Below are positions 1 through 64,000 of a stretch of DNA of 64,000 bases, one piece after another. The DNA is from Xestospongia muta (taxonomy: Eukaryota > Porifera > Demospongiae > Haplosclerida > Petrosiidae), in the NCBI GenBank assembly GCA_963693285.1, contig OY848917.1, positions 25,850,745 to 25,914,744 on the forward strand. The letters are read 5' to 3'. The notes beneath the pieces are model-generated. The model made no database searches, was not told where the DNA came from, and saw nothing but the letters and a program-made list of their open reading frames with translations. Both the position numbers and the translations under genes were made by a program. How positions within the stretch are numbered: position 1 is the first letter of the stretch; every line of letters starts with the position of its first letter.

Positions 1-194
1 CGTATTATAGTATTAAACGAAATATCCATTTTTGATAAGTTGTATATTTAAGTATATAAACTGTGAAGCTCCAACCGGACCAATAATAAATTGCTTCGAC
101 TTATTAAAAATGGACATGTGTATAGTAGGTTCTGTAATTTCTATTGTAACAAATGTTATATACCTAATAACTAATGAGATTACAAATTTCTTAC

Positions 195-2395
195 CATCAT
201 CATCAATAATGGTCAAAATAACAATAGATGGTACACCAAAAGTCACATCATTTCTTGGAACAAGTTCAACACCAAATGTTTCATCAGATTCAAATGTAGC
301 ATCATCCATAAACACAAATGAAGCATCTGCAAATGTCTGACCAGAAACAAAGACGACTGTCTGGGTTTGTGATACGAGGTCACCACTAGGTCCAACTGTA
401 GAGTAGTATATTATAATATATTGACTTTATATATGTAGCTCTGTGAATCTCTTTATGACATGTTAAAGTATTAAAATGCTAAGAAATTCTTAACTTTACC
501 GTCACTTCAATAATAAATAAGGCTATACTTTTCTTTATAAATTAGATATTACTTTAAACTAATTATATAATATTATTATTTAAACTAACTTGTTGCTTTA
601 TTTTGTCCAGCTAAAATTAAACATAAAAAGAAAGAAAACATTGTTAATCAGATATTCACTACAACATTAAACATGACTTACATGTAGTAAATGTTCTTAA
701 GTTTACATTTGATGATTGACTAACATCTCCTGATCGGTATACTCGAACAATCATTGGCCCTTGACTATTTTCTAGTGCTGATTTGTTAACCGCAACAAGT
801 GAGTAGAATGTCTCTATTTGTTGAAAGACTATAGAGAAGGTTAAATGTTCATATACCACTCACCTCCTATAGGATTCATACCAAATCCAGCTGGATAGGC
901 ATATCCTTTTTCAGTTCGCCAACCGTATACAATAACATTAATTGAAGCATTAGGGTTTGTATGTTGAACTGTATGAGTACCGATGTTAACTCTCTTACTA
1001 ATACCATAACCACATGGATCATTTTGACTGCAGTCGATAATACTCCATTTAGTAACATTAGGTTCTAATGGTGTACCATCTAGTAATATGTCATTAGGAA
1101 CAAAGTACCTTGCTAACACAGTCACTGATATGTAGTGAGATGTGAAATCATCATTTTCCCTAGTATACATACTTACGTTAGTAGTAAAGATATGATGGTT
1201 CAAATACTGGCTTATTGGAGCTACTAAAACCATATTAGGATCACCAAATTGAATGTTATTATCATGTTCGTGTGAGAAACCATACTGCATAACAAGCAAG
1301 GGTCGCTCAGACTGGACAAAACAATAAGATTGACTGTTTAACTCAAACGTTTGCCTGTTGTCTACATTCGTTTCATTGAATTTAAAGTTTGAGATGATAA
1401 TGTTTGTTCCATCAGAGCAATATACTTTGAACGAAGTGCCTTTGTACCTTGGCCAGACCTTAAATACATAACCTGTTCTTTCTTCATATGGAGCCACAAA
1501 AAAGTTATAGCCCCACGTATAAGATGGAGGTATCTGTTCAACGATATGATCACAGGTATCTTCACCTTCTTGTATTTCTGCACATTCATGTCCAGTCATG
1601 AAACCAATTGGTTGATTAGAGATAGCCCGAAAACCTGTAAAATCATATTGGTCTGACGTTTGTAACCCAAGAGTATTATATTGACTCATCATTGCAGAAA
1701 AAAAATCTCCACTTGCAGGATTGGCGAATTCACCTTTTATGTAAGAACTTACTACTAAAAACGAAACTTCATTTTCAGTTGAATATCTAATATCATTTTC
1801 AGCTATGTCACCACAAGCAACTACAGCTACCATACTGTTAAAGCTTCGTGCTGATGCAGTTAGACTAGCATATTCATATGTGAAATTTGATCTATATTGT
1901 ATTATTGGAATAGCTAGAAAACCATCACTAGAACCAAAAGAATCACTAAATCCCATCACTTGAATTGCTTGACTTGAATTAGTTGTTTCCACAATAATAC
2001 CAACTGAAGTTGTCGCTGTATTCACTTCTTGTACATTTGGTGTCACATATTCTTCCCGTACAATTGTTCCTGCCGTGACTGTACCTGTCCTTGTATAGCC
2101 ACTACTGCCAGATCGAATTTTGTAACCAACTGGATTTTCATTTTGCGTTGTTATAAAAATTCCTATATTTCTAGGAACTTCACCACCACCACGTTCTATG
2201 TTTGGTATGTTTCTGATGAAAGCAAAACAAAAGAAATTCCCTTCATGAGAGACATCCATGGAGATACCTAGGAAATGCATAATACGAAATGTATATTTAT
2301 CAAGTGTCATTATTACCTCTGGTTCGTTTGTCAATGTCCACAACAGCACTGCAGAACCAATTCAGTAACATCAAGATGACAATAACTCTGATCAT
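195..2395 (-). CDS. IgGFc-binding-like/Calx-beta secreted protein, copy 1 (3' end outside window)
   Basis: Exons read on the minus strand: 2317-2395, 864-2267, 682-813, 195-395. The ATG at 2395 is the first after an in-frame stop and opens a hydrophobic signal peptide (MIRVIVILMLLNWFC). A 49-bp GT-AG intron (2268-2316) lies inside a longer accidental open frame. Exon 2 carries an IgGFc-binding-protein N-terminal-like domain with the family-like CDHIVEQIPP..W motif and several cysteines. Exons 3 and 4 form one Calx-beta domain ending in an acidic DDDG turn, followed by a GTAAGA donor. All joins after exon 1 keep frame. Later exons would lie before base 1; by comparison with copies 2 and 4 a linker and a somatomedin B exon are expected. 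Expected location is extracellular. Ligand unknown. Confidence 0.72.
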
Positions 2396-2423
2396 GATGA
2401 TTACAGACAATAGACCCAAAAAG

Positions 2424-2430
2424 ATTTATA
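2424..2430 (-). promoter_or_regulatory. TATA-like box of IgGFc copy 1
   Basis: TATAAAT on the minus strand, 29 nt upstream of the predicted ATG. The same box at the same spacing precedes the other three copies (14074, 48021, 61967). If used, the 5' leader would be only a few bases. Prediction from position and conservation only. Confidence 0.35.
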
Positions 2431-3429
2431 TTTTCTGGATACTCTTATTTCAAAGAAAATGATTTTATAAAAAAGATCACATGACTGTGAAAAAGGATCA
2501 TGTCATACCAGTGACCTGACATGTTCAATACAAGGTCATTTACTTCCTGGAGAGACAACCTATCTTGCTCCAATAACAACAGAGAAAATCTAGACATACC
2601 ATTATACATTGCATACCTGATAACATTTCTTCCATATTAACTTAATATAATAATATTAGCCATCAACATAAATACTGTATAACAGTGTAGTACTATTTGA
2701 ATATAGTCTTATATTCCAGTACTAACTATTCTACAAATAAATATTGGTCATATTAAATATAGTCAAACTTGCCATCAAAGATGATTATAAATACATCATT
2801 AACCTGATCCAAAAAGGTACATGTCTTATACATGTGATATTATTAGGAGAATTCTCACTATGAACTATGAAATTAGGTAGGTTGAGTATTGCTAAGTAGC
2901 CTCACCCTCTCCAATGGAAAAGAGGTAAATTGTTTCAATCTTCTTTATGCTATTCCTAATATTATTTTACTATTGTTGGAGTGTTTACTAATAATTTTTA
3001 AATGGAAAGAGATTAAAAGATTAAAGTCAAAATTAAATCAATAGTTTGTAAAAATGTAGCTGGTATGTTTGTATCTGGTGCATCCAACTGAGACAGCCTC
3101 ATTGCAAGATGCTTATGATTATTTATTACATTGATGCAGTAGTTATTCTCTATAACCTTCTAGTGATTCCTATCTCAGAACTAGTTTCCCAGATTTTTGT
3201 ATTGGAGTTGCTTGTACCTTGATAAGTTTACTACAAAGTTTTAAACAATCATTATTATTAAATAATTTTGAAACAGGTAAAATTATTGCCCAAAAAGTAT
3301 AGCAAATGTATATGTACTCCATCTTTCTCTTAACATTTTACATTCTTTAAATAACTTACTGTTAATGCATAAAAAACGTTTGAGGGTTGTATCCAGATAG
3401 AATCAATGTATATGTACATTCATCACACC

Positions 3430-3690
3430 TTTAATTAGCTCCTATGGCATCTGAGCCAGGAGCAAATATATCAACACAAGAACTACTATTTGTGACATAT
3501 TCTCACATCAAACAGAGCTACCAATAGTAATATATAACTCCAGCACACTATAGCAGGACTATTATCAAAATCATTTTCTGTCTAATTACAAGCAGCTGCA
3601 ACAATTGGTATTCCCATATTAACAATTTCACTTGATACGTTATTAACTGAACAGTATAAAACCACTCAATAAGATTGAGATGATACTTTA
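3430..3690 (-). pseudogene. S8 subtilisin-like protease relic
   Basis: Minus-strand translation recovers pieces of the same S8 segment seen intact at 34134-35803: a VNNVSS..IVNMGIPIVAAA stretch around the oxyanion region, then a remnant of the NGGSCVDIFAPG segment. Stops and frame changes interrupt it. The same relic sits at the same place in the related blocks (about 15130 and 48880), so decay preceded block duplication. Confidence 0.55.
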
Positions 3691-4985
3691 CAAAATTTTA
3701 TACAATCGTCATCATTAAATAAATGTGAGAGAAAAATGCACTCTATCATTACCTCCACCTCATAAATATAAGCTCTTGTGAAGATCTTTATTTATTCACT
3801 ATATATCACATGATTATTTGTCACTATACTATTTTGATGGTTAGATTTAATACAACTTTGACACTCATTAATGACTTCTAAAAAGGAAATAAGTAGTGCT
3901 GTTACTAAAATAGTGACAGCTCTTACACTGCTACACACAGAATAATGCAGTATCTGTTTAAATTCTTTTGTCTAACTATTGAGATGTTAAACAGAATCTT
4001 AATAGCTCTGATAATTAACTATAGGACTGTCAAGTATCTATCAGTAGATTGTATTTATAAGTAATGAAACCAGTATGATGTTATAATGATGTCCAACATA
4101 CAAAGTATTGACATTATTATCATACCTCTACTAAGCTATTAAAAATATGTGACAATAAATAGAAAAGGTACATATTACTAAAATTATTGAAATTGAGTTT
4201 ATAATTGTTCTAAAACATTCTTTACTAAGACTACATTTAATTTCAAATGATAAAAAAGGCCTTACTATTCCCAGCTACATTTTCTAGAATTTTATAAAGT
4301 ATATACAATTGTTCTGTGGTTTTTAGCTTGTATTGAAAAAATATAGGTTTTCCTATTTTTTGCATTTATGGTACATCACTGTTATAATAGACTTGTTAAT
4401 ACTGATTCTGAGTCACTTGTCTTGGAAATGCATGCTTTCCCAGAAACAAAATAAACTGTTTTGATTATTAATTACTATGGAATTTTACAGTTTATATAGA
4501 TGATTTCTTAAAAGAACACGTGTGTAGTATATGTTCTATTAATTCTATTATAAAAAATGTTTCACACATGCAATGACACAGTAGGATTACAAAATGAAAA
4601 CACACAGGCACGGCATCCATAAAAATTTTGTTTAAAAACATGGACATCAGTAAAGACTTTTGTCCTGTGTCAAGGCCAACACTCAAAATGGCTAAGTTTA
4701 GTTAAAATGCTGCACTATCAGTTAGAATTAGTTATTATTTCTGTTATTATGAAGAGATTTTATTAAATAAGAAATTTAAAGATAAATAATTTTATGAACA
4801 AGAGAGAAATGTAGTTCTCTAAGAGTTCAAAATTTAAAGAGATGACTACAAAATCTTAGAAATGAATGGCATTGACAATTCCTATATATCATACAGTCGA
4901 AACTGGATGTAGCAAGCTTATATATTTATGTTTTGTAACTGTGTGTTACATTGGGATTTTAAGATTTCCACATATATAAATTATG

Positions 4986-4991
4986 AATATA

Positions 4992-5028
<37 letters not shown>

Positions 5029-5029
5029 T
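4986..5029. repeat. TA dinucleotide microsatellite
   Basis: Two near-perfect (AT)n runs separated by a single interruption. The corresponding place in the sister block (about 16640) lacks the run, so it expanded or was gained after duplication. Confidence 0.85.
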
Positions 5030-5629
5030 ACCGTATTTATTAATGTAAGTTTTTAAATTATTTTTCAGATTTTATGAATATGTACTTATTATTTGTTATT
5101 TATTGCATTTATTCGTATTTATCAATGTAATTTTTTTAATAATATATTCTGTTTTAATGAATATGTAGTCAAACTATTTTTTTATTTATAAGTCAATTAT
5201 CAGCCAATGAATTAATGTAAAATATACATAACCAGATTAGAGTTGTGAAATCATTTTAAGAGTATTTTAGAAGGAAACGTTATAGCAAAACATAACTCAT
5301 AGTTGGTAGAAACTACATTAGATACGTCAGCAGAAAGTGAGAAATTAAGAGTAAATAATGTTGTGGGAGTGATAATTAAATTCATTCATTAAGGTGTGCA
5401 TCAACAGTCAATGTTTGCAGTTTAGTGATTGGTCACATAAGTCATGACAGCAATAAAATAAAACATAGTAAAATGTACATAATCAAACTTTAACTTACCA
5501 TGCGGTTCTAAACCATCTTAAGACCAACTGAAAAACAGTGTATACCAGGCCCAAAATATGTTATTGAAAGTAATATATCCAGATACTTTATAACTTCATA
5601 ATGTTAGAAGAACTTACTTGTAATGTGTA

Positions 5630-6980
5630 AAAGACAGTTGGGTGTTGTATCTCGTAAGATATAGTGTAAATTACAGTAGTTTAGCACATTCTTTAAACAA
5701 TATTCTGTTAGGTTTTGTATAATTTCAGATGGAGTCAGCAGTGGTTATTTCTGTAAATATAGTGCTATTGCACCACTAACAAAAGAAGCAGCCATTGATG
5801 TTCCAGATAGATGTAACATACATGTATCACACCAGTAACCAGCTCCTGTTATGTTAAAGGCAAGAGTAAATATATCGATACAAAAACCACCATTTGTGAA
5901 GTAGAAAACTTAATCTCCTGGAGCAGAGCCAGCAACAATAATAACTTCTGATGCACTAGCAGAACTATAATTACAAGCATCATCTCCATCATTGCCAGCA
6001 GCTGCAACAATTGGAATTCCCATATTAATAATATTACTTAATTAAACCAGAGTATGGACCTCTCAATGACATTGAAATGACAGCTGGACTACGAGGATTC
6101 TTATTGATAATATTTGTTGCAGCATAATTTAATCCATCTATAATGATGCTCCATGGTGTTGGACCAAAACAATGCATTACACGAATGCTATAACAGTTAG
6201 CTTTTTTGGCTCCATAATGTTTTCCACAAGCAAGACTTGCTACAAGAGTTCCATGTCCATCACAGTCTCGACCAGTTTGGTTAGTTCCATAGTAGTTGTC
6301 AACTGGGTCATATCCAGGATATATGGCTCTATTACCATTAAATTCATTGTGGTTAAAATTAATGCCTATATTTACAAAATAAACTTTAATAGCATGCATT
6401 CAAAGTCATCTTCTTTACCTGTATCTAAAATGTAAATGTCAACACCTTCTCCATCTCCATCAGGTTCAAATATACCATCTAATACTGAATCTATATATAT
6501 TTATATAATATTTATCTAAATAAATATATAATAATTTAAATAATACTATTATTACATTATATATTATATTGTTATCATATACATAATATTATTATAAACA
6601 TCATATAATGAGATTCATAATGCATATATTTTGAATTGAGGTCTGATTGCTTCTGTATCATCCAGAGTATAGATCATTCTTTTAAAATGGCAAAGTTGGA
6701 AGTTCATGCAGATCTCATGACAACTGTTATTGCTTCTATTATTAATGGTTGGTCCATAAGCAATTAATGTTACTTGATAGGCACATGACATTTTATGGAT
6801 TAATAGCGATAGTCATGATAAGGTATATCACTATTAACACTATACATGAGACCCTAAACATTAAACATTGGAACACAATTGTATTAATTCACATTAAAGT
6901 ATGGCATTTGATTACTGGCACTCTTAAACACTGCCTTTATAATACTAACCTTATGTGCTTCATCTACTGACAGCTTTGTA
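5630..6980 (-). pseudogene. S8 protease pseudogene, copy 1
   Basis: A proteinase K-like fragment in pieces. The middle exon (6034-6399 region) keeps GRDCDGHGT with the catalytic His; the second conserved His of the GHGTH motif is Leu here. It runs to an SMSLRGPY segment, then a stop. Downstream, about 5700-6000 keeps AAAGNDGDD and SGTSMAA (catalytic Ser) but with frame breaks. The exon with the ILDTG-type Asp is partly recognisable near 6420-6490. Upstream homology to the sister copies ends near 6975, inside the propeptide, so the signal peptide exon is missing. Not functional as it stands. Confidence 0.7.
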
Positions 6981-8715
6981 AGTTATTTATAAATCCTATG
7001 CTAGCTTAGACCCAGCTATGTTGTTATTGCAAGAACATTTATTAACATTCCAGAAGGCGTGGTTATAAAATGCTAAGCGTTGTCATTCTGTATATGCTCA
7101 TTAATTGTTGCTTGATTTCTAGTTTTGCCATGTTTCTGAAGCAGCAACTGAGTAAGTAATGGTATCATTCAATTGCCAAGCAAGATTAAGTGCTAATTTC
7201 GTGATGAAAAGTTTCTCTGAGTCTTTACATGACCCTTTAAAATGTATCAATATTTCATATACAAAATTTATTGTAGCTTGAAGATGAAACGTTCTTTGGG
7301 AACGTCCCGTAGTACAAATATAAATCGATATATTATCCATTAGTAGCAGTCTTTTTAGTGCTTGGAAACTGTTGTAGCCGAGCATGCGATGAAAACAACT
7401 TTTTTACAGAACTTTTTGATAACAGTCTGAGAACTAATTGAACTAACAACACTATAACGAACTACAACAAAATTACAACGAACTGTAACATATTAAAACT
7501 AAAAAGGTTTTACAGCACTATATATACATACATACATATAAGGTTTTACAATAAAATTAATGATAAAAATCCTCATGGGAGAACCTCTTCTTGAACTTTC
7601 ATAAACTTTAGCTTGCATGTAGCCATCTTTTATTTCTGATTTAATATACTATAACTGCATGAATGTCCTTATGTCCAAAATGTTCTGCTTTATAAATATT
7701 TTTAAACCTTTATTAATTTAGGGAAATATCATGTTGACAAAGCTCAACTATATATCTCTCGTCTAAAAATATGAACAATGTTGTCAATACACTTTCAGTT
7801 CTATTCTTTAGTTCTGTGATATGAATGAGAATAAGGTAGAAATCCTACAAAATCATCAGTAAACAATAGTTGTTATGGAACACTCAATCTATTTATATCT
7901 TTTTACTTGTTTTTGTCCGTTGCTTATAAAAATCATCACTATTGTCTTTAAGAATTTGTTTGCAAGTTTAAAGAGAAAGTAATCTGTCACTTGTCTCCAA
8001 ATACATAACACATATAGAGAATGTACTAACTAGCATTAAAGCTTAAACAATTACAACTATTCCTAGTAATTAAATTAAATTCTTCACTTTGCTCTGCTAT
8101 TGCTGTGATTTGGGATCAGAATAGCATTTCTAAGAACAAGTTGTCAAACTAAACACAATAATAATAATTACATAAAAAAAGTATAACAGCAATACTATTG
8201 TTGCTTAAGCAAATTATGTTATCAAAATGACCACATAAAAGTTTGTTATCAAAAACACGAAAAAATCTAGCTTAAAAAATCTAAATTTTTACTAAAATCC
8301 ACACACATTCTACTTTAATTAATAAGTGCAGTCACACATAGTACTAGTAATGAAGTAGCAAGGAGAGACCTTATCAATTATCTTCATTTACAATTGATAT
8401 AGGATCAGTGTCTGTGTAGCTAATGAAGAATAAATATTTGATAATTATTACATTTTATATAAGAGATAATTCAATAAGTACATATATCAACTATTTCATA
8501 TATTGATGGTCTATATGTGACTAACATAATATGGGAACATGCTTGAGATTGTACAGAATGTGTGATAATGTATTCAAGTGTTATGCTATCAAAGTGACCA
8601 GCACTCTTTGAAGTTCACATTTATCCTTTTCTAGTCCACACACTAAAAATTGTACATGCATTACTGTACTTCATTTCTGGTGAACACTGATGTATTGTAA
8701 GAGCTATTGATTTTC
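6981..8715. other. Intergenic stretch, partly duplicated
   Basis: About 6981-7690 has no clear match elsewhere in the window. It contains one open frame of 88 codons (7119-7385, minus) that I do not recognise. About 8035-8715 matches about 21700-22863 and 56450-57579, the sequence downstream of the other somatomedin B exons. No complete gene seen. Confidence 0.5.
7119..7385 (-). other. Unrecognised 88-codon open frame
   Basis: The translation is not low-complexity and has mixed polar and hydrophobic composition with four cysteines, unlike the TA-repeat frames nearby. I see no domain and no signal peptide. It lies in the only sub-stretch here without a second copy in the window. It could be a stray exon from another gene or chance. 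Confidence 0.2.
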
Positions 8716-11700
8716 TTACCATTTGGAATAGCAACCAATATCAGCTATATCACTACAACAATCATTATATTCATGACAGATTTCATCACAGTAGCATCCA
8801 TTATTGTAACATTGTGATGACAAGGACCATTTACAACATCCACAATAGCTCATCTTAAGTGCAGAACATGAACCTGAAATAATATATATGAATACCTTTG
8901 TTTAATTTGTAGTGCTCATTTACCTTGAATAGGTGGTGTAGGTGAAGGTGTGACTGTTATATCTATATAAAAATGACATAAAAATAAATGAATTGTCATG
9001 TAAGGAATAACTATTACATTATTACTTCATGTAATTTATAGCACCTACTTACCAGTTGGTGTAGATGTAGGAGCTATTATACTGCTTAAAGTAAAAGCAG
9101 ATGAGGAAATGTCTGAATGTGGTGTAGTACTGGTTAGAGGAAGTGAAGGTGTGATAGTTGTAGATGTAGTCAAATCTGAAATACCACTTGAAGTGAAAAA
9201 AGATGAAGTACTATCTGGATGTGGTGTAGTACTAGTTGGAGAAAGCGAAAGCGTCGTGATTGTTGGTTTAGGCAAATCTAAAATACTGCTTGAAGTGAAA
9301 GCAGATAAAGAACTTTCTGGATGTGATGTAATACTAGTTGGAGAAAGTGAAAGCGTCGTGATTGTTGGTTTAGGCAAATCTAAAATACTGCTTGATGTGA
9401 AAGCAGATAAAGAACTTTCTGGATGTGATGTAATACTAGTTGGAGAAAGCGAAAGTGTCGTGATTGTTGGTTTAGGCAAATCTAAAATACTGCTTGAAGT
9501 GAAAGCAGATAAAGAACTTTCTGGATGTGAGGTAATACTAGTTGGTGAAAGCGAAAACGTCATGATTGTTGGTTTAGGCAAATCTAAAATACTACTTAAA
9601 GTGAAAGCAGATAAAGAACTTTCTGGATGTGAGGTAATACTAGTTGGTGAAAGCGAAAACGTCGTGATTGTTGGTTTAGGCAAATCTAAAATACTGCTTG
9701 AAGTGAAAGCAGATAAAGAACTTTCTGGATGTGATGTAACACTAGTTGGTGAAAGCGAAAACGTCGTGATTGTTGGTTTAGGCAAATCTAAAATACTGCT
9801 TGAAGTGAAAGCAGATAAAGAACTTTCTGGATGTGATGTAATACTAGTTGGTGAAAGCGAAAACGTCGTGATTGTTGGTTTAGGCGAATCTAAAATACTG
9901 CTTGAAGTGAAAGCAGATAAAGAACTTTCTGGATGTGATGTAATACTAGTTGGTGAAAGCGAAAACGTCGTGATTGTTGGTTTAGGCGAATCTAAAATAC
10001 TGCTTGAAGTGAAAGCAGAAGAACTTTCTGGATGTGGTGTAATACTAGTAAACAAAGGTGTGATAGTTGTGCCTATATAATAATGGTAACAAAAAGTACA
10101 ATTTTTATAACATGCAAGGAATAATGATCATATTAGTAATTGCATATAATTACTATTTTATATATGAATTATTGGAAAAGACTAGAATTTAAGAATTATT
10201 AATTAAATGTGATCTTAAAGAGAATTATGAAAATAATGTTTTGCCATAGAATGAAATTATGAGTGACATGCAATGATAAAGCATTTTAAAGTTAATGACA
10301 GATTGTTATTATAATAAAAATTCTCCACAATAGTAATATTAATGATTTTAAATTTCCAAGTGAAGTTTGTAAAATAAAGTTCATGAACTCATGAAATGAG
10401 GAATTTCATTACATTGTTCTCTTTTCACTTCCTGGTTGTGTAGTGTGTCATGCAGTACCATAATGGTATTGCTGAAAGTAACAATCAAAATATTGAATAA
10501 AATTAAATTCTTTTTCCACCCACTCAATAGCTAACAAAGAATTTTGTCTGAAAGTGGCCTTTAGTCAGGTTCTTAGGTTTTTGTGTTAGAAAAGCTCTAG
10601 GTCCCAAGTAGGATTTGAAATAAAAGTTTCTTGATAGTGATAATATTAACAGCACTCATTTCCGAAACCACACCTTTTGGCAATATTTCAATTATTAGTA
10701 CAATTCGTTTTCGAGACCACACCCATTGTGCAATTATCAAACCACGTATTATAGTATTAAACGAAATGGCAGTCAAACTCCATTGCTTCTTCCCTGAAAA
10801 AAATCAACGAAAACCTCTAAATAGTCAGAAGAACAAACTGGTGTGTAAGTACCTATACTCACGTTCTACGGTTTTCACTTGTAGGACTTCAAATAAAACA
10901 GAATCTATTATCCACATACCTTATTATGTCCGTAATTTGTGTCGGCAAGAGTTACAAAAAATAAAAAAAAGCACAAAAATATCGTGAGTTTAAAAGTTTA
11001 AAAAATTACAGTGTTATGCAAATCTTTACAATCATTATTATTAAATAACTCTACAACAACTGAAACAATTATTTGAAAGGACCGCCATGAAAAGATCATT
11101 ATTTAACAAGTATATATCATAGTTGATTGTCACTATTGTTTTGATTGCTATAGACTGTATGGTTTTGACACTTCACTAATGACTTCTAAATAAGGAACTA
11201 GGAAGTGCTGCTAATAACACTAAAATCGTAACAGCCCTTACACAGTTACACACAAAACATGGAACTTCTGTTAAGACTCTTTGTCTAGCTAATAAGATCA
11301 ATCAGAATTGTCTTATAATTAGCTCTAATAAATAACTACAAAGCTATCAAGAATCAATCAGTATATATAGGTAATAAAATCAATATGATATTATGTATAA
11401 TATGCAACATACAAAGTATTGTAGTATCACAACATGATTCTACTGAAGTATTAAGTGTATATGTTAATAATAGAATGATTTTAACTGGTAGTTCATAGTC
11501 ACTGATTTAGCTTGTAATGTATGCTTTCCCAAACACAATATACTCTGTTTTAATTATTACTTACTATCATAGTAAGTAATAATCAAATTTGTTCTCAACC
11601 AATTAATTAACAAATAATTGACCACACCTTCCATGAATATATAATTAGCTGGAAACTTTTTTTGCGGCGCTTCGCGCGCTAATACTCCAACCGGACCAAT

Positions 11701-14045
11701 AATAAATTGCTTCCGCTGGCCCTGCTATGGAGCTTCACAGTTTATATACGACTTATCAAAAATGGACACGTGTATAGTATGTTCTGTAAATTCTATTGTA
11801 ACAATTGTTATACACCTGATAACTAATGGGATTACAAATTTCTTACCATCATCATCAATAATGGTCAGTATAACACTGGATGGTACACCAAAAGTCACAT
11901 CATTTCTTGGAACAAGTTCAACACCAAATGTTTCATCAGATTCAAGTGTAGCATCATCCATGAACACAAATGAAGCATCTGCAAATGTCTGACCAGAAAC
12001 AAAGACGACTTTCTTGGTTTGTGATTTGAGGTCACCACTTTGTCCAACTGTAGAGTAATATATTATAATATATTGACTTTATATATATAGTTCTGTGAAT
12101 CTATTTATGACATGTTAAAGTATTAAAATGCTAAGAAATTCTTAACTTTACCGTCACTTCAATAATAAATAAGGCTAAACATTTCTTTATAAATTAGATA
12201 TTACTTTAAACTAATTATATAATAATATTATTTAAACTAACTTGTTGCTTTATTTTGTCCAGCTAAAATTAAACATGAAAAGAAAGAAAACATTGTTAAT
12301 CAGATATTTACTACAACATTAGACATAACTTACATGTAGTAAATGTTCTTAAGTTTACATTTGATGATTGACTGACATCTCCTGATCGATATACTCGAAC
12401 AATCATTGGCCCTTGGCTATTTTCTGGTGCTGATTTGTTAACCGCAACAAGTGAGTAGAATGTCTCTATTTGTTGAGACTATAGAGAAGGTTAAATGTTC
12501 AAATACCACTCACCTCCTATAGGATTCATACCAAATCCAGCTGGATAGGCATATCCTTTTTCAATTCCCCAACCATATACAATAACATTAATGGAAGCAT
12601 TAGGGTTTGTATGTTGAACTGTATGAGTACCGATGTTAACACTCTTACTAATACCATAACCACATGGATCATTTTGACTGCAGTCGATAATATGCCATTG
12701 AGTAACATTAGGTTCTAATGGTGTACCATCTAGTAATATGGCATTAGGAACAAAGTACCTTGCTAACACAGTCACTGATATGTAGTGAGATGTGAAATCA
12801 TCATTTTCCCTAGTATACATACTTACGTTAGTAGTAAATATATGATGGTTCAAATACTGGCTTATTGGAGCTACTAAAACCATATTAGGATCGCCAGTGT
12901 TATTATCATGTTCGTGTGAGAAACCATACTGCATAACAAGCAAGGGTCGCTCAGACTGGACAAAACAATAGGATTGACTGTTTAACTCAAACGTTTGCCT
13001 GTAGTCTACATTCGTTTCATTGAATAGAAAGTTTGAGATGATAATATTTGTTCCATCAGAGCAATATACTTTGAAGGAAGTGCCATTATACCTTGGCCAG
13101 ACCTTAAATACATAACCTGTTCTTTCTTCATATGGAGCCACAAAAAAGTTATAGCCCCATGTATATGATGGAGGTATCTGTTCAACGATATGATCACAGG
13201 TATCTTCACCTTCTTGTATTTCTGCACATTCATGTCCAGTCATGAAACCAATTGGTTGATTAGAGATAGCCCGAAAACCTGTAAAATCATATTGGTTTGA
13301 CGTTTGCAAACCAAGAGTATTATATTGACTCATCATTGCAGAAAAAAAATCTCCACTTGCAGGATTGGCGTTTCCACCTTTTATGTAAGGACTTATTACA
13401 AAAAAAGGATCTTCATTTTCAGTTGAATATTTAATATCGTTTTCAGCTATGTCACCACAAGCAACTACAGCTACCATACTGCTACTGTTAAAGCTTAGAG
13501 CTGATGCAGTTAGACTAGCATATTCATATGTGAAATTTGATCTATATTGTATTATTGGAATAGCTAGAAAACCATCACTAGAACCAAAAGAATCACTAAA
13601 TCCCATCACTTGAATTGTTTGACTTGAATTAGTTGTTTCCACAATAATACCAACTGAAGTTGTCGCTGCATTCACTTCTTGTACATTTGGTGTCACATAT
13701 TCTTCCCGTACAATTGTTCCTGCTGTGACTGTACCAGTCCTTGTATAGCCACTACTGCCAGATCGAATTTTGTAACCAACTGGATTTTCATTTTGCGTTG
13801 TTATAAAAATTCCTATATTTCTAGGAGCTTCTTCACCGCCAGGTTCTGTGTTTGCTTTGTTTCTGATGAAAGCAAAACAAAAGAAATTCCCTTCATGAGA
13901 GACATCCATGGAGATACCTAGGAAATGCATAATACGAAATGTATATTTATCAAGTGTCATTATTACCTCTGGTTCGTTTGTCAATATCCACAACAGCATT
14001 GCAGAACCAATTTAGTAACATCAAGATGACAATAACTCTGATCAT
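8716..14045 (-). CDS. IgGFc-binding-like/Calx-beta/Ser-Thr repeat/somatomedin B protein, copy 2 (complete model)
   Basis: Seven exons on the minus strand: 13967-14045, 12514-13917, 12334-12465, 11847-12047, 9053-10072, 8924-8962, 8716-8873. They sum to 3033 nt, an exact frame of 1010 codons plus TAA. All introns are GT-AG and every one after exon 1 fits in phase; the last exons are phase 1. Order: signal peptide (about 1-17), IgGFc-binding-like domain (about 27-490, CDHIVEQIPP motif), Calx-beta (about 495-605), Ser/Thr/Pro-rich tandem repeats (606-945), a 13-aa Pro/Thr linker, and a cysteine-rich somatomedin B domain (959-1010, CDEICH..NDCCSD). Likely secreted or matrix-bound. The roughly 1.8-kb intron 4 carries repeats and an insertion. 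Splicing of the repeat exon to the Calx-beta exon is inferred from phase and order, not from transcripts. Confidence 0.7.
9115..10055 (-). repeat. 102-bp tandem repeat encoding a 34-aa Ser/Thr/Pro unit
   Basis: Unit starts on the plus strand fall at 9115, 9217, 9319, 9421, 9523, 9625, 9727, 9829, 9931 and 10030: a strict 102-bp period except for one 3-bp shorter unit. On the minus strand each unit reads SPTSITSHPESS...PKPTITT, mucin-like and a probable O-glycosylation platform. The array lies wholly within exon 5 of IgGFc copy 2. Central units are nearly identical, which suggests recent expansion. The opposite strand is also open (9109-10080) but lacks splice context. Confidence 0.9.
10073..11846 (-). 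other. Long intron of IgGFc copy 2 with repeats
   Basis: This sequence lies between the Calx-beta exon and the repeat exon. About 10400-10990 matches about 36350-36950 and 58400-59000, and inverted about 63600-63780. About 11110-11530 is a copy of the dispersed repeat. An insertion at about 11572-11732 starts with a short perfect palindrome. The 118-codon frame at 10631-10987 lies in this repeat and is broken in the sister copies, so I do not call it a gene. Confidence 0.5.
11572..11732. mobile_element. Short insertion with palindromic edge
   Basis: Compared with 59600-59640 (TTACTATGGAACTTCACAG), copy 2 is interrupted after TTACTAT. The start is a palindrome (ATTATTACTTACTAT and its reverse complement around one base, 11556-11587). 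The insert holds a locally GC-rich motif (GCGGCGCTTCGCGCGC) and a segment starting CTCCAACCGGACC that also occurs at about 58-88. Probably a small non-autonomous element or repair patch; no terminal inverted repeats proven. Confidence 0.4.
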
Positions 14046-17000
14046 GATGATTACAGACAATAGACCCAAAAAGATTTATATTTTCTGGCTGCTCTTATTT
14101 CAAAGAAAATGATTTTATAAAAAAGATCACATGACTATGAAAAAGGATCATGTCATACCAGTGACCTGACATGTTCAATACAAGGTCATTTACTTCCTGG
14201 AGAGACAACCTATCTTGCTCCAATAACAACAGAGAAAATCTAGACATACCATTATTTATTGCATACCTGATAACATTTCTTCCATATTAACTTAATATAA
14301 TAATATTAGCCATCTACATAAATACTGTATAACAGTGTAGTACTATTTGAATATATACTTATACTACAGTACTAACTATTCTACAAATGAAGCCAGACAA
14401 ATGTATTAACTTTCATGCATAAGATTGTTGAAAGATTGGTCACATTAAATGTAGTCAAACTTGCCATCAAAGATGATTATAAATACATCACTAACCTGAT
14501 CCAAAAAGGTACATGTCTTATACATGTGATATCATTATTAGGAGAATTCTCACTATGAACTATGAAATTAAGTAGGTTGATTATTGCTAAGTAGCCTCAC
14601 CCTCTCCAATGGAAAAAAAGGTAAATTGTTTCAATCTTCTTTATGCTATTCCTAATATTATTTTACTATTGTTGGAGTGTTTACTAATAATTTTTAAATA
14701 GAGAGAGATTAAAAGATTAAACTCAAAATTGAATTAATAGTTTGTAAAAAATGTAGCTGGTATGTTTGTATCTGGAGCATCCAACTGAGACAGCCTCATT
14801 GCAAGATGCTTATGATTATTTATTATATTGATGCAGTAGTTATTCTCTATAACCTTCTAGTGATTCCTATCTCAGAACTAGTTTCCCAGATTTTTGTATT
14901 GGAGTTGCTTCTACCTTGATAAGTTTACTACAATGTTTTAAACAATCATTATTATCAAAATAATTTTGAAACAGCTAAATTATTGCCCAAAAAGTATAGC
15001 AAATGTATATGTACTCCATCTTTCTCTTAACATTTTACGTTCTTTAAATAACTTACTGTTAATGCATAAAAAACTTTTGAGGGTTGTATCCAGATAGAAT
15101 CAATGTATATGTACATTCATCACACCTTTAATTAGCTCCTATGGCATCTGAGCCAGGAGCAAATATATCAACACAAGAACCACTATTTGTGACATATTAT
15201 CACATCAAACAGAGCTACCAATAGTAATATATAACTCTAGCACACTATAGCAGGACTATTTTCCGTCCAATTACAAGCAGCTGCAACGATTGGTATTCCC
15301 ATATTAACAATTTTGCTTGATACGTTATTAACTGAACAGTATAAAACCACTCAATAAGCTTGAGATGATACTTTACAAAATTTTATACAATCATCATCAT
15401 TAAATAAATGTGGAAGAAAAATGCACTCTATCATTCTCTCCATCTCATAAATATAAGCTCCTGTGAAGATCTTTATTTATTCACTATATATCACACGATT
15501 GTTTGTCACTATACAATTTTGATGGTTAGACTTAATACAACTTTGACACTCACTAATGACTTCTAAAAAAGGAAATAGGGAGTAGTGTCATTAAAATAGT
15601 GACAACTCTTACACTGCTACACACCGAATAATGTAGCACTGTTGAAACTTTTTTGTCTAACTATTGAGATGTTAAACAGAATCTTAATAGCTCTGATCAT
15701 TAACTATAGGACTGTATTTATAAGTAATGAAACCAGTATAATGTTATAATAATATGATAATGATGTGCAACATACAAATTATTGACATTATTATCATGCC
15801 TCTACTAAGCTATTAAAAATATGTGACAATAAATAGAAAAGGTACATATCACTAAAATTATTGAAATTGAGTTTATAAAATGAGTTCTAAAACATTCTTT
15901 ACTAAGACTACATTTAATTTCAAAGGATAAAAAAGGCCTTACTATTCCCAGCTACATTATCTAAAATTTTATAAAATATGTACAATTGTTCTGTGGTTTT
16001 TAGCTTGTATTGAAAAAATATAGGTTGTCCTATTTTTTGCATTTATGGTGCATCATTGTTATAATAGACTTGTTAATACTGATTCTGAGTCACTTGTCTT
16101 GGAAATGCATGCTTTCCCAGAAACAAAATAAACTGTTTTGATTATTAATTACTATGAAGCTTCACAGTTTATATACATGATTTCTTAAAAGAACACGTGT
16201 GTAGTGTATGTTCTATTAATTCTATTATAAGAAATGTTACACACATGCAATGACACAGTAGGATTACAAAATGAAAATATACAGGCACGGCATTCATAAA
16301 AGCTTTGTTTAAAACACGGAGATCAGTAAAGACATTTGTCCTGTGTCAAGGCCAACACTTAAAATGGCTAAGTTTAGTTAAAATGCTGCATTATCAGTTA
16401 GAATTAGTTGTTATTTCTGTTATTATGAAGAGATTTTATTAAATAAGAAATTTAAAGACAAATAATTTTATAAACAAGAGAGAAATGTAGTTCTCTAAGA
16501 GTTCAAAAATTTAAAGAGATGACTACAAAACCTTCAAAATGAATCGCATTGACAATTCCTATATATCACACAGTCGAAACTAGATATAACAAGCTTATAT
16601 ATTCATGTTTTGTAACTGTGTATTGCATTGGGATTTTGGGATTTACCGTATTTATTAATCTAAGTTTTTAAATAATTTTTTTCAGATTTTAATTAATGAA
16701 TATGTACTGTTTATTTATTTATAAGTCAATTATCAGCTAATGTGTTAATGTAAAATATCTATATAACTAGATTAAAGTTGTGAAATCATTTTTAGAGTAT
16801 TTTAGACGTAAACTTTATATTGAAACACAACTCATAGTTGGTAGAAACTACATTAGATACGTCAGCAGAAAACGAGAAATTCAGAGTAAATAATGTTGTG
16901 GGAGTGATAATTAAATTCATTCATTAAGGTGTGCATCAACAGTCAATGTTTGCAGTTTAGTGATTGGTCACATAAGTCATGACAAAAATAGAATAAAACA

Positions 17001-17149
17001 GTAAAATGTACATAAGCAAACTTTAACTTACCATGTGGTCCTAAACCATCTTAAGACCAACTGAAACACAGTGTATACCAGGCCCAAAATATGTTATTGA
17101 AAGTAATATATCCAGATACTTTATAATTTCATAATGTTAGAGGAACTTA
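14046..17149. other. Duplicated intergenic stretch upstream of IgGFc copy 2
   Basis: A TATA-like box (TATAAAT, minus) lies at 14074-14080, 29 nt from the ATG at 14045. The rest matches 2431-5629 and 48028-52130. It contains a decayed S8 fragment at about 15130-15370 (minus; stops in frame) and the dispersed repeat at about 15490-16350. At about 16150 the hAT target site is empty. No intact gene. Confidence 0.6.
15130..15370 (-). pseudogene. S8 protease relic
   Basis: Sister of the relic at about 3430. It keeps recognisable pieces around the IVNMGIP and FAPGS segments, broken by stops and small deletions. Not coding. Confidence 0.5.
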
Positions 17150-18698
17150 CTTGTAATGTGTAAAAGACAGTTGGGTGTTGTATCTCGTAAGATATAGTGT
17201 AAATTACAGTAGTTTAGCACATTCTTTGAACAATATTCTGTTAGGTTTTGTATAATTTCAGATGGAGTCAGCAGTGGTTATTTCTGTAAATATAGTGCTA
17301 TTGCACCACTAACAAAAGAAGCAGCCATTGATGTTCCAGATGGATGTAACGTACATGTATCACACCAGTAACCAGCTCCTGTTATGTTAAAGGCAAGAGT
17401 AAATATATCGATACAAAAACCACCATTTGTGAAGTAGAAAACTTAATCTCCTGGAGCAGAGCCAGCAACAGTAATAACTTCTGATGCACTAGCAGAACTA
17501 TAATTACAAGCATCATCTCCATCATTGCCAGCAGCTGCAACAATTGGAATTCCCATATTAATAATATTGCTTAATTAAACCAGAGTATGGAATTCTCAAT
17601 GACATTGAAATGACAGTTTTACCTGTATTTGGAATGCAGATGTCAACACCTTCTCCATCTCTTTCAGGTTCAAATATGCCATCTAATACTGGACTGACTT
17701 TGTTAATAAATTCTGTTCCCTGTGAAAGTGCAGCTTCAGTAAATGTCTCTTCTTCAACAAACTGAACATTGTCAAGATCTTTTATCTAAATAAATATATA
17801 ATAATTTAAATAATACTATTATTACATTATATATTATATTGTTATCATATACATAATATTATTATGAACACCATATAACAACATTCATAATCCATATATT
17901 TCTAATGGAATGCTGATTGGCTTTGTATCATCCAAAGAGCATAGATGCATTGATCATTCTTTTGTAATGGCAATGTTGTAGGTTTATATAGATACCGAGA
18001 GAGAAAGAAGAAAGAAGATGAGGACAGAATGATAGAACAACGAAAGGTTATCATTTAAATTTAGAGATTGTATAATTTTTCAATTTAGGATTTGGAAATG
18101 TTAAAAGATTATCATCCCTGGGGTGCAGGAGGGGGCGGAGCTCCAAGAGTAAGTCTTCTGTTGCTACTAAAAATAGCATTACCATTTATGGTATCTCATG
18201 ACAACTGTTATTGCTTCTATCAATGATGATGGGTCCATAAGCAATTAATGCTACTTCATAGGCATATGATGCTTTATGGATTAATAGTGATATGTCATGA
18301 TAATGTATATCACTATTAACACTATACATGAGACCCTAAACATTAAACATTGGAACACAATTGTATTAATTTCACGTTAAAATATGGCGTTTGATTACTA
18401 GCATTCTAGAGACTGCCTTTATAATACATTGCTTCATCTACTGATGGCTTTGTGATAATCACATTGGCAAATTAATTTTGTGGGTTTTGGAAGTCAAGGA
18501 TCGAATTCGAACTTTGTCAGCAATAGCTTCAAATGTCTCATGACTAGTATCAGGTGTCAGTACAACCATATACTGACCTGTTGTCTCTATTCCAGGAGCA
18601 GCACAAATAACTCGACGTGTCAGGACCACAACTGAAAAGAGAAGAACTAATATCAAAACTTGATTATGCCTTGTAAGAAATTGGATGTTCAGCATCAT
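17150..18698 (-). pseudogene. S8 protease pseudogene, copy 2
   Basis: Exon 1 starts at the ATG at 18698 with a strong signal peptide (QVLILVLLFSVVVL) and an I9-type propeptide. Relative to 53164-53463 a 7-bp deletion shifts its frame near its end. The exon leading to the ILDTG Asp is partly present (about 17610-17790). The whole exon portion with the catalytic His is deleted: sequence jumps from the SMSL segment straight to the Asp-exon donor. The 3' part (about 17160-17560) keeps AAAGNDGDD and SGTSMAA but has a stop near the former VCSFTNGG segment. The same His-exon deletion is in the 52-kb copy, so it predates the block duplication. Confidence 0.75.
17994..18193 (+). mobile_element. 0.2-kb insertion carrying exon-like sequence
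   Basis: Present here, absent from the sister block (about 52950) and from the older block (about 6705). Plus-strand reading gives a charged stretch (ERKKKEDEDRMIEQRK), then an intron-like gap ending in TTTCAATTTAG, then an open segment with HPWGAGGGGAP followed by GTAAGT. This looks like captured exon-intron-exon sequence from an unrelated coiled-coil gene. A Gly-rich GGGAP motif after a charged helix recalls some centrosome or cilium proteins, but I cannot assign it. Confidence 0.45.
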
Positions 18699-18729
18699 AA
18701 TACACTGTGTTAGTTTGTTTAAGCACTTG

Positions 18730-18736
18730 CTTTATA
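18730..18736 (-). promoter_or_regulatory. TATA-like box of S8 copy 2
   Basis: TATAAAG on the minus strand, 32 nt upstream of the exon 1 ATG. The same box and spacing are seen at 35835 (intact gene) and 53495 (copy 3). Confidence 0.3.
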
Positions 18737-21700
18737 TGTACACGTTGGACCACGCCTCCAAAAACGAAGAAGCTGCAATAAATACTAATAGTGCTCACTA
18801 GATTGTTTTTAATGTCATATAAAACAAAGAAACATGAAATAGTTGTGACACTCTGCTCAATAGATAACTGTGAAGTGGATTCATGAGATTTATAACATGA
18901 AACAGATACATTATTATGTTAAAACAATAAACTAATTATAATATTCTCCTTTCTTCCTTAGAAAGTATTGCTAAAACTCTAATGTCATTGTACTCGTCAG
19001 TCAATATTTAACAATAAAGTAAATATATTCAAAAACAATTACATTATAATTAATGTATTTTTAAATGTAATATAGTTTTGCACTACACTAGACTGTATCA
19101 AGTAAAATTACATATTCAGTAGATAATAATAGAAAGTATCTAGACCTTGAAACAATATTTAGAATTAATATTATTAATATCAATTATTATTGATTCTTAG
19201 TAAATGCACCATTATGTAAAGTTAATAAATATTTAAAATGATGTTGTATATAGAAGTGTCAACTACGGATAGCAATGTTCTTATTAAAGAAGAAGACATG
19301 AAATTTTTTCTAGAGGAAGTACCAATGAAATGTTGAAATGAAAACATTTGTATTGACCAATATGTGTTTTAGTTGTGATGTACAATATTAAGTGAATGTA
19401 ATGTGATACCTACCTTAATGTCACCTGAAAATGTTCTTTTACAGTAGGCTCGAAAGAATAAATGTTAGTTGCATAGACCTTTTCAAATTACTTCACAATT
19501 TTTAATAAGTTTGTTCCTGATACATGATAATTACAATTTTGGATAATTGTCTTCCTTGTCAATCATAAGATCAAATTAGAGGATTGAAATGAATATTGTG
19601 ATTATGTGCATGCACATTTGTTAATGCTGTGAAAAAATCCTTTTTTTATGCATTATTACAGTTCTGTGCAATTATTTAATTAGTTAACAAATTACAAATT
19701 TCTAGTAATACACATATATAAAATCAAAACCATTATTTCAAGCTCATAAAGACATAACATCATAGATATGACATCATTAGTCATTATTAGTAGTCATCAT
19801 TAGTAGGACTTTCACTTGACTGTAATTAACTAATAATGAATAATTAACTATAGGACTGTCAAATATCTATCAGTATATTGTATTTATAAGTAATGAAACC
19901 AGTATGATGTTATAATGATGTGCAACATGCAATGTATAGACAGTGCAACATGCAAAGTATAGACATTAGAATCATGACTCTACTAAACTATTAAATATAT
20001 GCAGCAATAAATGCAAAAGGTGCAATCACTAAAAATTATTGAAATTGAGTTTGTAAATAGTTTTAAAACATTCTTTACTAAGACCACATTTAATTTCAAA
20101 GGATAAAAAGACCTTACTATTTCCAGTTACATTCTCTAGAATTTTATAAAATATATACAATTGTTTTACGGTTTTTAGTTTGTATTGAAAAGAAATATAC
20201 ATTTTCCTATTTTTTGCATTTATGGTACATCACTGTTATAATAGACTTGTTAATACTGAGTCACTTGTCTTGAAAATGTATGCTTTCACAGAATCAAAAT
20301 ACATTGTTTTGATTATTACTTGCTATTGAACTTCACAGTTTATGTACTTAAAACACATGATTTCTTGAAAAGAACATGTGTGTAGCATATGTTCTATTAA
20401 TTCTATTATAAAAAATGTTAATACAATGACAAAGTAGGATTACAAAATGAAAACACACAGGCCCAGAATCCATAAAAAGTTTGTTTAAAAACATGGAGAT
20501 AAGTAAAGACTTTTGTCTTGTGTCAAGGCCAACACTTAAAATAGCTAAACTTAGTTAAAATTTTTAACTATTGTTTTGCATGTAAGTAATATGACAATTT
20601 ATTACACTATATACTGTAACTAATGATTTATTTGGCAACCAATGGTTTCATTCATCAAGCTAGGTGAAGGCAAAAATGGTGTTATATCATCAAATAGAAA
20701 TATGAAATATATAAAACCTAATTCAAGAAAGTTGCTATATAATTAAAAATCATGAGTTTCTTACTTAAAACACGTCTTTAAAAGACATCAGGCAGAGTAT
20801 TTTGGATTGATGAGAGGGAGTTTGTACATTTTTAGTTGGATGCTGGTTCAATTTCAATTTCATCCTCTCTAGTTCCTTTTGTACTCTAAAGCTCTTGACT
20901 TTTGTCATATTCTAATTTATTCTGGGTCTAAATTTCTTAACATTGCTAGTATAAACTGAAATAACCAATGAGAGTTAACAGACTTCCAATGACATTTTAC
21001 ATTTTACATGAAAAAAATATGGAACTGAGATTCATATGCTTATGGGTTTAGGGTTAATGTCTAGGATTGAGAACCCAGGAGTTAGTGTCTAGGAAACCTT
21101 TCGTGAGCCTTTATATACCTATTGTAGGTTGATGACTTAATACATTTCTTGCCTGTACTCTGCTGGAACATGTCATTAATCATGAGTTCCACAACGATGG
21201 TATGATGACCATAATAATAAGGTTCAGATTTCTAGCTGCTTCACTTCTCTGCCAATCCTTATTTTTACCATTGTGACCTTCAATAGATTCTTTTATTAAT
21301 TTTGGTAGCTTTAGTCAATGTCGCACTGTGCATAAAGTAAGTACCTTCCAAACCAACTACATATACAATGATTATCTCCCAATGGTAACCTCGGCTACAA
21401 TACCACATTTATCATATTATTAATCAAAAAATACTACATTTATAAAATAGCTGTTTAAGATATTAGAATGTATATGTGACAATGAATGCTATAATGGTAT
21501 ATTTTACTAAAAATTGTTAAATCTAAGGTTATAATGTTTTTAAGTCATTATTTAATTAGGCCTACAGTTTATTTTGAATCATGAAAAGGACTTACTATTC
21601 TCAAGTTACATTGTCTAAAATTTACATTAATTATGAAAATAAGGAAAAATCAGTACTTTTTCTATAAAAAACACAATAAGTATATAAATGAATTAACTTT

Positions 21701-22863
21701 TAAGGCTTAAACAATTCCAATTGTTCATCTTAATTACATTATAGTGTTCACTTAATTGTGCTTCAACTAGCATTTAGTATCAAATGATACTAAAATTGTA
21801 ATTAAAGGATTTCATCAACAAAATACAGAATCTGTCAATAATACAATAAAAAATGAGCTTTGCTAGCTGATGCACAAAAGAGCAAAAGAGCAACAATAAT
21901 ACTGATATATCTTGTGTTAGCTTTATTGCAATACTTTCATCTGATGTCATGACATGAAGGTATTGCAATAAATTCAACACAAATTATATTGGTGATATAG
22001 CAACACTGCAATACTTATTTTTAAATGAAGCTATATATCACGTACTGTATCTATATCGATATATCTATGTGTATTTTATTATCTCATTATATAGGCTTAT
22101 TAGAGGGTACTACTGATATAGATGTTCAGGTTACTAGTACTAATACAGTAACTACCACTATGATTATTTATCAAAACAACATAGGTAACAACATGTTGGA
22201 TAAACATACACAATAATAATAATTATATCAAGAAAATTTATAACTGCAATAGTTTTGCTTTTTAAATAAAAACAAGTTGTAAAATGACAACATAAAAGTT
22301 TGTTGTCAAAATAGACAATGACAATAGTTAAAATACCTCTAGCTAAAAAAATAAACATTTACTAAAAGTCACACATATATTTTTACTTTAATTAATAAAT
22401 TTATCTGCAAATATTAATATTTAGGGATGAAACAAGGAGAGAGGTGCATCAATTGTTATTAAAGAAGTATTGGAGGTTCAGTTTCTGTGTGTATAATAAA
22501 GATATACTAATAAATAGTTAATAATTATTTTATCTTGTAAGAGATAATTTTGTAATTACATGTATATACAACAATGTCATAAACATGGACTATATATATA
22601 TGAAATATTTAAAAAAATTATAAATTATGGTTATTAGTTCATAGGTATCAGCACCCATTTAAGTTATCATGTACCCTCCACTACATGCTGAAGTCCTTTT
22701 TAGATCAATCCTAGCACAAGCATATTTATAATAGATTTTAAAAAATAATTGACTACATGACTGTAAATAATTTCATTTTTATGCACTTGTGACTTGTGTG
22801 CTTTGTATTTCTTTATCTGGTGAAAATTGATGTTTTTAATGAGTAAGCTATTGATTTGTCTTA
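18737..22863. other. Long intergenic stretch, duplicated at 53502-57579
   Basis: No gene is supported. It has partial dispersed repeat sequence (about 19850-20560) and a 71-nt foldback at 21912-21982. Short frames here are broken or absent in the sister copy. The last part (21700-22863) also matches about 8035-8715, so it is the common downstream flank of the somatomedin B exons. Confidence 0.55.
21912..21982. repeat. 71-nt foldback hairpin, eroded copy
   Basis: Arms around a TATTGCAATA core with a 9-nt loop. The outer stem has several mismatches, unlike the nearly perfect copy at 56643-56713. Absent from the third related flank near 8100. Confidence 0.6.
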
Positions 22864-24580
22864 CTAGTTTGAGTAGCAACCAATATCAGCTATATCACTA
22901 CAACAATCATTCCATATGTGACAGTTTTCATCACAATAGCATCCATTATGAGAACATTGTGTTGACAAGAACCATTGACAACATCCATAATAGCTGAGAT
23001 TAAGTGCTAAACATGAACCTAAATAAATAAATAGACGTTTTAACACCTTGTAGTGATTTTCAGTGCTTATTTACCTTGTACACGTTGTGTAGGTGAAGGT
23101 GTGATTGTTGTGCCTATATAAAAAATGATAATAATAATGATGATTTTTATATAATGCAAGTGATAGTTATCACATCAGTAATTATATATTATTACTTCTT
23201 CATACATGAACTTTATGAAAAAATAATAAAACTTCTAATGATAGTGATTTTTAAGACAAACATGAAAAAAACATTATTTAAGATGAAATACAGTTCAATT
23301 TAAGAAATATAACATAAGCGTTAGTCTTGACTGTGATATCTTTTACAAAATCGCTGTTTGGAGGTTTATATAACAAATATATATTGATGAACTGTCATAT
23401 ATCTGATAAAACTTATCATGTGATTCATACTAACCTGTTGCCTCTGCTCAATACTCCATAATATAGCATATGGGCACTGAGCAATATTTTTAAAAATCTC
23501 AGATTGGCATATTTATAACACTTATAGACTTGTCAATAATGATAGAACCAATAAACCTTGTAAAGATGGTCTATATAAGCTGTTTAAACTATTAGGTACA
23601 ATATTACCAAGTACTAACATACTATGTATGAGGTCTATGCCTGCTTTATAGAACCATCACTCAAATGTATGGGTTATCAATCTTATCACAAGACATTATA
23701 ACATACAATGGATAATTACCACATTAGTATTTGAATATGGATATTACTTCATACATGAACTGTTAGAAAATTTTTTTATAAATAGAATTATTTTCTTGAC
23801 TAAACTTATATAGTGAACAACAAGTAGTACAATAATTTAGAAACTACTTTCATCAACTTTTATTATTGACATTTAATTTTGACAATGAGTGAAGTCTTGA
23901 TTTATTATGGAAGTAAACCTAGTCACTTAGTATACGCATTGTTTACTAGTATTTACTTAGAGTAATAGTTTCTGTATGTTTGACTGCATGTAGTAGATGA
24001 AGTGTCCATTAAAGAAGAAGTGGCAGCACATCATTGTCATTTATTAATATTTGAGCACACTCTTTTTATTTAGTTTTAATTATATCTTTTATTACGAATT
24101 CTGTCTTTTGATTATGTATTACTACTTAAATGGTCAATAAATGATTCTTTTAAAGTTTTTGTTTATAATTATAACGGTTAATGTCAAAACTTTGGTAGTG
24201 ATTTTAGCCAGCAAGCCAATAAAATTATTATTTAATGTAACATTTACACAATATACTTACAGTTAGGTATAAAACAAATTATTAGTTGTAACATAAATTG
24301 CATCAGTCAGGTTTAGAGTTACATTGTTAGAGAGTGTATGAATTGTTTACTACCATTTACCTAGTGTAATAGCTTGAGTAGGTGTGGTTATAAGAGATAA
24401 AGTGTCAATGAAGGAAGAAATATCAGCAAATGAAATTCTTGCTGAGAATAGCACACTATTTGTTGATGACTGAGGAGTTTCACTATTAGTTTCTGAAGAT
24501 AAATAATATTAGTAAGAAACATGTTAACAGATTCCAATCTTGTAGTTAAAATAAATTAAATTGTCCTTTCACTTACTTTC

Positions 24581-24631
<51 letters not shown>

Positions 24632-26294
24632 GTATGTATGCATGTATGTATGTATGTATTTACCTAGTGTAATAGCTTGAGTAGGTGTGGTTATAAGAGA
24701 TAAAGTGTCGATGAAGGAAGAAATATCAGCAAGTGAAATTCTTGCTGAGAATAGCATACTATTCATTGATGGCTGAGGAGTTTCACTATTAGTTTCTGAA
24801 GATAAAATGATATTAGTAAGAAACATGTTAAGTGAACGGATTCAAATGTTGTAGTTAAAAAATAAATTAAAATTGACCTTTCACTTATTTTCATTATTTA
24901 TATGTCATTACAATGCCTTTAAAAGAGACAAGGTTATGTTACATCATTTAACATAATCATGAGCTGCATTAAATGCATGCAATCTGATGCATACAGCATT
25001 ATTGATATGTCACGGAAAGATGAATTTTACATCAAAACTATGATATGATTTAGTCAATAACTTTATTTTTCAATCATAACCAATAGTTGTTATGTTAGCA
25101 TTTATATACAGTTATTTGTTTATTAAGTCATTTTTACAAAGGACTTTAAACAAAAAAACATTGATGTTCACATATTTTGCATTGACTGCCATCCATTCTT
25201 TCTGTCAGAGTAAAAACTGCTATTAGTTAAAACAGTAAACTGTATGAATGGGGCCATAATTTAAAACATTACTAAACTCTAAAGCATATTGAATACACAT
25301 TGTATTGACCTCTAAAGGATATTGGCACTTCTAACAAAAAAAGCATAAGCATCATAAATGTTTTAAAAGAGTAATTCCCATTCACTAATTACACCTTCTA
25401 GAACTTCACACATTATATAAAAAGAAAAGAGCTTGTTAAGTGGTGTTTGGATTTATTATAAATAATAAATTTTTGATTTATTGTTTTCTCTAATATTTAT
25501 TAAGTGTTACCTTCATTTAGATTATAGACTACATTTGACCATACAGATGATGGATAATTAAAGCAGTCAACGTCAGTAACTCTTGATGTTCTAGATAATG
25601 GATGATTTGCAAACTTGTTATGTCCAGCACTATAGCCAATTGCTGCATTGTTCCTAGTCCATTGCAGAAGATCACATTTATAAGTAAATATAGCATAAGA
25701 AGTTGATCCTTGAGATGCTATCACAACCTGAAATGTGTTTGTCTATGAAGAAAGAGTGCATGATGATACATTTGGAAAAAATATAGAATAATTTACTTGA
25801 GCACAATAGCTATTTCCATATGGACAGACATTTGTCCACTTTGCTACAAAAACCCAATCTAAGTCTAAATCAACACCTTGGTTTAGCTTCAAGAACCCTT
25901 CTACTTTATTGATGATAATTGATGTACTTGCTGAAGTGACAATCCCATACTCAACTATTCCTGTATTTGTCAATATGATATCATCCCAAAATGGAGCCAT
26001 CACTACTGCAAATGGAAGCGGGAATGATGTTGGTAAAAAGCTTGTGAATGATGTTCCAAAACTAAGTAGACCATTAGAGCTTATCTACATCAAAGTAAAA
26101 GCTAATATTATACTATAATAGACAACAAATAAACCTTACATATAAAGTATGATAAGTGCTTCTTCCAAAAATAAATAAAGAAGGAAGTCCAACAGCTCTA
26201 GTACCATCATCAATATTACTAAATACGTTAGCTTGTAAGCCAAGATCAAGGAAAGTTAAATATTTGGAACTCATTCCAGATCCAGAGACAAAGT
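22864..26294 (-). CDS. NIDO / Ser-Thr-rich / somatomedin B secreted protein (5' end unresolved)
   Basis: Minus-strand exons: 26140-26294, 25797-26084 and 25511-25742 (one NIDO domain), 24664-24795 and 24361-24492 (two 44-codon Ser/Thr-rich exons), 23075-23113 (Pro/Thr linker), 22864-23018 (somatomedin B, TAG stop). All have GT-AG borders, fit in phase, and have no internal stop. The NIDO part shows SNGLLSFG, APFWDD and TFQVVIASQG..YAIFTYKCDLLQWT, typical of the nidogen-type extracellular domain. Somatomedin B keeps eight cysteines (CDENCH..NDCCSD). Linker and last exon are homologous to those of the IgGFc genes. No signal peptide exon was found upstream, where an inversion junction at about 29331 cuts the sequence. 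A further Ser/Thr exon (26677-26808) and another NIDO set may belong to the same transcript. Confidence 0.6.
23960..24030 (-). pseudogene. Relic of a Ser/Thr-rich exon
   Basis: Similar to the 3' half of the 132-bp Ser/Thr exons at 24361 and 26677. The last exon base before the donor differs and the acceptor end is lost. Probably skipped. Confidence 0.35.
24580..24660. repeat. TA/TATG microsatellite
   Basis: A long (AT)n tract followed by (ATGT)n, inside the intron between the two Ser/Thr exons. The same compound repeat adjoins the related exon at 27720, so exon and repeat were duplicated together. Confidence 0.85.
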
Positions 26295-26676
26295 CTAATC
26301 ATAAGTAGTTATAATAAAAATATATTTAATCATAATTATCATAGTGTTCACTATCTACAATAATGTTTTATAACTAAGTAAATAAAATAGGTAGATGTAT
26401 CAATATGAAAGGTCTGTCATGTTGTCATAAACTCTTTATGTCATATAATTTTTGAGTCTGTCCTAATTATTGAGTTTGTTGGTATTACATCAAGTAAAAA
26501 TAGTAAATTTTAAATTTATATTTTAACATGTATGTGATTAGAAAAAACATTATTGGTTCACTTATTAACTAAATGTTACTGTACTAATAATGAACATTTG
26601 GGTTCTTTTGGGCTTCAGTTATCATCATAAAGTTAAGATAGTCACTTGAGTATATGCTTATTTTAATAATATTTAC

Positions 26677-26907
26677 CTAGAGTAATAGTTGGAGTATGTG
26701 AGACTACAGTAGATGAAGTGTAAATTAAGGAAGAAAAGACAGCAAGTGATGTACTTTCTGGGAGTAGTAGACTGCTTGCTAATGGTTGAGGAGTTGTACT
26801 AATTATTTCTGGAGAGAGAATAAAATTACTTGAAGATGAACACCTTTCTACCTTGTAAAAAGTTAAAGCATTGTCTATCCAATTATATTAATTATATTAT
26901 GTTGTAT

Positions 26908-26940
<33 letters not shown>

Positions 26941-27612
26941 GTAGTCCTTTCTCATTCATGACTAATTAGCTAATCAATGATGAATATGATTTGAAAATTA
27001 ATTAATTCATTACAAATCAATAGATCAATCCATAATTATACAGAGTCAGTTATCAAATCATAACTGGCTCATGGATAACAGTCATACAATGTACTTTAAT
27101 TATTGAATGTTATTTTCATTAACTATTTTCAACAGCTTATTCTAGCATTTAACTATAATAGCTAGACTAGGACACATGTCTCATCATCCCACACTGTTCA
27201 ATGATTGCTACAACAATCCTAGCTTTTATTGACCATTTTTGTGAAAATGAAAATAAAATTTGAGAATAAAATGTTGAAAAACATTATTTGCAGATTAAAA
27301 AGAAATAAATTTTTAACAAATCTTTATTTAAACCTTATGGCAGAATTAGAATATATATATATATATATATATGCGTACAACACTATAACAGGATGAATGG
27401 ATGAATACATTAGGAATGAATTCACCAAACTTTAATCTAGTCTTAGTTAGAAGAGAATACCAGACATAATCAGGGTAGGGGTTTTTGAAGCTTGTTCATA
27501 GTGGTTGTAGGATAGGAAAAGAAGTATATATATATTCATATTAGTAAGTAACATGTTAACAGATTCCAATCTTGTAGTTAAAATAAATTAAATTGTCCTT
27601 TCACTTACTTTC

Positions 27613-27695
<83 letters not shown>

Positions 27696-29331
27696 GTATG
27701 TATGTATGTATGTATTTACCTAGTGTAATAGCTTGAGTAGGTGTGGTTATAAGAGATGAAGTGTCGATGAAGGAAGAAATATCAGCAAGTGAAATTCTTG
27801 CTGAGAATAACACACTATTCATTGATAACTGAGGAATTTCACTATTAGTTTCTGAAGATAAAATGATATTAGTAAGTAACATGTTAAGTGAACAGATTCA
27901 AATGTTGTAGTTAAAAAATAAATTAAAATTGACCTTTCACATATTTTCATTATTTATATGTCATTACAATGCTTTTAAAAGAGGCAAGGTTATGTTACAT
28001 CATTTAACATAATAATGAGGCAGAGAGCTGCATTAAATGCATGTAATCTGATGCATACAGCATTATTGATATTTCACGGAAAGGTGAATTTTACATCAAA
28101 ACTATGATATGATTTGCTCAATAACTTTATTTTTTAATCATAACCAATAGTCGTTATGATAGCATTTATATACAATTATTTGTTTATTAAGTCGTTTTTA
28201 CAAAGGACTTTAAACAAAAGAACATTGATGTTCACATATTTTTGCATTGATTGCCATCCATTCTTTCTGTCAGAGAAAAAACTCCTATTACTTAAAACAG
28301 TAAACTGTATGAATGGGGCCATAATACAAAACATTACTAAACTCTAAAGCATATTGAATACACATTGTATTGACCTCTAAAGGATATTGGCACTTCTAAC
28401 AAAAAAAGCATAAGCATCATAAGTGTTTTTAAAGAGTACTTCCCATTCACTAATTACTCCTTCTAGAATTTCACACATTATATAAAAAGAAAAGAGCTTG
28501 TTATGTGGTGTTTGGATTTATTATAAATAATAAATTTTTGATTTATTGTTTTCTCTAATATTTATTAAGTGTTACCTTCATTTAGATTATACACTACATT
28601 TGACCATACAGATGATGGATAATTAAAGCAGTCAATGTCAGTAACTCTTGATGTTCTAGGTAATGGATGATTTGCAAACTTGTTATGTCCAGCACTATAA
28701 CTAATTGCTGCATTTTTACTAGTCCATTGCAGAAGATCACATTTATAAGTAAATATAGCATAAGAAGTTGATCCTTGAGATGCTATCACAACCTGAAATG
28801 TGTTTGTCTATGAAGAAAGAGTGCATGATGATACATTTGGAAAAAATATAGAATAATTTACTTGAGCACAATAGCTATTTCCATATGGACAGACATTTGT
28901 CCACTTTGCTACAAAAACCCAATCTAAGTCTAAATCAACACCTTGGTTTAGCTTCAAGAATCCTTCTACTTCATTAATGATATTTGATGTACTTGTTGAA
29001 GTGACAATCACATATTCAACTATTCCTGTATTTGTCAATATGATATCATCCCAAAATGGCACTATCACTACTGTAGATATGATTGGAAATAATGTTGGTG
29101 AAAAGCTTGTAAATGGTGTTCCAAAACTAAGTAGACCATTAGAGCTTATCTACATCAAAGTAAAACTAATATCATACCACAATAGACAACAACTAAACCT
29201 TACATATAAAGTATGGTAAGTGCTTCTTCCAATATTAAATGAAGAAAGAAGTCCAACAAATATAGTACCATCATCAATATTACTAAATATGTTAGTTTGT
29301 AAGCCAAGATCAAGGAAGTTAAATATTTAGA
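26677..29331 (-). pseudogene. Upstream NIDO set with Ser/Thr exons, 5' truncated and frameshifted
   Basis: Minus-strand exons: 29204-29331 (first NIDO exon, cut at its 5' end and with a 1-bp deletion after the KYL segment), 28862-29149 and 28576-28807 (rest of the NIDO domain, open), 27720-27851 and 26677-26808 (Ser/Thr-rich, 132 bp each, open). Sizes of the intact exons equal those of the downstream NIDO set. Phases would let these exons splice onto the gene ending at 22864, giving a two-NIDO protein. The damaged first exon and the inversion junction at 29331 make a working 5' end unlikely. Confidence 0.55.
27618..27716. repeat. TA microsatellite with TATG tail
   Basis: Long (AT)n with one AAATA interruption, then (ATGT)n, directly before the splice donor of the Ser/Thr exon at 27720. 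Confidence 0.85.
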
Positions 29332-29333
29332 AC

Positions 29334-30366
29334 ATCATACCCATCTCATCTGCAGTAGTAATAGCTCCATTTTGGGATGATATCATATTAACAAATACAG
29401 GAATAGTTCAGTATGGGATTGTCACTTCAACTAATAGATCAAGTGTCATCAATGAAGCGGAGACATTCTTGGAATTAAGTCAAAATATTGATTTGGAAAT
29501 AGATTGGGTTTTTGTAGCAAAGTGGGAAAATGTCTGTTCATTTGGAAACAGCAATTGTGCTCAGGTATAGTATTAAATGCTATTTTAAAACATTTGTTAT
29601 GATTCTTTCATTACAGAAGAACACATTCTGAAAAATGTCTGTCCATATGGAAACAACAATTGTATTCGGGTGAATTATTCTATACTTTTACATGCGTATT
29701 ACTACTTTTATTTATAGACAAACACATTTCAGGTTGTGGTTGCATCACAAGGATCAACATCTTATGCTATATTTACATATAAATGTGATCTTCTGCAATG
29801 GACTAGTAAAAATGCAGCAATTGGTTATAGTGCTGGACATAACAATTTTGCAAATCATCCATTATCTAGAACATCAAAAGTTACAGACATTGACTACCTT
29901 AATTATCCATCATCTGTATGGTCAAATGTGGTTTATAATCTAACTGAAGGTACAACTTAATAATTATTAGAAAAAATAATTAATCGAGCATGCAATGTTA
30001 TGAACAATCTTCAAAACTCCTACCATGATTATGTCCAGTTGATTGTTATAGCTAAGGCAAGATTAGTGTGTACTCAATTCATTCCTACACGTATCCATCG
30101 ATTCTTCCTGTTCATCAATATAATCAAAAGTGTTGTTTGCATATGCATTTGTTTATTAGCATCTTATTGATAAATAATGCACTTTCTGTTTAGTAAATAA
30201 TTCCACTTGTTGTGTTTATTATTCTTTAATATTGCAATATATTTGTTGTTGTAGTGTTATTCCGTTGTCATTCCTAGATAATGAGGTCTACCTTGCTCAA
30301 ATGATATATATACATATACATTTCCATACATACACACACACATAAATACATACATACATACATACA

Positions 30367-30435
<69 letters not shown>

Positions 30436-31345
30436 AAAGTAAGCAAGAAAGTGAAAATAAAATGTGTAAGACAATATTGAATGTGTTCACTTAACATGTA
30501 ATTAATGAATTATTATATTTTCAATTTCAGTATCAAACAGTGGATTTCCTCAACCATCAAGAAGTAGTCTACTATTTTCGGGAAGTACATCACTTGTTTC
30601 CTCAATAGATACTTCATCTACTATAGTAATACCTACTCAAACTACTCTAGGTAAATTTATGTATAATATTGAAGTAATTGGTGTCAAAACCCAAAACAAC
30701 TATATCCTCATTGCAACAAGTATAATAACATTTACATGAGATTAATAAGTGAGCTAATGTCAAAAAGGAAATTATCTTTTACCTAACTAAATACGCTTTG
30801 AAATTTAAATTAAAATTAGTTTGCTAATTATTGTTCAGAAATGTTAACATAACTAAACAAAAATTTTGTATGACTTTAAAATATTTTGACAACATAACTG
30901 ACTTACACATTGACAGTCCTACCTTATCATATTAGTTGCTATTATTAGAAATAAAACTGATTATATCTTTTAATATCACTGCTTATGATTAATTTTATTC
31001 TATAATAGAAATTGTCTCTGGATCTGGAATGAATTCTAAATATTTAGTTTTCCTTGATCTTGGCTTACAAACTAACATATTTTGTAATATTGATGATGGT
31101 ACTAGATTTGTTGGACTTCCTTCTTCATTTAATATTGGAAGAAGTACTTACCATACTTTATATGTAAGATTTAGTTGTTATCTATTGTGGTATGATATTA
31201 GCTTTTACCTTGTGTAGATAAGCTCTAATGGTCTACTTAGTTTTGGGACATCATTCACAAACTTTTTACCAACATCATCCCCGTTATCATCTGTAGTAAT
31301 AATAGCTCCATTTTGGGATGATATCATATTGACAAATACAGACTC
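29334..31345 (+). pseudogene. NIDO / Ser-Thr exon / partial NIDO, plus strand
   Basis: Plus-strand pieces: 29334-29564 (second NIDO exon, missing its start), 29718-29949 (third NIDO exon, open), 30531-30650 (Ser/Thr exon, 40 codons), 31009-31163 (first exon of another NIDO domain, intact borders), 31218 to about 31345 (second exon, cut after DDIILTNT). About 29600-29680 holds an extra partial copy of the second exon's end. The first piece begins where the minus-strand set ends, so the two are head to head at an inversion junction. Neither end is complete; probably non-functional. Confidence 0.6.
30299..30432. repeat. TACA and TA microsatellite
   Basis: (CATA)n followed by (TA)n between NIDO and Ser/Thr exons. 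Reading frames across it (YIYIY, MYVCMYVC) are low-complexity artefacts. Confidence 0.9.
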
Positions 31346-31417
31346 TGGTTCTTACTTATGGTTTGATATTAAAAGTTAATCAAATAGTTATTTGAATTGA
31401 ACTATGTAAATACTTCA

Positions 31418-32284
31418 CTGTTGAAATGCGAAATCTTATATGATTCTGAATGCCTATGTAATATAGATGCTGTCTTGCATTAACTGGTAACATGCTCAAT
31501 ATCTCAAACTAACAGCAAATTAAAAAAAATTGTTCTGTTTTGTTTTAAGGTTCTGTGAGGTTGATTTATCTACCATAGGTTTAATTATAACTGACTACAA
31601 TTAAAAGAAATGGTCAAAACATACAAACTTATTGATGACATGTATATATATATATGTAACTACTTCTTCTCCTATCCTACAACCACAATTTTATCAAAAC
31701 CCAAAACAACTATATCCTCATTACAACAAGTATAATAACATTTACACGAGATTAATAAGTGAGCTAATGTCAAAAAGGAAATTATCTTTTACCTGACTAA
31801 ATACGCTTTGAAATTTAAATTAAAATGAATTAATACAATATGATGTTTTCGTAATGATTTCATAAGAAGCTCTCAGGCATATTTGAACACCTACTTGCCA
31901 TAATCAAGCCTCTTTTTCTAACTATTGAGACATCAACATTTTAAAGTAGAAACAGGGAATAATCAAATTGTTTCTTTTCTTCTTCTTTTGTTGTTTAAAT
32001 GCTAGCATAAAATTGTCGTTGTAGGATAGGAAAAGAAGTAGTTACATATATATATATACATATCATTAATAAGTTTGTATGTTTTGACCATTTCTTTCTA
32101 TTGTAGTCAGTTATAATTAAACATATGGTAGATAAAATCAACCTCACAGAACCTTAAAACAAAACAGAACAATTTTTTTAATTTGCTGTTAGTTTGAGAT
32201 ATTGAGCATGTTACCACTTAATGCAAGACAGCATCTATATTACATAGGCATTCAGAATCATATAAGATTTTGCATTTCAACAGT
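31418..32284. repeat. Inverted repeat with about 270-bp arms
   Basis: Arms 31418-31690 and 32025-32284 are near-perfect reverse complements. The roughly 335-bp spacer includes a segment (about 31693-31815) that is a direct copy of 30685-30810. A GTAGGATAGGAAAAGAAGTA motif at the inner arm end also occurs at about 27508, hinting at a repeat terminus. No coding capacity. Confidence 0.8.
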
Positions 32285-33519
32285 CTACTAAAAAATCTCC
32301 ACATTAATTTTTTAACTTTTCGAGAAACAGGACTTGACCTCTGCAGCTTGAAAATTCTTTTGCGAGTTTTAAGCTTTCGTTCTTTTTGACGATGTTCTTG
32401 ATACTACTGTTGTATTTCTATTCATTGCTAAACATTGGTAGCTGCTAACGCTTCGCTTGCCAAGCTATATCAGTTCAAAACAACAGGCAGTGCAGACACA
32501 CACATGCACACAAACACACACACACACACACTGACAGACTACAGTACCCTTGCTTTGCGACCACGCACAGCGAGGTTAATAACTAATTCAGTAGTGAGGG
32601 TTCTATACATATATATTTTATATATATGACTCATAGTTACTGGTCTTTGAAATAAATCCTTCCCTAGAAACATATACTGTTTTGATTATTACTTACTATG
32701 GAAGTTCACAGTTTATATGGTTAAATGTAAACTTCTCAAATAGTGCATGTGTGTAGCATGTACTTTAAGTTCTTTTATAACAGATCTTACACATCTAAAA
32801 TAACAAAGCAAGATTTCATAATAACAGTTCTAACACACAAGCCTAGTATCCAGAATATTATATTCATAATCAGGACATGCATCATTTGTTAATAAACTCA
32901 ATACATTACTCTCAATTAGTATTTTTTAAAAAAATAAATTGTGATACTTAACATATTATATACAAATGTGGATTGTGAACTAACATCACTTGGATACTTC
33001 TGCGCACATTGAGAGTTCACATTGAGAGTTCAAATATACACTATTTATTTTCATTGATATAGGACTTGTTATCATAAATTTTTAAGAAAGAAATTCCAGA
33101 CATTTTATCATTGGAGGTATAGATTTACTACACCCTATGACGTTTTTTACTTGTTACAACTAAAAGAATTGTTAAATCAGGATAGTGCCTTGTTCACTGT
33201 CTCTTAGATATAAGCCACTTTAATGATCCTTATCTATCCACTATATGTCTCTTAGAGTAGGTTGTTTGTCACTATGATGTTTTGATTGCTAAGTTAACAC
33301 TTGACACTGATAGTTGCAAAGGACACTTGACACTTCACTAACACCTTCTGAAAAGAAACTAGGGAGTGCATTCTAATAACAATAAAATAGTGGCAATTCT
33401 TACACTATTACACAGAAACACGGTGCATCTATTAGAACACTTTTGTTTAACTAATAGGATGTTAAAAAGAATTTTTAATAGCTCTCATTTTTATTTACAG
33501 GACTGTCAAGTATCAATCA

Positions 33520-33567
<48 letters not shown>
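33520..33567. repeat. TA microsatellite
   Basis: Uninterrupted (TA)n at the end of a dispersed repeat copy. Confidence 0.9.
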
Positions 33568-34133
33568 TGCACCGCGCGCTCCGTACATTTTTAATGAGAG
33601 GAAACATTCGTCTCGTTTCTCAGTGCTCGCGTACAGAAGGGGTTCAGATTTGATGTCAAATGAACGGTAAACCTTCGTTTAACAATATTATATCAAAAAA
33701 GAAATTTCCATAAAATTTTTATTTTATTATGTTTTTGCGTATACTGAAAATGTACCGAATTCGCAAAATGACTGATTTTCTCATATTGGGTCACATATAG
33801 TGGATTTTGTAGTCACATAACCTATGTGTTGCATGTCGGTCATTAGAGAAATTCAAGGTTCTTATAATAACTATCACTGAAACCTTATTTATAATGTGGA
33901 CATGATAATTAAATTGATTGGTTAAAGTATGTGTCAGCAATCTATGTTTGCATTAATAATTGGTCACACACATCATGTACAACAATAGAATAAAATAATA
34001 TAAAATGCACAAAACCACATTTTAATATACTATGTGGTTCTAAACAATTCTAAGACCAGATCACACAGTTTGCCTTGCCAAATGTCACTGAACACATATA
34101 TTATAGTAATATTTTTAGATATTTAAAACCTTT

Positions 34134-35803
34134 TCATTGTTTAAGAAACTTACTGTCAATGTATAAAAGACAGTTTGGAGAAGTGTCTTGTAAACTAATA
34201 GGCAGATCATTAAAGTTTAGTACATCTTTTAAACAATTTTCTGTTAGTTTGTCCATTATCTCAGATGGAGTCAGTAGTGGTTTTTCCTGTAAGTATAGTG
34301 CTATTGCTCCACTAACTAAAGGAGCAGCCATTGATGTTCCAGACTCTGTTCTTATACATGTACATTCATCACACCTGTAATCAGCTGCTATTACATCTGA
34401 GCCTGGAGCAAATATGTCAACACAAGAGCCACCATTTGTGAAGGAACACACATCATCACCTCGAACAGAGCTAGCAACAGTAATAACACCTGGTGCACTA
34501 CCAGGACTGTAATCACAGGCATCATCTCCATCATTGCCAGCAGCTGCAACAATTGGGATTCCCATATTAACAATATTGCTCGACACATTGTTAACTGAAC
34601 TAGTATATGGACCACCCAATGACATTGATATGAAAGCTGGACGACTAGTATTCTTATTGACAATATTCGATGCAGCAAAATTTAATCCATCTATAATAAC
34701 ACTCCAAGGTGCCGAAGCACTGCAGTCTAATACACGAACACTGTAACAGTTAGCTTTTTTGGCAACACCATAATGTTTTCCACAAGCAAGACTTGCTACA
34801 TGAGTTCCATGTCCATTACAATCTCTACCCATTTCACTAGTTTCATAATAGTTGTCGATTGGGTCATATCCAGCATATATGGCTCTATTACCATCAAATT
34901 CACAGTGATTATAATTAATACCTATATCAGAATTAACTTTACTACACATTCAACGTGCTCTTTTTACCTGTATCTAATATGTAGATGTCAACACCTTCTC
35001 CATCTCTTCCAGGTTCAAATATACCATCTAATACTGGACTGACTTGATCAATACGATCCAGTGCCCATGAAAGTGAAGCTTCAGCAAATGTCTCTTCTTC
35101 AACAAATTCAACATTGTCAAGATCTTTTATCTTAATAATAGATATAATTATAATTAAACATATGTATATAATATAATCAAATTCATAGCCATACATTTTG
35201 AATTGCTAAGGCTATAAATGAGTTGTTTATTTTTATAATGGCAAAGTACCATCACCTTTTATGTTTCAATATGATTCAGTTAGAATTAATATTGATTGAC
35301 AAGGATGTACTATTTAACATAGTGATAGTGATAAATTTAATGTAGTGATAGTGATAAATTTACATGAAACTCATTATAAGGTACATTCTAGTTGGCAGGT
35401 TTTACGACACAGTCACACATACAATTTATATCTCTATATATATACATGTATGTATATATATATATATATATATAAATATATATATATGTGTGTATATATA
35501 GTAAATATTTCTTTTAAGGACCACCTTATGTGCTTCATAAACTGACATCCTTGTGACAAACATTTTAACAAATGGACCGTCGATTTTGTAAATTTCAGAA
35601 CTTAAGGATTGAGTTCGAACTTTTTCAGCAATGGCTTCAAATGTCTCATGACTAGTATCAGGTGTCAGTACAACCATATATTGACCTGTTGTCTCTATTC
35701 CAGGAGCAGCACGAATAACTCGACGTGTCTGCACCGCAGCTACAAAGAGAAGAAGTAATATCAGAGCTTGGTTATGACTTGTACGAAAGTGCATATTTAG
35801 CAT
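34134..35803 (-). CDS. Proteinase K-like S8 serine protease, secreted (intact)
   Basis: Three exons on the minus strand, 35525-35803, 34968-35130 and 34134-34921, give exactly 410 codons including the stop (409 aa). Order: signal peptide (about residues 1-30, ALILLLLFVAAV), I9-type inhibitory propeptide (QYMVVLTPDTSHETFEAIAEK to IKDLDNVEFVEEE), S8 catalytic domain. The catalytic set is complete: Asp146 in ILDTG (end of exon 2), His185 in NGHGTH, oxyanion Asn277 in AAGNDG, Ser344 in SGTSMAAP. Several cysteines suggest disulphides, as expected outside the cell. The first ATG after the upstream stop is used; an in-frame GTG before it is ignored. A TATA-like box lies 32 nt upstream. This is the only intact member here; at least three decayed relatives flank the IgGFc copies. 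Likely role: extracellular proteolysis after propeptide removal. Confidence 0.85.
35430..35505. repeat. TA-rich microsatellite in S8 intron 1
   Basis: (TA)n with ATGT interruptions, within the intron between 35130 and 35525. Confidence 0.8.
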
Positions 35804-35834
35804 CACGACACTGTTTAGTTTGGCTAATTTCTAG

Positions 35835-35841
35835 CTTTATA
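35835..35841 (-). promoter_or_regulatory. TATA-like box of the intact S8 gene
   Basis: TATAAAG on the minus strand, 32 nt before the ATG at 35803. Spacing is identical in the two pseudogene copies that keep exon 1. Confidence 0.35.
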
Positions 35842-35943
35842 TGTACTATGTTGAACCACACCTCCAAATACGAATTAAACGATGACATGAATAGCAAAAA
35901 TATTCAATTCCTTTTGTACCATATAAGACATAGACACATGACA

Positions 35944-36955
35944 TAGTATAATGCTGGATGTGGTGTAGTACTGGTTACAGGATGTGAAGGTATGATGGTT
36001 GTGTCTGTATAAGAATAGTAACAAAAATTACAATTTTTATATCATGCAAGAAATAATAATCACATTAGTAATTGCATATAATTTCTATTTTATGCATGGA
36101 TTATTGGAAAAGACTACAATTTCAGAATTCTTAACTAAAATGTGATCTTAAAGAGAATTATGAAAGAGATATTATGCCATGGAATGAAATTATAAGATGA
36201 CATGTAATGATAAAGCACTTTAAAATTAACGACAGATTGTTATTTTTATAAAAATTCTAGACAACAATAATATTAATGATTTAAATTTTTAAGTGAAGTT
36301 TGTATAATAAAGTTTGTGAACACATGAAATGAGGAATTTAATTTTACTCAACATTAAATTTGTTCCCTTTTCACTACCTGGTCGTGCAGTGTGTCATGTA
36401 GTACCATAATTGTATTGCTGTATGTAACAATCAAAATATTGAATAAAATTAAATTATTTTTCCACCCACTCAATAGCTAACAAAGAATTTTGTCTGTAAG
36501 TGGCCTTTAGTCAGGTTCTTAGGTTTTTGTGTTAGAAAAGCTCTAGGTCGCAAGTAGGACTTGAAAAAAACGTTCCTTGATAGTGATAATATTAACAGCA
36601 CTCAGATAATTCGTTTCGGAAACCACACCTTTTGGCAATATGTCAAATATTGGTACAATTCCTTTTGGAGACCACACCCATTTTGCAATTATCAAACCAC
36701 TTATTATAGTATTAAATGAAATGGCATTCAAACTCTATTGCTTCTTTCCTGAAAAAAAAATCAAACAAAACCTCTAAATAGTCAGAGAATAAAACTGGTG
36801 TAATGTTTGATGGTTTTCACGTTAGGCGAGTTTTGGGTCACTTGTAGGATGTCAAAGAAAATAGAATCTATTATCTACTCATCTTATAATGTCTGTAATT
36901 TGTGTCGGCAAGAGTTACAAAAGCTAAAAAAGTTTTTAAAGCTTTAAAAAGTTAC
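35944..36955 (-). pseudogene. Relic of the IgGFc 3' region (repeat-exon end plus intron)
   Basis: About 35950-36000 matches the first units and acceptor side of the Ser/Thr repeat exon at 10030-10072, reduced to a fraction of one unit. Sequence up to about 36955 then follows the intron of copy 2 (10073-10990) with small changes. The rest of an IgGFc gene is absent upstream. Confidence 0.5.
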
Positions 36956-37035
36956 ATTTGTTGCAGCAGAAATGAATCCATCTATAATAATGTTTCGTGG
37001 TCAAAACCACTACAGTCTAATACATGAATACTCTA
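36955..37035 (-). pseudogene. S8 protease relic
   Basis: Minus-strand pieces matching the VLDCSA..IIDGLNFAA segment of the intact S8 gene, with frame breaks. Confidence 0.4.
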
Positions 37036-38379
37036 TTTAAATTACTGTTATAGAATAAAACAAATTTACTTACTTACATATGCATGAACTACAACTATTT
37101 ACTAGACAGATGAGCAGAATATATGTTGGGTATACACATATAAGATTGTAGTTACTGTGCTCATACTTTATTTTCATTCATATTAATAGCTCCCTTTTCA
37201 GAATTTATAATCACATGGAACAAGTCTGTCTAAACTATGCATACCTTTAGTCTAAGAAGTTAGATAGCAGTGTCATAAAATCAGCCTTATATAGAAAAAT
37301 TTAGTACGTTTATAATTAATGTAAGTAAGGTCTGTTTCGATGTATTACAATATTTGTTTTGGTTCCTGTACCTTTTTGTGCAATTACCCCCAAAACGATT
37401 TACATGTATTTATTAATCATTCCAATGAAATGTTAAACTACATTACATACTTTAAAGGCCAAATCAGGTATGATTTAGTCAGAAAATATAGCTTTACAGT
37501 TATGCACTTTAATAATTCAGTTGTTATGAATTTGACACTTTGCCAATAACTTTTTAAAAAAGGAAATAGAGAGTGCTGTCTAAATAACATAATAATAGTG
37601 AGATCTCTCACACTGTTACAAACACATGGATGCAGCATCTGTTAAAACACTTTTGGTCTACATAATGAAATAACTACAATACTGTCAATTATCAATCAGT
37701 GCATATATATAAGTATTGACACAAGTATTTTTAAAATGTATACTACTAGACCTACATTTTTAAGTGATCAAAAATTGTATTTGCCATGTTACAATCACTA
37801 GAATTTAACAAATGCATGCATAACAATTACTTTGATCTGTTGTTTTGGTTTGTATTGAAAACTACAAAGTCCTATTTTATATTTAAGGTATACCATTGAT
37901 ACAATAGACAGGTTAGAACTGGTTCATATTGATATCATTTATTATGTTATCATTTTAGCATTCTCTTCTTACACAGTATTACTAATAATCTAATCATGTT
38001 ACTCTACCCAGTCTTTATACTTATTACATAATAAATATATTAATTGTATAACTTCTTAGGAAGAGCATATTTTAGCATATACTATAAATTTAAATATATT
38101 CTACCAGATTGTTTCAATGTGTAGCTGCATACACTGGTGATACATGCATAACTCTTAAATCTGGAAAAGAGAATATCAAGAAGCAGTCAAACTGAGATAC
38201 GTTGACCAAACAATTCTGTGGCATAACTATAAAGCATTGTTGTAAATATGTTAACTTCGTTGTGTAAATGTGCTATGTGAATGGACTAATGTGTTATATC
38301 TTAGTATGTATGTTGTACTATTTAAGTAGCTGATTTTGTAGCTGATTTTGTGATTTTGTGATTTAAGATATACACATAA
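37036..38379. other. Intergenic, dispersed repeat
   Basis: About 37440-37960 is another copy of the dispersed repeat (AGGAAATAGAGAGTGCTGTC and following). About 38000-38379 has no recognised match. No long terminal repeat was recognised in front of the gypsy fragment. Confidence 0.45.
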
Positions 38380-39705
38380 GTGTATATCAACATGAAGCCT
38401 CCAATGAACGTCACTGAGTTGAGAAGATTCCTAGGTATGGTAAATCAATTAGGAAAATTTACACCTCGATTAGCTGAACTCACCCACCCACTGAGAGAAC
38501 TTCTAGGAAAAAGAAACCTCTGGAGATGGGAGTCGTCACAGAAGGTAGCATTTTCCCAAATTAAGGAAGAACTATCAAAGCTCGCAACACTATTACCATA
38601 CAACATGGAAGCAGAAACAAAAGTCTCATGGTCACTATCTGAAACTGAAAAGAGATATGCCCAAGTGGAGAAGGAGGCACTGGCCATCATCACCTGGGCA
38701 TATGAAAGGTTTTCGACATATCTGTTAGGCACGCAATTTCTGATTGAAACAGTAAGCAACGACTGCATCACTACAGAAAGGCACAAAGGGCTGATCAAAT
38801 TTGCCAAACTGTTATTAAGTATTGCCCGCAGGGGTGGCCTCGAAAATCTCAATTGGACATGGAAATGCAACAATATCATGAGCATCAAGCCCACTTCACA
38901 ATTGGTGATGGGTTACTTCTGTATAATGCTCGTATAGTAGTTCCAAAAAGTCTCCGGAAAGAAACATTAGACAAAATCCACCAGGGACATCAAGGAATTG
39001 AAAGATGTTGAGCAAGAGCCAGGATGGCAGTATGGTGGCCAGGACTTTCCAAAGAAATTTTTGAGCTAGTGAAAAGTTGCCAAGAATGTACAAAGCAATT
39101 CACATTAAAGCATGAACCGCTAATCCCAACCAAACTACCAGAATACCCATGGCAGGAAGTTGGGACTGACTTATTCACTTTTAAGAACAGCATTTATTTG
39201 GTAGTAGTTAATTACTTTTCAAGATACCCAAAAATCGCCCACCTAACATCAACTACATCTCATGAGATAATTTTAGCCCTCAAAAAGGTATTTGCTCATC
39301 ATGGCATACCAGAGCATGTAAGAAGTGACAATAGACCTCAATATAGCTCAATGGACTTTGCCGAGTTTGCAAAGCTATATGGATTTGACCACATCACCAG
39401 TAGTCCCATCTTTCCACAAAGCAATGGACAAGCGCAAAGAACAGTCCAGACATTGAAGATCATATTACACAAGACGGATGACCCATTTATGTCACTACTA
39501 GTCTATAGAAGCACCCCTATGTCATGGTGTGGATTAAGTCTTGCTGAGTTATGTATGGGTCAAAAACTCAGAGCAAACCTCCCTCAGACAATAGATCAGT
39601 TAAAACCTCAATGGTCATACATTGGGAATTTCTCCAGATTAAATGAAGCTTTCAAGAAGAAACAGCAACAGGAATACGACCGCCGATACAAAGCAAGACC
39701 ATAAC
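38380..39705 (+). mobile_element. Ty3/gypsy pol fragment (RT end, RNase H, integrase), inactive
   Basis: From 38391 the frame reads the end of a reverse transcriptase (LRRFLGMVNQLGKFTP) and the RNase H connection, then jumps from TKVS to SETEKRYAQVEKEALAI, so the first catalytic part of RNase H is deleted. A frame change follows, then a zinc-binding HHCC segment (HQGHQG, CQECTK) interrupted by a TGA at about 39008, then an integrase core (39024-39704). The DDE set is damaged: Asp is kept in GTDLF and SDN, but the glutamate expected after SNGQA is Gln. Gag, protease and most of RT are absent. An old dead copy. Confidence 0.85.
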
Positions 39706-39715
39706 CACCAATACT

Positions 39716-39832
39716 AAAAGGCTCTGAGAACATAGTTGTTCCATATCAGTATGAACCAGAGGAAAATGGCTCTGAGTCAGAATCTTCAGATGAGTCTCAG
39801 AATGATGGGAGGTTACTAAATACTGAATGATT
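39716..39832 (+). pseudogene. Inverted copy of the P2X7-tail-like first exon
   Basis: Starting a few bases after the integrase stop, the plus strand encodes VVPYQYEPEENGSESESSDE, the same segment found on the minus strand at about 40540-40660. Homology ends after CTAAATACTGAATG. This gives two inverted arms of about 110 bp with about 0.7 kb between. Confidence 0.65.
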
Positions 39833-39999
39833 AGTCTCTTGTGTCAGCTTCTGCTATCAAGAGCCACAGAAGTCGTTTCAGCCTTCTCCAAAATTAGTTC
39901 AATATTAGTTCAATAATGTTATTATTTGTTTGTTATGAAAATAATTAATATCATTACTCTTGACTCTAAACTCATTAACTATATGTTAGTCTCATTGAG

Positions 40000-40782
40000 T
40001 TAGTGATACTTGAACCAAACATAATGAGCAGATGGAAACTTTGTCCAAATTTTGTTGTCAACACAGCTAGGTAATACATGTTTTTTTTCTTCCAACCCAA
40101 TCCCAACACCAACTATATAGTAAACTGTCGATAAGAGATAAATTTGTATTGCCTGTATGTAATGGCTTACTGTAAGTGAGTTCAATAAAAAACCCTGTAC
40201 TTGCTCATATCCTGGTTGGTCCTGAATATCATGCATACCATAATGTTGCCTATAACTGAAATATCCTGCTTGTAATACCCAAACATTTAGGCAAACAGGT
40301 TCAAATCCTTGATGTTCAGTGATACAGGATATCTGTGCTTGAATCTGCCCCATTTCTGGATTGTAATGTCTATCTCACAACACCATATGCACTCAGCTAC
40401 AGTAGGCATGACTATACAATGTCCACAGTTACACAGGTAAATATAATAGTATCTATATATATATAACATAACACAATATTTTGAAGTTAGCTCAGACAGC
40501 GCATGTAGCCTTCGTATTCATTATTATAGCTGACTAACAGACACATTCAGTATTTAGTAACCTCCCATCATTCTGAGACTCATCTGAAGATTCTGACTCA
40601 GAGCCATTTTCCTCTGGTTCATACTGATATGGAACAACTATGTTCTCAGAGCCTTCCTCGAGGTCAGATTCCACACACGAAGCAGGGTCACAGCTTTCGA
40701 TCATATCGAAAGAAGAAGAGTAGGAGAGGCTTAATATGCTGGAATACCGACTAGATACATTGCATTGAAAGTCTTCAGCCAT
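40000..40782 (-). CDS. P2X7 C-terminal-domain-like protein, probably damaged
   Basis: Minus strand. A probable start at 40782 (MAEDFQC) leads into an acidic Ser-rich segment with PYQYEPEE (to about 40545). Further exons carry NCGHCIVMPTVAEC..CCEID (about 40360-40440), CITEHQGFEPVCLNVWVLQAGY..RQHYG (about 40215-40335) and PSCVDNKIWTKFPS (about 40000-40070). This order and these cysteine motifs match the cysteine-rich P2X7 intracellular tail-like family common in sponges and cnidarians, usually without a channel. A WCWDWVG segment before PSC is in another frame: an eight-A run there has one base too many. The join between the first two exons is unresolved. Could be a recent pseudogene or an indel artefact. 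Confidence 0.5.
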
Positions 40783-40842
40783 TACTTTGCACCTAGCAAG
40801 GCTAGCATTCGTTCCCCCTGTGACGTCACAAGGGAGCCCCAC

Positions 40843-41273
40843 CCTACTAGGAAGAACATTGTAATCTCAGAAGAAGCCTTAAAAGACCTTCGAAAAGAAG
40901 CTTGCTTTTAACAGTGATAACAATTTTTAAAAAAATTTTAAATATTTTTAGGGTGAATTGCATATGTCAAAGATAACATTTATGCAAAAAAATATTTTTG
41001 AATTTTGGCATGTCCCCCCCCTTTAATTATGATGGTGTTTTTTAGATTTGGTATTGGACATATTCAGGCAAATTAATGTTTTGAAATTTGAGACATAAAA
41101 TCTTCTATTTAAAACTTAACCATTTATTATGGAAATTTTAATTGTCATATTACATAACAAGAATATCACATGTCACCTAAACAAGTTTTATTTAATTATA
41201 AATAGCAAAGAATAAGTATTTGCTATTTATTTATTTGTTAATTTAAACAGGGTCTATCTTTGGGTCTGGATCT
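40843..41273. other. Short intergenic stretch
   Basis: AT-rich with a C-run at about 41013. No gene or repeat copy recognised. Confidence 0.4.
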
Positions 41274-42071
41274 GTAGTAATAGATTCAGGATTAAAATTT
41301 GTCTCTGGGTCTGGAATGGAGTCCAAATATTTAACATTTCTAGACTTTGGTTTACATGGTGATATATTTAGAAATGTTGATGATGGTACTAGAGCAGTTT
41401 GGCTTCCTTCTATATTTAGTATTGGAATATACACTTTCCATACTTTATATGTAAGATTTAATTGTAAATTTCTATTTTATCCTATAATTATTGATTTAGA
41501 TAAGCTCTAATGGTCTTCTTAGTTTTGGTACATCATTCACAAGCTCTTCACCAACATCATTTCCACTATCATCTGCAGTAGTGATAGCTCCATTTTGGGA
41601 TAATATCATCTTGACAAATACAGGAATAGTTGAATTTGTGATTGTTACTTCAACGAGCACACATAGTGCCGTCAATGAAGTGGAAGTATTCCTGAAGCTA
41701 AACTAAAATGTGGACTTGGAATTAGATTGGGTGTTAGTAGTGAAGTGGAGAAATATCTGTCCATTTTGAAATATTAATTGTACTCAAGTAAATTACTCTA
41801 TTTTTTGAAACGTTACTATTTACTATTCTTTCATTATAGAGTAATACATTTCAGGCTGTGATTGCATCTCAAGGATTGAATTCTTATGCTATATTTACTT
41901 ATAAATGTAATCTTCTACAATGGGCTAGGAGCAACGTAACAATTGGCTATAGCATTGGCCAAAATCTTTTCGTGAACCATCCATTCTCCAGAACATCAAG
42001 AGTTGCAGATATTGACTGTATTAATTATCCATCATCTGTATGGTCAAATGTGGTTTATAATCTAAATCCAG
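41274..42071 (+). pseudogene. NIDO domain pseudogene, plus strand
   Basis: Three NIDO exons are recognisable: about 41286-41452 (SGSGMESKYLTFLDFGL, donor kept), about 41499-41790 (SNGLLSFG, APFWDN) and about 41841-42071 (NTFQAVIASQG, SVWSNVVYNL). The second exon has two in-frame stops, after FLKLN and after CPF. The third exon is open. Not translatable as a full domain. Confidence 0.7.
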
Positions 42072-43609
42072 GTAAAATTTTAATATGGTAATTATGTCAA
42101 TAATATATATTTATTAAATGTAGCCTTTTAGCAAAATCCTCTTTAATTAAAAAAAGCCTCATGTGTGTAGTTATCTGAGAAGTGCAAGAATCAGTGTCAA
42201 ATTTAAACAAGAATAATAGAATAATAATAATAATAGGGTCAATAGAATGAACTCATAGTATGCTTTAGAGTTTAGGAATGTTTTGGTGAATATAATACCA
42301 TTTGAAAATAGAGTAATCAATACATCTCAATTAATTTGGTAATTTTCATCTTTCAGTCTAATTCACATTTTAACTCACTATTTCAATTAAACCAGTAATG
42401 TATCAAGATTAATTTACATTGACAGAAAACTTAGGTATAGTTAGTGCTAGCATAAAAAAACATAAATGTAAGATCATTACTTTCATTCATCAATTCATTA
42501 ATACTAATACAATAAAATTGCAAGTGCTTTTGCTTGACATAAACAAAATTGTAAAAAATTGACCTTCAAGTATTTTGATGGTACTATTGTTGTTAGTGAA
42601 AGGTATTAAAATTATTGAGTAGTAGAAGACTGGAGATCTGACAAAAGTTAAAGAAGCCTCAAAGATATTTCACAAGTAACAGAATTCAAAGTTTCAATCA
42701 GTTATGCCCTCTTAAAGCACTCACTGTAATCAGTTATGCCCTCTTAAAGCACTCACTGTAATCAGTTATGCCCTCTTAAAGCACTCATTGTAATCAGTTA
42801 TGCCCTCTTAAAGAACTCACTGTAATCAGTTATGCCCTCTTAAAGAACTCACTGTAATCAGTTATGCCCTGTTAAAGCACTCACTGTAATCAGTTATGCC
42901 CTCTTAAAGAACTAATTGTAAAATTATTGATCACTATGTTGATCAATGTTTACTACATGACATCAATTGTCAATACAAAAAATCAAACATAAATGTAAAT
43001 ATGTATATAATACCACATGACCCAAAACAATCATATAACCATGTAAAGTTTATAAAACATTGATTAATTGAGAGTACTTTAAACTATGCAAATGCTCAGG
43101 TGAATGAAAATCTAAAAGTTAGAACTAAAACCTAAAGTATATAAACTTCATACATGAACTGTGATTTTTTATTACATAGCTAATTTTGTTATATAATATA
43201 CACTAAAATGATCACAAAATAATATTGATTTATACAGTCAGACAAGCTAGTCAAAGGTTTACTTGATAATACAACATTTTGATTGATAGTAGAGTGCTTC
43301 ATTAAAACAATTAAGCATGCTAATACTATATGTCAATCAGGCTCATTTGCATGTATTATATTGTACGTATTCACCTTTTTAAACTAGAAAAAATTGACTT
43401 ATGTTATATAGCCACTCAATTTAAATGATTTGTCATATGACAAAAAAACAATAACAACTTGATAGACAAATCAATATTGATAGACACATTGGCATTACCA
43501 GTCTTACCTTGTTAGATGTTAAATAGTCTGAAAAAACAAAACTCAATTTTTGTATGACATCATAACTAACTTGATTATTTTAATATCATTGTTTATGATC
43601 AATTTCAAA
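42072..43609. other. Intergenic with 32-bp satellite
   Basis: AT-rich, no gene seen. Contains a small satellite at 42696-42912. The remainder has no recognised copy in the window. Confidence 0.45.
42696..42912. repeat. 32-bp tandem repeat, about 6.8 copies
   Basis: Unit begins AATCAGTTATGCCCTCTTAA and is 32 bp; starts at 42696, 42728, 42760, 42792, 42824, 42856 and 42888. Copies differ at one or two sites (GCACTCA versus GAACTCA, CTCTT versus CTGTT). Direct head-to-tail with no spacers. Confidence 0.95.
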
Positions 43610-44411
43610 ATTACACTGGAATTTGTGTCTGGATCTGGAATGGAGTCCAAATATTTGAAATTCCTAGACCTTGGCTTAAAATCTAGCATATTTAAAAATG
43701 TTGATGATCGTACCTTAGAAGTTGAACTGCCTACTGCATTACAAATGGAAGGAAATACTTTCCATACTTTATATATAGGATTTAGTTGCTGTGGTATCAT
43801 ATTTAGTGTTTTCTTAGATTTAGATAAGCTCTAAAGGTCTACTTAGTTTTGGAACATCATTCACAACCTTTTCACCAACATTATTCCATCTTTTCCACTC
43901 TCATCTGCAGTAGTGATAGCTCCGTTTTGGGATGATATCATATTGACAAATACAGGAATAGTTGAGTATGGGATTGTCACTTCAACTAACACATCAAGTG
44001 TCATCAATAAAGTTGAAACATTCTTGGAATTAAGTCAAAATATTGATTTGGAAATAGATTGGGTTTTTGTAGCAAAGTGGGAAAATGTCTGTCCATTTGG
44101 AAACAGCAATTGTGCACAAGTATAATATTAAACGCTATTTTAAAACATTTGTTATGATTCTTTAATTACAGAGGAACACATTCCAGGTTGTGGTTGCATC
44201 TCAAGGATCAACTTCTTATGCAAATTTTACTTATAAATGTGGTCTTCTACAATGGACTAAAAACAATGCAGCAATTGGTTATAGTACTGGATGTAGCAAT
44301 TTTGCAAATCATCCATTATCTAGAACATCAAGAGTTACAGACATTGACTGCCTTAATTATCCATCATCTGTGTGGTCAAATGTGGTTTATAATCTAAATG
44401 AAGATACAACT
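43610..44411 (+). pseudogene. NIDO domain copy with lost splice sites, plus strand
   Basis: First exon about 43617-43771 (SGSGMESKYLKFLDLGL), second about 43833-44121 (APFWDD, DWVFVAKWENVCPFGNSNCAQ), third about 44172-44403 (NTFQVVVASQGSTSYANFTY). Coding parts are largely open. The first exon's acceptor AG reads GG and its donor GT reads AT, so normal splicing looks impossible; the second exon also carries a small insertion before SSAVVIAP. Confidence 0.6.
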
Positions 44412-45528
44412 TAATAATTATTAGAAAAAATAATTAATCAAGTATGCAATGCTATGAACAATCTTCAAAACCCCTACCATGTTTATGTCCAGTTGACTGT
44501 TATAGCTAAGACTAGATTAGAGTGTGGTCAATTCATTCCTACATGTATTCATCAATTCTTCGGGTTCATCAATGTAATCAATAATGTTGTGTGCATATGC
44601 ATTTGTTTGTTAGCATCTTATTGATAAATAATGCACTTTCTATTTAATAAATAATTCTACTTGTTGTGTTTATTATTCTTTAATATTGCTATATATTTGT
44701 TGTTGCAGTGTTATTCCCTTATAACATAATTGAACATTATAAAAGTGTAATTTTCTTTGTTTCAAGTATTTGGACTATTATTATACAGACTCTGGCTTAG
44801 ATTTTTATCTAAGTTAATTAACTAGTAATTTGAATTGAACTGTGTAATACTTCACTGTTTGAAATTCTAAAATCTTATAATCTTTAATGCTATGTAATTG
44901 AGACTGTCTAGCATATGCTCAATATTTCAAAATAACAGCAAATTTAAAAAATTGTTCTGCTTTGTAAAGTATTACTTGCAACATATATAGTAAAAATACA
45001 GCTAAAAGTAGAGAAAAAAAGCAAAATTAGTGATTTTTAATGGTAAATGATTTAATAATCTTAATTTTTTCAAAGCAAGAAACTCCAGATTTTCTTTGAA
45101 GTTTTTGATAACTTCATGATAGATAACCTTAAGATGATTTATAATTATTATTATTAAATACATTTGCAGCAATTAAAATAATTGTTAAAGCAGGATAGCA
45201 CTTGTAAGTGCGATCCATCATCTCTTGATCTCCCAGATATAAGCCTCTCTATAGATATATATGCACTATATGTCACTTAAAGTAGATTATTTGTCACTAT
45301 ATACACTGTTTTGATTGTTCAAGTTACTATGGAATCGACACTTTGCTAATAACTTCTAAAATAGGAAATAGAGAGTGCTGTCTAATAACACTAAAGTAAT
45401 TAGAGCTCTCACATTGTTAAACACAAATGGATGCAGCATCTGTAAAAACCCTTTTGTTTACATAATGAACTGTTAAACAGATTCTTATTAGCTCTAAACT
45501 ACAGGACTGTCAAGTATCAATCAGTATG

Positions 45529-45567
<39 letters not shown>

Positions 45568-45596
45568 TTATATATTTATGTATGTATGTATGTATG

Positions 45597-45657
<61 letters not shown>

Positions 45658-46848
45658 CAATGATACCAGTATAATATTTTGTATGATATGCTACAATAAA
45701 TGCAAAAAGTATGTATCACTAACTTTTGTATGGTTATAGTATCTACAAGTCACATTATGTATTTAAGGTATATCACTGTTGCAATTGACAGGTTATAGCT
45801 GATTTATAGTCACTTGTCTTTGCAAATAAATGCTTCCCTAGAAGCAACATACACTGTTTTGATTACTATATACTATGGAACTTCACACTATATATACTTA
45901 AACTTACAATTTCTCAAAAAATGCATGTGTGTTCCATGTACTATAAATTTAATTGTAACAGATCTTACATACCTAAAATGACACAGTAAGATTACATAAT
46001 AACAGTCCTAACACACAGGGCTAGCATCCATAACATAACATTATTTTCATTATGAGCATTAAGAGCATTCATAATATCAGAATAATTTTAATGTATTTCT
46101 TAATAAATTCAATACATTACTCTCAATTAGCGTATTATACAATAACAGAATTGTAAGATTTAACTTATGATAACATATAATATACAAATATGGATTGTGA
46201 ACCAACATCACATGTCTACTTTTGCGCACACAGTCAGTTATACAATGTGCACTATAGTGTTTTACATTGGTATCGGACTAGTTAACATAAATTTTCAAAA
46301 GCATGAAACTCAAGATTTTTACCATTGGAAGTTCTACTACCTTGATAGATTTATTAAAACCGTAAGATTTTTTAATTTGTTACAGCTAACAGTATTGTTA
46401 AATCAGGATAGTGCATAGTTCACTACCTCTTATATATATGCCCATTAAAGACCTTATTTATCCACTATCTGTCACTTAGTGTAGGTTGTTTATCATTATG
46501 ATGTTTTGATTGCTGTAGTTACTATGGACACTTGACACTTCATTAATGCCTTCAAAAAGGAACTAGGGAGTGCTGTCTAATAATAATAAAATAGTAATGA
46601 TTCTTACACTGTTACACATAAACTTGCTGCATTATTTAGAACTCTTTTGTCTAACTAATGAGATGTTAAACAGAATCTTAATAGCTCTCATTTTTAATTA
46701 CAGGACTGTCAAGTATCAATCATTATATATAGGTAATAAAACAGTATGATTTTACAAATTTATGGAAGATAACAAGTTTATAATTGCAAAATCATATTTA
46801 GTTTATTTTGAACACAACTTATGAGTTGGTAGAAGTTGCATGTGATTG
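44412..46848. other. Intergenic with dispersed repeats and a long TA tract
   Basis: About 44412-44770 matches the flank after the NIDO copy at 29950-30260; about 44780-44960 matches the inverted-repeat arm at 31346-31530. Two dispersed repeat copies follow (about 45180-45530 and 46390-46740), with a TA/TATG tract at about 45531-45655. No gene supported. Confidence 0.5.
45531..45655. repeat. TA/TATG microsatellite
   Basis: (TA)n, then (TATG)n, then (TA)n, at the end of a dispersed repeat copy. Confidence 0.9.
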
Positions 46849-47992
46849 AATATTATTATCATGTTCGTGTGAGAAACCATACTGCATAACAAGCAATGGT
46901 CGCTCAGACTGGACAAAACAATAAGATTGATTGTTTAACTCAAACGTTTGCCTATTATCTACATTCGTTTCATTAAATACAAAGTTTGAGATGATAAAGT
47001 TTGTTCCACCAGAGCAATATACTTTGAAGGAAGTGCCATTATACCTTGGCCAGACCTTAAATACATAACCTGTTCTTTCTTCATATGGAGCAACAAAAAA
47101 GTTATAGCCACACGTATAAGATGGAGGTATTTGTTCAACGATATGATCACAGGTATCTTCACCTTCTTGTATTTCTGCACATTCATGTCCAGTCATGAAA
47201 CCAATTGGTTGATTAGAGACAGCCCGAAAACCTGTAAAATCATATTGGTATGACGTTCGCAACCCAAGAGTATTATATTGACTCATCATTGCAGAAAAAA
47301 AATCTCCACTTGCAGGATTGGCGAATCCACCTTTTATGTAAGGACTTATTACAAAAAACGTAGCTTCATTTTCAGTTGAATATCTAATATCATTTTCAGC
47401 TATGTCACCACAAGCAACTACAGCTACCATACTTCGAAGGCTTCGTGCTGATGCAGTTAGACTAGCATATTCATATGTGAAATTTGATCTATATTGTATT
47501 ATTGGAACAGCTAGAAAACCATCACTAGAACCATAAGAATCACTAAATCCCATCACATGAATTGCTTGACTTGAATTAGTTGTTTCAACAATAATACTAA
47601 CTGAAGTTGTCGCTGCATTCACCTCTTGTACATTTGGTGTCACATATTCTTCCCTTACAATTGTTCCTGCTGTGACTGTACCAGTCCTTGTATAGCCACT
47701 ACTGCCAGATCGAATTTTGTAACCAACTGGATTTTCATTTTGCGTTGTTATAAAAATTCCTATATTTCTAGGAGCTTCTCCACCACCAGGTTCTGTGGCT
47801 GCTTTGTTTCTGATGAAAGCAAAACAAAAGAAATTTCCTTCATGAGATACATCCATGGAGATGCCTAGGAAATGCATAATAAAAAATGTATATTTATCAA
47901 GTGTCATTATTGCCTCTCGTTCGTTTGTCAATGTCCACAATAGCATTGCAGAACCAATTCAGTAACATCAAGATGACAATAACTCTGATCAT
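46849..47992 (-). pseudogene. IgGFc-binding-like gene, copy 3, 3' truncated
   Basis: Start ATG at 47992, signal peptide exon 47914-47992, 49-bp intron 47865-47913, then an open IgGFc domain until homology stops abruptly at about 46849 after SHEHDNNIQ. The missing part is the last quarter of the domain, the Calx-beta exons and the 3' exons. A conserved Trp after PPSYT is Cys. The frame runs 9 codons into unrelated sequence and stops. This truncation point is also the edge of the large segmental duplication. A TATA-like box sits at 48021-48027. Confidence 0.75.
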
Positions 47993-49921
47993 GATGATTA
48001 CAGACAATAGACCCAAAAAGATTTATATTTTCTGAATACTCTTATTTCAAAGAAAATGATTTTATAAAAAAGATCACATGACTATGAAAAAGGATCTTGT
48101 CATACCAGTGACCTGACATGTTCAATACAAGGTCATTTACTTCCTGGAGCGACAACCTGTCTTACTCCAATAACAACAAAGAAAATCTAGACATACCATT
48201 ATATATTACATACCTGATAACATTTCTTCCATATTAACTTAATATAATAATATTAGCCATGTACATAAATACTGTATAACAGTGTAGTACTATTTGAATA
48301 CAGTCTTATATTACAGTACTAACTATTCTACAAATGAAGCCAGACAAATGTATTAACTTTCATGTATGAGATTGTTGAAACATTGGTCACATTAAAAGTA
48401 GTCAAACTTGCCATCAAAGATGACTATTAACACATCACTAACCTGATCCAAAAAGGTACATATCTTATACATGTGATATCATTATTAGGAGAATTCTCAC
48501 TATGAAATATATATGAATTGAGGTAGGTTGAGTATTGCCAAGTAGCCTCACCCTCTCCAATGGAAAAGAGGTAAATTGTTTCAATCTTCTTTATGCTATT
48601 CCTAATATTATTTTATTACTGTTGGAGTGCTTGCTAATAATTTTTAAATGGAAAGAGATTAAAAGATTAAAGTCAAAATTGTATTAATAGTTTGTAAAAA
48701 ATGTAGCTGGTATGTTTGTATCTGGAGCATCCAACTGAGACAGTCTCATTGCAAGTATAGCAAATGTATATGTACTCCATCTTTCTCTTAACATTTTACG
48801 TTCTTTAAATAACTTACTGGTAATGCATAAAAGTCTTTTGAGGGTTGTATCCAGATAGAATCAATGTATATGTACATTCATCACACCTTTAATTAGTTCC
48901 TATGGCATCTAAGCCTGAAGCAAATATATCAACACGAGAACCACTATTTGTGACATATTATCACATCAAACAGAGCTACCAATAGTAATATATAACTCCA
49001 GCACACTATAGCAGGACTATAATCACAGTCATTTTCTGTCCAATAGCAAGCAGCTGCAACAATTGTTATTCCCATATAAACAATTTTGCTTGATACGTTA
49101 TTAACTGAACAGTATAAAAACACTCAATGAGATTGAGATGATACTTTACAAAATTTTATACAATCATCATCATTAAATAAATGTGAGAGAAAAATGCACA
49201 CTATCATTCTCTCCATCTCATAAATATAAGCTCCTGTGAAGATCTTTATTTATTCACTATATATCACATGATTGTTTGTCACTATACTGTTTTGATGGTT
49301 AGATTTAATATGACGTTAACACTCACTAATGACTTCTAAAAAAGGAAATAGGGAGTAGTGTCATTAAAATAGTAACAACTCTTAAACTGCTACACACCAA
49401 ATAATGTAGCACTGTTGAAACTCTTTTGTCTAACTATTGAGATGTTAAACAGAATCTTAATAGCTCTGATCATTAACTATAGGACTGTATTTATAAGTAA
49501 TGAAACCAGTATAATGTTATAATGATGTGCAACATACAAATTATTGACATTATTATCATGCCTTTACTAAGCTATTAAAAATATGTGACAATATATAGAA
49601 AAGGTACATATCACTAAAATTATTGAAATTGAGTTTATAAAATGTGTTCTAAAACATTCTTTACTGAGACTACATTTAATTTCAAAGGATAAAAAAGGCC
49701 TTACTATTCCCAGCTACAATTTCTAGAATTTTATAAAATATGTACAATTGTTTTGTGGTTTTTAGCTTGTATTGAAAAAAATATAGGTTGTCCTATTTTT
49801 TGCATTTATGGTATATCACTGTTATAATAGACTTGTTAATACTGATTCTGAGTCACTTGTCTTGGAAATGCATGCTTTCCCAGAAACAAAATAAACTGTT
49901 TTGATTATTAATTACTATGGA
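47993..49921. other. Duplicated intergenic stretch upstream of IgGFc copy 3
   Basis: Matches 14046-16145. Contains an S8 relic (about 48880-49140, minus) and the dispersed repeat (about 49280-49921). About 195 bp present in the sister copy is missing near 48752, between short direct repeats. Confidence 0.55.
48880..49140 (-). pseudogene. S8 protease relic
   Basis: Third copy of the decayed fragment seen at about 3430 and 15130; multiple stops. Confidence 0.5.
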
Positions 49922-51151
49922 CAGTGGCGTAGCTGAGGTAGGGCCTGAGGGACCTAGGCCCTATCATCATTTTTGTTTTATAATTATATCATTGTAAATA
50001 ATAATTATATTCATTGTTTAATGTTTATACAATAACTATTGGGGTGGCTGTTCAATACATTAGTGATGTATTGGGGTGGCTTTTGGAAACCACATGTAGT
50101 AACTAGTAAAATATGAGTATGAAAGGTCCAAAGCTGTTGAAGCTATAGGCCTTCTCCATCAAGTTCATTCCTTCAAGTTTCTAGCTTCTTTGATAATATT
50201 TCAGCGTATTTTCTCTATAACCAAGTCTTTGTCTGATCAGCTACAAAGTAAAAGCCTTGATTTTGCATCTGCTACAAGTTTAGTTCTTTCAACTAAGGAA
50301 ACTCTACAAGAATTGAGAACTAACGAATCATGGGAGCAAACTTACACGTATATAAAATCAGTAGCTGACTTACATGGCATTGACAAATTCTTAAGGACAC
50401 CTGTAAAAGAAAGAGGCCATCCAGGAGAATCCAAGATTCAGTCTTACTTGAGTCAGTTGGTCATCGAGATTTACTTTCATGTAGCAATTGTATTAAAATC
50501 GATATATACTTCCCTGTTCTAGATTATACACTTTCTGAACTTGAACTCAGATTTTCAAACAGCAATCTCAACCTTATGAGATCTGTTGATGCTTGTAATC
50601 TGTTGTCACCTAACTTCCTAGACTCATCTTTTCTTTCTTTGCTGGCTTCATTGTATAACATTTGTACTGAGCAGCTTCCCAATGAATGCTTATTAGCTAA
50701 ATCGGTTCTCAAAGACAAGGGCGCTGAAACTCTGTTTGACACATACACTCATTTTTTGCTGTTGCAAGCTGGTTTTCCCACCATCAACGAGGTCATGCAT
50801 GTTGCCTTGACATTGGTGGTGAGAACGGCCCAGTGTGAAAGGAGTTTTCAACATTAGGTAGAATCAAAACTCATTTGAGAAGTACAATGTCCAACAACAA
50901 ACTTGCTGATATTTCCTTGCTATCACTGGAGAGAGACCTCTGTTCCGTTCCAACATTTATTGAAGGGACTATTCAAGAATTCGAAGGAATCGACAAAAAC
51001 AGAACTATCAGACTGTATTAATACTGTTAATAGTTAATAAAACAAATTGGACGCACCCCCTACACTAACTAGAAATTATTAAAAAATAGTTAATTTACAT
51101 GATCATTATTATTAAGGCCCCACCGTCAAATAGGGCCCACCTACGCCACTG
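49922..51151 (+). mobile_element. hAT transposon remnant with intact ends and 8-bp target duplication
   Basis: The ends are inverted (CAGTGGCGTAG at 49922 and its complement ending at 51151). Both sides carry the 8-bp target duplication ACTATGGA (49914-49921 and 51152-51159). Inside, plus-strand frames (about 50190-50990) resemble the C-terminal part of ZMYM1-like hAT transposases, including the dimerisation region (CERSF..., RIKTHLRSTM). There are frame breaks near 50460 and at about 50850, and the N-terminal catalytic region is missing. Non-autonomous. The related blocks at about 4475 and 16150 are empty at this site, so insertion followed the block duplication. Confidence 0.9.
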
Positions 51152-51159
51152 ACTATGGA

Positions 51160-52130
51160 ACTCCACAGTTTATATACATGATTTCTTAAAAAAACACGTG
51201 TGTAGTATATGTTCTATTAATTCTATTATAAGAAATGTTACACACATGCAATGACACAGTAGGATTACAAAATGAAAATACACAGGCACGGCATTCATAA
51301 AAGCTTTGTTTAAAACATGAAGATCAGTAAAGACATTTGTCCTGTCTCAAGGCCAACACTTAAAATGGCTAAGTTTAGTTAAAATGCTGCACTATCAGTT
51401 AGAATTAGTTGTTATTTCTGTTATTATGAAAAGATTTTATAAAATAAGTAATTTAAAGACAAATAATTTTATGAACAAGAGAGAAATGTAGTTCTCTAAG
51501 AGTTCAAAAATTTAAAGAGATGACTACAAAACCTTAGAAATGAATGGCATTGACAATTCCTATATATCACACAGTCGAAACTAGATATAGCAAGCTTACA
51601 TATTCATGTTTTGTAACTGTGTATTGCATTGAGATTTTGGGATTTATCGTATTAATTAATCTAAGTTTTAAATAATTTTTTTCAGATTTAATGAATATGT
51701 ACTGTTTATTTATTTATAAGTCAATTATCAGCTAATGTATTAATGTAAAATATCCATATAACCAGATTATAGCTGTGAAATCATTTTTAGAGTATTTTAC
51801 ATCAAAACACAATTTGTAGTTGGTAGAAACTACATAAGATACGTCAGCAGAAAATGAGAAATTCAGAGTAAATAATGTTGTGGGAGTGATAATTAAATTC
51901 ATTTGTTAAGGTGTGCATCAACAGTAAATGTTTGCAGTTTAGTAATCAGTCACATAAGTCATGACAACAATAGAATAAAACATAGTAAAATGTACATAAC
52001 CAAAACTTTTACTTATCATGTGGTCCTAAGCCATCTTAAGACCAACTGAAACACAGTGTATTCCAGGCCCAAAATATGTTATTGAAAGTAATATATCCAG
52101 ATACTTTATAATTTCATAATGTTAGAGGAA
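51160..52130. other. Duplicated intergenic stretch after the hAT insertion
   Basis: Continues the sequence interrupted at 49921 and matches 16155-17150. No gene seen. Confidence 0.6.
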
Positions 52131-53463
52131 CTTACTTGTAATGTGTAAAAGACAGTTGGGTGTTGTGTCTTGTAAGATATTGTGTAAATTACAGTAGTTC
52201 AGCACATTCTTTAAACAATATTCTGTTAGGTTTTGTATAATTTTAAATGGAGTCAGCAATGGTTGTTTCTGTAAATATAGTGCTATTGCACTACTAACAA
52301 AAGGAGCAGCCATTGATGTTCCAGATAGCTGTAACGTACATGTATCACACCAGTAACCAGCTCCTGTTATGTTAAAGGCGGAAGAAAATATATCGATACA
52401 AAAACCACCATTTGTGAGGTAGAAAATTTCATCTCCTGGAGCAGAACCAGCAACAGTAATTACTTCTGATGCACTACCAGAAGTATAATTACAAGCATCA
52501 TCTCCATCACTGCAAGCAGCTGCAACAATTGGGATTCCCATATTTAAAATATTGCTTAATTAAACTAGAGTATGGACCTCTCAATGACATTGAAATGACA
52601 GTTTTACCTGTATCTAAAATGCAGATGTCAACGCCTTCTCCATCTCTTTCAGGTTCAAATATAAATCTAATACTAGACTGACTTTGTTAATAAGTTCCAT
52701 TCCCCGTGAAAGTGCAGCTTCAGTAAATGTCTCTTCTTCAACAAACTCAACATTGTCAAGATCTTTTATCTAAATTAATATATAATAATTTAAATAATAC
52801 TATTATTACATTATATATTATATTGTTATCATATACATAATATTATTATGAACACCATATAACAACATTCATAATCCATATATTTCTAATGGAATGCTGA
52901 TTGGCTCTGTATCATCCTTTTATAATGGGCAATGTTGTAGGTTTATATAGATATCATGGCAAATGTTATTTCTTCTATCAATGATGATGGGTCCATGAGC
53001 AATTAATGCTACTTGATAGGCATATGATGCTTTATGGATTAATAGTGATATGTCATGATAAGGTATATCACTATTAACACTATACATGAGACCCTAAACA
53101 TTAAACATTGGAACACAATTGTATTAATTTCACGTTAAAATATGGCGTTTGATTACTAGTATTCTAGAGACTGCCTTTATAATACATTGCTTCATCTACT
53201 GATGGCTTTGTGACAATCACATTGGCAAATGGACCCTTAATTTTGTGGGTTTTGGAAGTCAAGGATTGAATTCGAACTTTGTCAGCAATAGCTTCAAATG
53301 TCTCATGACTAGTATCAGGTGTCAGTACAACAATATACTGACCTGTTGTCTCTATTCCAGGAGCAGCACAAATAACTCGACGTGTCAGGACCACAACTGA
53401 AAAGAGAAGAACTAATATCAAAACTTGATTATACCTTGTAAGAAATTGGATGTTCAGCATCAT
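52131..53463 (-). pseudogene. S8 protease pseudogene, copy 3
   Basis: Exon 1 (start ATG 53463) has an intact signal peptide and propeptide start. An Asp-exon remnant lies at about 52610-52770. The catalytic-His region is deleted exactly as in copy 2. The last part, 52131-52541, is one open frame that keeps SGTSMAAP with the catalytic Ser, but the oxyanion Asn of AAGNDG reads AACSDG. It cannot be an active protease. The open 3' part suggests decay more recent than that of copy 1, or chance. Confidence 0.75.
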
Positions 53464-53494
53464 AATACACTGTGTTAGTTTGTTTAAGCACTTG

Positions 53495-53501
53495 CTTTAT
53501 A
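53495..53501 (-). promoter_or_regulatory. TATA-like box of S8 copy 3
   Basis: TATAAAG, 32 nt upstream of the ATG at 53463, as in the intact gene. Confidence 0.25.
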
Positions 53502-56500
53502 TGTACACGTTGGACCACGCCTCCAAAAACGAATATGCTGCAATAAATACTAATAGTGCTCACTAGATTGTTTTTAATGTCATATAAAACAAGGAAACAT
53601 GAAATAGTTGTGGCACTCTGCTCAATAGATAACTGTGAGGTGGATTCATGAGATTTATAACATGAAACAGATACATTATTATGTTAAAACAATAAACTAA
53701 TTATAATATTCTCCTTTCTTCCTTTGAAATTATTGCTAAAACTCTAATATCATTGTACTAGTCAATCAATATTTAACAATAAAGTAAATATATTCAAAAA
53801 CAATTACATATAAGTATTTTTAAATGTAATATAGTTTTGCACTAGACTAGACTGTATCAAGTAAAAATTACATATTCAGTAAATAATAATAGAAAGTATC
53901 TAGACCTTGAAACAATATTTAGAATTAATATTATTAATATCAATTATTATTGATTTTTAGTAAATGCACCATTATGTAAAGTTAATAAATATTTAAAATG
54001 CTGTTTGTAGAAGTGTCAACTACGGATAGCAATGTTCTTACTAAAGAACAAGACATGGAATTTTTTCTAGAGGAAGTACCAATGAAATGTTGAAATGAAA
54101 ACATTTATATTGACCAATATATGTTTTAGTTGTGATGTACAATATTAAGTGAATGTAATGTGATACCTACCTTAATGTCACCTGAAAATGTTCTTTTACA
54201 GTAGTAGGCTCGAAAGAATAAATGTTAGTTGCATAGACCTTTTCAAATTACTTCACAATTTTTAATAAGTTTGTTCCTGATACATGATAATTACAATTTT
54301 GGATAATTGTCTTCCTTGTCAATCATAAGATCAAATTAGAGGATTGAAATGAATATTGTGATTATGTGCATGCACATTTGTTAATGCTGTGAAAAAATCC
54401 TTTTTTATGCATTATTACAGTTCTGTGCAATTATTTAATTAGTTAACAAATTACAAATTTCTAGTGATACACATATATAAAATCAAAACCATTATTTCAA
54501 GCTCATAAAGACATAACATCATAGATATGACATCATTAGTCATTATTAGTAGTCATCATTAGTAGGACTTTCACTTGACTGTAATTAACTAATAATGAAT
54601 AATTAACTATAGGACTGTCAAATATCTATCAGTATATTGTATTTATAAGTAATGAAACCAGTATGATGTTATAATGATGTGCAACATGCAAAGTATAGAC
54701 ATTAGAATCATGACTCTACTAAACTATTAAATATATGCAGCAATAAATGCAAAAGGTGCAATCACTAAAAATTATTGAAATTGAGTTTGTAAATAGTTTT
54801 AAAACATTCTTTACTAAGACTACATTTAATTTCAAAGGATAAAAAGAACTTACTATTCCCAGGTACATTATCTAGAATTTTATAAAATATATTTAATTGT
54901 TTTATGGTTTTTAGTTTGTATTGAAAAGAAATATACATTTTCCTATTTTTTGCATTTATGGTACATCACTGTTATAATAGACTTGTTAATACTGAGTCAC
55001 TTGTCTTGAAAATGTATGCTTTCACAGAATCAAAATACATTGTTTTGATTATTACTTGCTATTGAACTTCACAGTTTATTACTTAAAACACATGATTTCT
55101 TGAAAAGAACATGTGTGTAGCATATGTTCTATTAATTCTATTATAAGAAATGTTAATACAATGACGAAGTAAGATTACAAAATGAAAACACACAGGCCCA
55201 AAATCCATAAAAGGTTTGTTTAAAAACATGAAGATAAGTAAAGATTTTTGTCCTGTGTCAAGGCCAACACTTAAAATAGCTAAATTTAGTTAAACTTTTT
55301 AACTATTGTTTTGCATGTAAGTAATATGATAATTTAATACACTATATACTATAACTGATGATTTATTTGGCAACCAATGGTTTCATTCATCAAGCTAGGT
55401 GAAGGCAAAAATGGTGTTATATCATCAAATAGAAATATGAAACACATAAAACCTAATTCAAGAAAGTTGCTATATAATTAAGAATCATGAGTTTCTTACT
55501 TAAAACACGTCTTTAAAAGACATCAGGCACAGTATTCTGGATTGATGAGAAGGGGTTTGTGCATTTTTAGTTGGATGTTGGTTCAATTTCAATTTCATCG
55601 TCTCTAGTTCCTTTTGTACTCTGAAGCTCTTGCCACTTTTGTCATATTCTAATTTATTTGGGTCTAAATTTCTTAACATTGCTAGTATAAACTGAAATAA
55701 CCAATGTGAGTTAACAGACTTCCAATAACATTTTACATTTTACATGGAAAAATATAGAACTGAGATCCATAAGCTTATGGGTTTATGGTTAATGTCTAGG
55801 ATTGAGAACCCAGGAGTTAGTGTCTAGAAAGCCTTTCGTGAGCCTTTATATACCTATTGTAGGTTGATGACTTAATACATTTCTTGTCTGTACTCTGCTG
55901 GAGCATGTCATCAACTGTGAGTTCCACAATGATGGTATGATGACCATAATAATACGGTTCAGATTTCTTGATGCTTCACGTCTTTGCCAATCATTATTTT
56001 TACCATTCTGATCTTCAATAGATTCTTTTATTAATTTTGGTAGCATTAGTCAATGTCGCACTGTGCATGAAGTAAGTACCTTCCAAACCAACTACATATA
56101 CAATGATTATCTCCCAATGGTAACCTTGACTACAATACCACATTTATCATATTATTAATCAAAAAATACTACATTTATAAAATAGCTGTTTAAGATATTA
56201 GTAAGTATATGTGACAATGAATGCTAAAATAGTATATTTTATTAAAATTGTTAAATCTAAGGTTATAATGTTTCTAAGTCATTATTTAGTTAGGCCTACA
56301 GTTTATTTGAATGATGAAAAGGACTTACTATTCTGAAGTTATATTGTCTAGAATTTTACATTAATTATAAAAATAAAGGAAAATCAGCACCTTTTCTATA
56401 AAAAACACAATAAGTATAAAGAGTAGCTTTTAAGGTTTAAACAATTCCAACTGTTCATCTTAATTACATTATAGTGTTCACTTAATTGTGCTTCCACTAG

Positions 56501-57579
56501 CATTTAGTATCAAATGTTTCTAAAATTGTAATTAAAGGATGTCATCAACAAGATACAGAATCTGTCAATAATACAATAAAAAAATGAGCTTTGCTAGCTG
56601 ATGCACAGAAGAGTAAAAAAGCAACAATAATACTGATATATCTTGTGTTGGCTTTATTGCAATACTTTCATCTGATGTCATGAGATGAAGGTATTGCAAT
56701 AAAGCCAACACAAATTATATTGGTGATAAGCAACATTGCAATAATTATTATTAAATGAAGATATATATCATGTACTGTATCTATATTGATATATCTATGT
56801 GTATTTTATTATCTCATTATAGGCTTATTAGAGGATACTACTTGTCTAGCTGTTCATGTTACTAGTACTAATACAGTAACTACCATTATGAATATTTATC
56901 AAAACAACATAGATAATAACATGTTGTCTAAACATACACAATAATAATAATTATATCAAGAAAATCTATAACAGCAATAGTTTTGTTTTTAAAATAAAAA
57001 TAAGTTGTAAAATGACAACATAAAAGTTTGTTGTCAAAATAGATAGTTAAAATAAATCTAGCTAAAAAAAAACATTTACTTAATGTCACACACATATTTT
57101 TACTTTAATTAATAAATGCATCTGCAAATAGTAATAGTTAGGGATGAAACAAGGAGAGAGGTGCATCAATTGTTATTAATGAAGTATAGGAGGTTCAGTT
57201 CCTGTGTGTATAATAAAGATATACTAATAAATAGTTAATAATTATTTTATCTTGTAAGAGATAATTTTGTAATTACATGTATATACAACAATGTCATATA
57301 CATGGACTATATATATATGAAATATTAAAAAAAATTAAAAATTGTGGATATTAGTTCATAGGTATCAGCACCCATTTAAGTTATCATGTACCCTCCACTA
57401 CATGCTGAAGTCCTTTTTAGATCAATCCTAGCCGAGCATATTTATAATAGATTTTAAAACATAATTGACCACATGATTGTGAATAATTTCATTTTCATGC
57501 ATTTATGAGTTGTGTACTTTGTATTTCTTTATCTGGTGAACATTGATGTATTTTATGAGTAAGCTATTGATTTGTCTTA
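53502..57579. other. Long intergenic stretch, duplicated at 18737-22863
   Basis: No gene supported. It is collinear with copy A throughout. Contains the near-perfect 71-nt foldback at 56643-56713 and part of the dispersed repeat (about 54600-55300). The 66-codon frame at 55846-56046 is not conserved in the sister copy. Confidence 0.55.
56643..56713 (+). ncRNA. 71-nt near-perfect hairpin (possible small-RNA precursor or foldback element)
   Basis: 31-nt arms (left begins TTGTGTTGGCTTTATTGCAA) around a 9-nt loop. The only non-Watson-Crick position is T opposite G, which is a G-U wobble if the plus strand is transcribed and an A-C mismatch if the minus strand is. The eroded sister hairpin is at 21912-21982. 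A miniature foldback transposon is the alternative. Confidence 0.4.
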
Positions 57580-60500
57580 CTAGTTTGAGTAGCATCCAAT
57601 ATCAGCTATATCACTACAACAATCATTCCATTTGTGACAGTATACATCACAATAGCATCCATTATTATCACAATGTGGTGACAAGAACCATTTACAACAT
57701 CCAGAATAGCTGAGATTAAATGCTAAACATGAACCTAAATAAATAAATAGACGTTTTAATACCTTGATGTGATAATTTCAGTGCTTATTTACCTTGTGTA
57801 TGTGGTGTAGGTGAAGGTGTGATTGTTGTGCCTATATAAAAAATGATAGTAATAATGATGATTTTTATATAATGCAAGTGATAGTTATCACATCAGTAAT
57901 TGTATATTATTACTTCTTCATATATGAACTTTATGTAAAAAATAATGAAACTTCTAAACATAGTGATTTTTAAGGCAAACATGAATACAGTTCAATTTAA
58001 GAAATACATCATAGACTGTAGGCTTGACTGTGATATCTTTTGCAAAATCCCAGTTGGCAGGTTTATATAACAAATATATATTGATCAACTGTCATATGTC
58101 TGATAAAACTTATCATGTGATTCATACTAACCTGTTACCTCTGCTCAATACTCCATAATATAGCGTATGGGCACTGAGAAATATTTTTAAAAATCTCAGA
58201 TGGGCATATTTATAACACTTATAGACTTGTCAATAAAGATAGAACTAACAAAGCTTGTAATGATGGTCTATATAAGCTGTTTAAACTATTAGGTACAATA
58301 TTACCAAGTACTAACATACTATGTATGAGGTCTATGTGTACATTATAGAACTATCACTCCCGTTCAAATGTATGGGTTATCAACACATTATAGTTCGTGA
58401 ACACATGAAATGAGGAATTTCATTACGTTGTTCTCTTTTCACTACCTGGTCGTGCAGTGTGTCATGCAGTACCATAATTGTATTGCTGAATGTAACAATC
58501 AAAATATTGAATAAAATTAAATTCTTTTTCCACCCACTCAATAGCTAACAAGAAATTTGTCTGTAAGTTGCTTATAGTCAGGTTCTAAGGTTTTTTGTGT
58601 GAGGAAAGCTCTAGGTCGCAAGTAAGTTTTGAAGAAAGCGTTTCTTGATAGATGATAATAAATATTAACAGCACTCAGATAATTCCTTCCGAAACTACAC
58701 CTTTTAGAATTATCTCAATTATTCGTTTTCGAGACCACACCTATTGTGCAATTATCAAACCACTTAAACGAAATGACAGTCACTAAGGACAAACTGACTC
58801 TATTGCTTCTTCCCCGAAAAAATCAACGAAAACATCCAAATAGCCAGAGAATCATCACTGGTGTGTAAGTACCTATACTCACATTCAACGGTTTTCACGT
58901 TAGGTGAGTTTGGGGCACTTGTAGGACTTCAAAGAAAACAGAATCTTTTATCTACACAACTTATCATGTCCATAATTTGTGTCCGCAAGAGTTACAATAA
59001 TACCAAAAAGAGAAGAAATATCGTGAGTTTAAAAGTTTAAAAAAGTTACAATATTAAATCTTTATAATCATTATTATAAAATAACTCTACAACAACTGAA
59101 ACCACTGTTTGAAAGGGATATAGCCATGAAAACCCCCTTAATAAACAATTACATATCATAGTAGATTGTTACTATATTGTTTTGATTGCTATAGATTATA
59201 TGGTTTTGACTCTTCGCTAATAACTTCTAACGAAGGAAATAGGAAGTGCTGTCTAATAACACTAAAATTGTGACATTACTTACACAGTTACACACACAAA
59301 ACATGGAACTTCTGTTAAAACTCTTTTGTCTAGCTAATGAGATCAATCAGAGTTGTCTAATAATTAGCTCTAATAAATAACTACAAGGCTATCAAGCATC
59401 AATCAGTATATATAGGTAATAAAATCAATATGACATTATGTATAATATGCAACATACAAAGTATTGGTATCACAATATGTTTCTACTGAAGTATTAGGTG
59501 TATCTGTTAATAATAGAATGATTTTAACTGGTTCAAATTTACTGAATTAATTTGTCATGTATGCTTTCCCAACCACAATATATACTGTTTTGATTATAAC
59601 TTACTATGGAACTTCACAGTTTATATACTTAAATATACAACTTATCAAAAATGGATATGTGTATAGCATGTTCTGTAAATTCTATTATAACAAATGTTAT
59701 ACACCTAATAACTAATGAGATTACAAATTACTTACCATCATCATCAATAATGGTAAGTATAACACTGGATGATACACCAAAAGTCACATCATTTCTTGGA
59801 ACAAGTTCAACACCAAATGTTTCATCAGATTCAAGTGTAGCATCATCCATGAACACAAATGAAGCATCTGCAAGTGTCTGACCAGAAACAAAGACGACTG
59901 TCTGGGTTTGTGATACGAGGTCACCGCTAGGTCCAACTGTAGAGTAATATATTATAATATATTGACTTTATATAGCTCTGTGAATCTCTTTATGACATGT
60001 TAAAGTATTAAAATGCTAAGAAATTCTTAACTTTACTGTCACTTCAATAATAAAAAAGGCTATACATTTCTTTATAAATTAGATATTACTTTAAACTAAT
60101 TATATAATAATATTTAAACTAACTTGTTGCTTTATTTTGTCCAGCTAAAATTAAACATGAAAAGAAAGAAAACATTGTTAATTAGATATTCACTACAACA
60201 TTAGACATAACTTACATGTAGTAAATGTTCTTAAGTTTACATTTGATGATTGACTGACATCTCCTGATCGATATACTCGAACAATCATTGGCCCTTGACT
60301 ATTTTCTGGTGCTGATTTGTTAACTGCAACAAGTGAGTAGAATGTCTCTATTTGTTGAAAGACTATAGAGAAGGTTAAATGTTCATATACCACTCACCTC
60401 CTATAGGATTCATACCATATCCAGCTGGATAGGCATATCCTTTTTCACTTCGCCAACCATATACAATAACATTAATGGAAGCATTAGGGTTTGTATGTTG

Positions 60501-61938
60501 AACTGTATGAGTACCGATGTTAACTCTCTTAGTAATACCATAACCACATGGATCATTTTGACTGCAGTCGATAATATGCCATTGAGTAACATTAGGTTCT
60601 AATGGTGTACCATCTAGTAATATGGCATTAGGAACAAAGTACCTTGCTAACACAGTCACTGATATGTAGTGAGATGTGAAATCATCATTTGCCCTAGTAT
60701 CATTTACCCTAGTATACATACTTACGTTAGTAGTAAAGATATGATGGTTCAAATACTGGCTTATTGGAGCTACTAAAACCATATTAGGATCGCCAGTGTT
60801 ATTATCATGTTCGTGTGAGAAACCATACTGCATAACAAGCAAGGGTCGCTCAGACTGGACAAAACAATAAGATTGACTGTTTAACTCAAACGTTTGCCTG
60901 TCGTCTACATTCGTTTCATTGAATAGAAAGTTTGAGATGATAACGTTTGTTCCATCAGAACAATATACTTTGAAGGAAGTGCCATTATACCTTGGCCAGA
61001 CCTTAAATACATAACCTGTTCTTTCTTCATATGGAGCCACAAAAAAGTTATAGCCCCATGTATAAGATGGAGGTATCTGTTCAACGATATGATCACAGGT
61101 ATCTTCATCTTCTTGTATTTCTGCACATTCATGTCCAGTCATGAAACCAATTGGTTGATTAGAGATAGCCCGAAAACCTGTAAAATCATATTGGTTTGAC
61201 ATTCGCAAACCAAGAGTATTATATTGACTCATCATTGCAGAAAAAAAATCTCCACTTGCATCTGTGGCGTTTCCACCTTTTATGTAAGGACTTGTTACAG
61301 AAAACGCATCTTTATTTTCAGTTGAGTATCTAATATCATTTTTAGCTATGTCACCACAAGCAACTACAGCTACCATACTGTTAAAGCTTAGTGCTGATGC
61401 AGTTAGACTAGCATATTCATATGTGAAATTTGATCTATATTGTATTATTGGAATAGCTAGAAAACCATCACTAGAACCATAAGAATCACTAAATCCCATC
61501 ACTTGAATTGTTTGACTTGAATTAGTTGTTTCCACAATAATACCAACTGATGTTGTCGCTGCATTCACTTCTTGTACATTTGGTGTCACATATTCTTCCC
61601 GTACAATTGTTCCTGCTGTGACTGTACCAGTCCTTGTATAGCCACTACTGCCAGATCGAATTTTGTAACCAACTGGATTTTCATTTTGCGTTGTTATAAA
61701 AATTCCTATATTTCTAGGAGCTTCTCCAAAACCAGATTCTATGTTTGGTTTGTTTCTGATGAAAGCAAAACAAAAGAAATTTCCTTCATGAGATACATCC
61801 ATGGAGATACCTAGGAAATGCATAATACGAAATGTATATTTATTAAGTGTCATTATTACCTCTCGTTCGTTTGTCAATGTCCACAATAGCATTGCAGAAC
61901 CAATTCAGTAACATCAAGATGACAATAACTCTGATCAT
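57580..61938 (-). CDS. IgGFc-binding-like/Calx-beta/somatomedin B protein, copy 4 (complete model)
   Basis: Six exons on the minus strand: 61860-61938, 60398-61810, 60216-60347, 59736-59936, 57793-57831, 57580-57734. They sum to 2019 nt, exactly 672 codons plus TAG. Order: signal peptide (MIRVIVIL), IgGFc-binding-like domain (to about 497), Calx-beta (about 498-608), 13-aa Pro/Thr linker, somatomedin B (622-672, CDVYCHKWNDCCSD). It lacks the Ser/Thr repeat exon of copy 2, so the Calx-beta exon would splice across about 1.9 kb to the linker. An in-frame 4-codon duplication (VNDTRAND) is unique to this copy. A TATA-like box lies at 61967-61973, 29 nt from the ATG. Secreted; ligand unknown. Confidence 0.72.
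58387..59735. other. Intron of copy 4, first part repeated elsewhere and inverted
   Basis: Matches 10390-11846 and about 36350-36950. About 58860-59640 is also present in reverse orientation at 63004-63780. Includes a dispersed repeat copy. No exon recognised. Confidence 0.6.
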
Positions 61939-62941
61939 GATGATTACAGACAATAGACCCAAAAAGATTTATATTTTCTGGATACTCTTATTTCAAAGAA
62001 AATGATTTTATAAAAAAGATCACATGACTATGAAAAAGGATCTTGTCATACCAGTGACCTGACATGTTCAATACAAGGTCATTTACTTCCTGGAGCGACA
62101 ACCTGTCTTACTCCAATAACAACAAAGAAAATCTAGACATACCATTATATATTGCATACCTGATAACATTTCTTCCATATTAACTTAATATAATAATATT
62201 AACCATCAACATAAATACTGTATAACAGTGTTGTACTATTTAAATATAGTCTTATATTACAGTACTAACTATTTTACAAATGAAGCCAGACAAATGTATT
62301 AACTTTCATGCATAAGTTTGTTGAAACATTGATCACCTTAAAAGTAGTCAAACTTGCCATCAAAGATGACTATAAATACATCACTAACCTGATCCAAAAA
62401 GGTACATGTCTTATACATGTGATATCATTATTAGGATTATTCTCACTATGAAATATATATGAAATGAGGTAGGTTGAGTATTGCTAAGTAGCCTCACCCT
62501 CCCCAATAGAAAAGAGGTAAACTGTTTCAATCTTCTTTATACTATTCCTAATATTATTTTACTATTGTTGGAGTGTTTACTAATAATTTTTAAATGGAAA
62601 AAGATTAAAAGATTAAAGTCAAAATTGTATTAATAGTTTGTAAAAAATGTAGCTGCTATGTTTATATCTGGAACATCCAACTGAGACAGTCTCATTGCAA
62701 GATGCTTATGATTATTTATTATATTGATGCAATAGTTATTCTCTATAACCTTCTAGTGATTCCTATCTCAGAACTAGTTTCCAAGATTTTTGTATTGGAG
62801 TTTATGCTACCTTGATGAGTTTACTACAATGTTTTAAACAATCATTATTATTAAATAATTTTGAAATAGCTAAAATTATTGCCCAAAAAGTATAGCAAAT
62901 GTATATGTACTCCATCATTCTCTTAACATTTTGTTTATTAC
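61939..62941. other. Intergenic upstream of copy 4
   Basis: Matches 2396-3340, 14046-15040 and 47993-48800. After the TATA-like box no gene is seen. The homology to the other blocks ends at about 62935. Confidence 0.55.
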
Positions 62942-63003
62942 CGCACAAATGGTGGCACTTGTGTAGATGTTTTTGCTCCTGGGTCTACTGTAATAGGTCG
63001 TAT
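62942..63003 (+). pseudogene. S8 protease fragment in opposite orientation
   Basis: The plus strand encodes NGGTCVDVFAPGSTVIG, the segment just before the catalytic Ser region of S8 proteases. All other S8 copies here are on the minus strand. It has no upstream or downstream S8 sequence and sits exactly at the junction to the inverted repeat arm. Confidence 0.6.
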
Positions 63004-63780
63004 GTTTAAGTATATAAACTGTGAAGTTCCATACTAAGTAATAATCAAAACAGTATATGTTGTGTTTGGGAAAGTATACATGACAAGTTAATTCAGTGAA
63101 TTTGAACCAGTTAAAATCATTCTATTATTAACATATAAACTTAATACTTCAGTAAAATCATTCTGTGATACCAATACTTTGTATGTTGCATATTATACAT
63201 AATATCATATTGATTTTATTACCTATATATACTGATTGATGCTTGATAGCCTTGCAGTTATTTATTAGAGCTAATTATAAGACAATTCTGATTGATCTCA
63301 TTAGCTAGACAAAAGAGTTTTAACAGAAATTCCATGTTTTGTGTGTAACTGTGTAAGGGATGTCACAATTTTATTATTATTAGATAGCATTTCCTAGTTC
63401 CTTTTTTAGAAGTTATTAGTGAAGTGTCAAAGCCATACAGTCTATAGCAATCAAAACAATATAGTGACAATCTACTATGCTATAGACTTGTTAAACAATG
63501 ATATTTTTATGGCTATCCTTTCAAATGATTGTTTCCATTGTTGCAGAATTATATAATAAAAATGATTATGAAGTTTTGCATAATACTGTAACTTTTTGAA
63601 GCTTTAAACTCACCATATTTATGCCCTTTTTGTAAATCTTGCTGATACAAATTATGGACATGATAAGCTGTGTAGATAATAAATTCTGTTTTCTTTGAAG
63701 TCCTACAAGTGAACCCAAACCTACCTAACATGAAACATGAACCCATTGTACTTGAGTATAGGTACTTACACACCAGTTTG
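63004..63780. repeat. Inverted copy of 58860-59640
   Basis: Reverse complement of the copy-4 intron segment, including the dispersed repeat and the TATAAACTGTGAAG landmark. With its partner it flanks the IgGFc and Calx-beta exons of copy 4. No gene; the 74-codon frame at 63549-63773 lies in the repeat. Confidence 0.8.
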
Positions 63781-64000
63781 ATAGTTCAATTTTGTTATTC
63801 CCATGACAACCATAATGGTTTAACTTCCAAAGCATAAATCAGTATCTTCCAGTGTTTATAGGATGATATTTCAATTAGCAAATAATACCTACTGTACATT
63901 ATGTAATCTTTTAGATGTTAACATCTGTTACAGTAGCTTTTATGGTAAATGTTACACATGTGACCTTTTCAAAGATGTCTTATGTAAGTAAAAAAAGGAT
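63781..64000. other. Window end, nothing recognised
   Basis: AT-rich sequence without a recognised repeat copy or gene. Confidence 0.4.

What the first reader, a model, noticed from the sequence alone, without database searches (positions are those of the whole stretch)
8716..14045. Possibly undescribed architecture: IgGFc-binding + Calx-beta + Ser/Thr repeat + somatomedin B
Two complete models (here and 57580-61938) sum to exact frames across six or seven GT-AG exons and end in a somatomedin B domain. The domains are individually known. I am not aware of this order being named, and it combines a mucus-type IgGFc module with a Calx-beta domain of the kind found in sponge aggregation factors. 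Extracellular recognition or matrix roles are inference.
Basis: partly seen in the sequence, partly recalled or inferred. Interest (0 to 1): 0.8.

Follow-up and report, generated by a model that had tools for sequence, protein, structure and literature searches.

The report
Sponge IgGFc–Calx-beta genes, swappable tails
A sponge chromosome carries a small tandem family of genes that look like secreted proteins with a mucus-type head, a calcium-binding-type spacer, a mucin-like stalk of varying length and a cysteine-rich tail; close relatives of the head sit on other tails elsewhere in the genome, and the same kind of tail sits on quite different heads next door, so this animal seems to build extracellular proteins by swapping parts.

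Summary
The gene models hold. Gene A (14045-8716, minus strand, 7 exons, 1010 aa) and gene B (61938-57580, 6 exons, 672 aa) splice in frame at GT-AG introns, all phase 1. Copies 0 and D share A's junctions; four of four complete copies have no internal stop. IgGFc_binding is certain; Calx-beta is marginal. The tail is only 'SMB-like': a ten-cysteine module whose C-terminal half alone matches somatomedin B (9-10 bits, cut-off 23.1). Gene B lacks the Ser/Thr-repeat exon and is a chimera: its last two exons and 3' flank match the end of a neighbouring NIDO gene at 91.7% over 2.4 kb. The SMB-like exon is a shared tail with at least 150 places: in the local cluster the nearest upstream head found is NIDO for 29, S8 protease for 10, IgGFc-Calx for 4 of 52. 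The head recurs at 82-86% in a 27-copy array on C7, where one of three sampled members reads as a transmembrane receptor with three Calx-beta stretches. Best reading: secreted, mucin-like recognition or matrix proteins made by exon shuffling. No transcript was seen.

The parts
13967..14045 (-). Gene A exon 1: ATG and signal peptide
   Evidence: hydrophobic window at residue 1, KD 2.12
12514..13917 (-). Gene A exon 2: N-terminal beta-sandwich plus IgGFc_binding head (PF17517)
   Evidence: 133.4 bits, cut-off 25.6; pLDDT 86.8, pTM 0.90
12334..12465 (-). Gene A exon 3: first half of Calx-beta
11847..12047 (-). Gene A exon 4: second half of Calx-beta, ending in DDD
   Evidence: 29.0 bits alone, cut-off 27
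9053..10072 (-). Gene A exon 5: Ser/Thr-rich stalk of 102-bp (34-aa) tandem repeats; its length differs between copies
   Evidence: D1; 351-aa stalk with exon 6, 48% S+T
8924..8962 (-). Gene A exon 6: short Thr/Pro linker
8716..8873 (-). Gene A exon 7: SMB-like cysteine-rich tail with stop
61860..61938 (-). Gene B exon 1: signal peptide
60398..61810 (-). Gene B exon 2: IgGFc head
   Evidence: 135 bits
60216..60347 (-). Gene B exon 3: Calx-beta first half
59736..59936 (-). Gene B exon 4: Calx-beta second half
   Evidence: 17.9 bits in the whole protein, below cut-off 27
57793..57831 (-). Gene B exon 5: short linker, NIDO-gene type
57580..57734 (-). Gene B exon 6: SMB-like tail, NIDO-gene type
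56000..58383 (-). Part of gene B (3' end and flank) matching the end of the NIDO gene at 21265-23680, 91.7% over 2427 columns
58389..59607 (-). Part of gene B intron 4 with 84% and 86% matches to A and D; much of it is a dispersed repeat, so the exchange point lies somewhere between 58383 and about 59604
195..2395 (-). Copy 0, exons 1-4 (2317-2395, 864-2267, 682-813, 195-395); exons 5-7 lie left of the window in L010 (8766-9074, 8637-8675, 8429-8586); 773 aa
46822..47983 (-). Copy C: truncated IgGFc head; the later splice sites were not found
22864..26294 (-). Neighbouring gene with NIDO head, two exons that look Ser/Thr-rich, linker and SMB-like tail (exons 26294-26140, 26084-25770, 25727-25511, 24795-24664, 24492-24361, 23113-23075, 23018-22864); 5' end not determined
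   Evidence: NIDO 79 bits, cut-off 25

Best explanation
These are members of a sponge gene family for secreted, mucin-like extracellular proteins. A signal peptide sends the protein out; the IgGFc-type beta-rich head is the binding part; one Calx-beta domain spaces it; a Ser/Thr-rich stalk of variable length holds it away; and the ten-cysteine SMB-like tail is a compact disulphide unit that anchors the protein in, or cross-links it to, the matrix or mucus. The family arose by exon shuffling at phase-1 introns: a closely related head is joined elsewhere to more Calx-beta units and, in one sampled gene, to a transmembrane segment, while the same kind of tail is joined next door to NIDO and subtilase heads. 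Shown by sequence: exon chains, domain matches, shared tails, chimeric gene B, copy-number and stalk-length differences. Inferred: joint transcription of head and tail, secretion, glycosylation, the binding role of the head, the anchoring role of the tail, and recognition of microbes or non-self rather than a purely structural role.
For: Four of four complete copies keep frames and splice sites. Head dN/dS is 0.50-0.75 over six pairs, so the frame is under some constraint. Variability in the head is concentrated in residues 181-240 of copy A: ten-residue entropy blocks of 0.83, 1.10, 1.29, 1.46, 0.47 and 1.13, against 0.07-0.92 in the other blocks (39 sequences: four copies and P0001-P0035, of which P0001 and P0002 are near-duplicates of B and A and most others may be C7-type heads). 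Stalks of 351, 114, 145 and 11 aa, 46-55% S+T. No hydrophobic window above 1.6 beyond the signal peptide in the four copies, while the A. queenslandica relative P0047 has one of 2.49. Tail exchange in B. Same kind of tail on NIDO and S8 heads, in frame. SMB-like exons lie 3' of IgGFc heads more often than 5': 27 of 132 listed heads have one within 10 kb downstream on the same strand, 5 of 132 upstream (the window's own heads are not among the 132); NIDO groups 36 of 102 downstream, 13 of 102 upstream. Membrane form of a related head in one of three sampled C7 members.
Against: No transcript or protein evidence. Intron 4 between Calx-beta and the stalk is long (1774 and 1904 bp) and holds a dispersed repeat, so it is the weakest junction. 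105 of 132 listed IgGFc hits have no listed SMB-like exon within 10 kb downstream (both lists are truncated), so the link is not general. In the eight other IgGFc/SMB-like loci read (L028-L035) no Calx-beta match to the window's exons was found. The SMB-like fold could not be modelled (pLDDT 48.8). dN/dS below 1 for the whole head does not show diversifying selection; some Calx-exon pairs reach 1 or more, on very few changes. No ligand is known.
Confidence: 0.6

Rival explanations
1. Two neighbouring genes: an IgGFc-Calx-beta gene ending soon after exon 4, and a separate short Ser/Thr-SMB-like gene; the first reader joined them.
For: Intron 4 is the longest intron. In A and D exon 4 stays open past the donor for about 40 codons. 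One sampled C7 relative (L046) shows Calx-beta and then the next gene, with no tail assigned.
Against: In B the read-through meets a stop within two codons of the donor. The four proteins have no signal-peptide-like hydrophobic window in the stalk or tail. Phase-1 joins are kept in four of four copies and in the B chimera. The same kind of tail joins NIDO and S8 exons in frame.
Confidence: 0.12
2. The proteins are structural mucus or mesohyl components (FCGBP- or lubricin-like) with no recognition role; copy number and stalk length reflect neutral tandem duplication.
For: IgGFc, Ser/Thr-rich stalk and SMB-like parts recall mucus and lubricating glycoproteins (recalled; FCGBP passages); tandem repeats turn over neutrally; most of the head is conserved.
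Against: Localised variability in residues 181-240, a large array, and a membrane form of a related head with a cytoplasmic end.
Confidence: 0.25
3. The C1 copies are degenerate off-shoots of the C7 array that acquired a tail by chance and are not functional.
For: Two broken copies lie in the same cluster (copy C, and the L012 fragment with 2 TGA). Gene B is a chimera.
Against: Four copies are intact with dN/dS below 1 in the head; in the SMB-like exon dN/dS between A, 0 and D is 0, 0.23 and 0.11, though on 5 to 9 changes only.
Confidence: 0.08

Closest known systems
Amphimedon queenslandica predicted protein P0047 (NCBI LOC109589679, 621 aa)
   Same: Signal-peptide-like start, IgGFc head (41% identity over 44% of the query), a Ser/Thr-rich stretch by eye; the segment after the head aligns with the window's Calx-beta region, though Pfam does not call Calx-beta there
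   Different: Ends in a hydrophobic, transmembrane-like segment and a short tail instead of an SMB-like module
Amphimedon queenslandica predicted protein P0060 (NCBI LOC109586454, 1079 aa, partial)
   Same: IgGFc followed by Calx-beta
   Different: Four Calx-beta stretches and a VWA domain; no SMB domain called by Pfam and no Ser/Thr stalk seen by eye
C7 array in the same genome (27 listed copies, 82-86% to the head)
   Same: Related head and first Calx-beta; in L044 the same phase-1 exons up to the membrane exon
   Different: More Calx-beta; L044 has a transmembrane segment; no SMB-like match in L044, L045 or L046
FCGBP of vertebrate mucus
   Same: IgGFc-binding domain at the N-terminus; mucus protein (passages of PMC9354016)
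   Different: FCGBP has tandem vWD-C8-TIL repeats; Pfam finds none in A or B
Sponge aggregation factors
   Same: Calx-beta present (family features recalled; Grice et al. 2017 was not held)
   Different: One Calx-beta only; the group-specific features were not tested
Lubricin/PRG4-type proteins (recalled, not searched)
   Same: SMB-related and Ser/Thr-rich mucin-like parts together
   Different: SMB at the other end (recalled) and no hemopexin-like part called by Pfam

Membership tests
IgGFc_binding (PF17517) | Pfam gathering score 25.6 bits | tested here: met
   133.4 and 135.0 bits
Calx-beta (PF03160) | Pfam gathering score 27 bits | tested here: met
   Domain alone: A 29.0, 0 27.7, D 29.6; not met in the whole proteins A and B: 23.0 and 17.9; B alone not scored; the first Calx of P0060 alone 26.7. 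Na/Ca-exchanger chains are the 5 PDB hits at E up to 1, best E 0.012
Calx-beta (PF03160) | Calcium binding | not testable with these tools
   Acidic residues are present by eye; binding needs an assay
Somatomedin B (PF01033) | Pfam gathering score 23.1 bits | tested here: not met
   8.9 and 9.9 bits for the tails of A and B, 10.2 for a module of L029, no hit for a composite module
Somatomedin B (PF01033) | C-terminal half CxC-D-x2-C-x5-CC | tested here: met
   22 columns align to somatomedin B domains of the same genome, hhalign probability 93, E 2.7e-7 for one comparison
Somatomedin B (PF01033) | Eight-cysteine pattern with N-terminal CxxxC | tested here: not met
   Ten cysteines in 38 of 50 distinct modules, eleven in 11, nine in 1; N-terminal half mostly C-x9-CC-x7-C
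FCGBP | Tandem vWD-C8-TIL repeats | tested here: not met
   None called by Pfam at E up to 1 in A or B
Sponge aggregation factor | Calx-beta arrays with the group-specific C-terminal domain (recalled) | not tested
   No model of that domain was at hand; the window genes have a single Calx-beta
Mucin-like stalk | Ser/Thr/Pro-rich tandem repeats | tested here: met
   A, 0, D: 46-48% S+T and 13-15% P, 102-bp repeats in A; B has only 11 aa
Mucin-like stalk | O-glycosylation | not testable with these tools
   needs glycoproteomics

The most novel reading that the evidence does not exclude
The C1:25.4-26.3 Mb cluster is a combinatorial locus: interchangeable heads (IgGFc-Calx-beta, NIDO, subtilase) share one Ser/Thr-plus-ten-cysteine tail, recombination in introns of equal phase moves tails between heads, and the IgGFc-Calx head also exists as an array of membrane receptors. 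Together they would form a paired receptor / secreted-protein recognition system of a sponge with a variable patch in the head, and the ten-cysteine tail would be an unnamed domain.
Probability: 0.35. Interest if true: 0.78.

Novelty: new variant of a known kind. Interest (0 to 1): 0.6.

Why it matters
Sponges discriminate self, symbionts and food bacteria without antibodies. A cluster in which heads and tails are visibly exchanged, with a related head in membrane-bound form elsewhere, gives concrete genes on which to test how such recognition repertoires arise. It also points to a ten-cysteine module with at least 150 places in one genome that the somatomedin B model misses: none of the places above that model's cut-off is among those 150 (compared by eye).

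Tried and rejected

SMB-like fold: prediction from three window sequences failed (pLDDT 48.8) and was not searched. PDB sequence search with a composite module gave one hit, an endoribonuclease (ENDOU-type), at E 4.4.

Transmembrane exon as an alternative end of genes A, B, D: hydrophobic frames in intron 4 are short and lie in the stretch that matches dispersed repeats; none was seen in 1.7 kb 3' of SMB in A, three in 1.7 kb 3' of B. None convinced me; this is not proof of absence.

A splice-donor-like GTAAGA overlaps the stop of the terminal SMB-like exons, so I considered that this exon is internal. It would be in phase 2 whereas the internal SMB-like exon I modelled ends in phase 1, and a stop at this point is kept in the copies of that type read; a terminal exon is favoured, not proven.

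Search for the SMB-like region in proteins of about 370-1176 aa: 2 candidates, none at E <= 10. With an alignment of ten modules: 339 proteins at E <= 0.01, the 120 listed all from unnamed 'ena' assemblies and without Pfam domains; taxon unknown. NCBIfam gave nothing for two modules.

Polyadenylation-like signals after exon 4 and after SMB did not separate the models.

Paper searches that gave nothing on this architecture: (listings only, apart from passages of PMC8242945, PMC11229196, PMC9354016 and PMC5450542).
Full report
Observation. Spliced by hand, gene A (exons 14045-13967, 13917-12514, 12465-12334, 12047-11847, 10072-9053, 8962-8924, 8873-8716) gives 1010 aa and gene B (61938-61860, 61810-60398, 60347-60216, 59936-59736, 57831-57793, 57734-57580) gives 672 aa, each with a single terminal stop; every intron is GT-AG and in phase 1. 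In gene A the used frame is free of stops in 7 of 7 exons. Repeats within the window showed further copies. Copy 0 starts at 2395 and runs out of the window on the left; its last three exons were read in the adjoining locus L010. Copy D lies to the right, in L013. With A and B that makes four complete copies (A 1010, B 672, 0 773, D 804 aa), no internal stop in four of four. Copy C (about 47983-46822) is truncated, and a further IgGFc fragment with two TGA lies in L012.

Domains. IgGFc_binding is certain (133.4 and 135.0 bits, cut-off 25.6). Calx-beta is below cut-off in the whole proteins (23.0, 17.9 against 27) and above it when the domain alone is given for A, 0 and D (29.0, 27.7, 29.6); solved Na/Ca-exchanger Calx-beta chains are the five sequence matches in the PDB at E up to 1, weak (best E 0.012). 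The last exon does not reach the somatomedin B cut-off (8.9 and 9.9 against 23.1). Of 50 distinct modules collected from fetched loci and the window, 38 have ten cysteines, 11 eleven and 1 nine; only 22 columns of the C-terminal half align with genuine, eight-cysteine somatomedin B domains of the same genome. I therefore call it SMB-like. The Ser/Thr stalk consists of 102-bp repeats in A and measures 351, 114, 145 and 11 aa in A, 0, D and B: gene B lacks the repeat exon, so the two models of the finding do not share one architecture in full.

Gene B is a chimera. From about 59,604 upwards it matches A, D and 0 at 94.9, 94.1 and 93.2%. From 56,000 to 58,383, which covers its last two exons and the 3' flank, it matches window 21265-23680 at 91.7% over 2427 columns, whereas A matches that part only in two pieces, at 71 and 81%. 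Window 21265-23680 covers the 3' end of a gene whose upstream exons encode a NIDO domain (79 bits, cut-off 25) and two exons that look Ser/Thr-rich, joined in phase to a linker and SMB-like tail of the same kind. The part in between (58,389-59,607) matches A and D at 84 and 86% and contains a dispersed repeat found in both orientations in other loci, so the exchange point cannot be fixed more closely than this interval; the repeat is a possible, untested substrate for recombination. A-B silent divergence is 0.043 in the head and 0.28 in the tail, in line with exchange. An assembly chimera is not excluded.

A shared tail. The SMB-like exon of gene A has 150 scored matches in the genome out of 500 candidates, so at least 150. 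In C1:25.4-26.3 Mb, 52 of these lie on the minus strand; the nearest upstream head found is a NIDO exon for 29, an S8 subtilase for 10, an IgGFc-Calx head for 4, and none within 8 kb for 9 (56 of 103 S8 hits, 49 NIDO hits and 6 IgGFc places were entered). Nearness is not proof of one gene. One S8 gene was assembled in frame from L010: propeptide-like first exon with signal-like start, subtilase (125.7 bits, cut-off 21.8), short linker and two SMB-like modules. On C4, two S8 hits have SMB-like exons 3.6, 4.4 and 6.4 kb, and 6.1 kb, from the start of the S8 match on the same strand. Across the genome the association has a direction: 27 of 132 listed IgGFc hits have an SMB-like exon within 10 kb downstream and 5 of 132 upstream; for NIDO groups 36 and 13 of 102. 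Most listed IgGFc hits (105 of 132) have none, and the lists are truncated, so this is a trend and not a rule. In eight loci chosen because both parts were near (L028-L035), two to four SMB-like matches lie downstream of an IgGFc exon, with no match to the window's Calx-beta exons.

A shared head. The IgGFc exon of gene A has four intact matches at 93-100% on C1 (itself included), two broken ones there, 27 at 82-86% in one array at C7:1.84-2.18 Mb (one with a stop), and one at 81% on C10; 91 of 242 candidates were scored. Three C7 members were read in part. L044 assembles in frame from exon 2 to IgGFc, Calx-beta (91.6 bits, three stretches), a short exon, a strongly hydrophobic segment (KD 3.5) and a short cytoplasmic end. 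L045 has more Calx-beta-like exons and runs off the fetched stretch; L046 shows Calx-beta-like exons and then the next gene, with one hydrophobic frame (KD 2.3) that I did not assign. No SMB-like match was found in these three. So a membrane form of the head is shown for one of three sampled members. In Amphimedon queenslandica, P0047 has the head, a Calx-like segment, a Ser/Thr stretch and a transmembrane-like end, and P0060 has IgGFc, four Calx-beta stretches and VWA. By these identities (41% for P0047) the window's species is probably not A. queenslandica.

How it most likely works. The four proteins carry a signal-like start and no later hydrophobic window above 1.6, so secretion is likely. 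The head is a confident all-beta model (pLDDT 86.8, pTM 0.90) with no clear solved counterpart over its length. Among 39 sequences, variability peaks in residues 181-240, the natural place to look for a binding surface; many of these sequences come from unnamed assemblies and may be C7-type heads. dN/dS in the head is 0.50-0.75: constraint, but loose. I propose binding by the head, spacing by Calx-beta and stalk, and anchoring by the SMB-like tail. Secretion and modular origin are supported by sequence; binding, anchoring and an immune or self/non-self role are inference.

Novelty. In the held library one paper has both IgGFc and Calx-beta, PMC8242945 on Halichondria panicea, of which I saw passages: its Figure 1 legend lists both, and a somatomedin B-like domain, among domains of receptor models, without stating this order. 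The figure itself is not held, so I cannot exclude that it draws such a protein. Four papers from 2018 on hold sponge, IgGFc and genome (listing); none holds four of sponge, somatomedin, nidogen, subtilisin, tandem. A passage of PMC11229196 reports a NIDO gene and a separate Calx-beta gene with lower expression in the sponge Dysidea avara after exposure to symbionts, a lead only. Subscription papers are mostly not held. The domains are known and IgGFc with Calx-beta is in public predictions, so I rate it a new variant of a known kind. What I did not find described is the exchange of tails between heads, the receptor/secreted pairing of related heads, and the ten-cysteine module.

Noticed in passing
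window 34137-34949 and 35429-35830 (minus); cluster C1:25.4-26.3 Mb: Tandem S8 subtilase genes with a propeptide-like exon; 33 of the 56 S8 hits entered (103 listed) lie in this cluster.
   Followed up: partly
L010 461-5021: S8 subtilase gene with two SMB-like modules at its end, in frame.
   Followed up: yes
L044 3550-3867 (C7): After the stop of the receptor model an open frame with Tyr/Thr-rich repeats follows in the same frame; its role was not examined.
   Followed up: no
L029-L032, L035: Three or four SMB-like exons in a row downstream of one IgGFc head, many with a Ser/Thr-rich end.
   Followed up: partly
window about 29700-31150: NIDO-type exons seem to lie on the opposite strand too (by eye; a plus-strand NIDO hit at C1:25880459).
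   Followed up: no
window 38380-39701; L014 791-4046: Frames that look like parts of LTR retroelements (by eye).
   Followed up: no
C9:5.147-5.161 Mb, L036: An SMB-like module inside a 462-aa open frame next to a run of NIDO hits.
   Followed up: no
L016 about 7246-9747: Stretch that reads N in the fetched locus.
   Followed up: no
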